A DNA stretch of 64,000 bases from Chloranthus sessilifolius (Eukaryota > Streptophyta > Magnoliopsida > Chloranthales > Chloranthaceae). Shown piece by piece: positions 1 to 64,000 of this stretch. Where the stretch lies: positions 38,008,287 through 38,072,286 of the forward strand of contig CM037590.1 of assembly GCA_021018995.1 (NCBI GenBank). Direction: 5' to 3'. Position 1 is the stretch's first letter; every line of letters starts with the position of its first letter. The position numbers were made by a program, and so were the translations under genes. A model generated the notes under the pieces. That model made no database searches and was not told the origin of the DNA. It saw only the letters and a list, made by a program, of their open reading frames with translations.

Positions 1-42
1 AAACTGTCATACAAATATGCCCTAACCTAGAAAACCTAAGGC

Positions 43-54
43 TCTGATACCAAA
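43..54 (-). other. Primer-binding site of a minus-strand LTR retrotransposon
   Basis: The plus strand reads GCTCTGATACCA, the reverse complement of TGGTATCAGAGC, the initiator tRNA-Met primer-binding site common in plant LTR elements. It lies next to the LTR that begins at 57, so the element is read on the minus strand and its body continues left of the window. Confidence 0.85.
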
Positions 55-56
55 GC

Positions 57-968
57 TGACGCGGGACGGGAACCCTAAAATGCGTGAATAATTATTTAAT
101 GCAATTTTGCCGAAATTAAAAGATTAAGACAACCTTATTCGCAAGATTATCACGATACCTTCGGGTTCAATCCGATGCTCAAGTCCCGTTAGCTTTAAGG
201 CGGGATCGGGCCTAGAGATAGAACTCTAGCTTTTCCAGGCTTGGGCGTTCGTCGTCGATCCGGTGTAGATTTATTTATTAGTTCTCACTAGGGTTGGGAA
301 TTGGGTTGTTTTAATGGTTCAGATGAAAGCTAGGGTTTTGGGTTGATTTAGGGTTTTCGAAATAGGGATAAAATTAATCAGGGTTGCATAACAAAATAGA
401 GTCAGGCAGATTGTTAACGAGGTTGAAAGATAAAGAAGAAAACTTTAGGAATAGAAAAGATAAAAAGATAACTTTGGGAATCACTCCCTTGGCCTCACAT
501 CAAACCCATTACGGGGAAGAAGACTCTCTCCATTCAAGCAAAAGTGCAATCAATATTCATAAAACTAATTAATTGTGTTTACAAGCCTCTTTATATAGAC
601 AACCAAATTATAACACGAAATAAAAAGTCCTAATACTAATAAAAGACTAAAAAAGGAAGATTTTTGCAGAAAAATTAAAATTCCGTCGCTGCGGCCGAGA
701 TTTCCACGAACGTCTGTCAAGTGCCCAAGGACGTCCGTCGCCTAGGGACAGTGAGGGTTCAAAATCACAGACGTTCGTCACTGTTCATGGACGCCCCTCA
801 TTATTCACGGCACTGTTCACGGATGTCTGTCATTGGATGATGGTTTTGTGTCTCCTTTTCTCCCCTGAATCTGTGGTATTCGGGCTTGTGTTCTCTTTAG
901 GCCTTTCTGAAGTCGAAAATCTGTTGTGGCCCCAATTCCAAGGCTCTCGATCTTGGCGTTCCCCGTCA
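57..968 (-). mobile_element. 5' LTR of a Ty3/gypsy-type element (body outside the window)
   Basis: The LTR is 912 bp, bounded by TGACGCGGGACG and CCCCGTCA on the plus strand, giving TG...CA ends on either strand. The same ends occur on the LTRs at 21250 and 26886, so all belong to one broad family. A TATA-like TTTATATAGA lies near 590 (read on minus). The bases after the LTR are GTCTT, the presumed target duplication; its partner is outside the window. Confidence 0.85.
697..836 (-). repeat. Cluster of GACGTYCGTC-type motifs in LTR U3
   Basis: About five degenerate copies of a CpG-rich motif (ACGTCTGTC, GACGTCCGTC, GACGTTCGTC, GACGCCCCTC, GATGTCTGTC) fall in 140 bp. They lie upstream of the LTR's TATA box on the minus strand, where other LTR families in the window carry different CpG motifs. 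Confidence 0.6.
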
Positions 969-1752
969 GTCTTTAATTCCCAGTAGATCTGAAAAAGCTA
1001 AGACTGCTCTCACTTTAATGTCTCCAGTAACCTTTTTGCCAAACTCAATAATGCTCTTCCAACTCTTTGAAAACGCTTATGATTAATGCCAAAGAATTAT
1101 CCTGACCCTGAGCCCATAGAATCATGAAGCTTTTGACCTAATTGGTCATTTTTTTTCACTTTCGTCTTCAATTATTTTTCTATTTCTTTTTACGTAGGTC
1201 CCACATAATTGCTCTCTACTCAGCTGCACATGTACTTACCCGAAATCACAAGGCAAGGTCCAGTAGGTGCCAATATTTCTTCATTTTTACCACTATGACT
1301 CTTTAAGGTAGCCAAATACCTCATCTAATTCAGTCTGTTTGATTACAACAAAGCATTGTATGGTCCCTCATTGTCCGTCTGCATCCCTTGTGCACCCCAT
1401 CTTCACCCTCTTAACTTCTAGAGGACTGTGGTGTCTTGTCAATCTCGCAATGGTTGGTCCTTGCGATGTTCCTATGATGGTATCACAGATGGCTCGACGA
1501 TGGTCCCACAGATGGCCTGATGATTGTCCAGCTACTGGTTTTCGAGCTGGTCCCTATTACAGCCTATGCTATGCAATATGCTCATAGCCAATGTCCCTCA
1601 ATTCACTCTGCCATTACCAGTGTCAAGCCTTGATAAAAAAGAGTGCGGCTAGTGTCAGGTCGATAGCTGGGTGTAAAAATCTCTGTTAGTAATTTCATTA
1701 TCAAGACATGTCTGTGAAGCTGTGTGCCGATCCCAATGCAATGGGAGTTTAC

Positions 1753-1797
1753 GTAATGAAAATGATGACTATGAATCAGATTTTAGAGTACCTACTT

Positions 1798-1868
<71 letters not shown>

Positions 1869-2000
1869 CAGAGTGAAAATATTGTTCAGTGCCCTCCCCT
1901 AGTAGTTTAGGTAATGAAAACAATGATGATGAATCGATTTAGAGTACCTACTTGGGTTCATGGTTACAAAGTGAAAATATTGCTCAATGCCCTCTGCTAA
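1753..2000. repeat. Tandem duplication, one copy interrupted by a (TA)n tract
   Basis: Two copies of a segment start GTAATGAAAA at about 1755 and 1912. Both continue with TTTAGAGTACCTACTTGG and, further on, AGTGAAAATATTG. In the first copy a TA microsatellite replaces the short GTTCATGG spacer of the second. Confidence 0.75.
1800..1864. repeat. (TA)n microsatellite
   Basis: An uninterrupted AT/TA dinucleotide run of about 65 bp. The ORF crossing it, with an (Ile-Tyr)n tract, is spurious. Confidence 0.95.
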
Positions 2001-4209
2001 TTTTTTTTCTTTTTCGTTTTGCTTGAAATAGGTCTTTAGAAAATATAAGTTTAATTTGGTATTATTTTCAATCATCTTGGTCCTCTAGGGCTTTTATGCT
2101 TAAGAAATTTACATGAAAGGCAACTTTAGTGCTTACTAACATGCCAGGGTTACCTAATTTGCTAGATAAACCCTGTGACTCTCATCGAACCACTTCGGGG
2201 TTCGGTTAACTCCGGTTCGCTGTTGATGGGAGAACTGACCTATACGCTTAAAGCATTTTTTTATTAGTTTCTGTAAGAAATGCCTAACCAACTATATGCT
2301 GCTATGTTGGTTGAATAGCTGGAATATATCTTTATATATTATAGATATAAAAATTAACATGTAGTAACTATGTAAGTTTAAAACTCATCCTACCCCAAGC
2401 AAACCAGGTATGTTTGATAGTGGTGAACCATGAACGACAAACCCGAATCCAAACTGAGTGAACCAACGAACCAGAAAAAATTGAACGTGACAAGCTTCTC
2501 TTGTTTTGAGACTGTTTGTTAACATAGATGGCTAATAGAAACACACGCTCCCTTGATAATCTTGTATAGATAGTAGATGTGATAGATAGGACTGACTACT
2601 GAGGGCTTTATGTGGGTCCATATAGTCATCATTTTTCTTGGTAGTGAGGCAGAGTTAGCAAAGTACCTGAGATTTGATTGTGGCAAGAAGAGCATGAGGG
2701 GTTGGAGGATATTTGGCTGAGTATGCTTTCTCATCAGCGTCAGAATTGATCAATTTATTTGCTGCTCGTTAATGATCTGGTGCAATTCTGTCGATGAGAA
2801 TAACAATAAATGCTGTTCTATTTGGTTGAGTTTGTTAGAAGTTCTTCCTAAGCTTTTAGTAATACTAATCCCTACTATTCCTATGTTGCGACTTAAAATT
2901 ATGTACAATAACTAAATATAATTTCTCGTGTTCAGATTTCTCTTTCATCTTTTACATTTGGTACTTTATTCTGGAAAAAGTGCCTTGTCTTTAATGGACA
3001 CATACTTGTTGGATTTTGTCACGCCCCACCCGGCTCCGCCGACCTCGCAACATCCGCACAAAGCTATCGCCCAGGGTCCCGTTAGTCTACGAGCCGGATG
3101 GCACGCTGCACGCACTTTGGTTATTGATGCCTATATCAAAAGACCTGAACAAGTATTCAGGTCGGTCTTACTTTTTCAAATAAAATGCGGAATATTTTTC
3201 GCAGAATTTCGACCTAATTTCAAAATCTGTTGTACGTTTTAAATTCAAGATCTGTAAAAGGATTTAGAATATTCAAAATCGATTACATTTTCAAACCAGT
3301 GTTTCAAATGCAAATTTAAATAACACAAACTTTTAAAGAATAAAAGGACTCCAATTGAAGTGGTGTCTGGTCCATCCACATAAGTGTCGGTGACTTCTGA
3401 ACAAAAGGGTCCAATCGTCGTCAGTTTCTTGCAAGATAACTGGGTTCCAGCCTGGCTTTCTTTTCTACAAGTTGCTAAGCGATTTCGTCCCTGTATCTGG
3501 AATTTTTCGGTCATGAAAGGACGGTAAGCGGTGAAACTTAATAAAGTCCTAACATAGGTCTAAATATTGTTCCAGTTAAATTTTGGATAATGCCAAAATC
3601 AAGCTTATCATTAAAGGCAAATATCAATATCAAGCCAGTTTTATTTCTAACATATCAAATTCAAGGTCTATTATATGCAGATCTATTTCTAAATTCATCT
3701 ATATCAATATCAGTTCATCTATATCAATTATTAGATTCATCTATTTATGAAATCAGATTCAGATTCTATCAATCTACGAAACAATAATTGGTTAAACACC
3801 AATAAGACAATGACGATAATGTTCAAGAATTCATTCAATCAGTATTACTTCAATCGATATCAATCAAGGGTGTACCAAGTTACTTTGTTGTAATTTAATC
3901 AAGTTTAGTCATTTAATTAGTTGCTTGGATTCGTCGGCTATCACAATTTAGCAACATTAAGTAAACATCTTAATTTAGTTGTTTGGTGTTTTATTAATGT
4001 CTTTTATTACTTTCGGTGTGATACTAACACCAACCATGGTTTCAATATTAATCGCCAATGTCGCACAAGCAAGGGCAGACAGTCTTCGTCGTTTAGTCAA
4101 TCAAGACAAGGATCGTATGGACCCTGTTACTCAATCTGGGACCCAATCCTCTACTAAAGTTTGAAACTCTTTCGAGTTGCCCATTTCGAGCCTATTCGTA
4201 AGAACAGTG

Positions 4210-5110
4210 GTTATCATGTGAGGTTCCGTTATCAATATCAGCATCATCTTTCCACTTTCAATTTCAATATTCAACATCAATTATTCAATGTTCAGTATTC
4301 AATATTCAATGTCTGATCTTCGGTATTTGATGTTCAATATTCAATATCAATGGTTCAATTCAATATTCGGTACTCAATGTTCAATATTCATTGTTTAATA
4401 TTCAGTATTTCAATTTTTTTCAATATCAATATTCCCATAATTTATTCAATATTTTTGGGTTCAATTTCCTATCGGTATTCTTTCGATATTATTCGTCAAT
4501 TATTTTTCAACGGGCAATTTACTATGTAAATATCAATCTCCAGTATATCAAATGTTAACAATTCAATCAGTTTTCGGAGTCAATTTCAATCTATATCAAA
4601 AATCAATAATTCAATTTTGAGTTTAATTCCAATATAGTACAGTTCAGTAATTCAATCAAATTTCGAGTTCAATCAAGGATTAGCAATCCAATCGGTGCAA
4701 ATCCTAGTAAGTATTTGACTTTTATCAAATCAATCATTATTAATGATTTACATCCATATATATCATTTATATAATATGATTTCTAGGCATGCTGATTTTA
4801 TAAATCAGTTTACACGATACTTAGTGTTGCCATGATTTAGCGTCCATTGGGGACTTATATTTCATAAATAATTCAGTAGGGTTATATGAGAGGTTCATCT
4901 CTTCAATTATTTCGGAATCTAGTTCAGGAGCTTCAATTTCATGTTCGAATCCAAATCCAATTCTATTTCAAATCCTATTTCAAATTTTATTTCAAACCCT
5001 ATTTCACGTTCAATTTTAATTTCAGGTTCAAAATTCAATTTCAGGTTCAAATCCAATTTCAGGTTCATCATTAGGCTCATATCAATTCAATCCGTTCATC
5101 AATCATCAGT
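4210..5110. repeat. TTCAATATTCAAT-rich degenerate repeat region
   Basis: About 900 bp is dominated by short imperfect iterations of TTCAATATTCAATG, ATCAATATC and, near 4940-5070, TTTCAAATCC / TTTCAGGTTCAA. The same vocabulary occurs inside the solo LTR at 53880-54120, linking the two elements. Confidence 0.7.
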
Positions 5111-6841
5111 TAATATCTCACATTCTAAGGAAAATTGACACACTGATTATCTAAATCAGCCCACACTAATTTTAGTGTTGTCGTCATTCGTATGGGAAAA
5201 CATCCCTCAACATTCTCAAATTTTCTAAGGCATTTTAAATGTCTAGTTCTAGTTGCTCATGAATAAAATTTAATAACACTTTTCCTAATGTACTAGCACT
5301 AATCAGCAGGTTCGTCTAGAACTATTTAGTATGTAATTTGGTCAAACCTTGACCAAAATTCCATCCTACCTATATTTTATGTGGGTAAGGTAACCCAGTC
5401 TTAAAAACTTAGGCTCATAATTTCAATGGGTGCCCTTTTAAAAAAAATTTCGGTGTGTTGCTAACGAGAACACACCAAATTTTTCGTAAGAGATACTAAG
5501 TCCCAAAACGATCTTCTTTAGTTATTCGGGCCCTTTAATGAGACCATCTATTCAGTTAAATTTCAATGTAAACCCTACTTAAACTCATATTCTTGAAAAG
5601 AGGTCTACTAGGGTGTGGGTGTCGTATAAAATTTGGGGGTGCCTCTAGCAATGGAGCACACATTTCAACAATAATATTCATTTTGTTACTAAGGTTTTAC
5701 CCTTTTGTTGGATCACCAGTTAGGCTTTAGTTGGCCTTATTTAGAAATGACGGGTTTCCCAAGGAATTTCACAAATTCCCCATAGGGTGCCCTTAGATTT
5801 GTCGTGGGTGCCATTAACAATGGTGCACACAACTTTTAAGGTGAGGGCATCAGGTCCATTAATGTCTTATAGTGCCCCTTTAGATTCTTTAAATCGGGTC
5901 AATTGAGCCTTGGGCCCAATGGGTCAAAGTGCTAGGAGCAGTCCACATTCACATGTGGGTGCTCCTAAAATAAAGAGGGTGCCAATAGCACTGGTCCAAT
6001 CAGTTATTGGATCAGGACACTAGGTCTTAAATTAACTTAGATTGACTAATTGCAGGCTCACGGGTAGGGCATTAGGGTCATTAGACTCTAATTGGTCCGT
6101 TTTTAGCATATAGGCTCTAGGCTTTTTTAAGGGTCAATTTGTTGACTTAATCAACTAAGTCAACCAATTTGAATTTTGATCATGGGTCATCAGTAACTCT
6201 CTGAGACCTACCAGTGATCATCAGTGAGCACATCATCACGGATTTCAAAGAAAAGTCAATTTTTGACTTAAAATATGAGTTGTATAATTTTTGGAATAAG
6301 GACATCGGACCCTTGTCGGTAATCAGGCCGCCATTTTCAGTCCTGATTGAATTTTTAAGCGATTCCAAAGCCTAGTGAAAGATGACTGATAGCCTCATCT
6401 TTCATAAGTGGCGGCACTCAAAATTTTGATCAGAATTGATCAGGGCCATTGATTTACAAAACATGTTTTTCACTCAATTGGTCATCAGACCAGATTTTAA
6501 GGCCTCTGATAATCGGGCCATAACATTTATTGCCAATATCAGAATCGGACGAATGAGAGCTTGTTGGAAAGCTCTTTAAGTCCTCTACAATGTTTCTGTG
6601 TATCTATAATGCTAAAAATGTTGGGATCATGATGGAATCAGGGTCATCTGATCAAATGTCCAATAGTGGCCACTAGATGTGCCACATAGAACGGATTTAT
6701 GCGCTCTTGGATTCCAGATTTTCTACCGGTCAAACGAAATCAAATTAAGGTCTAAAATTTTATGCAGTGATATATACTGATAAAGTTACATCCTTAATTT
6801 TTTTACAACATTTTTAGGTTAATTTATATCAATAGATTAAC

Positions 6842-7809
6842 TGACGCAGGACAGTACCCTAAACTACGTGAATGCGATGATTGACTTTGCCGAAATTAAA
6901 TTGAATTAAATTAAATAATAAAACTCACAAAATATAACGAATACCTTGGCGTTCGCAGTATACCATTGGAGGCTCACGTATAATTCAAGTTGGGTTTAGT
7001 CCGGGCGTTAGATCTGTTAGGTGGCAACACAGATCAATCCTAGAGATAGAACTCTAGGTTTTTTCAGATTAGGGCGCTCACGATTCAAAGATGGAATCTC
7101 TGGTCCTTCTATGGCTTATGGGATTGGGTCGAATCAATGGAGTAGGGAAAAGTTAGGGTTTTGGGAATCGGGTAGTTGAATGGGAGATGGTAGATTTAGG
7201 TTGTTTGAAGTAAAGTACGGAAGATAGATTAGAAGGATAAACAGTAAGGATAGATTGTGGGCTTCACACTCTTGGCTTCACACCAAACCCTTTTCGGGAA
7301 GAAGAATCACTCTTCGCAGAAACTCATCTCAAGTCTCAAAAGCAAACACTCATTCATTCAATAATCAATAATTAATTACATTGTTTAACTTAAGGACCTT
7401 ATATAGGAGTCCTTTCAAACGAAAATAAAACCCTAAAACAATTACCAAAAGGACAAGTATGCCCCTAAAAGTTCAGTTCGAATTTTAGAAAAAAAATCTA
7501 AAAAATTTAAGTTGCGCGATTTCGATCGATCGAATGGAAATTCGATCAATCGAGTATATAATTCGATTGATTGAATTATATACTCCAGAACATATGTTTT
7601 CCTCTCGTTGCCGTTCGATCGATCGAAATAGGACTTCGATCGATCGAATTTGTTGGTTCCTCTAAATTCTTCATCTTTCGCTTCTTTTCGCCTCTTTCGC
7701 CTATTTCTGATTTCCATTCGCCTAATTCTGATTTCCGCTCCGCTTCTTCCGCTGTCGGTACACGCGAAAAGGTTCATATTCGATGTCTACGATGTCGATG
7801 TCCCCGTCA
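6842..7809 (-). mobile_element. 3' LTR of the 6842-12304 element
   Basis: It begins TGACGCAGGAC and ends GTCCCCGTCA on the plus strand (968 bp). A TATA box (CTTATATAGG, read on minus as CCTATATAAG) lies near 7400, with TCGATCGATCGA clusters upstream of it. The adjacent AATTCTCCC at 7810 is the purine tract when read on minus. Confidence 0.9.
7519..7650 (-). repeat. TCGATCGATCGA cluster in LTR U3
   Basis: Several copies of TCGATCGATCGA and relaxed versions (TTCGATCAATCGA, TTCGATTGATTGA) occupy the U3 region 120-250 bp upstream of the LTR TATA box on minus. The equivalent LTR at 11310-12304 has them at about 11993-12165. Each motif is self-complementary and contains CpG. Confidence 0.85.
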
Positions 7810-8402
7810 ATTCTCCCTGACTCAAAATGTTTCATCACCGATGAAATACGCATGAAGTGAATCCTGGCACTCGGTGACGTATGAGTATCGTCTCGGATCA
7901 TTGTAGAGGGACGTACCCAGTAAACCTCTCCTTGACAAGCCCAATAATCCGGCTTACCAAGCCACTCTACCAAATACTTTTGAAGTTTCGCATCGACTCG
8001 CCCGGACCCGAAGGAATTCATCCCCGATGAAGTGTGATCGCGATATCGATCGGGAATACGGGAACTCAAGCGACGAACTCCCTCATGATTGGCCCATGCA
8101 CTCTCGGTAGTAGACTCGCCAACCCTCTGCATCTCATAGACCAGAAATTTTTTGCCGCTGGTGAATGCCACAAGATTAGCCCAAATTTCCTCAATTATCT
8201 CTTTCCTCTGCTTGCTTGGGTAGGGAAGTGGTATTGGCTGCAAAATTGGGATGGGGTTGTAACTAGGGGTGGTTTGGAACGGGTTGCAAGGAGGTAGGGT
8301 TGAGCTCAAAGAAGGAACTAGGTCCTCTACATTGAACGTAGAGCTGACCCCGATATCTAGAGGAAGCTCAAGTTTGTACGCACTAGGACCATTCCTTGCC
8401 AC
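7810..8402 (-). pseudogene. Remnant of gypsy integrase C-terminus with chromodomain
   Basis: The minus-strand translation matches the C-terminal end of a chromovirus polyprotein. It has a GPY/F-type segment (SSTFNVEDLVPSL), a proline-rich linker and a chromodomain-like piece (LQKYLVEWLGKPDYWAC). The same order occurs in the fuller element at 22201-22773 (SSTFNVEDLVPYL, then QKYLVKWVGKPESENTW). Nothing upstream of it codes for an integrase core, so it is a relic carried by a non-autonomous element. The open frame runs on into the LTR. Confidence 0.7.
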
Positions 8403-8722
8403 AATTCCAAAAGGTCCAATGTCGTAGGCCTGGAGATCCTTTACAATTCCCGATGGGAATCGTTCAGGTCCAAGCCGGCATGATCATTCAATTGAAATTC
8501 CATAAAAGCTTTAGGTAACTGCATCGATATTTTGAGAGTTTCATTGCATAAATTAATTTTAAACTTAATTTTGACATGCAATGCGGAATGAGACTCAAAA
8601 GATGACTCACAATAAGACTTGGAATGTATAACAGTATGCAACTCGAGACTATGATGTGTACGTGTGTCAATGGACGCGATACTCTCATGTGCCTGCGACG
8701 CTAACGACTCACATGTAGTGGC

Positions 8723-9265
8723 CTATATCAACACTGGTGACTCATGTGCAGTGGACTCGACCAACACTAGTGACTCATGTGTGATCGAATCAAGTGACAC
8801 TAATGACTCATGTGGACTATGATGTGCATGCGACTCACATGTAACTGACTCAATTGGTTTGTGTGTGCTCGGTTCGACCAACTTTAAAGATTCAAGTGCG
8901 CACGACTCTACCTCCAACAAGGACTCGTGCACAACTTGCTCTACTGGCTCTAACAAATTGTGCGTAGGTGACTCAGTCGAATCGTGCGTGGGTGACTCAA
9001 CATTACTACTCACAAGGAAATCAGAAGCCCTTTTGACACAAACTAGACTCTCTTCAGCTTCTTCGATCTCCTCTTCACTCATCACGGTCTTAGGGTCATA
9101 CACTTCCTCTTCTACTTTCATACTTTCCGGCTCCTTAGAACTTTCGCTTTTATTCACTAAATTCGGAGTGGAAAGTTTTATGGAGCATTGGTAAGCAAAG
9201 TGTCCGAACCCTTGACACTTAAGACAATCAGGACACTTATTTGTCTTGGTTCTCAAACTCCTTAG
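8723..9265 (-). CDS. Gag zinc knuckle fused to a Ser/Glu/His repeat ORF, unknown function
   Basis: The minus-strand frame encodes a CCHC zinc knuckle (CLKCQGFGHFAYQC), as in gypsy gag. It continues without a stop into an acidic segment (EEEIEEAEE) and then a degenerate repeat of the form ES-x-x-HES, about ten units, to 8723. In an ordinary chromovirus protease and reverse transcriptase would follow the knuckle. None of their motifs is present, so this is a replacement sequence. On the upstream side the frame is broken by the solo LTR at 9266; the flanking gag frame at 10281 is in register with it if the insertion is ignored. I do not recognise the repeat domain. Confidence 0.5.
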   Translation of the reverse strand, partial: LRSLRTKTNKCPDCLKCQGFGHFAYQCSIKLSTPNLVNKSESSKEPESMKVEEEVYDPKTVMSEEEIEEAEESLVCVKRASDFLVSSNVESPTHDSTESPTHNLLEPVEQVVHESLLEVESCALESLKLVEPSTHKPIESVTCESHAHHSPHESLVSLDSITHESLVLVESTAHESPVLI

Positions 9266-10275
9266 TAACGGGGACGCCGACATCGTAGACATCGGATATG
9301 GACCTTTTCGCGTGTACCGACGTTGGAAGAAGCCGAATGGAAATCATCAGAACTAGGCGAAAGATGAAATTCTGGAGAAAATTTGAGGAATACAGCAATT
9401 TCGATCGATCGAAATTTTCGATCAATCGACTTGCTAAATCGATCGATCGACTGGCATCGAAAGAGTATAGAGTTATGGAGTGAAATTTCGACCGATCGAA
9501 TGGACTATTCGATCGATCGAAATTTTCAAGTCGATCGATCGAAAGTCGACGGCGATTTTTCATAGAATTATGAAATTTCGATCGATCGATTTTTTTCATA
9601 GGAGCTTAATTTCGAACTTTTGTTTTAAGGGTTTATTTGTCTTTTATTTATTAATTGTTTTAGGGTTTTCTTTTATTGAAATGACTCCTATATAAGGTCC
9701 TTAAATTGAACAATGTAACTAGTTATTGATTATGAATGAAAAGCTTTTGCTTGTGTGCGCTTGAGATGAGCCTCTACGAAGAGTGATTCTTCTTCCCGAG
9801 AAGGGTTTGATGCAAAGCCAAGGGTGTGAAGCCTGCCAATCTATCTATCTATCTTTTATCTTTGCTTGTGTGATTCTACAACCCCAAATTGACCATCATC
9901 CTTGTGAAATCCTAAACCCTAATTGTCCCTGAATCCTTGAATCGATCCAATTCAACAATCGTAGATCCCAACTGAGTTATTAAACCTTTCGCACCAAATA
10001 CTCAGAGGAAACCAGCAATCCCATCATTGAGTCGTGAGCGCCCTAATCTGGGAAAACCTAGAGTTCTATCTTTAGGATCGATCTGTGCTGCAACCTAACG
10101 GATCTAGCGCCTGGACTAAACCCTACCTGAAGCATACGTGATTCTCCCATGGAATACTACGAAAACCTGAGGTATTCGTTATATTTTGTGAATTTTATTA
10201 TTTAATTTAATTCTAATTTAATTCTGGCAAAATCAATCATATCATTCACGTAGTTTAGGGAACCGTTCTACGTCA
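9266..10275 (+). mobile_element. Solo LTR nested in gag of the 6842-12304 element
   Basis: It starts TAACGGGGACGCC (TG changed to TA) and ends GTTCTACGTCA (1010 bp). CTTAG at 9261-9265 and 10276-10280 is a perfect target duplication. It is the same LTR family as its host in the opposite orientation, since the host LTR's inner end reads the same in reverse complement. A TATA box (CCTATATAAGG) lies near 9690. A single LTR with an intact duplication indicates LTR-LTR recombination after insertion. Confidence 0.9.
9401..9592 (+). repeat. TCGATCGATCGA cluster in the solo LTR U3
   Basis: Seven or more copies of TCGATCGATCGA or one-base variants fall in 190 bp, ending about 100 bp before the LTR TATA box. 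The architecture matches the sister LTRs at 7519-7650 and 11993-12165. Confidence 0.85.
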
Positions 10276-10280
10276 CTTAG

Positions 10281-10740
10281 AAAGTGACGGTGTGTCAAAG
10301 GAACATACTTTTCAATAAGTGTCACCTTCATATCCTCCCATGTGGAGATGGGTTTAATCCGACGAAAGTCAATACGACATTCTATATGAATAAAAAAAAA
10401 TTTGGCATTTCCCTTAAACTTTGTTGTCACTAGCCTAATTTTGTACTCATTTGATACGCCATACCAATCAAAGTACTCCTCTACACTAGGCAACCTCTCC
10501 ACGAAGGTTCTAGGGTCCGTCGTACCCTCAAAATCTGGGATCTCATTCCGAATAGAGTTTAGAAACTTTTCGGCAGGGTCGTATTCAGGTTCATGATGAT
10601 GAGGATATCTCTAATCTCATCACGACTTTTAGAGCTTTGCCAAGAATGTGGAGTGTAGTGGTTCCCTCGTTCGGCTAGCATCCTTTCATGACGGGTAACG
10701 AATTTATGGTGACGTGCAAGTGACTCATTCATGATGCTTG
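10281..10740 (-). pseudogene. Gag N-terminal remnant of the non-autonomous gypsy element
   Basis: The minus-strand reading has the gag matrix/capsid-like stretch EEYFDWYGVSNEYKIRL. It aligns by eye with QHFDWYAMNDDRCVRLAKM of the element at 21250 and HYFEWYEMSDERKVRFAKM of the element at 50881. At least one frame change separates the first segment (to about 10559) from the second. About 200 residues normally between this part and the zinc knuckle are missing, so gag was internally shortened before the solo LTR at 9266 landed. Confidence 0.65.
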
Positions 10741-11074
10741 TCACAAACACAACCCAGATACAATTCTATGGACCACACAACAGTTGAGGAATTTTAACAA
10801 ACATATGACGTGCACACAAATGAAGATACAAAAGACATGACATCAAAGACATCGAAATGACATACACATGCGACTCAAAATGAATAAGGACTTTTGTCAG
10901 ACACAAAACGTGCGCAATGATGAATACAAATGACATAAGATTCCATTAAATTAAAATGACATGCACATATGAACTGAAAGATATGCATAAATAAAAACTG
11001 AAAGAAGATGCAATGAAAATTAAAATGCTATGGAATTAAATGTCACACCAATATGCCCTAACCTAGAACCTAGG

Positions 11075-11309
11075 GCTCTGATACCAAAACTGACGCAGGA
11101 CGGTACCCTAAACTACGTGAATGCGATGATTGACTTTGCCGAAATTAAATTGAATTAAATAAAATAATAAAACTCACAAAATATAACGAATATCTTGGCG
11201 TTCGCAATATTCCATTGGAGGCTCACATATAATTCGAGTTGGGTTCAGTCTGGGCGTTAGATCCGTTAGGTTGCAGCGCAGATCAATCCTAGGGCTCTGA
11301 TACCAAAAC
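11075..11309 (-). repeat. 219-bp tandem duplication of primer-binding site plus LTR edge
   Basis: GCTCTGATACCAAAACTGACGC occurs at 11075 and again 219 bp later at 11294. The first LTR copy stops after about 200 bp, at AATCCTAG, where the sequence jumps back to AGGGCTCTGATACC. CCTAG is present on both sides of the junction, so the duplication probably arose through 5-bp microhomology. The complete LTR starts at 11310. Confidence 0.85.
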
Positions 11310-12304
11310 TGACGCAGGACGGTACCCTAAACTACGTGAATGCGATGATTGACTTTGCCGAAATTAAATTGAATTAAATTAAACAATAAAACTCACAAAA
11401 TATAACGAATACCTTGGCGTTCGCAGTATTCCATTAGAGGCTCACGTATAATTCGAGTTGGGTTCAGTCCGGGCGTTAGATCCGTTAGGTTGCAGCGCAG
11501 ATTGATCCTAGAGATAGAACTCTAGGTTTTTCCAGATTAGGGCGCTCACGATTCAAAGATGGAATCTCTGGTCCTTCTATGGCTTATGGGATTGGGTCGA
11601 ATCAATGGAGTAGGGAAAAGTTAGGGTTTGGGGAATCAGGTAGTTGAATGGGAGATGGTAGATTTAGGTTGTTTGAAGTAAAGTACGAAAGATAGATTAG
11701 AAGGATAAACAGTAAGGATAGATTGTGGGCTTCACACTCTTGGCTTCACACCAAACCCTTTTCGGGAAAAAGAATCACTCTTCGCAGAAACTCATCTCCA
11801 GTCTCAAAGGCAAACGCTCATTCAATCAATAATCAATAATTAATTACATTGTTTAACTGAAGGACCTTATATAGGAGTCTTTTCAAACGCAAATAAAACC
11901 CTAAAACAATTACCAAAAGGACAAGTATGCCACTAAAAGTTCAGTTCGAATTTCAGGAAAAAAAAAATTAAAAAATTTAAGTTGCGCGATTTCGATCAAT
12001 CGAAAATGAAGTTCGATCGATCGAAAGTTAAACTTGATCGATCGAAAAACATATTTCAAAAGTTCGCCGCAGAAATTCGATCGATCGAATTATATACTCC
12101 AGAACATATGTTTTCCTCTCGCTGCCGTTCGATCGATCGAAATTTCAATTCGATCGATCGAATTTGTTGGTTCCTCCAAATTCTTCATCTTTCGCCTATT
12201 TCTGATTTCCATTCGCCTAGTTCTGATTTCCGCCCCGCTTCTTCCGTCGTCGGTACACGCGAAAAGGTCCATATCCAATGTCTACGATGTCGGCGTCCCC
12301 GTCA
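11310..12304 (-). mobile_element. 5' LTR of the 6842-12304 element
   Basis: It begins TGACGCAGGACGG and ends GTCCCCGTCA (995 bp), followed by target duplication TTAAC. It is close to the left LTR apart from scattered substitutions and a different arrangement of U3 TCGATCGA motifs (about 11993-12165). Confidence 0.9.
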
Positions 12305-13365
12305 TTAACAGTCTCAATCTCAGTCAAATTTCTTGTGCACTGTACAAGACAGATTTGCACAATTCTACCTCGGAATTTATGCCAATCAAACCACAGTGAA
12401 TCAATGGCTACAATTTAATATGGGACATCTATACTAATATGTGCATCTCCCATAATTTTTTCAAAATTTTCCTAACTTGTACAATGGTCAAACGACACAG
12501 TTTTTTATATCTGTAAAATAGTGACCTAGTTCTCAAGTTTTCTATCAATAGATCGAATATCATCCGATTTTTCATCAAAAAAAAAAAGTTTCAAAATCAT
12601 GAAAACATTATCACATTATCATTTAACATCATTTAACACTCTCAATCTATGCCATCAAATATCATCAAAATCATATGCAATGGCTAGTGCATGTATAGAA
12701 CATGAGTTTCAAATAAACTAGCACCCTAGCCATCCGATCCAAAATCTATGGATCATGTGATCATGCTTAGACATGATCAAACCATCAAACGAACATGCAT
12801 GCATCTCAGTCCCTTAGATCCACCATTTGGATGGTCTAAGATGTATGCATGGTCACAAGTGACCCATCCATTGCAAAATCGGAAATCTAGCCTAATCAAG
12901 CTAGATCTTCATTGATTGATCTCTTTGATCCATCAACTTCCATAGATGTTGTAAGATAGTCATGCGTGGCCAATATGAACCCATGCATGGCCTTCTAACA
13001 TCATGGTTGATGGTCCTAAGACCAATCTCCAAGCAAAAGCCAAACCAAAATTCAAAAATAAAAGATAGAGGGTACAATTTCAAACTAAAGCAAACCTAGA
13101 CCATGAGAGAACTTTACATTAGCAAAAGCTCCATCAATGGAGGGTTCTAGATCGGTCTTCACAAATCAAGGTGCTCCAAAGGCCTTAGTTTTTAACTATG
13201 TTTAACTAGAGCTCAAAAGAGGAAGGTTGGTGGTGGTGGCCTTTTAGGATTTCGGGTTGGGGAAGGGGGCATGCTTGAAGCTCCATGAGAGCTCTAATAG
13301 AGAGCTTGAGGAGGAGGAAGGATAGAGATGAGAGAGAAGAAGCTCTTTTGTTCTGGAATAAATGG

Positions 13366-13491
13366 CAAGAGAGAGAGAGAGAATTTATATTTTATTAAGA
13401 GTGTGGGAGACAAGAGTGCCAAATGACACTCTCTCTTCCCAAACTCTTCCTTCTTCCCAAGTAACTAAGAGAGAGAGAGAGAGAGAGAGAA
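13366..13491. repeat. Two (GA)n tracts inside the large LTR-type element
   Basis: GAGAGAGAGAGAGA tracts at about 13368-13383 and 13468-13491 flank a short unique segment. They belong to the 3017-14264 element. Confidence 0.8.
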
Positions 13492-14412
13492 CCCAAATTC
13501 GAATTTGGGGTGGGTCCCACTTGGGCCCTCATCTCAGCCCTCCATCAAGTAAATTCTTGGACTTTTGGTCCTTTTGGTGCCCTCCAAAAATGTGAAAGTC
13601 GAGTTTCTTCTCAATCTAATGGTTGCATGCACTCTTGTGCATCTCTCACCACACATCTCACCTAGACCAATCCAATGGTTTAAGATGAATTCAAAGTTGG
13701 TCAACTCATTCAAGAGCTAGGATTCTCTAGAACTTTTGAATTTCTTTTTAATTAATAAATGATTTCCATCAAAATTAGGTGGAAATATCCCTCTAGTTCC
13801 AGTTATTTACCAATTAACCTCAATCTCATGCCACTCTCTTTCACCTAACTCTTGGTGTTTGTGAATCTCACACCACACATGGGGGTCAAAGGGTTTAAAC
13901 AGCCCCTTTTAAGGGTCAACCAAGGGGTCAAACTTTGACCAATTCTGATCTCAAGGCGTGTGGGTGCCCCAATAGGGTGTCACAAGTAATTCGGGCAAGG
14001 GGGTGTGCAAATAGGTGCCACATGTGTGCCATACACAATTCGGGTATGGTGGGTGTCATTCATAATTTTATGGGTAACGTGGGTGTCACTCCTAATTTCA
14101 ATGTAAGGTGTGGGTGCCACACTATGTAATTTACTAACAACCATCATAGGTGTTAGCAGATCTCGTACCAAAAGTTCAGGTCAAATCTTTGACCTCTGCC
14201 TATTAAGGCCTGATCTTGATCTAATCTTGACCAATCTAGATCTCAGGGAATTGAGGTTGTTACAGATTTTCACTTGTTATAGTAATTCATCATTTTTTAG
14301 CTAATTGCAACGTGCCCTACACTGCAAAGGACTATGAAATAAAAAAGATAACAGAAAAAAATATTTGGTTATTCCAGAGACTCTAAATTGCGTATATATG
14401 TTTTTTCTACAG

Positions 14413-17400
14413 GTATATCCAAGGGATATATATGCTTTTGGACTACTAGCATGGACAGGAAATGATGTACTAAATAGGAGGTCTGTGCGCCTCTTGTTCT
14501 ATGGTTCATTCTACATTCCTATAAGTTGTTGAAACTCATTGAGATGCTTTTTGTTACATATAAATTAAACAAGTTTAATACAGCATTGACATAAATGATT
14601 TATTCCTATTTTTTCCTCAAAATTGGCAGTGTTATTTATGGTAACAGTTTGACTAATTTCCTCAAACCTCTTATATTTCTATACAGTTAAGATAGAAAAT
14701 TCCAATGTGGAAAATAGTTCTCTCCTATGTGTATAAATTTTCACCAGTCATATGAACATATTCAGCCAAATCCTTTGGATGGCCAGACAGATTACATCTG
14801 TGAATTTCTATAATACTGGAACCTTTGGCCCTCAAGTCCTAATAAACTAGGAAGGTAATTAAAATTAGAATTGAAAGGGCTCTGTGACAGCCTTTGAACC
14901 CATATTTCTGACTAGTAAAATATGTAACACAGAGAACCCTTGCCTGAAAACCTCGCCTGAATAACCATCAAACAAAAGCTAGCTGAACAACCATCTGAGA
15001 ACCCTTGCCTGAATAACCACCCTAACCTGAACCCTGTCTATAACCATACCCTTTCCTGAAAATTTTCCAAAACCCATTTGAAAATCCTCGCCTGAAAACC
15101 TCCTGGGTTGACAGAACCACTGGGTTGTTCGATGGCACATTGACCAATGGCTGGTAGCTCCTGGAATGGGAACTTGATGAGAGAAAGGAACTGCTGAAGT
15201 AGGAGAAATGGAAATGGTCTGAAAGATTGGTCAGACAAGGAAGTGGCTAAACCAATCTTTAGGGCTGGGGATTGGTTCTCCAACTTTTGTTTTGGATGGC
15301 AATGCTAGAAAGATGGAAGGCTGTGAAGGCGCTACAGCCAAGTGGCCCTAGAGTTCAGAAACCAGTGAAAAAAAGATTATCTACTGCCTAGATCAGAGTT
15401 GTGGAGAATGAATAGCAGATAGCAGGAAAATGATGCAAGAATCGGAAGGCCTAGGCTAAGAATGCTCTCCTGTCTAACAGTGGTGTCAAAGGCTGTCAGG
15501 AACATTAATGGTGGGTCAAATGCCCAAGCCGCGATGCAACTGGCCATGGAGTATTAGAAGTCTGTTCAGAACACTTAACGTTATCAATCTAGAACGTTCA
15601 AAAGAAATGGTGGATGGTGAAAGATTGCTACGAAATGTGCGGTTTTCATTGCTCTGTCTGATTGGAAGATGAGCCCCTCAAAGAAGTAAGGGTATGGGCT
15701 GCTAATATGTAAGGGGAAGAAATGCTTGACATGGTGATCTCTGCATCAAATGGGAGATTCCTGTTGATCTCAAAGACAGAAAAGCTGCAATAGATGCAGG
15801 TAAGCTATGTACAATAACTTTGGATAGGTATGTCCTGAATTTCTCATTGCTATGTGGAATTGAGAAACCAACGAAAGAAGTGAGAACCTGGATAAGAGTC
15901 GAGCGAATTCCGCTGCACATCTGCGGAGAACAATGCTTCAAAAGATTGGGGAGGTAGGTGGAGGTTAACTGGAGGTGGACCTGAAGACCGTTGAACCAAG
16001 AGGAGGTTGGATATGCCAGAATATGTGTTGCGTTGAGTTTGTGGAGTAACATTCCAAGGATAGTAGCAGCGAAGGCCAGTATGCTAACTGTCGATATGTT
16101 ACTGGATTCAAGTGGAGCTCTGAGAATGGAGGAATGTTAGATCGTTCTGAGATGTGAAAACCGGCGAATGGCTGATGTTGCTGTTGATAATGGTAATCAT
16201 AGTCTAAATATGTTGCCAAAAGGGAACCACTGGGAATGAGTAGGTAGAAAAAGAATAAAAGAAAAGCGTGGATAAGGAAAAAGGATATCGGATAGATGGG
16301 ATCTCCAAACAACTCCCTGGGAGGGCTGGGGAAGAAGACAAATCTGAGACCGTGTGCGGAAATTGATAAATCTTGCAAGATTGGCGGAACAATCTGGACC
16401 ACTAGATGGCCCGCCATATGGCAATCTGACTGCTTCTGGGTTGTCTGTTGATGGAAGTTTAATTTGAAATGGGAAGATGGATCATAGCAGTGCATGCACA
16501 ATACTATGGGGAAGAGTTGTGTACGAGGGCACGAACACGTGGCGACAAAGGAGTGCATGTGGACACCAAGAACCTTTATAACACTGTGAAGCAGCTCAGG
16601 AGGGGTCCAAGAATAAATGCAAGGAAGGAAATTTAAAAAGGTGAAAAAGGTGTAAAGGTGAAAGGTGCATGAGGCGGAAGGTGGACATGTGGGAGAGAGC
16701 AAGGAGAATGGGAGAGATTTGGTGCAAATGGGAACCAGCCAGAGAAGCTCATGGGCCGGCTAGAGGACAGTTTTGTTGGCTAGGCTCAAGAGTTGATGGG
16801 CCAAACCAGGCACGTAGGTACCAGGTGGACCAAATCCAACTTGAGCGGCCCATGGGAGATGGTGTAGCTCCCATTGCCTTAAATGGACTCGTTGATTCCC
16901 GTCAACCATATGGGTCAGTGGACGTTGTGGTGCCTATTAGACCCACTAACCAAACCTCCCATGTAACCCATTTTCTTAACCTTTTTATTCCGCATTTGGA
17001 TATTCTATTTGCAGATTCACCAAATTATCACACCTCGAATGGATTTGGTCTCATTCGGGTTTACCGCTGGAAAGTTCTGAATATAGATGCATGGATGGTA
17101 CACTAGGATCATCTGGTTGGAGAAACAAAGAATACGAGAGAACGTTTGCAAGATTACGAGGTCGTCGCTTGGATTCAACAAAGGTAGATGGTTAACGACC
17201 GTTTCAAGCGTTATCAAGGCATGAATGAAGGAAATGTTTCAAGCGATGAAGTTTAATCTAGTTATATACAGAAGGTAAAAGGAGATAACAAATGGGATCG
17301 ACAGAGACGTTCAACCAAAAAGTTCTATGCTACAAGTGGGAATAGAGTGGATATGTGACGGGTGCTCGAATGATGGTCAAATGATACTTGTTTCGGAGAG

Positions 17401-20400
17401 AATAAGAATTGACTGCACAAGAGGATCGATTCGAACTACACACTCGAACAACTTGGGACAAATAGATAACTGAACATGTGTGGTGCCAAGACGGTAGCTC
17501 ACTTAAAGTTGAAGTAGGTTAGGGTTGGTAGCTTAAGGTTTGTAGATATTGGAGTTATATGGAGAAGAAGGAGAAGAAGGAGAAGAAGAGAGTGATAGTA
17601 AAAAATAGGGTTGTGAGTGATAATTACGTCACACCACACAACAAGATCCCATGCACCTCACTAGTACAAACCATATACAATACTGGTGCATAGATATCTC
17701 TCATGCCCAACTTCATCTTATTCCTCCTGCTGCTTTGGTGAGAATATCAGCAAGTTGGTCTCCAGAAGCAACTCGGAGATGCAATTTTCATTAGATTCCA
17801 CCTTCTCTCTAATGAGATGGCAATCTACTTCAATATGCTTTTTCCTCTCATGATAAACCGGATTCTCGGTGACATGTAGAGCAGCTTAATTATCTCCATA
17901 AAGCTTCATGAGACGCTTTACATGTGTACCAAGATCAGCAACAATGAGTCGAACCACATACCCCCCATGGAGACATGGTCCTAATCGGCTTCAGCACTTG
18001 AAGTTGATACAACATGTTGCTTTTTACTCTTCCACGTAACCAGATTGCCTTCAAGAAATGCCTGTGGTAGACCTTTTATCGCTCACTGATCGGACCCAAT
18101 CAATATTTATGAACACTTCTACATCCAGGTGACCGGGATCTCGATAAAGTAGTCTCTTGCCAAGACTCGATTTCAAATACTTGAGGATCAAATAAACAAC
18201 ATCCAGATGAAAACTTCATGGAGAATGCATATACCTACTAAATACAGTGACAACATACGCTATGTTTGGTCGAGTAATGGTGAGGGATATAAGCTTCCCC
18301 ACAAGACGTTGATATATGCGAATGTCCTTTAGAATTTCCCATCTTTTTAGTTTGTCCTATGATTTTCTTCCATAAGAGAGTCCATAGGTCTACAATCCAA
18401 CATGACAGTTTGTTTAAGATGATCCAGGGTATACATCCATTAAGAAATAGCAATGCTATTCTTAGATCTAGTGACCTTGTTACCAAGGAGCTATTTTATT
18501 GGGTGAATATCCTGACTTAATTAGCATTTGAGTTTCATGATCTCGTCATCACCAGTAACACTATCATCATCATCAGAGAAAATGGGCGCAGTAAGAGGAG
18601 TTCCCTTCTTCACAAGGAGGGTGTGATATTAATGGCTTCTTTGGTACCTACATGGAACTATAGCATCCCTAAATTTTTTATACCATGTACGTGGGGATTG
18701 CTTTAATCCGTAGATAGCCTTTTTTAGCTTGCACTCTTGGCCTAACCCCTCCGACAAGAGAAGCAGGGAGGGGAACCATCTATACTTCTTGCATATCACC
18801 AGGACAAAATGCATTTTTTGCATCCAATTGGTGAAGGACCACCTTTTGAGGTGCAAGAGAGAAGGACCCCTAGTCGAGTTTAGCTTTGCCACTGGAGCAA
18901 ACCTATCTTTGTAGTCAATCCCATGCGTCTGGGTACCCTTAGCAACCAACCTTGCTTTATACTTTTTTACTGAGCCATCGGGTTTGTATTTACTTCATAC
19001 ACCCACTTGCAACCAACCACTTTCTTCATTTCACGTAGAGCATTCACTTCCCAGATATTGTTTTGCTTCATTGCCCTCATCTCCTGTATCATAATTTCTA
19101 TCCACTGGGGTTGAGAGGGTATCAATAACACTAGAATGAATTGAAACAGAATCTTGTGGCTGAAATGAACGAGGAACTAGTATAAAGAGAACAATAAGAC
19201 CTGAACTTACAGATCGGATGCGATGTACAAGAACAGGACCCCTTGCATAATGATATAGGCATATCCATGTCAAAAATAGAGAGGTGACTACCTTGTGGAC
19301 CTGCTTTAGGAGCAAAAGCTTGCTCCATGATCCAAGTGAGAGTAGGCTTCTTTTTTTTTCCTTTCAAGTCTTCCGATTATATCTTCCTGGACATTTCTTG
19401 CATATGATCACTTCTCTGCCCTTCTTCTGGCACATTTGATTGCACGACTTCCCCTGTTCAACCTCCTATGGACTTCATTGTGGAAGTCAGTGGGCCCTAC
19501 AAAGATCGAACCTTTGGCATGAAAGGTGGCAAAGGGGAAGAATTTTAACATGTCAACTATGTAAGAGCGGGAAGTAGGTCCCCAAGATGTGTGTTTTGCG
19601 GGGAAGAGGAGGAAATCATGGAACATCTTTTCCTCATGCCAGTTTGTGAGAGAAATTTGGGCTTTGTTACTTGCTAGTTTTGGAGTAGGCACGTGTCTAG
19701 GGGAGTTTTATGGCGGACTGGTCGGACTTCCCTTTCTATGACAATATTGTGGAAATTTTCTTTATAGAAATCTTCTGGGCAATTTGGGAAGAACGAAATA
19801 GAAGAGTTTTTTAATGGCAGTTTGACATGTGTACATCGACAATAAACTTGATCCTCGGGGATCTCTTATCATGGTGTCTAGCTTCACCCAGGTGCTCCGC
19901 TTTGATATGAGAAGGGGAGCAGCTTTGTTCACTATAAGAGCAAGATGGAGTTTTGAAGTGTGGGAGCTCGAGGGCAGCGTTCCCTTCGCTTGGGTAGCTA
20001 GACCCTTTCCAGTGCCGGACCATCGCCTCAGGCTATCATCTTTTCTCTGACTGTTTTTTCCTTGTTTCTTTGGTGACTTTTTTTTTTTCATTTTCTTTTG
20101 TGGCTGAGTATATCACTTGGCTTCCTTCATCTGCCATAATTGATTTTCCATTAATGAAATTATATCTTTGCACCAATAAATAAAAAAATATAAGATATTG
20201 GCCCTTGCTTTGAGGAAAATCGAGCGAGGAATGATCCCAACAACATTTGAACGAAAACTAGTAGCAAGTCAAAGCCATGGCTGCCATCTACACTAAGACC
20301 TTTGAAGAATAACTGAAGGAGATGAATCTTCAAGTTATTTCGATTTCATATCTTTCTATTTTCTGCATTTTGTACGGACATATCATAGGATGTTTAAATT

Positions 20401-20842
20401 ACATGGGATGCAGATTGAGGTTACTAGCAGAATCTAAGGGATACAGACTTGACGATACAGGGCTGTTTCTGGCTACTCAGAGTTCTGCAGGGAAACGGGT
20501 ATGTCGAAAAATGCTTTTGTTTCAAAGAGGAATGATTATATACCAAATATTTTGGAACTTGTTGCAAAAGATTTTGCTGAAAAAGTGGGGACTCTAGTTT
20601 TGGTAAGAACTTGCCTTGTGAAAAGGATAAGAACTCTGCAGTCGCCTCTTTTTATCAGCCAAGATCTAGAGTATATTATCATGTCTCCTCCAAAACAATT
20701 GCTCACAATTTATTATATGCTTAGTTGTGTGATTTATGTGCAGGGAGTAAAATCGAGTGCAAGTATGAGTTTTAAAAAAGAAAGTGAGGTGTTTGATTTT
20801 CTTGGATTTCCTTGGCTTGAACCTCACGACAGAAATCTGTGA
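14413..20842 (+). CDS. POLL: DNA polymerase lambda, last three exons (5' part not in window)
   Basis: Family-X DNA polymerase C-terminus, involved in base-excision and end-joining gap filling in the nucleus (established for the family). Three exons keep one frame. 14413-14480 (after CTACAG, before GT) encodes [20 protein letters not shown] plus LNR. 20414-20498 (after GCAG, before GTATGT) encodes [19 protein letters not shown] and onward. 20744-20842 (after GTGCAG) ends [21 protein letters not shown]. Phases match: two bases of an Arg codon are left at 14480 and completed at 20414. The motif order and [14 protein letters not shown] tail are characteristic of plant Pol lambda. The first intron here is 5.9 kb, with LINE and copia remains; the second is 245 bp. 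No earlier exon was found left of 14413, so the preceding intron probably exceeds 14 kb. I see no frame damage in the visible exons. Confidence 0.88.
15300..17110 (+). pseudogene. LINE (L1-type) ORF1 remnant in POLL intron
   Basis: Around 15877-15962 the plus strand reads [20 protein letters not shown] followed by KRLG. This fits the DUF4283 domain of plant L1 ORF1 (pattern TWVR-x-x-x-LPLHLW-x-x-x-x-FKxIG). Stops and frame changes surround it. The rest is low-identity LINE-like sequence with no endonuclease or reverse transcriptase. Long minus-strand ORFs over this stretch are shadows. Boundaries are approximate. Confidence 0.5.
17650..19370 (-). pseudogene. Degenerate Ty1/copia pol fragment (RT and RNase H)
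   Basis: The minus-strand reading near 18880-19010 gives the copia reverse-transcriptase opening (GCKWVY, then [10 protein letters not shown] across frame changes, then [19 protein letters not shown]). Near 18660-18710 it gives [18 protein letters not shown]. Further left (17730-17960) sequence like copia RNase H follows, with many stops. No LTR pair was identified. The fragment lies in the POLL intron, antisense to the gene, between the two LINE pieces. Confidence 0.75.
19386..20195 (+). pseudogene. LINE 3' end: zinc-binding domain and A-rich tail
   Basis: The plus strand encodes, with frame shifts, the zf-RVT domain at the C-terminus of plant LINE ORF2. Visible parts are [20 protein letters not shown] and, in another frame, an [18 protein letters not shown] stretch near 19770-19805. 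It ends in an A-rich tail (AATAAATAAAAAAATA) at about 20180, as expected for a 3' LINE end. The ORF1-like piece at 15300-17110 may be the 5' part of the same insertion, with ORF2 mostly lost. Confidence 0.7.
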
Positions 20843-20920
20843 GTAAACATCTTTTATATGTATAGGTGGGTATGCATTGTAAAAAAAAGGTAATTTATCG
20901 CCAGTAAAATGTACACGTAA

Positions 20921-21018
20921 CCTGAATATTGAATCTGTTAAATATACTTTAGAGTTCATTCGCATAGTACCCTGAATTTTGAATCTGTTAAATATACTTT
21001 AGAGTTTGTTCGCATGGT
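20921..21018. repeat. 48-bp tandem duplication downstream of POLL
   Basis: TTGAATCTGTTAAATATACT followed by TTAGAGTT(C/T)(A/G)TTCGCATRGT occurs twice in direct succession, with a period near 49 bp, just past the POLL stop codon. Confidence 0.8.
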
Positions 21019-21043
21019 CCACAAATTTTTTCATGATTTTGTG

Positions 21044-21045
<2 letters not shown>

Positions 21046-21098
<53 letters not shown>
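21046..21098. repeat. (CT)n microsatellite
   Basis: About 53 bp of pure CT repeat. A G10 plus (AG)n tract follows at 21204-21228. Confidence 0.95.
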
Positions 21099-21101
<3 letters not shown>

Positions 21102-21249
21102 TCTAGAACAAGTAGACACAAATCCAGACTTAGAGAGATTTAAGTTGAAACTTTTGAAATACTCTTTACAGAAAATTAGTGAAGTGTAGAGCGCAATGTA
21201 CATGGGGGGGGGGGAGAGAGAGAGAGAGCATTGTACTTGATAGTCAATA

Positions 21250-22145
21250 TGACGCGGGACGAGAACCCTAAATGCGTGAATATGATTTTTAATGTGATTT
21301 GTCGAAATTAAATAAAATTAATTCAAGAGTAATATCAAAACTATCACGATACCTTCGGGTTCATAGAATTTCGGTAAGTAAGTCACACGAGATCCGAATA
21401 GGGTGTCCAATCCGATGCGCAAGTCCCGTTAGATTTGAGGCGGGATCGGGCCTAGAGATAGGACTCTAGCTTTTCCAGGTTTAGGCGCGCGTCTTCGATC
21501 CGATATAGATTCACGGCTCGAACCAAGGTTGCGGAATTAGATTATAGGTTTGTAATAGGTTTTGGTTTTGTAACGGGTTTATGGTTTTCGGATCGGTTTA
21601 TGGTTTGGAAAAGGGTGTTGGCTATGTTAGATTTAGGGTTTCAAAAGGTTTTAGGTTTTGAGAAGGCAAGGAAACAATTAGGCTACGGTGTAGGGAAGCA
21701 AGCACAAATCGAGAGATAGCAAATATGATAGAGAAAATAACAATGACTTTTGGGAATCACTCCCTTGGCCTCACACCAAACCCATCTCAGGCAAAGATTA
21801 CTCAAGCATAAAAGCATTCAAATAATCAATCAACTAAATTAAAAGGTGTTTACAAGCCTCTATATATAGGCCACCAATAATTAAACTCGAAATAAGAAAG
21901 TCCTAATATTAGTAAAACACTAAAAGGCAACTTTCGCATAGAAAAAAAAGAAAATCCCATCTGAAATCGTTGGCGGCGTAGCAAAAAATATGACGTCTTT
22001 TATCCTTTGTCACGGTATTTAATGTAGGAGTCGGCGTGTTGTCCTTTTTGTTCCTTTCTCCTCCGGGCTTTCTCTACGCTTCTTCCAACGCTGGTAAAAC
22101 TGATGTAGTCCGAATCCAATGTCCATATGTGTGGCGTCCCCGTCA
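21250..22145 (-). mobile_element. 3' LTR of the 21250-27804 element
   Basis: It begins TGACGCGGGACG and ends GTCCCCGTCA. A TATA box (CTATATATAG) lies near 21870. It is nearly identical to the right LTR except over about 21975-22055. Confidence 0.93.
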
Positions 22146-22200
22146 ATTCCCCTGGACCAAAAAGGTTTCATCACTGATGAAACACGCTCGTGGTAGATGT

Positions 22201-25200
22201 CTATCGTGTCAGGTTCAAAACTTCATTCTCGTGGATCCAAGTATTTTCGGACTCCGGTTTTCCGACCCATTTAACCAAGTACTTCTGGAATCCCCCGTCA
22301 TGTGTAGAGACGGCATGATCGTTGATTATATCCTCTATTTCATATGTTCTTTGTCTGCTTGGGGAACGAAGAGGTATAGGTTGCAAAGTTGGATTGGGGT
22401 TGGGACTAGGAGGTGGCTGGAGTGGGTTTTCAGAAGGTGGGGTGAAACCCAAGTAAGGAACCAAGTCCTCCACATTGAACGTTGAACTAACCCCCGTACC
22501 AGGAGGAAGCTCGAGCACGTATGCATTAGGACCACTCTTAGCCAAAATTCTAAAAGGCCCAGCGCCTCGATATTGGAGTTTCTTTGCTGATCCCGATGGG
22601 AACCGCTCAGGCCTAATCCGGACCATCACATAATCACCCACGTGATATTCTTTGAAATGCCTGTGAGCATCTGCAGATAATTTATATTGACTATTACTTG
22701 AATTTATCTTTTGTTTAATTTCGGCATGCAAGCTATATATGTGTTGTGCAAATGCATCGGCAGGCTCTGACACTATGGTATGCAGACATGGGGATCAAAT
22801 CTAATGTGGTCCTAGGCCTATGACCATGTACTACCTCAAAAGGACTTATACCTATGGACCTATTGACAGAATTAGTATAGGCAAACTCAGCTGTGGGTAA
22901 GATGGTATCCCAAGTCCTAACATGATCTCCGACAAGACTACGAAGGAGATTCCCAAGACTCATATTGGTGCTTTCGGTTTGGCCATCCGTTTGAGGGTGG
23001 TAAGCTGTTGAGAATTGAAGCAATGTGCCCATCATGTGCCAAAGAGTCTTCCAAAAATAACTCGTAAATTTAGCATCCCTATCAGACACAATGATTTTGG
23101 GCAACCCATGAAGACGTACTACCTCCGCGAAAAATAGTTTAGCAATATGAGATGCATCGGAGGTTTTAGAACAAGGAATGAAGTGGGCCATCTTGGAAAA
23201 TCGGTCCACTACGACATAGATGGAATCGTGCTTCCTAGGGGTCTTAAGAAGTTCAAGCACGAAATCCGTAGAGAGGTCTTGCCACGATGTGTGTGGCACG
23301 GGTAACGGGGTGTACAAGCCTGTATTTTGTTTAGTCTGTTTTGACACTTGGCAAGTACGACAATGTTTAACGACCCGAGCGACATCTCTCATTAGGCTAG
23401 GCAAAAAGAACCTATCCTCTACGAGCGCAACAGTTTTATTACGCCCGAAATGTCCAGCCATCCCTCCAGCATGTAACTCCCAAATGAGAAAGTCACGCAA
23501 TGAAGTGCGAGGGATGCAAAGGCTCTTGCCTTTGAATAAGTACCCATCCTGGATGGCGTACACGGAATGTGTGCTGGTCGGGTTACTAAGGAGAGCAGTG
23601 TACTCAATCCCAAAATCTGGGCACTCAGGGTACTCATCCTTTAACTTTTCGAACCCGACGACCTCGGTGCTCATTGTACGCAAAATCACCACTCGCCGAC
23701 TGAGTGCATCAGCGGCTCTATTTTCAGCACCGACCTTATGCTTTAACACGAATGTGAACCCTTGAAGGTACTCAACCCACTTCGCATGCCTTGGGTTCAA
23801 CTTCTTCTGTGAAGCAAGAAAGCGTAAGGCTTCATGGTCAGAAAACAGCACAAATTCCTGCGGTCTAAGGTAATGTTTCCAATACCAAAGAGATCGGACG
23901 ACCGCGTAAAACTTTGTCATAGGTGGAGTATTTTTGCTTTGCCTCGCTAAGTTTTTCACTAAAATAGATCACGGGTGACCTTCTTGGCTAAGCACTCATC
24001 TTATGCCTACATCCGATGCGTCGCATGCAACTTCAAATACTTTGGAAAAGTCCGGCAATCGCATGACGGGTGCACTACTCATTCGTTGTTTGATCTCAGC
24101 AAAGGCTTTTGTCGCTGCTTTGTCCCATTTAAAATCCCCTTTTTTCATGCAATCTGTAATTGAGGCCATAATGGTACTAAAGCTTCTAATGAAGCGACAA
24201 TAGAAAGTAGCCAAGCCATTGAAGCTACGGACATCGTGTATGTTCTTAGGTTCGGGCCACTCTACAATGGCTCTAACCTTTTCGGGGTCCGCGACCATTC
24301 CATTGGCCGAGATAATGAATCCCAAGAAGACAACGGAAGGTTGAATGAAGGCGCACTTCTTGAGATTGGCAAACAACTTTTCGCCCTTGAGGGTTTCACA
24401 AACCAGCCTAAGGTGGGTCAAGTGCTGATCCTTGTCGTGACTATAGATCAAGATGTCGTCGAAATAAACAATAAGGAATTTGCCTAGAAACGGCCTCAAC
24501 ACTTGGGTCATGAGTCGCATGAAAGTACTCGGGGCATTAGAAAGCCCAAATGGCATGACCATCCACTCATAAAGATCATCCTTAGTCTTAAAGGCGGTTT
24601 TCTACTCATCTCCGGGGCGGATGCGGACTTGATGGTAGCCACTCTTAAGGTCTATCTTTGAAAAGATAGTGGCACCGACCATCATATCAAGCATGTCATC
24701 GCGCCTTGGTATGAGAAACTGATACTTAATCGTAATCTTATTGATTGCACGGCTATCCACACACATGCGCCACGTACCATCTTTCTTAGGAGTGAGTAGG
24801 GCAGGTACGGCACACGGGCTCAGACTCTCTTGGATGAACCCCTTCTGAAGGAGCTCATTGACTTGCTGAGTCAACTCGGCATGCTCAACCGGATTCAACC
24901 TATAGTGGGGCAGGTTTGGTAAGGTAGATCCAGGAACCAAGTCTATTGCATGTTGGATATCACGCAGGGGAGGGAGTTCGTTTGGTAAGTCTTCAGGGAA
25001 GACTTTTGTAAACTCTTTTAAAATTGGCTCAACCTCCTGGGGACACTCGCTCACCGACTCGAGAGCACTCTCTACGGTGACAACTACGTACTCCACACTC
25101 TCATCTTTCGATGCTCTCTCGAACTCAGAAGGGCTCACAATATTAATAGATTTAGAAGACTCGCCCTTCTTTTCGACTGTGTTGGTCGATGGTGTTTTGG

Positions 25201-26758
25201 GAGGCAAAGGGTGTAAAGTGATCTTTTTGCCCTTATGCATGAACATGCATATGTTTGTTCGACCAAAAAGAGTCACGTCCATGTCGTAGAGCCATGGCCT
25301 TCCCAAAATGATATGGCCCACATCCATCGGCATCACATCACACCATAAGGTGTCCAAATAAGAACCTAACTGAATAGATACACGACACCTTTTCGACACG
25401 GGAATGGATGAAGAATTGACCCATGCGACTTTATAAGGTCTCGGGTGGGCTTCAGGTGTAAGCCCTAAGCGGCGTACGACATGAGTTGATATAACATTAG
25501 TGTAACTACTGCTATCCATGATGACCCTACAATTCTTTTCACCAAATCTGGCATAGGTGTGGAAGATGTTCTCCCTACGCCAGTCATCATTTTCATCCCG
25601 TTGAGGCTGTGCAAGGGCACACCTCACAACTAAAGCATGACCAATAGCATCACCCTCCTCATCACTGGGTGTGCTAACCGGTTCAAATACTTCCTCTTCA
25701 ACCACTACCTCATTATCATCCTCCTCTCCCTCAATGAAGAGAGTCCTTTGGGGTTCTTTCGTAGGGCATTGGGCGGCAAGGTCTCCCATCCCATGACATT
25801 TATAGCACTTTATTTGAGAATTAACCCTTAAGGATTCCCCGACTACACATTTTCCCTTTTCAAACCTAGAATTGGTAGGGGCAGGTTGTGTAAGTTTGGG
25901 AGGAGGATTGAATCGTCCCTCACCGGATCGTTGGTTACTATATTGTGGCTCGGTTCTCTTCACCACCGTAGTTTTCAAATACCGTTGGAGATCTTGCACA
26001 ACGGCATAACATCTATTAAGAGTTTCTACGGGGTGAGAAATCAACTCTTTTTGCAAATCAAGTCGCAATCCGGTGCGGAATCTAGAGAGAGTGATTTTAG
26101 GGTCTTCCGATACTTTTGCCCTCATCATGAACTCTTTGAATTTGGCAATGTAATCAATCACGGGCATACCACCTTGACGTAAATTTTGTCACTCGTCGAG
26201 GAGGCGTTGGTGGTATGATAAAGGAATATACTTCTCAGTAAGTCGTTCCTTCATGTCGTCCCAACAAGTAATGGGAGGACAACCCGCATTCACCCTAATG
26301 CGCTCGACATTGAGCCAGAAAAGTCGAGTTTGACCAACCAACTTCATCTTAGCGAGTCTAACGCAACGGTCGTCATTCATGGCATACCAATCAAAGTGCT
26401 GGTCCATGTCAGAAAGTCAATCGAGGAAGATGGTAGGGTCCATTCTTCCATCGAAAGTCGGAATCTCAACTCGAACGTTCTTTAGGAGTTGAACTTCGGG
26501 GTCATAGTCACCTCTACGATGATCCCTACGGTTCCGATTGTCTTGGCGACCATTACGTTCAAAGTGTGGACATTCACGCTCTTGGTGTTGATTTTCCAGC
26601 CCACCCATTGCTTCCAATTGGTTGATTCGATCACGTAATCTATCATTACCAACTCCTAGGGTTGTTTGGGCTTGCTCAATGGTATTTAGACGTACACTAA
26701 TCGCACCCAATTTTTCTCGCATACCGTTAAGGGCATTGAGAATCGCACTCGAGTCCAT
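22201..26758 (-). pseudogene. Gag-Pol polyprotein of the chromovirus, broken
   Basis: Read on minus from ATG at 26758 (MDSSAILNAL). Domains in order: gag with a capsid-like HFDWY segment; zinc knuckle [14 protein letters not shown] (about 25800); protease with DSS in place of DSG ([10 protein letters not shown], about 25510); reverse transcriptase with YFDDILIYS (about 24460); RNase H; integrase with an HHCC finger (H-x-x-x-H...CRTC) and a D-D-E set (STDF, SDRDAKF, TDGQTE); GPY/F segment; chromodomain (KYLVKWVGKPESENTW). Breaks: in-frame stops at 26417, 26189 and 24602, each at a position where the family has Trp; a stop at 23996 and frame changes in RNase H (23960-23996); a frame change near 22760. 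The product cannot be full length. Confidence 0.92.
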
Positions 26759-26885
26759 GGTGATCACAAGGTCTATTAGGGTTCTAATATGGAATGCAAT
26801 ATGGACCCACAAAACAATGCAATAAAATAAATATGACAAGCAAAGATGCCTTAACCTAGAAAACCTAGGTCTCTGATACCAAAAC

Positions 26886-27804
26886 TAACGCGGGACGGGA
26901 ACCCTAAATGCGTGAATATGATTTTTAATGTGATTTGTCGAAATTAAATAAAATTAATTCAAGAGTAATCTCAAAACTATTACGATACCTTCGGGTTCGT
27001 AGAATTTCGGTAAGTAAGTCACACGAGATCAGAATAGGGTGTCCAATCCGATGCGCAAGTCCCGTTAGATTTGAGGCGGGATCGGGCCTAGAGATAGGAC
27101 TCTAGCTTTTCCAGGTTTAGGCGCGCGTCTTCGATCCGATGTAGATTCACGGCTCGAACCAGGGTTGCGGAATCAGATTATGGGTTTATAATAGGTTTTG
27201 GTTTTGTAACGGGTTTATGGTTTTTGGATCAGTTTATGGTTTGGAAAAGGGTGTTGGCTATGTTAGATTTAGGATTTCAAAAGGTTTTAGATTTTGAGAA
27301 GACAAGGAAACAATTAGGCTACGGTGTAGGGAAGCAAGCACAGATCGAGAGATAGTAAATATGATAGAGAAAATAACAATGACTTTTGGGAATCACTCCC
27401 TTGGCCTCACACCAAACCCATCTCAGGCAAAGATTACTCAAAGCATAAAAGCATTCAAATAATCAATCAACTAAATTAAAAGGTGTTTACAAGCCTCTAT
27501 ATATAGGCCACCAATAATTAAACTCGAAATAAGAAAGTCCTAATATTAGTAAAACACTAAAAGGCAACTTTCGCATAGAAAAAAAAAGAAAATCCCGTCT
27601 GAAATCGTCGGCGGCGGCGCGCTGCAAAAATATGACAGCGTGCTGCTGTCACGGCGCGCTGCGGTAGGAGTCGCGGCGTGCTGCAACGCATTTCTTTGTG
27701 TCCATCTTTCTCCTTTCTCCTCTGGACTTTCTCTACGCTTCTTCCGTCGCCGGTAAAACTGATGTGGTCCGAATCCAATGTTCATATATGTGGCATCTCC
27801 GTCA
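26886..27804 (-). mobile_element. 5' LTR of the 21250-27804 element
   Basis: It begins TAACGCGGGACG (TG changed to TA) and ends ATCTCCGTCA (919 bp), with TATA near 27500. A GC-rich stretch at 27605-27690 with repeated GCGCGCTGC / GCGTGCTGC differs strongly from the partner LTR. Confidence 0.93.
27605..27690 (-). repeat. GCGCGCTGC motif cluster in LTR U3
   Basis: Four to five copies of GCGCGCTGC-like motifs (GCGCGCTGC, GCGTGCTGC, CGGCGCGCTGC, GCGGCGTGCTGC) fall in 85 bp upstream of the TATA box on minus. The 3' LTR lacks them at the matching place. Confidence 0.7.
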
Positions 27805-27809
27805 CAATA

Positions 27810-28911
27810 TCTACCCATCTATTGGTGGTGTGCTCATCTAGAACGTCCAATTGAATTATTAGGATTATTCAGTTGGATGTTTCTATCAACTAATTGGTGT
27901 ATCAAGATGATTTCTTCGTTATCGCTTCATGATGCCAAGCACCATGCTGTTATCATTTGTTTTTTATCACTAGCACCAGGGTATTATCATTTTTCACTTT
28001 TTTTTAAGAAACATAGGGAGTAGTAGGTTTTCTTTCAAATTTTAAAATATGATGTCATTTTTTGTTATTACTGAAGTTTGAAATTTACAATTACCCGGTA
28101 CAGTAATGTTAGCTTGTGGAGATAAATCTTGTATTTATTTCAAAATAAAAGAGGGCTTGGCTTTTTGCTTTATTTTAATCACGCATGTTAACGACAACTA
28201 TTCTTCTCCTTATATGGTATTTTGAGTTGTGTATTTCTTAAGAGAAAGTATGCACTTGTATACACACGCACACACCCATGCATGGGAATTACTTGGATGT
28301 GAAGACCACAACCGATCAGCATCAACCAACATTTTACGCTTCTTGCATCCTTGGGGAGAATCCATCAAACCACCCTTTTGCAAACTTAGGGATACCTAAG
28401 TAGGGGAAGAATATTGTCTCACAGAAAGTAAGCAATCCGGTCTTCAAGCTAAAGACAACTTTTACTTTGTTTTGCATTTGTTCATCATACTTCAAGCTAA
28501 AGATATGCTTTAATCATATTTCATATTATTTTTTTATGATTGTAAATTGTTAGTGCTTATTGACAACGCAATATACTTATTTTATTCTTTAAATTTATTT
28601 CTAAAATTTTAAATAGATTAATATATATTCTAATAATTTATTATTACTTTTTTAATCTCCAATTATTTCTATTCGAAATTTTCTAGAATTAACCTGAATG
28701 AAATCGAATTGACACCCCATCCAATGAGTGATTGCTGAATCCAAGCGTGGTTGCTATAGCGGATAGCCTCATGTGCTATATGGTGCCACAAACATAGCAA
28801 TCACCAGCACTGAATACTAGCTCAATATTGAATATGTCGTGTCACAGGATCAAGAAAAATTATAATCGACATGGACTTCTCCATTTATAAAAGGTCCGAC
28901 TCTCATGACCT
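27810..28911. other. Non-coding stretch
   Basis: AT-rich DNA right of the gypsy element with no coding or repeat structure I can support. Confidence 0.5.
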
Positions 28912-28914
28912 TCG

Positions 28915-29375
28915 TTTAAATACCAAAATGGTGTTTAAATGATCTTACACCATCAATAGTTTAAGATGTGGGTGATCGATCATAAATTGAATTGCAACAG
29001 GCTCAAAAATGGTGTTTTCAGGAGATTTAAACCATTTGGTCGGCGGATTACAATATCAACAGTTGTTTTTAGTTTTAATGGCTGATATTAACGTTAATCA
29101 ATTGGATAGTTCACATCCTTTAATTTTAATGGCTGATATTAAAGTTAATCAATTGGATAGTTCACATCCACTATGTGCATGTCTTTTTGGTCTGAGGCAT
29201 GTTCTAATGATAGATTGTCACTTGGCCAATTTAGATTGATCACAGATATACGTCAAATGGCATAATGATAAATCACACTTTCATGGTCTGAGATTTATTT
29301 ATTTATTTATTTTAAGTCCAATTTTAATGGTGTAAGATCATTTAAATACATTTTGATATTTAAATGTCAGTCAAA
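28915..29375. mobile_element. MITE-like inverted-repeat element
   Basis: The left end TTTAAATACCAAAATGGTGT and following AAATGATCTTACACCAT reappear inverted near 29326-29375 (ATGGTGTAAGATCATTTAAA, then CATTTTGATATTTAAAT). The two arms pair over about 45 bp with few mismatches. The target duplication could not be fixed. A single arm of the same kind (TTTAAACACCAAAATGGTGT) occurs at 48488. Confidence 0.7.
29073..29174. repeat. 51-bp tandem duplication inside the MITE-like element
   Basis: TTTTAATGGCTGATATTAA and following AATCAATTGGATAGTTCACA occur twice, offset by 51 bp, with one or two differences. Confidence 0.9.
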
Positions 29376-30361
29376 GCTATTATCCCTTAACAAAATTTTC
29401 TCATGAAGTTGATCTATGTATGAACATGTGAATATATGCTGGTGAACACTTACGAAATCGATCTCATTGGCAAATTTCATTGATTTAATCTTTTTTCATA
29501 GTGAATATTCATCTCTCTATAGTAGTGGACATTCGTGTCTCATTTACGTACATTCATTTCATTCCTCTAATTTTATGAATAAACAATAGCGATAATTGAA
29601 TAAAAACATTCAAAACATTCAGTTCACCCTTCATAACACAATTCTTTCTGATAAATTTAGGTCTTCGTTTATCATTTTCTTTTGCTTTTAGTCTCAACCC
29701 TTCATACAATGTTTGCTTTTAATCTCCCATAGATAGTTTCAAATAAGCTCGATTGACATTTTATAATGTTTTTTTCTTATGAACTTGATAGTTTCATATC
29801 ACACTCAAATTTCTTTATCCGTACTTGTTTCTAATTTTACTTTTATGTTTCCACATATCCATCTTTTAACATATGTATCTCGGTCATATGCACTTTATCT
29901 TTTCGTTGGTTTTTCTTAGTCAAGGATTTTCTATCATAATAAAATATGACAAGTCTTACCATTTTGCTTTTGGAATAAAAAAAATTACATGTACAACAGT
30001 TTTGGAATATAAGAAAATGGCCATTACCATGTGTTGGTCACATATGGATGGGGTGCTGAGTGGTAGATGTTAGTGTCACCAAATCTGCCGACTTTTTGAA
30101 GAATTCCTGAGCATTTATGAATTTCTTAAAAAAAAAAAAGGAATTATTCACGAACTTTAAAGGCGCATTTTTGAAAGAAAATTGCAAATAATTCCTGAAT
30201 TTTCGAACTTTTGTTCCCCTTTTCCTCAATTTTCTCAAAACAAATTCCAATTTTTATAATTTTTTCTTTTAAGCTTTTCAAATTTTTTACTTTTATTTTT
30301 TTGAAATTTTTTCCCAAGCCAACCCTGAGTAGGTTACTGTGGTGGATGGGATATAGACTTA

Positions 30362-30729
30362 GGCTGCGTATGACATAGCTCTTTGCTAGCCCCAGCCAGA
30401 GCAGAGTTCACTTGCTTTAGCAGGTTCCCATCCTCTTTGTTAAAATCATACTAGCTGCTTTAGCAGATATTCCTTCTCTTTGATAACTCCTTGCATAGCA
30501 AGATTTTATGCAAGATTTACCTGTTCAACAGTTTTACCCTTTTCTCTACTCACTCATTGACAGAACAGATTTTATTTGCTCTAGTAGGGAGTTAATAGGG
30601 AGCGGGGAGGTTGCTGCTAGAGCAAGTAAATCCTTCTTTTTAAGGAGTTAGAAAAGAAAATAGGAGCCAACTAAAGCAGGTGTACTCCACAGTGGTGAGG
30701 GCTAACAAAAAGCTATGCCATACGCGGCC
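30362..30729. mobile_element. PIF/Harbinger (Tourist-like) MITE
   Basis: A 368-bp element. The left end GGCTGCGTATGACATAGCT and the inverted right end GGCCGCGTATGGCATAGCT match at about 27 of 31 positions. TTA flanks both sides (30359-30361 and 30730-30732), the 3-bp target duplication typical of PIF/Harbinger. It has no coding capacity. Confidence 0.85.
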
Positions 30730-30732
30730 TTA

Positions 30733-33700
30733 ATTTCCGACCTTTTGTCCAAAACTTAGCTGCTCTCCAGATTCAAATCCCTGATTTCACACTCGACAAC
30801 TCGAGCCTTTTACCATCGCACCAACCTATCCTAACAGTTTTGAATCAACATGCCTCAAATGGTTGATCTCGAACTGGTAGCTTTCTAAAAGGGTAGCAAT
30901 TTGAGAAAAAAAACCTTGATGGAAAAAACCATGATAACCACCAAAATAAAAAAAAGGTCGCCCAAAGTGCCGTCGATGCTCCCCCGTGATGGTCGGGAAT
31001 GCCTCACCGCAAACTGGTTAGTTCACAATTCACTAGGTGAATAAGCAAATTAACTAATATATATTTAATTGCATGAAAAAACAATTTCACATTTCAGATT
31101 AAAACGAACCAAAGGGAAGTTAATGCTGAAGGGCTTGAAAACCCTAACAGAGTGAATATTATAGGCAACCAAAACAGATTAAAGGGCCCAAAAATGTTGA
31201 AAAGGTATTCCGAATTTCGGATTGAAAACCTGTCATAAATGAACGGAGGAGATGAGCAGATGAGTGATGGGTATGGCGAGACATGTTTTTCTGTGTGAAA
31301 ATTTAGAATAACCAAGTACCCCAACTCACTGGTTTTAGATGTATGACAAAAAAAAAATGTTCGTGTGGAAATAGAAGCTTTCGGGAAAATTATCATCATT
31401 GCTATAAAGAAATTAAATTACAAGATACAAGAATAATAAATAAATAAATATGATGAAACGATATTATTAAATTCAGACTTTAAAAACAAATACATAACCA
31501 GATAGGCATCTTAAACCAACATAGGAGAAAAGTATTTTCTGTTCCAACCACCAAACCCATGCATGCTGTAGAGTGTGAAAGGCATGTAAGTAAGGCATGA
31601 ATGTGGAACCTTCTTTTCCCATCGTATACTTATTCACGCAAATTGTCCGGTGGATGCACACTAGCATCTCTACCATTGAATTTCCTCATCTCTAAGTCAT
31701 TGATCAAAGACCCAACAGCATGAACGGCACCGAAACCTGGCATCGATCAAAAACATCACAACAGGAACAGTACCAAACCCACTTCCATCATCCGTGCCCA
31801 TTAATTCCTGCAAAGCCCGATCAAGTGCTTCATGAACTCTAACAATGATTTATGTTCATTTGCACCTTGCCTCGTTAATCTCCTCCCATCTCTCTAGCAT
31901 ATATGATGATGGGTTGAGTTGGAACTTGGAAGAGTTGGCAGGCCTGTGGATGGAAGTATATCCACGGCAGCAAATTCAAAAACACAAAATAGGTATGCCA
32001 CTGGATTTATTGATGAAAATTTAAGAAAACTAAGTTACATATAGGAATTTAGAAGAAACATGGTTTGGTATAAAAATTGTAGTACTAAGAAAAATCTTCA
32101 ACAATGAAACAAAATTAAGAAAAAGTGTCAAAACAAGTATTGTCCAATAGAACCAGCCATTTCTCCATGCCAGTCCTTTTGACATGGCCAAAATACCGAA
32201 AACGTGTTGAATTCCAGTACGATAGGGTAATCCATTGTTTATATTTCACCCGAACAAAATGTCCTGTACGAGATGTTCCGTGATTCGGCCAAGAACGAAA
32301 TGCTTTACACAACACTATACCTATTTGAGCTAAAAATCACACCATCTCACCTGAAACACAGGTGAAAGGAGGCGTCTCGTCTTGTTCAGGGGACTCACAG
32401 AAACAAGATGAGTTGTCAAGATTTTAGACCATGGGTTGATAAGATGTAGAGCAGAAAGCTTAAAATTTTTTGGCGCAGATCATCAATTTCCTCCATGTAG
32501 AAGAAGCTGAGGCGCACAATGACAATCCTTTAAATAGATTCCAGTACAAAAAATTAATATAGAAACATTTTGCTCATTAATCATTCCCGGAAATTGATGA
32601 GGGTATATATTGGGCAAGTATCCTACCTTATTTTATAGAGAAGTAAAATGCTAGAAGGCTGGGAACATCAACTTTGTCTCATTCATACAGAAATTAACAC
32701 AACCTGCTTCACTAAAAGGCTGGAAAACTGTTACATAAACACAGATTTTAGAGTAAATGTAGAAACTGAAAATATTCACTTGATCACTTCTGTACATGAT
32801 CCTACTTAATTTTTGGAGCTTAAACCTGAACCTAAACCTGAACTGGATACAATGAAGTCTACTACAGATCATGAAACAATGAACCTGTACCTGTAGTTCT
32901 CTTTCTACTTCTTATGCATCATCCACCCATTAAGCATCATATCCTTCTTGATTGACAATATCACCATCAGCCTTGGCTTACCCTGACGCCACCGTAAGTA
33001 AGATCTCCCATCTCCCGTCTGGTTTGCAACGCATTTTCAGGTAAAAACTGATACTAAAAAACAACAGCTGGTAAGGGCATGAGCATCTTCAAGATTCCCT
33101 TAACTTTTTATGATGTGCCTACACACTCAAATACAACTTGATTTTCTTGAAATCAATCTAGAATTGGATTTATGGTTCTTCAGCAAAAGATGAATTGCAT
33201 CGAGATCAAAAAAAAAGAAAGAAGGCACTCAACATTAAAGCTTAGCTTGAAGAATTGGTTTAGCATACTTGCAGATCCGATTTAGCTTGAACTAGAAGAG
33301 TGAAAATTTTCTGGTATCACCTGCACTTGAACCTGGTCCTAGTTTGCTTCTACACTTGAACCTGATCTTATGATTTCAGTCCGAAAATTGCAATGCACAA
33401 ATGAACTACATATCAGGAAAGAACAAAATACATGTTATTAGAACAGAACAAAACAAACAAAGGTGAAGATCATGTAGCAGTGCACTTTGTATTGTATAAA
33501 AGTATCATCTACATCAGTCACAAAAAAAATGTTCCAAGCTCCAATAAAATTTTCCTGACCCAAAATTAGTTGAGAAAATGTTCTAGGCCCCTTCCACTCA
33601 TTTAATATATCTGTTGCATGAGAACATGAATAATTCAAAATTTTGAATATACAGCAACATGAACAATTCACAAAAAGCATATTCAACAACACCTAAACCA

Positions 33701-34098
33701 TGAACGAAACCCAAAATACTCATAAATTAACATATTTATCCAAGTATTAGCATACAAAAAAATCTTAAAAAATCTTATGAGAGGAATAAATATTTTATTA
33801 GTTTGGGAAGGAACTTTAAATTGTCATTGTGGCAGCTAAGGGACGAAGAAAGACATCCTTACCCTGTGTTGACTAAGGTTAGTATCTTGGATACATCCAG
33901 TTCTTTTCTAGATTTCCAAGCCCAAAAAATGTTCATACTCGAAACTTACCTGTAAAAAATAAATAAATACATGCAGAAGAGCAATGGCCAAAACTTTAAT
34001 GGAAATGCAATATTAGCCCCACCATAACCTTGTTTGAGATTGGATCCTTTTTTGCCGACTTCTTTTGGCTTTCTTTTTTTCCCTGTTGAATTATATTC
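30733..34098. other. Non-coding stretch left of the FRS gene, possibly its 3'UTR
   Basis: No convincing coding exon. It lies downstream of the minus-strand FRS gene. Read on minus, a short frame near 31690-31830 (HEALDRALQELMGTDDG) looks protein-like, but I cannot assign it. It could be a 3' exon, a relic or chance. Confidence 0.4.
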
Positions 34099-36216
34099 TC
34101 AGTTTTCTCGGTAGCCTTTTCCGGTGTTGTGTTGACGGTCAAGTAAGAAGTTGTGGCCCATCATTGTATTTGTCTTATTAACTTCATTGAGTTTGTCACC
34201 TTGACAACTTCCATCAGCCAGATTCTCTTCTTTCTCAACACTTTCTTTTGCACTAATAATTATTTTCTGACATTCTTGTATTACGCCCAAAGCAAATTTG
34301 TATGTACGTGTGGATGATGACCCTTCCTCTGCACACTTAACCGCTTCAAGACATAAACTGTTGAACCGCAGGAGCGAGGAGTCATGAGAGCTACTTCGCA
34401 ATAGAGTGCTGTTTTCATTGATTGCACCACTTCGCTTTGCATTCCTTGACCACCGTGTCAAAAAGTAATGGGGTGGTATCTGCAAAACTCCTTCCATTCT
34501 GAAAACTAATAGAAGATGTCTACAGGGAATCCCGGAAAATTCAAACATTTTGCAGCTACAACTTGCTTTCACTTCAAGAGCAATAAATGTGACCTTGTAT
34601 GACTTGTCATCCTGCCCATATCTCGTCACTTTGTAGGTAGCAATCCCTTTATCAGCAGCTTCATCACATTTTTTCGCAACGTAATGCCATGTCTCATTGA
34701 ACTCATCTTGGAACCTCAAAAATATTTTTCGCGTATAAAACTCAGCTGCGTGTAGTTCCATGATTGAAGTGCTTGTCACAAGAGGTTTGGTATACCTCGT
34801 ATTAAAATCCGCCTCCAATTCTTTCTCATAATGGCTTTCTAAAGCTTTTTCGTATTGTCCTACAAATGTTTGAAGAGTGGTCTTTGAAGTCACATACCCA
34901 TCAAAAAATAGATTCATGCTTTCTCTTTGTTGAGCTGTGCTCATATCTGCAAAAAATTTGTCCTTTAGGTACAACGGAACCCATTGTTGGCGAACATCAA
35001 ACAATGACTTGAGCCAATCATCATTATTAAGATTATACCTGTTGAGGAGTAAATGCCAATTTTTTTCGAACTCCTCACTTGTCTCTGTTTCGTAGATGCA
35101 TTTATGGAAATCACCATCAAAATTTTCATTCTGATTCATTACATGGAACAACTTATCTAGCTTCTTTTTTTGAATGTGCCGCATACAAAATCGGTGATTA
35201 GTATTTGGAAACACACGTTTAACTGCTGTTGTGATGGCCTTGTCATAGTCAGTTGATATAGAGATGGGATACCGTCCATGCATAACCACTAGCCATGTTT
35301 CGAATAACCAAATGAAAGAAGCTTCACTCTCATTTGATAGAAACGCACAACCAAACAACACAGATTGGCCGTGATGGTTCAACCCTGTGAATGAGGCAAA
35401 TGGCAATCGAAATTTATTTGTCTTGTATGTTGTGTCGAAGGTTACCACATCACCAAAGTATTCATAGGCCATTCGCGACCTTACATCTACCCAGAAAACA
35501 TTTGTTAGTCGTTCATCCTCATCAACTTGTATCGCATAAAAAAAAGTGGGATTCTCAAATTGCTTACGTTTGAAATATTCTAATACCCTTTGAGCATCAT
35601 TCCCAAATGTCCATTGGCGTTCTGTTCTTAGTAAAGTCCTACAATCTTCCAAGATGAACCCATCATTCATAGCTCCACCACATTCTTCTATGGACATTGA
35701 TGTCATACGGCGTGGTGGTGGAATTCCTACCTTATCGAAACTATTGATCAGTCTTCTTTGTGAGCTACTTATATGCCTATGTGATCGAATTAGGTGCACT
35801 TTGCTTGGGCTCTCTAACTCATGACAGTGTGTCCTTTCAAATTTACAAATAACCCATTTCCCACTTTCTTTCTTTTTAATCATCATCATTGCCTTGCAGC
35901 CTACCCTTAAGATCGCTCTTGGTCGTCTGTTGTTGTAATTCTTACCCACTCCATTAGGAAAACCAGATTTGACACATTCAAATGTCCTTGATATAACTGT
36001 TTTGTCTTTCCTTGAAGAGTATGAATGGCCAACACGTATGCCAAAGCCCATACGCCGAGCATATTCATTATAGAAATCTTTTCCATCATCAGCTGAATTG
36101 AATTCCATACCTACTTTTGGAATTCCAGTTGTATCATCTTCGGCAGGCACAGTTGGCAAAGATGTAGGGCGGGTGGCATTAGAACATGCAGCAATATTAC
36201 TTGCAGCAAATTCCAT
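34099..36216 (-). CDS. FAR1-RELATED SEQUENCE (FRS) transcription factor
   Basis: An intact 705-residue protein of the FHY3/FAR1 family, plant transcription regulators domesticated from MULE transposases and nuclear by family. Domains: FAR1 DNA-binding zinc domain, residues about 45-140 (FYNEYARRMGFGIRVG; C81, C107, H130/H132 as likely zinc ligands); MULE transposase-derived domain, about 250-350 (VVTFDTTY and ISTDYDKAITTAVKRVFP); SWIM zinc finger, about 541-575 (CSCKMFEFSGIPCRH, CxC-x9-CxH); Ser-rich and coiled C-terminus. I chose ATG at 36216 (MEFAASN). The longer frame to 36258 crosses TTTCATTTCAG, a strong splice acceptor ending at 36229, so the extra 14 codons are intronic. Which FRS member it is cannot be told by eye. 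Its single-exon coding region has no breaks, unlike the mobile MULE at 40455. Confidence 0.92.
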   Translation of the reverse strand: MEFAASNIAACSNATRPTSLPTVPAEDDTTGIPKVGMEFNSADDGKDFYNEYARRMGFGIRVGHSYSSRKDKTVISRTFECVKSGFPNGVGKNYNNRRPRAILRVGCKAMMMIKKKESGKWVICKFERTHCHELESPSKVHLIRSHRHISSSQRRLINSFDKVGIPPPRRMTSMSIEECGGAMNDGFILEDCRTLLRTERQWTFGNDAQRVLEYFKRKQFENPTFFYAIQVDEDERLTNVFWVDVRSRMAYEYFGDVVTFDTTYKTNKFRLPFASFTGLNHHGQSVLFGCAFLSNESEASFIWLFETWLVVMHGRYPISISTDYDKAITTAVKRVFPNTNHRFCMRHIQKKKLDKLFHVMNQNENFDGDFHKCIYETETSEEFEKNWHLLLNRYNLNNDDWLKSLFDVRQQWVPLYLKDKFFADMSTAQQRESMNLFFDGYVTSKTTLQTFVGQYEKALESHYEKELEADFNTRYTKPLVTSTSIMELHAAEFYTRKIFLRFQDEFNETWHYVAKKCDEAADKGIATYKVTRYGQDDKSYKVTFIALEVKASCSCKMFEFSGIPCRHLLLVFRMEGVLQIPPHYFLTRWSRNAKRSGAINENSTLLRSSSHDSSLLRFNSLCLEAVKCAEEGSSSTRTYKFALGVIQECQKIIISAKESVEKEENLADGSCQGDKLNEVNKTNTMMGHNFLLDRQHNTGKGYREN

Positions 36217-36228
36217 CGAAATTAAAGT

Positions 36229-37666
36229 CTGAAATGAAAAAACAAAAGATAAATACATAACAAATAAATGAATGAGTCAAAACCAATTCAAAAGAAGTTG
36301 GTAAGCCGAAAATAATAGATCCATATGACTCTAAAGCACATGGCAAACAAAAGATGACTGTAAACAAATAATTTTAATGGCTAGCACGCAGATACGACTC
36401 GGTGCCATACTTTCCTGACCAGCAAAGCTATCGGAGACCGCAAACAAAACTATGCTCCTATGACTAGCACACTAGATGGTGCATATATATATATATATGC
36501 ACATGCTATTGTGCAGTCCCAGGAGCTGCACCCGAGCCAATTGGGCGCCACATAGTACCCAATCCAAAAACAGGATGCCATGTGGACATGCACATGGTCG
36601 ATCAACGACCGTTTAAAAAAATAAAAAATAATTTTCCATCGTTGAGATTGCGCTCAATAGAAAAAATTTTGAATGGTGAAATTTTTGGGTGGAAAGCCCG
36701 TAATTTTGATCCATGAAATGAAGGGCATACATGTCCAATAAAAAAAACTTTGGCTGGTGAACCCTAGAACCCTAGAGGCTGTGTGCCAACTCATAATCAC
36801 ATGGCACATGATTTAGCACTCGAGTTTGGTGCCCAAGTGCTGCATTCTAAGTGCATTTTACCAAACAACACTTCAACTGTCCCACTGTTCTGCCACATGG
36901 TGATACAGTGGCACACATGTAGACCATGGTTGGAACTAAACTCAACCCAAAAAATTAATAAAGAAATAACAAATAAAAAAAAATAGAAAACTTATCAGGA
37001 GACCATTAAAGCACTTCAATGTAGACCGTAGATCTACATTAAAGGACTCAAATCGTATGGTTCATATCTTATAAAGGGGGGCAGGTCGTTTTGGTTGAAC
37101 ATTATTCATAAGATGTTTAGTCACATGAACGGCTTGGATTGGAGAAAGAAACGTTGCCATGGCTTAAAACATGGTACTGTGATGGTGTTATCTATTGAAC
37201 AACAGTGAGCTCCCATTAACACTTTATAAATAATAATTAAGTAAATAAAAAAATAAAAATCCTCTGCAATTTAAAGGTCTACTGAAACAAAGGCATCAAT
37301 ATTTCATAAATTCAGAAGAAATTTTGATGAGAATTTCAAATCACAAGCAAGATTTCAGCTCAGTGAAATGCACCATTACTAAAAAAAATCGATCAGAAAG
37401 AAAAAAAAAATCAGTATAAGATCACTGCACAGTGAAAAGTCAGCATAATATTCATTCTGATTTTCATGAATTCAATCAAAAACCCTAAATCTGCATAAAC
37501 CCTACAGCATATGAGCTAACAAATAAGAAGAAAAACTAGACATTTATCAAATCTCAGGTCCGCTAAAAGATCACCAAGAGTACATCTCGATCTGATACGC
37601 AATCAAATGTACTTAAAAAAGAAAAATGCAGATAAAAACAGCAACAGTAACTAATATATAACATAC
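36229..37666 (-). other. Probable 5'UTR intron of the FRS gene
   Basis: On minus, a GTATGT donor at 37666 and a pyrimidine-rich TTTTTTCATTTCAG acceptor at 36229 bound a 1.4-kb intron just before the start codon. Inferred from splice-site quality alone. It contains an (AT)n tract near 36485-36498 and A-rich DNA. Confidence 0.55.
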
Positions 37667-37765
37667 TTAGATAGAGAAAATCGATAGAGAGAGAAAGGGC
37701 ACCGTTTCAGAGAAATTTCGAGAGAGCAGAAGGAAGAAGACGAGTAGACGACCCTGAAACGACAG
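37667..37765 (-). promoter_or_regulatory. Probable 5'UTR exon of the FRS gene
   Basis: A GA/CT-rich segment (AGAGAGAGAAAGGG on plus) lies directly upstream of the GTATGT donor on minus, as is common in plant 5' leaders. The transcription start is not determined. Confidence 0.45.
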
Positions 37766-38847
37766 GATCTCTATCGTTTCTAGCTTTTACTTTTAGCTAC
37801 TGGGGGCATCACCGACACAATAGATAAGGATCAATGTGGCGTCACCGACGCCAACATTAATTAAATAATATTTATTATTTAGTGGCCTAACGGGCGTCTG
37901 CAGTAAGGAACCCGTGTGATGTACCGGAGCAATTGAAGGATAAAATGTAAACAAAAAAGAAAAATGGAGCCGCTACGAGAACCCCTATTTTTTCTACACG
38001 CACATCACTCACTGAATTTTTTAATTACACACTAGCTTTTGCTATATTCACACCAATTAATGAAAAAGTTAAGTTTTGCATGCCCACTATTACAAAAACA
38101 TAAGGCTTTTTTTATTAAAAGAAGCAGTAAAAAGCCATTTTTATATGAAAAAAATGTATAATCTCGTTTTTTCCATTTAAAATGCGTTTTGTATGGCTTT
38201 TTTTGTATAAAGGTGCGTTTTGTTCGGAAAAAAATTTAGTTAAATATAATTTTTATATATTTAAAATAATTTAATTTTTTTAATTTTATTATATATTTTT
38301 TATTTTTTTCAACATATTTTTCTCAAATTTTCAATTTATTTGCATTTTTTCTAAATTTTTCCCTTGTTTATTTATGTAATTCGCCTTTGTGATTATGCGT
38401 CTAGCTAATAAATATCCAAAATATCTGAAGAGTTATAGCAGGAGGAACCAAAGAGCTATCAGTAACAATTGGTTTGGTTACAGGGCTGCTCATGATGTTC
38501 ATGTCGATCTATTATGTGCATGTACATCTACCTTTAGGTAGACCTCATAAAATAATTGATTCGATTTTTTCAAATACAACCTAAAAGTAAAATATAGGAA
38601 ATTACCATCAATGAACAACTTTTAAAAAAGAATAATAGATATGATAGCGTAACCAATATGATTATGATTACAATTTTTATAAGAAGAAACTAGAATAAAG
38701 AAATAAAATAATATAATGTGATAAATGCACTGTAAATGATTTAATCAAACATTTGAAGGATCTCCCCTTTTTCTGTGTGAGGTGACGCGCACGTAAGAGT
38801 GGAACCTAGATAGAGCACGAAACAGTTGCCCGGATGTTGATATTACT
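37766..38847. other. Non-coding AT-rich stretch
   Basis: Expected to hold the FRS promoter on its right side. It contains poly-T and poly-A tracts and (TTTATTT)-like sequence around 38100-38350. No gene seen. Confidence 0.45.
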
Positions 38848-38855
38848 GTTGCTGC

Positions 38856-39037
38856 CAATGTATCAAAAGCGGTATTAGTTTGCTCGAGGCTAATATGAAT
38901 CGGCCGATACATATTGGCTAAATAAAAATAAAAATGAAAATATAAAATTTAAAGTTTCGGTCAATACGGGTCCGTATCGGCTGATACGTTTCGGCAATAC
39001 CGATATATATCCCTCTCGGTCGATTTTTAATATTATG
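38856..39037. mobile_element. Small hAT-like MITE with CCGATAC palindromes (old copy)
   Basis: 182 bp. The left end CAATGTATCAAAA and the inverted right end CATAATATTAAAA are similar. The flanking 8-mers GTTGCTGC (38848) and GTTACCGC (39038) match at 6 of 8. The interior repeats CGGCCGATAC, CCGTATCGG, CGATACG and CCGATA. It resembles the better preserved copies at 39576 and 50325. Confidence 0.5.
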
Positions 39038-39575
39038 GTTACCGCTCTTACTAGTGACCATTGCTGCCCATAGATTGAAATTGTGAAAGCTGTGTTTGGC
39101 GAACATTATCGGAATTCGTTGAAGGATATATCATGGAGAGCAATCTTGTTACGCGTTAATAATCAAATAAGCTTGTTGCAACATCAGAGCCCACGACAAA
39201 GGCATCAAAGTAGACCCTTCCCTCTCCAACTAGTAACTACCGGATGACATAGCCATCAACATCTATCATTGATCTAATGCTAAAAGTGATCGCTGTCATA
39301 GTTGTAGGGTCAGACCTGGTTCTTAAGTCAATTTTGGGAACACTTGTTATGTGAAATAAAAACCTGGCCGTCTAATGATAAGGTTATGTTCTCAAAATTT
39401 ATTGTTTGGAAGATTGGGCGAATTGTTTTATATAAAAGCAGACCAAACCTTAGTGGCTGCGCAATATTTTCTAGTCCCAAAAACAAATAGGGAAGGCAAA
39501 CTATAACCAAGGTGAGTTTGATTGCGCAAAGCTTCAATAAGCATTTTAAGGCTATCATGCACAATGACTTGCATG

Positions 39576-39766
39576 CAAGGATCAAAATTTCAGTTTTGGG
39601 CTTGGCTGAAACCGAAAATTTAAACTGAAATTTCGGCTGAAAACCGAAAATTTGGCCAAAATTTAAGCTCTATACAAAAATGACCGAAATTTCGGTCAAT
39701 AATTTCCGTTTCGGTGGGGACTGAAACTGATAATTTCGGTCATTTCGGCCTAAATTTTGAGCCTTG
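39576..39766. mobile_element. Small hAT-like MITE with CCGAAATTTCGG palindromes
   Basis: 191 bp. The ends CAAGGATCAAAATTT and (inverted) CAAGGCTCAAAATTT differ at one of 15 positions. CTTGCATG is a perfect 8-bp target duplication (39568-39575 and 39767-39774), as for hAT elements. The interior is a cluster of CCGAAATTTCGG and half-sites (CCGAAAATTT, AATTTCGG, TTTCGGTC). Confidence 0.85.
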
Positions 39767-40454
39767 CTTGCATGTGTATTATGGGTAACCATTCTTGCAT
39801 CCAATGGGTTGGGCTCGTTAGCCCAAAAAACGTACAATGAGTACATTTTCATTATACCGTGTGATGGATCGTGAACACCATGTCTTTGTGGGTCATTACT
39901 TGCAATCAAATACATCCTAATTATTAATTATTTGTATATAGAGGCCGATGCATAACAATACATACAAGAATATATGGGTTGATGCATTTAATGTATTGAC
40001 TCGAATTGGTCGTAACAAACAATATGTATCATCTGAAAATTTGAACCTAAGTGTACATATCTGAAATTTTGAACCATAATTGAAAGTCATTACTTGCACA
40101 TATAAAGTTGGTCCTTGTACACAGGTTAAAAGAAAGACTTTGTATCTTGGGGAATTGTGTTATGTGGAAACATTGTTTAAGCTGCTTGATTTGAAGGTCA
40201 TGATCTAGCGACCATTGGCGCAATGATCGCCAATCTTTTGCGCCAAAAATCCTTAAATTATGGCATTCAAATCCCACCTAGATTGCGTTTTCACATGGCA
40301 TAGGCTCCAAAATTTAAAGTCTTTCTTTGACATGGTGTACTTGCACTAACTTTATGTCTTCAAGTAAGGGCACCCTTCCGTTTTTTTTTTTTTTTTTTTT
40401 GTTGATAGTCTCGGTATCCGGGCCTCTTAGAGCACCCTTCTTAATTTATTTTAA

Positions 40455-40554
40455 GGGAAATTTACACTTTCGGCCCTATATGTTTGCGTATTTGCATAAA
40501 CGGCCCTATAGTTTTAATCCTTGCATAAATGGCCAGCTCCAAGCCTAGCCGCCT
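40455..40554 (+). repeat. Left terminal inverted repeat of the MULE
   Basis: 100 bp, starting GGGAAATTTACACTTTCGG and ending AAGCCTAGCCGCCT. It matches the right end (48333-48432) in reverse complement with about a dozen substitutions. Confidence 0.92.
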
Positions 40555-40786
40555 GCACATCAGATATATCCCTATATATATATATGCTTCTCTATGCAAG
40601 CATTGAATCTAGAATTTCTGTATCATTTTTTAACGATTTCTATCTCTCTTGGAAAGCGATTTCGAGATTCCACTAAAGGTCGTATAACATAGAGAATACA
40701 ACAGGTTAGGTAAGATATCGAATACAATATCTTTTTAAGTTATTGTTTTTCCAATTTTTCAAAACATTGTAGGTAGTCCAAGATAT

Positions 40787-41060
40787 ATAAGTTATCAGTC
40801 GATATCTTAAGTTATCGACCGATAACTTAAGATATCGGTGGATATCTTAAGATATCGAGCGATATCTTAAGATATCGGCCGATAACTTAAGATATCGGTC
40901 GATATCTTAAGATATCGGTCGATAACTTAAGTTATCGCTCGATATTTTAAAAGAGGATTTTTTTTTAAAAATTTTTGGATTATGGTTTACGTTAAAAGTC
41001 CATCGGCTATATATCTTAGGATATCGGCCCGATATCTTAGGATATCGAGCGATATCCTAT
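40787..41060. repeat. 20-bp palindromic array A of the MULE
   Basis: About eight head-to-tail 20-bp units, TTAAGWTATCGRYCGATAWC, run at an exact 20-bp period over 40797-40950. Two or three more units of the form TTAGGATATCG follow at 41010-41056. The unit has two dyad centres, TTAA and CGRYCG. The array lies between the left TIR and the transposase frame. Confidence 0.95.
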
Positions 41061-41196
41061 GATTGACAAAAACGCTAAAGTTTTCATTCCTTTAATTTTT
41101 TAATAATATTTTTAAATAATTGTAGCGCTAAGTCAAGTATAACTCTTTATAAACAACTAATTTTAATTTTAATTTTGTAAATATTGTAGGTTGAAA

Positions 41197-43815
41197 TGGA
41201 TGTTCCCCTTCTTTGCCATTTTGATTTAAATGCTGAGAGATAATACTTACAATGGAGGACATCGGAGGATTGTCACTGTCACGGAGAATATATCATTTGA
41301 TGAGTTTATAGAGAAAATGTACAAAGTCGACTTGACACTAAAAGAACATTCTATTACACTTATCGCTTCATTACGCATAGGGAATGAGCTTGTATTTGCC
41401 AATTGTCCGACTCGATGATCTTACAAACTTATTTAGAGCATATCGTATCGGTGATGGTGTTATAAATATTTATATCGAAAATCATTAGTCACCATCGTAA
41501 TGTAAATTTTGCCTTTAGAAACATTTCAACTGCTCAAGGAAACAAACGAAGATGATCATAGTGTGGAACAAAATATTTGATTGAAAATCAAGGAATACGT
41601 ATGAAGAGGAGAACATTGTTGCAATAATAGCCGACGATGATAGAAATATGAATATAGATTTCGCCCTAGAAACTTCCTGAGCAACGCTATTCGACATTCC
41701 AGTGAAGGCGATGAAGATCAAGGATATTGTCATCAAATGAATCCGATGCATGATACATCTCAGTTCAACTTCGATTCGGTAAATCAGTGGGAAACGTTTT
41801 TAGTCGGCCTTAGTCCATATCAATGGCCTTCCGAACAAATAGCTTCGGAGCCAACGAAAATCGAGCCTTCAATGTAATGACCTCTCATACATCAAACATT
41901 CCCGCGGCTAACATCAATCCAAACAATCGCACATCGACGCTCAATCCCAATCACGTAATAACCATCCGATGATGGCGGTGATAGTGATCCTGAAAATAAT
42001 GAAGTTTCGCCGTCTCCCACTTCGCGTGTTTATACTAATAGGGGAATTGATCAACCTCTGGTGGACGAAGACTATCAGCTTAATGACTCGGAAGGAGAGT
42101 ATATGGATTCAGACGATGAGGAACTGTATGAAGGGGGAACGATTACCATTGGTCAGGCGTTTAGAAATAAGAAATCATTTCAAAAAGTTCTTAAAGAATT
42201 TGCAATGACAAATAATTTTCAGATTAAACCAATAAAAACCAGTCCTCTTCTAGTTACTACGAGGTGTGTTGAAGTAGGATATGCTTGGCGAATACATGCA
42301 TCGAAATTAGTAGGCGTAGACACGCTTGTCAGAAAACTTTTCACCCGGAACACACGTGCGGAATGCCAGCTTTTGGAAGCGGACATCGCCAATGTACGAC
42401 ATCGTGGATAGCTTCATTCGTTAGAGATAAGCTATTAAAGGGTTTTGACGAGACTCCTGCTTCAATAATTTTTTATATTGAAAAAAAATACGGTATAACA
42501 GTAGGTTACTGGAAAGCATGGAGAGGAAAAGAAATGGCGTTGAATGACATCCGAGGTAGCTGGAATGAGCAATTTAAGATGTTACCGTCATATGTTGCCG
42601 AATTACGGGTCGATCCGCATATATACGCAGAATTGTGTCTCGAGCCTGATAATGCATTTCAGAGATTCTTCGTAGCATTCGGACCTTGCATTCGAAGCTT
42701 TCGTAATACTTTACGAAGAATAATTGCGGTAGATAGAACGCATTTGCATGGACGATACAAGGGAGTGTTGTTAATAGCTACGGGGATAGACGGGAATAGA
42801 CATTTATTTCCTATAGTGTTCGGCGTTGTACCGAAAGAAAATGAAGACCATTGGACATGGTTTCTTGATCTATTAGGGAGACGTGTAATCGGTGAATTTG
42901 AATAACAGTTTGTTTTGATATCGAATGACGAGAAAGGTTTGATGGAAGCGAGGAAAAGTTTTCCTAATGCCTTTCCAAATACTCTAAATCTGTTTGATAA
43001 ATATAAGGATACAATCTCTAGACCGTTTTTTTGGGTTGCTGCCCGTGCATTTTCAGAAGCAAAATTTAAAAGAATTATGCGAAAAATAGAAGACGACGCC
43101 CCGCCGAAATGTACAAAATGGATTAAAGAAATTGGTGATCATTTCTGGGCACGCGCTTATTTCCAAGAGAGACGTTATGATATGTTGACAACTAATATAG
43201 CTGAAAGCATAAATAGTGTGTTGAAAATAGCAAGGGAGGAACCGATTGTGAGCATGTTAGAAACTATTCGCACAAAAGTAGTCGAATTTTATCTTCGTCG
43301 TCAGGAGAAAAGAAATAAAATAACACATGTGTTAACACCGATGGCAGAAAAACACATAAAAAGAAATTCAGGATGGGCCCGTCGAAAAAACGTCATACCA
43401 TATGGTCGTGATATATTTCAAGTTAAATGTGGTGATTACACTCACAGTGTCGATCTAGAATCGCGAACATGTACATGTAGACGTTGGGCTATTCTTGGAT
43501 TACCATGTTCACATGTGATCGCCACATTATCGCGCCGAAACAGAGAAAGAGAGATCCCCCAATTTTGTGAACACTGGTTTACCAGTGACTTATTTAGGGA
43601 AACTTATAAAGAACACTTTGTCCCGACCGTTGACAAGCGCCAATGGACTTCGCAAATAAAAGACATTCAAGTTTTGCCTCCCCACAAAATACGTCAAGCC
43701 GGCCGTCCGAAGAAAAGGAGAACAAGATCTAAAGGCGAAGTTCGACAACTACAATGTAAAAATTGTAACAAGTACGGTCATAATCGTTGCTCGTGTAAAT
43801 TTGTTAATATTTGAA
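41197..43815 (+). pseudogene. MuDR-type MULE transposase, disrupted
   Basis: Parts seen in order: an N-terminal segment in broken frames from about 41197 (VTVTENISFDEFIEKMYKV); an acidic stretch and the MuDR-type zinc DNA-binding region (42061-42411, then HPEHTCGMPAFGSGHRQC in the next frame); a DDE transposase core (IIAVDRTHLHGRYKG, about 42720, and VVPKENEDHWTWFLDLL); a SWIM finger (CTCRRWAILGLPCSH, about 43470); a basic tail and C-terminal CCHC knuckle (CKNCNKYGHNRC). Damage: a frame shift near 42325-42345 and an in-frame TAA at 42903. The second catalytic Asp, normally in an ISDR-x-KGL context, reads ISNDEKGL here, so Asp may be replaced by Asn. Expression would be under the left TIR side. 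Confidence 0.9.
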
Positions 43816-44170
43816 ATTAACTTATATTACTTCAAAGTTTGAGATTGAAAACAGATTGAGATTAGATTAGACCTAGTGGCAATCGAGCTTCCAAATGATC
43901 TCATTATAGAAGAGTATTTTTTTTTTCTCTTTTTCTTTCCTTCAACATATACAGATTAGACCTCAATAAAAGAGCGATCAACATCCGCCAATTAATTAAT
44001 ATATTTTTTTGGACTAATAATTAAGTTTTAGAATTGTGATTGAAATATATTGCTGTGCTTCTTAATAAATCATTTATTTAAACAGGATTTGAAGTTGTCA
44101 AATTCGCCCCTAATCTACTAATGATTGGCATAGAGCCAAACCAAAGATATCTAGCTTCATAATTACAAAA
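43816..44170. other. Gap between transposase and array B
   Basis: AT-rich 3' flank of the transposase, with no further coding sequence. Confidence 0.5.
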
Positions 44171-44498
44171 GGTAGATGACTTAAAATCATCGGCCGATAT
44201 CTTAAATCATCGTTCGATATTTTAAGATATCGTCCGATATTTTAAGTCATCGGCCGATATTTTAAGTAATCGGACGATATTTTAAGTCATCGGACGATGA
44301 TTTAAGATATCGGCCGATGATTTAAGATATCGGCCGATGACTTAAAATATCGACCGATGACTTAAAATATCGGCCGATGACTTAATATATCGGACGATAT
44401 CTTAAATCATCGGCCGATAATTTAAGCTATCGTTCGATTACTTAAGATATCGACCGATGACTTAAAATATCGGACGATGATAAATCATCGGCCGATTG
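44171..44498. repeat. 20-bp palindromic array B of the MULE
   Basis: About 16 units at a 20-bp period (occasional 19-21), consensus TTTAAGWYATCGGCCGATGA. It differs from array A by YATCG/CGATR arms and a mostly CGGCCG centre. It lies between the converging ends of the transposase and ULP genes. Confidence 0.95.
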
Positions 44499-46262
44499 AA
44501 ATTTTTTCAAGAGAGGAAGGCTCCGTTGATAAATCAGGCAAGGTGAAATCTAAACTTTAGATAAGTAATTGTTAGACAAATAAGATAAATTGATAACAAC
44601 GAAAATGAAAATTATACAAGTTAATAAAAATTAATAAAATTAATTATTTACAATTTCATCAAAAAATATCTTTACAAAAGTCTAAAAAATTTTACAGATA
44701 TATTTAACTCTTCTTCCCAAACGTGCACATTAGATGTCCGATTTCGGCTCTAAATTGTTGCATATATTTATCGTCGAAATCAATAGGCCGTTGTTGGGAG
44801 AAGTATTCTATATATTTCAAAACGTATACACCGCAATCCCAACCGTTTTCTTGGATCGGGAGAACGACATTGTTGAACGCCGATACCTTCCACTGTTGAT
44901 CGAAAGCTGACTTCAAACCGATAGCGTAAAGAAGGCGCGGAAGGTGATTCAATAGACATTCTTTATGCGCTTCAAACCTTTTTGAGCACTCTCGGTCTGC
45001 TGGATCTATTAACTTAATTTCTCGATCAATTAATAAAATTATAGCCAACGCCCAGTGGCTATGTTTTTGGCTATGCATCGGAAGATAAATCTACACATAA
45101 ACGGAACCGAAATTTTAAATAATAAATTTTATTTAAAAGCCGTTAACGTTAAATAAAGCGAAGTTTAGTATTCAAAAACTTACCGTTCCACAGTCGATCG
45201 CGTGAATTCCGCGGATATTATTTGTCAATAGTGGTTCCATCGGCTTTGAATTGTTACGAACATTCCATTCGTCACAATAGGCCTGTCACCTATCGAGGTC
45301 GCTGAACGCAGCTATACCTTCATTATCAATATATTTTTCAAATTTTTTCTCGTCTGCCATAAACAAGGTCTGAAACAGGATAATGTAGTAAGTAAATAAA
45401 TTAGAAGAAGTTAATCAAGAGTAGTGATTGAAAAGACAAATAAAAGAAACAAACGAGCTTTCAATAAATATTTGAAACCTTACCAGGGCATACGCAGAAG
45501 CGAACCAGCTTTTTTCGGCATTGGCCGTAAATATTGAATCGTTTATAACTTCAAAGACTCTCGAGTACGCGTCGATGACTTCATTGTCGAGCCACGAGCG
45601 TCCTTTGAGAACCTTCAAAAGAGCAACTGTGATCTCAACACCCCTGATAGTATTGACGATCACATTGTCTTCGTTCTCCGGCTGATTCCAAAAACTAAGC
45701 ATATACTTTTGCTCCATTGATTTTGCCCCATCCTCCTCCTCCTCTATAACCAATCTTGGTTTTTTTATTAACGCTTTAGTGGTCGGAGACTTTCTCTTCT
45801 TACGAGCACGCAAGTCATAACCTTCGGCTTCATTTTTTGCAGATGATAGTTTCACTATAATTGTTTTTACTGATACCGGCTGTGACTCACGAGAAGGCTG
45901 CGTAAGAGGAGCACCATCATCACCCACATCAACCAAGGGTTGTTTAGTAAAGAGGAGCGATGAGGTTTTGGGCGCAGTTTAGTGGCAGTAGATTTATGGG
46001 TAAGTTGAGGAGCGGCGGGTTTTGGGGCAGTTGATTGTTGTCTAGGTTGAGGAGCAGTGGGTTTTGGGGCACTTGATTGATGGCTTGGCTGAGGAGCAGT
46101 TGGTTTTGGGGCACTGGACTGATGGCTTTGTTGAGGAGCAATGGGTTTTGGGGCAGTAGACTGATGGCTTTGTTGATGAGTGGTGGGTTGAGGGACAGTT
46201 GATTGAAGGTAAGTGGGTGAAGGAACGAAGGTGTCAAAGAGAACAGAGGTTAAAATATTATC

Positions 46263-46558
46263 CTGCATAATTGCAAAAAAAAATACATTACAAAAAATAA
46301 AAAATAAAAAAAATCACATTATCGACAGATAATTTAACTAATCGGTTGATAATTTAAATTAGCGGCCGATAATGTAACTTATCGGTCGATAATTTAAATT
46401 ATCGTCCGCTAATGTACATTATCGATCGACTATTTAAATTATCGTCCGATAAGTTACATCGTCGGACGATAATTTCCATCGTCGGACGACAAGCTAATTT
46501 TACATTAATTTGTAAAGAATTGATTTTGTTCTAAATTTGAAAAGTCTTGGTTTGGTAC
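46263..46558 (-). other. Intron of the ULP-like gene, filled by array C
   Basis: Donor AAG|GTACC at 46558 and acceptor ATGCAG ending at 46263 join exons in phase 0. About 170 of 296 bases are the 20-bp palindromic array. Confidence 0.7.
46321..46492. repeat. 20-bp palindromic array C of the MULE (intronic)
   Basis: Eight to nine units at an exact 20-bp period, consensus TAATTTAAATTATCGGTCGA. Later units drift to ACATCGTCGGACGA. The variant differs from arrays A and B. Confidence 0.93.
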
Positions 46559-47946
46559 CTTTCTTAAATGAGAGATGACAGCATCAAGATCCTTCCGTAT
46601 TGCTTTATTTTCTTCTTGTAAGGCCTTCTTATCTCTCCCTAGTTGTTCAATGGTGAGTGCTTGCCCTTTGAGCAGCGTAAATGCACGCCGGAATTCTTTT
46701 TTCATTTCTTTTACAGCTATGCGGAGCGTCTTGCATTCTTTTCTTAGTTCCGTCACTTCTTTGGTTAGGTGCGGTTGCCTAACTGGCTGCTCTCTTGTTA
46801 GCTGGGGCATAATATCCGTTTTCGTTTTCGTCGCTGTAATCTTCGTCATCCTCATTGTCGTCATCTCGGCTAATCGGCTCTTCGGCTCTTTCTTCCGAAC
46901 GTGTCGCATGACTTGGGATATCATCATATTCATCTATATTTTCTTCGGAGTAAGACTCTTCTCTTTCCTCGGTCTCTTCCTTCTTATTTTCCATTTCTCT
47001 TCGAATAAAAAAGTATCGAACCCATTTATACTGTAATTCGTGCTTCTCAACTTCAAGCTCTAAAATCACTTTAGACTTAAGAAATTTTTCTCTATATAAA
47101 TTAGGATTACGGCTGAATTTCGGGCCTTCCCATTTCATTAGCCTTGGAAATGGTTCTTTAAGCCCAATAGGAGCGGTGGCGACTGCAGGAAAGTGCTCAA
47201 ACGCCCAAATCTGTAAGGCGATAGTGCATCCGTAGATGTTGTATTGCCCATTTTCTGACCTTTTCGCCATTTCCCTTCTGCCACTCGCTTTTGATATACT
47301 ATATAATAAATTATTATAAACTATCAGGCCCCACGGTAACTTGTTGAACTCTTCAATGTTATCTACTAATTCTAAGTACCGTGTATCTACTTCCTGGTAT
47401 GTGTCCGGAAGTAAAAAAGAACATACGAAAAATAATAATGATAGTTTCAAAAAATCATCGTTGGATAAATCAGCACTGTCAATAATTTCTTCAATACAAG
47501 ATCTTTTCGCCAACTTCCCCCGAAAGAATTTGTATCGAATAGTTGTTTCCTCTTTTACGGCCACCTTCTCAGACTCAGGTTCCGTCAACATGTTGAGGCC
47601 TAAAATCAAGGCTATATCGATCTGTTGCAGGAGTACATTGGTGTTCTTGACCTTGAAAACATTATCTTCAACCCAAAAACTTAAAATAGCGTCAACCAAG
47701 TCTCCAACGAATCCTAATTTCTCATTCATCCTAAATAGATGACCGAATACTGAATCATCTAATATTTTCTTTCTCTCTTCGTTACAGTGCATGTAAAATT
47801 TCCTAACACCAACTCCAGAACATTTTCCGATGGGCTTTAGAGTCATGGTCATTTTCAATCACTTAGTAGGAACTGCAATATAAATAAAAAGCAATTAATA
47901 AACAAAAGAAGTGATTTTGAAAAAACTACTAATCCCCTAACTTACC

Positions 47947-48066
47947 GATAACTTACCGATAATTTAAATTATCGGTCGATAATTTAAGTTAGCAATCGAT
48001 AATTTAAGTTATCGATCGATAATTTAAGTTATCGATCGCAAACTTAAATTATCGGTAAGTTATCGG
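47947..48066. repeat. 20-bp palindromic array D of the MULE, hairpin-like
   Basis: Five to six units TAATTTAAGTTATCGATCGA just upstream of the ULP-like start codon. The outer ends are inverted copies (CCGATAACTTACCGATAATT against AATTATCGGTAAGTTATCGG), so the whole 120 bp can fold on itself. Confidence 0.92.
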
Positions 48067-48332
48067 ATTAGGTGGGAAACATTGGGGATTACTAAATGTG
48101 CTGAAATGTAAAAAAAATAAATTACCTGGAAATGTAATGTGACCTTTGTGACCTTTTACCGCTTTGTCGCCGCTAAGTCGCCGCTCTCTTGTTTTTTTCA
48201 GAAAAGTTAAACTTAAAAAGTAACAGTAACTAATGATATGTAAAAGTAGCTTTTATACTCTCTTTTAAAGGGCGGTGGAATTTTTTTTTTTATATTATTT
48301 AAAATAGGTTCTTGCTGACGTGGAGCAGGCGG

Positions 48333-48432
48333 AGGCGGCTAGGCTTGAAGCTGATCATTAATGCAACGGTTGAAACTATAGAGCCGTTTCTGCAAATACG
48401 CAAACATATAGGGCCGAAAGTGCAAATGTTCC
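48333..48432 (-). repeat. Right terminal inverted repeat of the MULE
   Basis: Reverse complement of the left TIR, ending in CCCTATATGTTTGCG and CACTTTCGG motifs when read inward from 48432. The target duplication TTATTTTAA follows. Confidence 0.92.
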
Positions 48433-48799
48433 TTATTTTAAAGATCAAAATGCAATAACATAGTTCAATTAAGGAATGATGGCTCTGGCGGACATTTAAA
48501 CACCAAAATGGTGTTTAAACACTCTTCCACCGTTAAATCAAACTTTGGATCTCATTAACATGGGATCTACTATTATGTCATGTGATGTGTATTAGTGATC
48601 AATTTAATTACGGTGACAATTTATTATTGAGTAAATTACCTTTCAACATCTGATCTTCCACACAGACAATATAGATTACTCATATCTTTGGCGTTGATCA
48701 TTTAAAATTTTAAATGATGGTCAGAGGGTTGGACCCTTTAATTTAAAGGGTCATTAAATGACCTTTTATAAGATATAAGGGTCACATAATGGCTGTCAA

Positions 48800-49110
48800 T
48801 GAGTTGGGTCGGATCACAATTTTAGCTGTCGAATAAAACAATTTGCGAACGCCCAACCTCAATCAACCCAACCCGAGCTGAAAATCCGACCTGACCCGAT
48901 AAAATCCCTATTTAACATTTTATACACACAAGCTATCGGGTTGGGTCGGGTTCACTTGACCTGGTTGGGAAAATACCTAACCTCGATTTGACCCGACACG
49001 ACCTCTTGGTCAACCCAACCTGAAGGTCAGGTCGGATGTCTCAGGCCCGACCGAACATGACTCGACAGGTCCAGTTTATGTACCTAGTAGAATATCGGGT
49101 CGATCTGACC
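48800..49110. repeat. GGTCGGGTTGGG-rich repeat region
   Basis: Many copies of GGTCGGGT, TTGGGTCGG and their complements (CAACCCGACC, ACCCGAC) are mixed on both strands over 300 bp. A related region lies at 61330-62010. The element type is not determined. Confidence 0.6.
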
Positions 49111-49139
49111 CGTTCTAGCACTGAACAAAAAACCAGTCG

Positions 49140-49415
49140 GATCCCCAACCCTAAAATCTCTTCATCGGAAAGGAAGTCTTTGCTCTTTCACTGTGTCTGT
49201 GTCACACCCAACCACTCCTCCGTCACCCTCAAAATCCCTAAAATTTCCCCCTTCAACCCCTAAAGTGCTTTTGTCTAAAATCTCCCCATTTGCTTCTCTC
49301 TCTCTCTCTCTCCCTCACGCTTAGATCTCTCCGATCGTCACTCAAATCCCTAGTCATTCTATCGCGCAATCAAATTCAAAAAATCTCTCAATCTATCCCT
49401 ATTTTTCTCTCAAAG
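49140..49415 (+). promoter_or_regulatory. Candidate 5'UTR exon of the gene at 59216
   Basis: Pyrimidine-rich leader-like DNA with (CT)8 at about 49295-49312, ending CTCTCAAAG|GTACGT, a strong donor at 49416. The acceptor GAATCAG ends at 59167, just before the coding exon on the same strand. The link is inference from splice sites and leader-like composition. Confidence 0.35.
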
Positions 49416-50316
49416 GTACGTTTTTGCAACTTTGTTTTTCCACCCTCTGTATTTTCTTTTTTTTGATGATTCACCCTCTGTATTTTCATTATTATTATTT
49501 TCTTTATGCGATAATTTTGAGCAGATTTTCCTCTTTTTTAGGAAATTTATCCCTTCACATCAACGACTCAACGAAGTCATTTTGTATTTTTTTTGCGGTA
49601 AGTGAAATTCTTTTTCTTCTTTTAAAAAGAAAAAGAATATGAATTAAGGCTCTGTTTTTTTGCGGTAAGCGAAATTCTTTTTCTTTTTCTTAGATTGAAT
49701 ATGAATTAAGGCTCTGTTTGGCAACGCTTAACGCTGGTGGGGAGCTGCGGAGCGGGTTTAGGGTTTAGGTTATATGATATTAGCCGATGAACGCATGTGC
49801 AAAGTGAAGTTCATCTGTGAACGCATAGGAGCACCCGATACCAGTTTTCAACTGCTCTTGAGGGGAGCGGCCAGGGCACGGGCGCACGTCCATCCGTCTC
49901 ATTCCCAAAGCAGCCTAAACTTCCGTGTAGTTAGCACAAACGTCATCAATAGTGCTCCTTATCTATCCACTACTTCAAACTTATCCAAGCAACGATACTT
50001 AACATATGATGGATGGACTTTTTAGTTGCCCGTTAAGTTTTGTAGATCATTCACTATTGGGCTATTGATCACATGGTTAATATTCAATTTGCAATGCCAT
50101 GGTTATGCTATACCCAATGGTTACATATATATTACTAAAAGTTCATTGACATGAAATTTTGTGCTTCTAATACCTATCTTTATTTACAAAAAAATTTTGG
50201 GTCCCAATATTTTTATTTAAATATGCAGGCTTTTTTATCCCAAAAAATGTATTTAATCCCACAAAATTTTCAAGTCCCAGAACTTGTGGAAATCATCTTT
50301 TCATTGGCTCAATGGG
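49416..50316. other. Non-coding stretch, possible intron
   Basis: T-rich DNA after the candidate donor. GCGGTAAGYGAAATTCTTTTT occurs twice near 49596 and 49661. No gene seen. Confidence 0.4.
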
Positions 50317-50324
50317 ATGGTAGG

Positions 50325-50533
50325 CATGGGTAAAAAATTTGGAAAACCGGTACGTATCGTCCAACTCCAAAACCGATACATACCGGACAATACGTATCGG
50401 TTTCGGACGATACATTGGTATGTATCATCCGGTATTTTGGGTTTTTGTATGGGAGGCACCGATACGGTACCTTGAATGTACTGTATCGGTGAGGTCCAAA
50501 ACCGATACGTATCGGACGATATTTTGATCTATG
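50325..50533. mobile_element. Small hAT-like MITE with CGATACGTATCG palindromes
   Basis: 209 bp. The ends CATGGGTAAAAA and (inverted) CATAGATCAAAA are similar. ATGGTAGG is a perfect 8-bp target duplication (50317-50324 and 50534-50541). The interior is a dense set of CGATACGTATCGG-type palindromes and halves (ACCGATACA, GTATCGGTTTCGG, CCGATACGG). Confidence 0.75.
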
Positions 50534-50880
50534 ATGGTAGGTATCATGATGGTGGTGAGCGTTAATCTCTTTAGATACAATACTGGAGCCGTCCTCCCAT
50601 AGATATGGAAGGTAAAAAGCACACACTGATTTGAATGTTCATAAGTAGTTCGCATGGTTTGACTATAAATTTGATTGACTGTGTACCACCCTTGCTGTTC
50701 ACATTTACCTAATCCCAACTTTTGGCGGTATTCCATGTGGATACCTAATAGTAAATCTTAGAGTAAATAGAAGTTGGCATGTCGGTGGCAAGAATTTTGA
50801 GGTCCCAAGAACTGTAAAAGTCATTTTTTTTTTTATGGATTCAAGGGGATGGAATGTATCATGCCGGTGGCGAGAACCAA

Positions 50881-51897
50881 TGATTGGGACAATATGATTA
50901 AGAGCGTTGGATTTGGGCCGCAAAAGATTTTCCAGCGTCGGAAGGAGCGGGAGGGAAATCAGAGTCGAAGAACCGGAAGAAACTAAGAATTTGGAGGGTG
51001 TTTTGATCGATCGATCGATCCTAGAAAGTCGATCGATCAATTGACCATTGTGGCTTCTGAATTTTTGGTGAATTTTTGTTCTCAGTCGATCGATCGAATG
51101 TGAACTGAAGCTTTAAGCGATTTATAACTTTATAAATCGATTTCAGAATCGATCGATTGATTTGTCGCATAAGTGAGATCCACCAAAGACGGAATTTAGT
51201 TTTTTTGGGGGCAAACTTGTCTTTTAGTGTTTACTTATTTTAGGGTTTTCTTCTTTTGAGACCTACTATATACGGTCCTTATAACTTGGTAATAGGGGAT
51301 GATTAATGAATGAAAAATTGAGAGCTTGCTTTTGTGCAAACCCTAGAAGGCTTGTGCAGAGTTTTCGATCGAAAGAGTGAATCTTTCAAAACTTGAGGAG
51401 TGAATCTTCATTTCTCGTGCAACTTGGTACGAAGTCGACGTACAGCCTTGGTGAGAAGCCTCGTGTGAAGCCGTGGAGCCCTATCTTCCTCTTCTATCAT
51501 TTTTTCTAATTATTGTCTGGTAATATCTTCCCTATTTGGTTTGATAAAAATCCATAACCCCAAACCCTTATTAATTTGTATCTTTTGATCTACCCCTTTT
51601 TGGATGAATTAATCCTTTGAGCCTTTGTTTTCAACAAGAGGAGTCAATAGACGATCCTGCAATTGTCATTTGGTGCCCTAAAATAGATCGAAACTCGAAT
51701 TCTTTCATCGAAGCCGTTTTTCTTGATCGAAGAATTTTAATGCATGCAGACGCTAAAATGGAATTATTCTAGTTATTTTTAATTGAATTCATTAAATTAT
51801 TTTGTGTTTGAGTGATTTCGAATATTTCCGTTATTCAATTTAATATGAAATTAATCTCAACTTGCATTAATTAGGGTTTAGCGTTTGCCCTGCATCA
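50881..51897 (+). mobile_element. 5' LTR of the 50881-56964 element
   Basis: It begins TGATTGGGACAATATG and ends CCTGCATCA (1017 bp). A TATA-like CTATATACGG lies near 51268. TCGATCGATCGATC-type motifs lie at 51005-51155, upstream of it. The right LTR has matching motifs at about 56040-56222. Confidence 0.92.
51005..51155 (+). repeat. TCGATCGATC cluster in LTR U3
   Basis: Four to five copies of GATCGATCGATC-like self-complementary motifs lie 110-260 bp upstream of the LTR TATA-like box, as in the LTRs at 7519 and 9401. Confidence 0.85.
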
Positions 51898-52030
51898 GAT
51901 TTGGTATCAGAGAACGGTCTAGTTTAGGATTGCTAGTACCCGTACTAAGTTTTAGGTTTTCTTGCATATAGGTGTGTTAGTGTTTTCTACCTTGGGTGTC
52001 ATAATGAATCCGAAATAATTAGCCGCTTTC

Positions 52031-52975
52031 ATGGAAAGCTTTAGCACCCAGATGGTTGCCATACAAACCCAATTGCAAAATCAACAAGCCCAGCAGGTTG
52101 ATTTAGCGGCGCAACTTCAAGAGTTGTCTAGATCGATTCATGGTGAACATCATAGAGTTAATTTGGATGAGAGGAGGGATCTTCCTAGGAGTGAAAATCG
52201 TCTTGACCCGGATGAGAGAGTCACAAAGTCAGTTAAGGTTGATATTCTCACTTTCGAAGGAAAGATGGACCCCAAAATCTATATAGATTGGGCAGCCGCA
52301 ATGGGTCATTATTTCGAATGGTATGAAATGTCGGATGAGCGAAAAGTTCGGTTTGCCAAGATGAAACTCGTAGGACAAGTCAATCTTTATTGGACAAGTG
52401 TGGAATGACACCGAGAAGCTCTCGAACGCAAACCCATCACCACATGGGCAAACATGAAAGAGAAATTTTATGATAATATGTTCCCTTGTCCTACAACCAA
52501 CGACTCATTGGTCAATGGCATGGTTTGAAACAGAGAAACATGTCTGTTTAAGAGTATATCAATAAGGTTGAGGAGTATTTACTTCGAGCTAACGCCTATG
52601 AGAGTCCACATGTCACCTTATCTAGGTTTTGCACTAGCCTACGTCCGGAGTTACGAAAAGAACTCATTCATCACCCTGTTGAAGATTTAGAAGAGTGTTA
52701 TGCCAGAGTGATAGAGTTAGAGAGGTATCTCGATGCTCCAGTTAGTGATCGATGTAAATCCTCCAATCTTGAGTTTCGATCTAATCCTACTGAAAGAGCG
52801 AATAATGCCTATAGTCAATCCCTAAAACCCGTGAATCCTCAGATTGATAAGGGAAAGGACAACTGATCGAGAATTCTAGGCACACACCACAATAGTGTTA
52901 TAAGTGTCAAGGCTTTGATCACTTCGCATCTCAATGTCCCAGGAAAACCCAAACCTTGATTATTCAGGAGTATAC
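52031..52975 (+). pseudogene. Gag of the 50881-56964 element, broken
   Basis: The plus-strand frame from 52031 encodes a coiled N-terminus (QTQLQNQQAQQVDLAAQL) and the gag HYFEWYEMSDERKVRFAKM segment. It stops at 52411; further stops and frame changes follow. The zinc knuckle CYKCQGFDHFASQC lies near 52900. The solo LTR at 52982 splits the frame soon after. It is related by eye to gag of the elements at 21250 and 6842. Confidence 0.85.
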
Positions 52976-52981
52976 TGAGAA

Positions 52982-55227
52982 TGTAACGACCTGAAATTTC
53001 CAAGCCGAAACGTGGAGATTTCCGGGTCGCTAGATCATAGATCGCAATCCATATACATAATTTTCCCTAGTATCAATAGAGGTCGAGCAATTATAATTGA
53101 AATAAACGTTCAGCATAAAGAAATAAATATTAGTTCAACGAATACCACCGGTGACGGCCGTATGTCACCTAAACAGTGGTAGTTAAAACAATGCAACCAA
53201 TATTCTGATAACATCCAAAGATTGTACCAAGTAAAAAAGACTGAAATCAATTAAGGATAGAAACTCTCCGGCGGAAGGTCTTCCTCGTCTTCCGGTACCA
53301 AATTGGGGCCCTTGTCAGTCTCGTTACCTGTGACACATAGTGTCGGGGTGAGCTAAAAGTTCCACGAGCTTAGTAGGTAAATCACAATACCAATTACATT
53401 TTATTCAATCAAACAAGGTTTTCAATGACTATTTTGATATCGATATTCAAAATTCAAAGTTTAGAAGGCCTTACTATCATATTCAAGATTTAATTTCTAA
53501 GCGATTGTCTAGTCGGAATTATTTCATATTTCACCGACATAGAATTAATATGACATTCATTACATTTTATATGCAACGCATTAGGTTTATGCATGACTTA
53601 AATAGTAACTTAAGAATCTCTAACACAAGTATAACACTTGAGCCAGAGGCAGTTGATGGGAATCCTAACCATCGTTATTCATGAACACTTTTTCAGTATG
53701 CCCAAGCTCCTGCGTTGTGAGGAATACTTGGACGGTTCAGAGGCCGCGTCATGGTTCAGTAGGTGCCGTCACACAGGATTCGTTCAAATCAACTTTTCAA
53801 ATCACATGCGCATTATAAAACATAATTCCACATGCATAAGACAGCTAATTCAAAATTTTGATGAAATCTTCAATAATCAATGAGTGTTCAATGAGTTCCA
53901 TTATTCGATAGATTCTAATATTCAATGAGAGAGTTCGATGAGATTCAATATTCGATGAATTCTAACTTTCAATGAGAATTTAATGCGTTTCCAATGTTCA
54001 AAGAGGTATGACATTCAATGGGGGTTCAATGTGTTCAATATTCAATGGTTCAATATTTAATTGAGAGCTCTATATTCTAAACATGTCACAATTTCAATGT
54101 GCATTCAATCAATTTCAAATACACAACAATGTACAACGATCAATGATTTCAATATTCTATACTAGTAATCAGGGCCACTTTCTAATTTGACGATTACTAA
54201 ATAACCATGATTTAAAAGACAAAACGTAACAGTGCATTGTAATTCCCCTACCTTGGTCCTAGCGTCACGAGATGATCCTATCGATGGCGATCGGTTTCCC
54301 TCTCTACATTACATACGCAAGTGATGCATCAACGATTGATCATAATTTCGATAATCGAAAGTACTTAACACCACTTCGAAAAGAGGACTGAAAAGACACT
54401 CTAATCTAACTCGCTCGAGTGACGAGTAGGTGTCGCTTGAGCGACTTATCACAGAACCATTTCTGTGCAGTATTCAATATCTCGCTCGAGCGACAACCAA
54501 ATTCGCTCGAGTGAGATTTGGCCGAAAATTTGCTCTTGATTCTGAAGCGTTCTCGCTCGAGCGAAAGTAAATCTCACTAGAGCGACCTTGTGCGAGTATG
54601 AAGTAAACTCTATTTCCTTTTCTAGCTCGAAATGAAACTTGAATTACATATGTGAAACCAAACACTTTTCTTTAACTAGAACCTAAATTTCTCGAAAATG
54701 GAACCGTAATAAGGAACAATGATGTTTACCTTTTGGGGTGTGAACGGTAGATTTGATGCTTGAGGTGATTTGGGTCGACAACTCTCGTCCGTCCGGTGCT
54801 CCTATCTTTTCCCTCCTTGATCCAGATGGTGGAAGAGATCAAAGAGTTTCTTGTGGAAGAAACACCCGAAAGATTTTAGGATGAAGGAGATCGAGGAGAA
54901 ATTCTCTGAGAGGAAAAAGAAAGGTTTTTCTTATGGTTATTTCTTAAGGAGAATTTTCGAAGGTTATGACTAGGTTTCTCCGCAAGCACTTTTCTATCCC
55001 TTAAGGAGATTATTCGGTGTTAAGCTGACACACCAATGAAGGGTGTGCAGGTTTTTACCTCAAAGTCCAAAATAATGGTTCAAAACTTATGTATTAAGTT
55101 TCGAATCTCTGACCTCTTACCTATAACTCAAGCCTCTAACTAGTAGGCTACCACATAACTTGTGTTAACTAAGGACTTAATTAATTATTAATCACAAATA
55201 CCGCATAAGAAAATCTGGGTCGTTATA
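52982..55227. mobile_element. 2.2-kb solo LTR nested in a gypsy element
   Basis: It starts TGTAACGACC and ends GGTCGTTATA (CA changed to TA). GAGAA is a perfect target duplication (52977-52981 and 55228-55232). No coding sequence. The interior has the TTCAATGAG/ATTCAATATTC vocabulary also found at 4210-5110 and a TCGCTCGAGCGA cluster. Confidence 0.88.
54411..54584. repeat. TCGCTCGAGCGA palindrome cluster
   Basis: Six copies at about 54411, 54433, 54482, 54503, 54552 and 54573: two perfect palindromes, the others with one or two changes such as TCGCTCGAGTGA. Sequence between copies is not conserved. Confidence 0.93.
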
Positions 55228-55272
55228 GAGAAAGAGGACAATGAGTTAAAAGAAGTGTAAGGACCTATTGAA

Positions 55273-55935
55273 ATGGTAAGTGACGAGGAGGATGAGATTC
55301 CTGTGAAAACCGTAGGTTGTATTAGGAAAATTTCTATTCCCGAAGTGGGTGGTTGTAGTGTGTCCATACCGCATGAGTTGTTAGAGTCTGTAAGAACGTG
55401 TCAACATTTTAACTTGCATGGGATTAACAATCAAATTTTATTAAATGATGAAAATACACAGAATGTCACTAACATAACGAATTTGTTTAATGAGTTTAAT
55501 AATGACAATTTTGTGTTAATTCATGATAGTCCCGAGCATGTGAAACTTTCTCCGATATTGAAAAGAGGTAATGATGGAAGTCTAGACTTTCCTCTAGAGA
55601 AGGGTAATCATCAGATAGTTGCGGTGGAAGATCTTACACTTATTCTAGATCCTGCAATTATGTCCTTTGACCCATTCCTTGTTACCCACACAATCAAGTC
55701 AAGCCCATTTAACCAATTCATAACCCGTACCCTACTTGTGCAATATGAGAAGAGGTTGGATGAGAAGGTTTTAGAGTTTCCAAACTTCACTACCAATGTG
55801 GATAAACGTCATGCATACCTCACAACATGGAAAGGCAAATCGGGAGCTGAGCATTCAAAGCATACCATACGTGGGTTCTACAACTTATCGGAGATGAGTT
55901 CTCCCACTCGAGGAGAATTGATGGGGACATCATGA
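55273..55935 (+). CDS. Unknown ORF of the non-autonomous gypsy element
   Basis: A 220-codon open frame from ATG 55273 (MVSDEEDEIPVKTVGCIRK) to a stop just inside the right LTR. Composition is ordinary and protein-like (mixed hydrophobic and charged, NVTNITNLFNEFNNDNF, FPNFTTNVDKRHAYL). I see no protease DSG, reverse-transcriptase YxDD or integrase motif. It occupies the place of pol, downstream of the gag knuckle. A stop (TAA) separates it from the gag-linked frame at about 55258. It may be a captured or highly diverged sequence; no function is assigned. Confidence 0.5.
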   Translation: MVSDEEDEIPVKTVGCIRKISIPEVGGCSVSIPHELLESVRTCQHFNLHGINNQILLNDENTQNVTNITNLFNEFNNDNFVLIHDSPEHVKLSPILKRGNDGSLDFPLEKGNHQIVAVEDLTLILDPAIMSFDPFLVTHTIKSSPFNQFITRTLLVQYEKRLDEKVLEFPNFTTNVDKRHAYLTTWKGKSGAEHSKHTIRGFYNLSEMSSPTRGELMGTS

Positions 55936-56964
55936 TCAATAGCGACGAATTTGGGTCGCAAATGATTCTCCAGCGTCGGAAGGAGCGGAAGGGGAACCAA
56001 AGTTGAAGAACTGGAAGAAACTGAGAATTTGGAGGTGTTTTGATTGATTGATCGAGGGTGCTTTGATCGATCATCAATCCCAGAAAGTCGATTGACCACA
56101 GTGGCTTTTGAACTTTTGGCGAATTTTTGTTCTTAGTCGATCAATCAACTCTAAATTTTTGATCGATCGAGTGTGAACCGAGACTTTGAGCGATTTGTAA
56201 CTTTATAAATTGATCGATTTGTCGCGTAAGTGAGATCTGCCAAAAGATGAAATTTAATTTTTTTGGGGGCGAACTTGTCTTTTAGTGTTTATTTGTTTTA
56301 GGGTTTTCTTCTTTTGACGCCTACTATATAAGGCCCTTATAACTTGGCAATAGAGGATGATTAATGAATAATGAATGAAAATTTGAGAGCTTGCTTTTGT
56401 GCAAAGCCAAGAAGGCTTGTGAAGAGTTTTCGATCAAAAGAGTGAATCTTTCAAATCCTGAAGAGCGAATCTTCATTTCTCGTGCGACTTGATGCGAAAC
56501 CAACGTACAACCTTGGTGAGAAGCCTCAAAATCCATGGAGCCCTATCTTCCTCTTTTACCATTTTCTCTAATTATTGTCTGGTAATATCTTCCCTATTTG
56601 CTTTGATAAAAATCTATAACCCCAAACCCTTATTAAGTTATATCTTTTGATCTACCCCTTTTTGAATGAATTAATCCTTTGAGCCTTTGTTTTCAAACCC
56701 AAGAGGAGTCAGGAGATGATCCCGTAATTGTCACTTGGTGCTCGAAACTAGATCGAAACTCGAGTTCCTTCATCGGAGCCGTTTTTCCAGATCGGAAAAT
56801 TTTAATACATGCAAACGCTAAAATGGAATTATTTTAGTTGTTTTTAATTGAATTCATTAAATTATTTTATGTGTTTGGGTGATTTCGAATATTTTCGCTA
56901 TTCAATTTAATCTGAAGTTAATCTCAACTCGCATTAATTAGGGTTTAGCGTTTGTCTCGCATCA
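55919..56964 (+). mobile_element. 3' LTR of the 50881-56964 element
   Basis: It begins TGATGGGGACATC and ends TCTCGCATCA (1046 bp), followed by ACCAA. By eye it is close to the left LTR, with scattered substitutions and small indels. Confidence 0.9.
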
Positions 56965-56969
56965 ACCAA

Positions 56970-59167
56970 CCTCTTCAGATTTTGTGGTGGGCCCACCTCC
57001 CATAGAGATGGGACAATCCTACTGAGAAAAATAGTAAAAATTCTATTATTTTTTGTATTTTGTTTGTCTTTCTATTCTCCATTTGTTAGAATCACATTTT
57101 TAGGGCCCCGATGTTGAATCCCGCTTGATTAGATTGGATGGGGTTAAAAAGTGCTTTCGTTAGGGCCCCACTATTGGAAGTACTATTTAGCCACTCGAGT
57201 AGGGAATTGATCAATTTCATACTTGCAACTACTAGCATGCGCTACCCTTGGGTGAAGATTCAACGGTGGTGGATTGGTTGTTGTGTCAAGGCATTTTTTT
57301 TTCTAGGGTTTGATTCACGTGTCCATTTTGGTGCTCATGTGCATCGCACATGCATTCAGAGGTAGATCTCCTCCCGAGACAAACAAATGGAAGGTGATGT
57401 ACAGTTTATCTTTAGATATTGCATTTTTGTTCATTTTATTTTGTTTTTGGGTTTATTTAAGAGTTGAATTCAGGTTCATGGGCCGGCACATCAAACATGA
57501 TGTTCAGTTCATCTTCGCTGCACATAGCATTAGTATTCATTGATTGAGATCATCCACATGGTGTTTGGTCATCTCACCATGGGTCAATCTCTCTCAGTAG
57601 TGGTCATAGAGTTTGTCTAGTTTCAATGTGCAAGACTAACACTTCTAGGCCTCCTCTAATTGCACAACCCCAGCAAATCAAATAACTCTCATTCCGAAAG
57701 ACCAAATCATTCAACCAGAAACAATAAGTTTCATCTTATTTCACCAATCAACAACAATGAAATCTAAAATAGAAACATTCCAAAAACCCTACTAGTCAAA
57801 CACAAATCCCCCAGTCAAACCTCCAGATTCAACTCACTAATTCAATCAAATCAAACTACCAACACCACCTGATATAAACTCGTGTGAATCTCTTTGAAAG
57901 CCACAAACACCCGTTTTCAATCATTACTATGTGTGAGAGAGAGGCTAAAACAGATGAACACTAAATTGCTTCATGTAATAATCAAACTAATATGAAGAAT
58001 TAGGGTCTTGGGCTCCCAAAAATTTCATTCACCAAAAAAATAAATTGAAAGCCCATGAATATGAAGGCTTGAATTTTCTAGCGGTTTCTTGGAAGGGAAG
58101 GCTTCTCGATTCCCAAAATACATGAAGATTGTTTCTTAAAAAAGAAAATGGCCGGGTTCAATCGGTTTAACTTTATACGTATTGAACCAATTTTACCAAT
58201 TTTACACCCTTTAGATGCAATGCAATCTTGGATTCACAAATTTTACATACACAGGTGACGTGAGTAGGTTCTAAAACTACTTGTTGAATTTGGCCATTGC
58301 CCTTAATAGAATGAAAGTGGAATCACACTACATGGCATGATACCCCAGTCCTTCACCTCTAACACACATTATAAAATACCCTACCTCTAACCAATAGTGT
58401 ATGTGCGAAATGATCATATAACATCATTGGTGTACCCTAACCAAAAAATTACTTTCATTATCATGAAGGGTTTTACATATTTCACTTACCCTCTAGATGG
58501 AAGAAACTAACTAGACTAGAAATTGCGACTTCTTAACCATAAGCTATCAAAGAGAGGTGGTCCATCTATTTGACTTTGTGAATCAAATTATTCATATTCT
58601 TACACCAACCTGAACACTGGCGCATGGCGTGCATTCGCTCTGAGACCATGTGGATCTCTATACTCTTTAAGTCCGTTTGTCTCAAGGTTTATGCGGCACA
58701 TGGCTCACATACCGTGTGTTGTGAGTCAGTCAATACATGTATAGGGTTGCCCTTGGGTGCGATGATCTGGACATCTCACCATGGGTCAATCTCACTCAAT
58801 AGTGGTTCAATGAACATGACTCAACTCTGATAGAGTTAGTTTGTCATGCACCCATATTTAAACTACGCGCCGTTCCATAATTTTATAGATTTGGATCATC
58901 CAATTAGTAAAGCCGGTGTAGATGGAAAAACCCTTTTCAATCTAATGGTTCTGAATGTGTTGTCGTTTGTAATTTTTGTCAAAAGGTATGTTATTGACTG
59001 CGTAATTATTATTTAGGTGGTTTCCACTTTAGATTTTATTGTTGTTGTTTGGTGAAAGAAGGTGAAACTTCTTGTTTGTTTTTGGAACTATGGGGGGCAT
59101 AAGAAATAAGAACACTAAGAAACAATTGTGTTGGGGATTTAGCTAATGCATTTTTTTGTTGAATCAG
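56970..59167. other. Non-coding stretch upstream of the 59216 gene
   Basis: No coding exon seen. ATCTCACCATGGGTCAATCTC occurs twice (about 57568 and 58769), a short dispersed duplication. The stretch ends with splice acceptor GTTGAATCAG at 59167, so it is probably intron of the downstream gene. Confidence 0.45.
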
Positions 59168-59215
59168 GTTTTGGATTGATGATGGTTTGTTCAATCCGTT
59201 ACTGATGTTTTGTTC

Positions 59216-61117
59216 ATGGCGTCCACGTTGTTGTCATTGGTGCAGAATTTGTGGCCGTTTTCTCTATACAAAACTGATGACTTGAAAGTTTCCAAGAGAT
59301 TGGTTCATGGTTTGTCGATCCCTGAACATACGAAGCAATTCGTGTTCGCCATCCGTGAACCGGATTCTCAATCGGTTGTGTACCTACTAGCTGTGCAGAA
59401 CTTATCTGAACGATCTGCTGCTGATGCAGAGAACCTTATTAAGGAGCTTCGCCCTGATGCCATTGTGGCTCAAATTGCTCCGTCGGCATTGGCCGAAATT
59501 GAGGCTGAGGAGAATGAGTCTCGAGATGATCGATCGAATTCTGTACCTACTTCCTCCTTTGGAGTGGTTAAAGAGTGTTTTATGAATAAGATTAACAAAG
59601 AACAATATGAGAACTTGGCAGGTAGTCAGGTTTTGCGGGAGATATTTGGGATTGGGTTTCATGGGCACTTCTTGGCTGCGAAAAAGGCTGCAGAGGAGGT
59701 TGGCACTCCTTTCTTAGTACTCGAATCTCCATTTTTGAAATCTAGTGGTGGAGACTGCGTTGAAGAAGGTGAAGATTTGGGTAAAGAAGATGTATATTCA
59801 CTTTTACTGCTGAGTGGTTTACTTCCTGTGACAGCGACTTCGGTTATTTCTACCAATTCAAGGAGGTTTTGCCTCAGTGATGATCTACAGAGCCATATGG
59901 TGAAATCGTTATCCTCGTCACTATCTTCATCAATGTCAAGACCAAGTTCTTCGGATTCTATTCAGGTTATGGAAGGGGGAGGAGGAGAATACGAGCCGAG
60001 ATGCAACTTCCAGCCTCCTCCTTTTGCCCAATCCATTTACTCGTTACTGATGGATCTACATGACATATTTAACAATCTTCCGGCTATTGGAAAAGCTCTT
60101 GCTTATGCCCAAAAGATTCTTGTTGATGTCGACAAAGGAGAAACTGTAGATTCCCATCTTCTATCTGAAGTCTACAACTTCCGAATTGCTGTTGAGGGTC
60201 TTAGAATTGCTTTGAATGAAGCTGCAAGGTGTCCCATCAACAAAATGGGAAATTCCCATTTGGAAAAGATTGAGTTTTCAGAGCTTCCAGCTGATGAAAA
60301 ATGTCATGTTCTTTTCGCACAGGCCCTAAGGAATCAGAGCAAGAATTTCAAATCCGTGGTAGCTATTGTTGATGCAAGTAGTTTAGCTGGTCTTAGAAAA
60401 CATTGGAACACTCCGGTGCCAATAGAGATTGCAGAATTAGCCAATCAATGTTTTGTGAGATGTGGAAGTGATGGAGAAACAGCAACAGGACGGGATAAAA
60501 AGAAGCTATTAGCTGATAAACCTGTTGTAGCAGTTGGTGCGGGGGCAACGGCAGTTTTAGGCGCTTCATCACTTTCAAAAGCCATTCCAGCATCAAGCTT
60601 TATGAAGCTAATACCTGCCTCGCTTAAATTTGGTTTAATTCAGACCCAAAGATCGGCTGCAGTTGTACTAAGCAAAATTCTCGGCCCTTCAAAGTTGGTA
60701 GCTCCTGGCATTGCTAGTTCTATGACCAAAACTTCTGCCATGAAAGTGACAGTTTCTACTGGGAAAATTCATGCCGTAACTCATAGCGTTATAGCCTCAG
60801 TTGAACGGACCAGTTTTTTAGCCATGAGGACAGCCTTTTATGAGATAATGAGGAAGAGAAAGAGTCGGCTAGCTGGGTCTATGCCATGGGCCACCTTTGG
60901 TTGTAGTATTGCAACTTGTACAGGACTACTGGTTTATGGAGATGGAATTGAGCGTGCTGCCGAGTCCGTTCCTACTGCTTCCACAATTGCTTCTTTAGGT
61001 CGCGGACTCAGAAGTTTGCACCAGGCATCTCAGGCAGTGAGGAAGACAGATAGCACAAAGATACATGAAACAATACAGTCATTAATGTATAGTTTGAAGA
61101 AAATACAAATTCAATGA
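59216..61117 (+). CDS. Conserved-looking plant protein with divergent TraB-like N-terminus
   Basis: Intact 633-residue protein in one coding exon. The start is ATG 59216 (MASTLLSLVQNLWPF); a longer frame would need a TTG start. Residues 54-87 (VVYLLAVQNLSERSAADAEN, then LIKELRPDAIVAQI) follow the TraB/PrgY/Tiki pattern (hydrophobic strand, G-x-x-H-x-S, helix, RPD-V-V-EL), but the usual His position holds Gln or Asn. Middle: Ser-rich stretch (about 235-260) and helical segments. C-terminal third: Ala/Gly-rich hydrophobic stretches at about 435-455 (VVAVGAGATAVLGASSL) and 556-577 (PWATFGCSIATCTGLLVYGD), possibly membrane-associated. I cannot name an orthologue with certainty; the TraB link is inference from pattern. 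A 5'UTR intron is likely (acceptor at 59167). Confidence 0.8.
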   Translation: MASTLLSLVQNLWPFSLYKTDDLKVSKRLVHGLSIPEHTKQFVFAIREPDSQSVVYLLAVQNLSERSAADAENLIKELRPDAIVAQIAPSALAEIEAEENESRDDRSNSVPTSSFGVVKECFMNKINKEQYENLAGSQVLREIFGIGFHGHFLAAKKAAEEVGTPFLVLESPFLKSSGGDCVEEGEDLGKEDVYSLLLLSGLLPVTATSVISTNSRRFCLSDDLQSHMVKSLSSSLSSSMSRPSSSDSIQVMEGGGGEYEPRCNFQPPPFAQSIYSLLMDLHDIFNNLPAIGKALAYAQKILVDVDKGETVDSHLLSEVYNFRIAVEGLRIALNEAARCPINKMGNSHLEKIEFSELPADEKCHVLFAQALRNQSKNFKSVVAIVDASSLAGLRKHWNTPVPIEIAELANQCFVRCGSDGETATGRDKKKLLADKPVVAVGAGATAVLGASSLSKAIPASSFMKLIPASLKFGLIQTQRSAAVVLSKILGPSKLVAPGIASSMTKTSAMKVTVSTGKIHAVTHSVIASVERTSFLAMRTAFYEIMRKRKSRLAGSMPWATFGCSIATCTGLLVYGDGIERAAESVPTASTIASLGRGLRSLHQASQAVRKTDSTKIHETIQSLMYSLKKIQIQ

Positions 61118-61329
61118 AGGTTGGGTCTTCTGTTATATGCTGTCTTTTTTCTGGTTGATTCTTTTCATTCGATTATGCCTGTACTATGAATTCGGAGATC
61201 TACTTTTGTACATAACTTTTATGCTTTCTGAAAACGCTTACCCAAATTTTAATACAATTCAAACTGAGGGCGCCTACATTTGAAACATCCTTAATACACC
61301 TCGTCCATTGGTCAAACTGCAATACGAAG
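61118..61329 (+). other. 3' flank of the 59216 gene, presumed 3'UTR
   Basis: T-rich DNA with no clear AATAAA; AATACA-type signals near 61250. The repeat region starts at about 61330. Confidence 0.4.
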
Positions 61330-62010
61330 GTTGTCAACGGTCGGGTTGACCTGTACCCAATCCGGCCCGACCAAATATTTTACCATGTAAAGTATACATA
61401 AAACTTGACCTATTTGGTCGGGTATTTGTGGTCTGGTCGATTGGATCCCAACTGATATTTTACTTATGAAAAATATAAAAATAAGGGCCTTTATCAGTCG
61501 ATTTTTCTGGTCGGCCATCAGGTCGGGTCAGCATGACTGCACCATTGGGCGACGTCAGGTAGAGTACACTATTGGGTTGGGTCGGGCAAAAATTTAGCTT
61601 GACTCTTCTGAATGGATTATGGAGGGATTCACTCTGTCCACAGATGCCACAAAATTATCTAGCTAATAATGAATAATTTTTCCAAGTGGCCTTTCATGTA
61701 ACTAATAATGAATAATTTCTGGTCGACCCAATACTTCACATAACCCCACCCGATATTTTACAGGCCGGGTACATAAAATTGGCTTGTGAGGTCGGGCATG
61801 AGCCATCCGACCCAACCTTTAGGTTGGGTCGACTAAGAGGTTTCGTTAGGTCGACCTGACCCGACCCAATATTTTATACTTACAAAATTATAAAAATAGG
61901 ATTTTTTTTACCAGGTTGGTTACAGTTTTTATGTTGGGCAACGAGTCAGGTCAAGTTCTCAGGTCGGCTTCAGTCCACTATTGGGTCGAGTGCACCATCA
62001 ATTTGGATTG
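61330..62010. repeat. GGTCGGGTTGACC-rich repeat, internally duplicated
   Basis: Dense GGTCGGGT / ACCCGACC motifs on both strands. Two stretches (about 61370-61590 and 61745-62000) share the order motif, ATATTTTA, AAAATATAAAAATA, GGTCGG, CACTATTGGGT, so the region is a degenerate direct duplication. It is related to 48800-49110. Confidence 0.6.
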
Positions 62011-63637
62011 GGCATATTCAAATTTCTTACCGGGTACCTAAAATATGTGGAAGTTACTTTCTATACATTTGGTAGCTTTAAAAAAATAATATAAAAAATA
62101 ATTGATAATCTTGTTGTAAAATCAAAAGAAAAATGAAGACAAGATAAAAAGATTGCATTATATGAAACTAGCTCTTTATGAACTCTATATCATTCACCTC
62201 ACTTAAGTTATTTTCATACTATATTTTACGGCCTCGTTCAGGTGTTTCTTGATTTTTCCTTAGAAAAGCTTAGATTTTTGGACACTCAGATTCTTAGCAG
62301 ACTCAGATTCTTGACTTTTCTCATATGCGTTCTTAAGTTACTTAGATTCTTGACTTTCTTATAAAAGATGAAAATCCTTTGTTTTTAAATTTATCTCAGA
62401 AAATCCTTAAAATCGATTCAATCAGTGATTATGATATGACCGTAGAAACATTATCTAATCATCAGCTGATACGTATTGGTTTGAGCCGAGACTTTGGATT
62501 TATTTTATTTTTTAATAGCGGCCAATAAAAAAATTTAAAAAAAACATGAGTGTTAGACTTCAAGTTTGTGAATTATTATTATTATTTTTTTAAATCAATG
62601 AATTTTGTGACTACATAGAACTCAATATCAAGTTCAACCTGCTGCACCTGATCAATTGCCCTTTGTCCATGAAGTAGTAGAGGAGTTAAACCATGTTTTC
62701 AGTAATAGTGTAGCTAGTGTTGTATAGCATCGGTAGCCATTGATATGAGAAATGGTCATTGATCTACAATTGTCATTGTAATGGAGCTTTACAATGCTAT
62801 GTTGTAAGGAAAGCTCTCTGGATTGAGTCCGGTAGTCGTAATGGATAGCAAGTTTTGATCTATGTCGTCCATAGCCCAGCGGCCCCAGCTACCATATAAC
62901 AACTCGTTGATCGGATGGTGCTAATTTTTTGATTAAGGAGATTATTGGATGGCCTGGACTAGAAGGTGCAATAATTTGTTTATAAAGATGAGAGAGAGTA
63001 TTGTCTTTGAAGTTGCATACTAACACCATATAATAGCTTAATGTTTTAAAGAGAGTAGTATTATCTATAATGTTGCATAATAACATCATATAACATTCCA
63101 CCTATAATTTATACACTTTCTCTCAAGCCTATAATTTATACTCAAATTCTAAGTTTTTTCCGACCAAATTGCTCGAACTATAGGATGTCGTTTTCCGTTG
63201 GAAAGCACGCAGATCCCCACTTCCTTAGGTGATCTTTGGAATGCCAGATTCACTAGGAAAAACTCAAAATCTGACTATTTTTTTAGTATAAACTAAAATT
63301 ATGAGTTTTTCTCAACTCTCAAACAATACCTAAAAGACTCCTTATATAGGATCATAATTGGAGAATATGCATGGTTGATAAGTTACATGCATGTTGCTAT
63401 AATTCTAAAATACTTACACAAATGGAGTAGGAATCCCAAAGGAAATATATAACTGCCAATTGGTCACAAGTGATCAAGGAGAAGGGTTAGTGAGTACTAA
63501 ATCTCTTCTCATGAAGCCAACCCTAATAACTGAGATAAGATGATGATGATGATGATGATATAATTACATACGGAGAATGATGCAGACCATCCAAGAAATT
63601 AATATCATTTTTTTAAATTTGAGCAGTGTTACTATCA
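62011..63637. other. Non-coding stretch with small repeats
   Basis: Holds a tandem duplication at 62993-63097 (AGAGAGTAnTnTCTnTnAnG-TTGCATA units, period about 58) and a (GAT)n tract at 63540-63560. No gene seen. Confidence 0.45.
62993..63097. repeat. 58-bp imperfect tandem duplication
   Basis: GTTGCATACTAACACCATAT and GTTGCATAATAACATCATAT lie in direct succession with similar flanks. Confidence 0.75.
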
Positions 63638-63953
63638 CACCCATTTTTATTACTGCCACACCACTTAAACAAAAGATATTCTATTAATTTTTTTTTTCAC
63701 AAACGTGAGATATCATTTTTGTTACTGCCATCCCAAAAAGTGGACAATTGAAGCATACCCCATATAAAAGGATTCATGTTCACTTTTGGGATGCGTGCCA
63801 AGTTGAATCACCATATGACAATATGATGGTACCCATGATCTCAAGATCTATTATGTGGAAACTTGGGAGAAAAAATAATCTATATGGTCTGATTCAAAAC
63901 AGGTAACCATATTTTCCTTGCTTGAGTGGTGTGGAAGTAACAAAAATAGGGTC
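63638..63953. mobile_element. MITE-like inverted-repeat element
   Basis: The left arm ACCCATTTTTATTACTGCCA followed by CACCACTTAA is repeated inverted at the right as ACCCTATTTTTGTTACTTCC then ACACCACTCAA (about 40 bp arms). The target duplication is not clear. A third, partial copy of the arm lies at about 63705-63745. Confidence 0.65.
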
Positions 63954-64000
63954 TACTTGATAACATAGAATTTCCAATTGTCAACCAAATGGCAATTGTC

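Follow-up and report, generated by a model that had tools for sequence, protein, structure and literature searches.

A Mutator-like transposon located at positions 40455-48432 of the DNA analysed (a 64-kb stretch, hereafter the window) carries a short motif in dense tandem arrays within its own non-coding regions, as described for the targets of VANC proteins, and these arrays are probably the cis target of a VANC-type, sequence-specific anti-silencing system carried by this terminal inverted repeat (TIR)-bearing element. The anatomy of the element, the single site common to its four arrays, the selective conservation of that site in the larger arrays and the domain content of both genes are directly observed; a VANC-type system, probably a new form of an anti-silencing trick already described, is the likeliest reading of them. 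The mechanism itself is known; the differences here lie in the site, a palindrome that contains CpGs, and in the retention of TIRs. What is presented is a variant of it, found in one broken copy.

Anatomy of the element

The element is a TIR-type Mutator-like element, with ~100-bp inverted ends that are 88% identical (over a 103-bp alignment, 3 bp of which belong to the target duplication), a perfect 9-bp target-site duplication, TTATTTTAA, on both sides, and a mudrA-like transposase with DBD_Tnp_Mut, MULE and SWIM domains (Table 1). Both the transposase gene and the gene antisense to it are broken in this copy. The transposase has a frame change at ~42335-42400, placed by eye, and an in-frame stop codon at 42903-42905. 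For its last exon, 266 candidates in a large protein set yielded one relative, a Tanacetum coccineum MuDR/MULE transposase (37% across 73% of the exon length); in viral contigs, two stretches matched by pattern and neither was confirmed as a relative, a result of little weight for a plant element. The window was also searched for another copy of the element, and this possibility was rejected: the matches listed by blastn were all short (the best of them with an E value of 1.2e-4 over 54 bp), and tblastn gave only a 25% transposase match over 121 residues and a 23-residue match.

Table 1. Features of the element and their positions in the window
Feature	Position	Strand	Basis
Left target-site duplication TTATTTTAA	40446-40454		identical to 48433-48441
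Left TIR	40455-40554	+	pairs with 48333-48432
Array A1, ahead of transposase, 8 grid units (20 bp each)	40788-40950		Tandem Repeats Finder and grid
Broken tail of A1, one intact core at 41044	41002-41055		Tandem Repeats Finder and grid
mudrA-like transposase region, in pieces	41230-43814	+	open frames, Pfam
PB1, weak, below cut-off	41230-41418	+	Pfam
DBD_Tnp_Mut	41962-42411	+	Pfam, 8.3e-10
MULE domain	42273-42905	+	Pfam, 1.9e-9
SWIM, with C-terminal CCHC-like knuckle	42906-43814	+	Pfam, 2.8e-9; knuckle by eye
Array A2, 15 grid units and one core at 44487, between convergent genes	44181-44498		Tandem Repeats Finder and grid
Ulp1-type protease (Peptidase_C48) exon	44704-45090	-	Pfam, 7.2e-17; 1euv, E 8.1e-8
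Middle exons of antisense gene	45184-46262	-	phases and positions by hand
42-bp coding minisatellite, a 14-residue peptide repeat in 5.5 copies	45977-46206	-	Tandem Repeats Finder, open frames
Predicted intron (GT-AG, phase 0) holding A3	46263-46558	-	phase by hand
Array A3, 9 grid units, inside predicted intron of antisense gene	46318-46493		Tandem Repeats Finder and grid
First coding part of antisense gene: PMD/DUF1985 domain, acidic tail, then coiled-coil-like part in other frame	46559-47852	-	Pfam, open frames
Array A4, 4 grid units and degenerate ends, ~100 bp upstream of antisense ATG	47957-48054		Tandem Repeats Finder and grid
Right TIR	48333-48432	-	pairs with 40455-40554
Right target-site duplication TTATTTTAA	48433-48441		identical to 40446-40454

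In addition to the intron that holds A3, the antisense gene has predicted introns at 45091-45183 and 45370-45483 (GT-AG, phase 0), and it is interrupted by an in-frame TGA stop codon (45286-45288) and by frame changes near 45985 and, within its first coding part, between about 46930 and 46780. Its product is ordered as a PMD/DUF1985 domain, a peptide repeat and an Ulp1 protease; the Peptidase_C48 match exceeds the Pfam cut-off, and the His, Asp, Gln and Cys of the protease exon align with those of yeast Ulp1 (1euv). The coiled-coil-like second piece of the first coding part has Pfam matches below cut-off only. The initial annotation had described a DUF1985/ULP gene and, in agreement with this, the product has similarity to the DUF1985 profile (9.3e-9, 35.8 or 37.1 bits), albeit by a narrow margin over the cut-off of 35.1 bits; its best Pfam match is, however, not DUF1985 but PMD (4.7e-11, 42.9 versus a cut-off of 34.9 bits). 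VANC21 (PDB 9lnj, 9lnk) is the only match of the product among PDB sequences, a weak one that is not significant alone (E 0.059-0.074), and the aligned stretch of VANC21 matches DUF1985 (6e-18) and not PMD in the same Pfam scan. Because PMD outscores DUF1985 in the antisense protein and the VANC21 stretch has no PMD match, the antisense protein may, judged by these profiles, be a more distant VANC cousin with another function. The PMD/DUF1985 exon had no relatives in a large protein set (1880 candidates), and AlphaFold, run without an alignment, modelled the PMD/DUF1985 part with a mean pLDDT of 35.2.

One site in four arrays

Tandem Repeats Finder independently identified period-20 arrays at all four locations proposed in the initial annotation, namely ahead of the transposase, in the gap that separates the two convergent genes, within a predicted antisense-gene intron and ahead of the antisense start (its own call for A2 is 44181-44496). 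All four of the spans first described were recovered, except that A1 has a break at ~40951-41001. Counted on a fixed grid of 20 bp, A1, A2, A3 and A4 have 8, 15, 9 and 4 units, respectively, 36 in total, and with the off-grid cores at 41044 and 44487 and the degenerate copies at array ends, an original estimate of about 40 copies is fair. The core, ATCGNNCGAT, occurs 27 times in the element, compared with a mean of 0.24 and a maximum of 3 in 500 dinucleotide shuffles, and 18 pairs are spaced by exactly 20 bp, as against none in any shuffle. All 24 exact copies of the unit AANNNATCGNNCGATNNNTT in the window lie within the arrays, as do 27 of the 28 with at most one mismatch; at up to two mismatches, 36 of 50 are in arrays, 3 elsewhere in the element (one being 41044) and 11 outside it. 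The half-site TTAANNNATCG is present 55 times in the element, counting both strands, versus zero times in the remaining 56 kb of the window. The exact unit is therefore absent outside the arrays within the window, the outcome that speaks against a plain satellite; an exact three-unit pattern also had no matches in viral contigs and prokaryote genome contigs, which has little weight for a plant element.

A single skeleton, TTAA-NNN-ATCGNNCGAT-NNN-TTAA, is common to the four arrays while the spacers drift, and AA...ATCG..CGAT...TT is the consensus in 4/4 arrays although their spacers differ. Conservation was counted in the 36 grid units, leaving out the copies at 40971, 41013, 41044, 44168, 44487, 47951 and 48062. 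In A2, 0/120 core positions are mismatched versus 54/180 in the rest of the unit, with the qualifications that the split into conserved and variable positions was chosen after the data had been seen and that the A2 spacer differences are not all independent. When the positions conserved in A2 were checked in the other three arrays jointly, 22/252 were mismatched versus 33/168 (p=0.0011). The effect is strongest in A2, the largest array, less marked in A1 and A3, and missing from A4, the shortest; with TTAA included, constraint fails to reach significance in A3 (p=0.098) and is lacking altogether in A4 (p=0.59). The unit had been described as two dyads, TTAA and CGRYCG. Constraint falls on TTAA and on the ATCGNNCGAT core, and the two central core bases follow no fixed RY pattern, GC, GA, TT, AC and TC all being present in the second array.

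The 3-bp spacers are not palindromically paired. Across the core, 61/108 spacer positions pair in all arrays taken together (shuffle mean 56.3) and across TTAA 45/96 (shuffle mean 49.4), with A2 giving 13/45 and 4/42, under the shuffle values; selection of the spacers as palindromic pairs was rejected on this lack of covariation.

That nearly every unit carries CpG was, if anything, understated, as at least one CpG is present in 36/36 grid units; 67/72 CpG slots in the core are intact. The arrays are not alone in retaining CpGs, since the TIRs keep theirs at 4/5 sites, and with a coding CpG observed/expected ratio of 1.1-1.5 the use of CpG retention as proof of array hypomethylation was rejected.

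Candidate readers of the arrays

In the VANC-type system that we favour, the antisense gene would have made a PMD/DUF1985 protein joined to an Ulp1-type protease, and this protein, probably as a dimer, would have read the arrays by binding the ATCGNNCGAT dyad. Binding would have recurred at 20-bp intervals ahead of each gene, within an intron and in the intergenic gap, and the many bound copies together would have brought about loss of DNA methylation over the element. As both genes are broken in this copy, the arrays are to be regarded as a record of past or family-level activity.

The initial annotation had named the transposase as a second possible reader of the 20-bp unit. Element-encoded proteins are reported to counter methylation of their own element, MURA by reducing TIR methylation in Mu copies and TnpA by activating Spm (PMC10398659), and the arrays could similarly be read by the transposase in transposition or in transposase-driven activation, with the antisense protein doing something else. 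One array does lie upstream of the transposase gene, but others occupy an intron of the antisense gene and the intergenic gap. The core is, moreover, missing from both TIRs and the subterminal stretches (at best 5/8 bases match), where a transposase site is expected, and this points away from a TIR-binding transposase as the reader. The transposase is therefore an unlikely reader, and the arrangement differs from those of MuDR and Spm: the element ends have no arrays, and the antisense protein, rather than the transposase, is the candidate reader.

It is also quite unlikely that the arrays have no reader and are ordinary minisatellites spread within one element by slippage and conversion. Tandem arrays do arise and homogenise unaided, each array here has its own spacer variant, and the similarity of A2 spacers declines with distance, from 0.71 for neighbours to 0.33 at 14 units; the weak or absent selective conservation in A3 and A4 is likewise as expected of minisatellites. 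Such a process does not, however, predict that changes in A1 and A2 avoid the core and TTAA, that four arrays with different spacers have one skeleton, or that every exact unit in the 64-kb window lies within the element.

Enhancers are commonly built from arrayed palindromic sites for dimers, and two of the arrays are upstream of the two genes, so that clustered sites (TTAANNNATCGNNCGAT) for a host transcription factor, forming an enhancer that drives the genes of the element, were considered. Promoters do not, however, typically have arrays in an intron or between convergent 3′ ends, and it is the latter position that holds the largest array, which is also the best conserved; a host-factor enhancer is improbable. 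Highly improbable is an action of the arrays as RNA, with read-through hairpins that feed or decoy small-RNA silencing: A2 is located where both transcripts could run through and folds as RNA at -180.1 kcal/mol (z -22.5, 0/100 shuffles as good), but any array of palindromic units folds likewise and the spacers, as documented above, do not covary.

Within the VANC-type reading, a more elaborate version can be envisaged, although we regard it as rather unlikely. With two CpGs in a palindromic site, methylation of the site would gate the reader; host methylation would then decide whether a dimeric reader binds, binding would keep the site unmethylated, and the fixed 20-bp spacing of many such sites, about two helical turns, would make the resulting on/off state cooperative and heritable. 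This would be a methylation-gated anti-silencing switch in a lineage which, unlike the VANDALs, has long TIRs.

Relation to known anti-silencing systems

The closest parallel is VANDAL21 of Arabidopsis and its VANC21 protein, as presented by Hosaka et al. 2017 (PMC5735166). There too, a DUF1985 protein is encoded, copies of a short motif are densely packed in tandem within the element's own non-coding sequence, and the variable part of the protein has peptide repeats. The motif arrays of VANDAL21 include ones ahead of the transposase and within a VANC intron, so that the resemblance in array placement put forward at the outset holds. The differences are that VANDAL21 has a one-way site, YAGTATTAY, with VANC21 motifs in one orientation, whereas the sites here are CpG-containing dyads; that the protein here matches PMD better than DUF1985 and has an Ulp1 part; and that the present element keeps ~100-bp TIRs. 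The known VANC motifs YAGTATTAY, AGTTGTCC and AGTTGTAC have no occurrences on either strand of the element, and identity of the arrays with VANC21 or VANC6 motifs was rejected. VANDALs are described as having degenerated TIRs (PMC10398659), unlike the 88% identical TIRs of the present element, and some VANDAL-group elements are given with TIRs (PMC6446971).

If the VANC-type reading is right, it places such a system in a Mutator element with long inverted ends, and with a target that is a clean, CpG-containing dyad, methylation, spacing and dimer binding could be tested directly and in combination; the site might also provide another address for targeted demethylation in plants. In this respect the element would be a candidate counter-case to Sasaki et al. 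(EMBO J, 2022), a study that reportedly dealt with DUF1985, DUF287 and Ulp1 domains and, in eudicots, with the sequence, density and helical periodicity of motifs.

A literature search found no TIR-MULE described as carrying CpG-palindrome arrays with a 20-bp unit, though an earlier description is possible beyond the portions of text that such a search covers. The novelty assumed at the outset was, however, overstated, since both ULP-carrying TIR-MULEs and motif-acting, Ulp1-bearing VANC genes are in print. The former were published for grapevine and melon (PMC2528002, cited from its main text, in which 'tandem repeat' and 'DUF1985' each occur zero times) and, as here, have a ULP gene downstream of the transposase, there in either orientation. 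The latter, according to a review (PMC13317346), are VANDAL genes reported to hypomethylate related elements via non-coding motifs. As in the KIU/Kaonashi VANDALs covered there, a group for which motif-guided hypomethylation is reported, the Ulp1 domain of the present element is in a VANC-like gene antisense to the transposase; unlike the KI-MULEs, which are non-TIR elements, the present element bears TIRs, and its motif is its own.

Coding content of the element

The element is a TIR-bearing Mutator-like transposon (TIR-MULE) whose second gene joins PMD/DUF1985 to Ulp1 and whose arrayed site is palindromic and contains CpG; this anatomy best fits a candidate VANC-type anti-silencing system. 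Its inverted ends align over 103 bp with 88% identity, 3 bp of which are the target duplication. A mudrA-like transposase is encoded in pieces on the plus strand, with Pfam matches to DBD_Tnp_Mut (8.3e-10), MULE (1.9e-9) and SWIM (2.8e-9), and a PB1 match under the cut-off (0.0062). The convergent gene on the minus strand, here the antisense gene, has overlapping Pfam matches to PMD (4.7e-11) and DUF1985 (9.3e-9), followed in the product by an acidic tail, then a stretch whose only matches are coiled-coil ones under the cut-off, a peptide repeat and a Peptidase_C48 domain (7.2e-17). The protease exon aligns with yeast Ulp1 (1euv; E 8.1e-8), and the catalytic residues His, Asp, Gln and Cys are at matching positions. 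All three introns predicted in this gene are phase 0, counted by hand. Both genes are disrupted in the window's copy, and one frame change in the antisense gene could perhaps be a small intron missed by the prediction.

Features of the element and of the surrounding window
Feature	Position	Strand	Detail
Element	40455-48432		7978 bp; TTATTTTAA flanking both sides
A1, upstream of transposase			8 grid units of 20 bp
A2, between convergent genes	44181-44498		15 grid units
A3, in antisense-gene intron			9 grid units
A4, upstream of antisense ATG			4 grid units
Peptide repeat, antisense gene	45977-46206		14 residues; 42-bp minisatellite
Predicted introns, antisense gene	46263-46558, 45370-45483, 45091-45183	minus	GT and AG ends
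Transposase frame change	~42335-42400	plus	by eye
Transposase in-frame stop	42903-42905	plus
Antisense in-frame stop	45286-45288	minus
Antisense frame change	near 45985	minus
Antisense second frame change	between ~46930 and 46780	minus	possible small intron
TTCGATCGATCGAA clusters	7514-7650, 9400-9600, 12000-12160		loose palindromes
TCGATCGA-type sites	51006-51152, 56162, 56209		some with one mismatch
Direct repeats	50881-51897 / 55919-56964		84% identity
Direct repeats	21252-22145 / 26888-27804		~0.9 kb, 92% identity, 4.7 kb apart
Open frame	34303-34998	minus	232 residues; SWIM zinc finger, 2.5e-10
Tandem duplication	11069-11511		219-bp unit, 95% matches

Arrangement and conservation of the arrayed units

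The 20-bp units of the four non-coding arrays, A1 to A4, have an 8-base CpG-containing core, which is a dyad, and a TTAA, with 3-bp spacers between them. ATCGNNCGAT is present 27 times in the element, where 500 shuffles give a mean of 0.24 and a maximum of 3; the remaining 56 kb of the window has 7 copies. In the element 18 pairs are spaced by 20 bp, versus none in any shuffle and none outside the element. All 24 exact copies of AANNNATCGNNCGATNNNTT in the window are within the arrays, as are 27 of the 28 with at most one mismatch and 36 of the 50 with at most two; of those left over, 3 fall in other parts of the element and 11 lie beyond its ends. With both strands counted, the half-site TTAANNNATCG has 55 copies in the element and none in the rest of the window. 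The 20-bp spacing of the 32 intervals between grid units is built in by the grid and hence is not itself evidence for the period. The period is considered fixed at 20 bp, about two helical turns, because the two leading periods given by TRF and autocorrelation are 20 and 40 in each of A2, A3 and A4; for A1 the three leading ones are 40, 60 and 20. Departures are an 18-bp step ahead of 44487 and a disrupted A1 tail. Cores are also present beyond the grid, at 41044 and 44487, and the array ends hold degenerate copies.

The spacers exhibit no pairing covariation in all arrays combined, where 61/108 pair over the core against a shuffle mean of 56.3 and 45/96 over TTAA against 49.4, nor in A2, where 13/45 and 4/42, respectively, are both under the shuffles. 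By hand count, one flank ends in TC and the other in AT in 9 of 16 A2 units, and the units are therefore directional, though the core has no direction. This order reverses inside the array, and A2 may be partly a self-inverted repeat (83% over 133-bp arms), the evidence being weak as other centres on unit dyads reach 77-82%.

When the 36 grid units were compared with the consensus of their own array, omitting off-grid and degenerate copies, mismatches were fewer in the 8 core bases than in the remaining 12 in A1 (2/64 vs 13/96, p 0.022), A2 (0/120 vs 54/180, p 2.3e-14) and A3 (8/72 vs 25/108, p 0.03), with no core excess of conservation in A4 (4/32 vs 3/48, p 0.91). With TTAA added to the core, the difference is significant in A1 (2/96 vs 13/64, p 1.4e-4) and A2 (2/180 vs 52/120, p 3.5e-22), and not in A3 (16/108 vs 17/72, p 0.098) or A4 (4/48 vs 3/32, p 0.59). 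As this split was derived from the same data, the positions conserved in A2 were tested in A1, A3 and A4 pooled, where 22/252 were mismatched versus 33/168 at other positions (p 0.0011). Changes between neighbouring units, counted as a discount for inherited variants, were also fewer at conserved than at other positions in A1 (3/84 vs 19/56), A2 (2/168 vs 47/112) and A3 (20/96 vs 24/64, p 0.017), and not in A4 (6/36 vs 3/24, p 0.79). Based on these per-array counts, A2 shows strong constraint on the core and TTAA, A1 clear and A3 weak constraint, with none seen in the short A4. The consensus at the twelve conserved positions is identical across all four arrays.

Core CpG slots are intact in 67 of 72 cases (A1 14/16, A2 30/30, A3 16/18, A4 7/8). 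Mismatches are rarer at CpG bases (5/144) than in spacers (58/216, p 8.4e-10), opposite to the effect of methylated-CpG decay alone. CpG retention is, however, a property of the whole element and not array-specific, as 4 of 5 CpG sites of the TIRs are retained in each of the two arms and CpG observed/expected is 1.08-1.47 in the three coding stretches measured; the flanks have values of 0.79 and 0.89.

Candidate reader and related systems

The core was not found in the TIRs or subterminal stretches, where the best match is 5 of 8 bases, and the transposase is therefore disfavoured as the reader of the arrays. A search of 177635 distinct PDB sequences with the PMD/DUF1985 exon returned a single match, VANC21 (9lnj, 9lnk), the Arabidopsis VANDAL21 anti-silencing protein; at E 0.074, or 0.059 with a shorter query, this match is suggestive and falls short of significance. 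The aligned VANC21 stretch matches DUF1985 at 6e-18 (Pfam) and has no PMD match, whereas the antisense protein matches PMD better than DUF1985. On domain matches, it looks related to both PMD and DUF1985/VANC21, and not to be a close VANC. A VANC21 crystal structure, then unpublished, was cited in a meeting report (PMC8756742).

As reported by Hosaka et al. 2017 (PMC5735166), VANC21 binds YAGTATTAY, a motif arrayed one-way and densely in non-coding parts, with tandem repeats located upstream of VANA21 and within introns of both VANC21 and VANB21; in VANC6 targets the motif is AGTTGTCC/AGTTGTAC, and tandem peptide motifs are frequent in VANC variable regions. VANC and RdDM are reported to act on the same non-coding regions, and VANDALs to have degenerated TIRs, with a causal tie to VANC untested (Sasaki et al. 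2023, PMC10398659). The TIRs of the element are not degenerated in this way, and so it is not assigned to VANDAL or KI-MULE. TIRs are, nevertheless, described in some VANDAL-group elements, and several plant MULE groups with TIRs carry PMD, often antisense (PMC6446971). MULE capture of PMD has been described, with an anti-silencing role speculated (PMC5418596). ULP sequences are documented in grapevine TIR and non-TIR MULEs, in either orientation, and in melon TIR-MULEs (Benjak et al. 2008, PMC2528002), and a 2026 review (PMC13317346) states that Ulp1-bearing VANC genes cause hypomethylation of related elements via non-coding motifs.

Other repeats and genes in the window

The TTCGATCGATCGAA clusters lie in stretches resembling promoter-side parts of repeated LTR-type elements, so that the window has a second kind of element in which CpG palindromes cluster. 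Among these stretches, those at 7.5 kb and 12 kb are copies (86-95%), and a TATATA-like box is present, by eye, ~100-130 bp from the clusters. The TCGATCGA-type sites are inside the 84% direct-repeat pair, possibly the two LTRs of a single retroelement; the 92% pair is perhaps a further LTR retroelement. The minus-strand open frame with the SWIM zinc finger has 25% identity to the element's MULE transposase over just 121 residues, and resembles a piece of a host FAR1-related gene. The tandem duplication adjoins TGATACCA, by eye a primer-site-like sequence of an LTR element.
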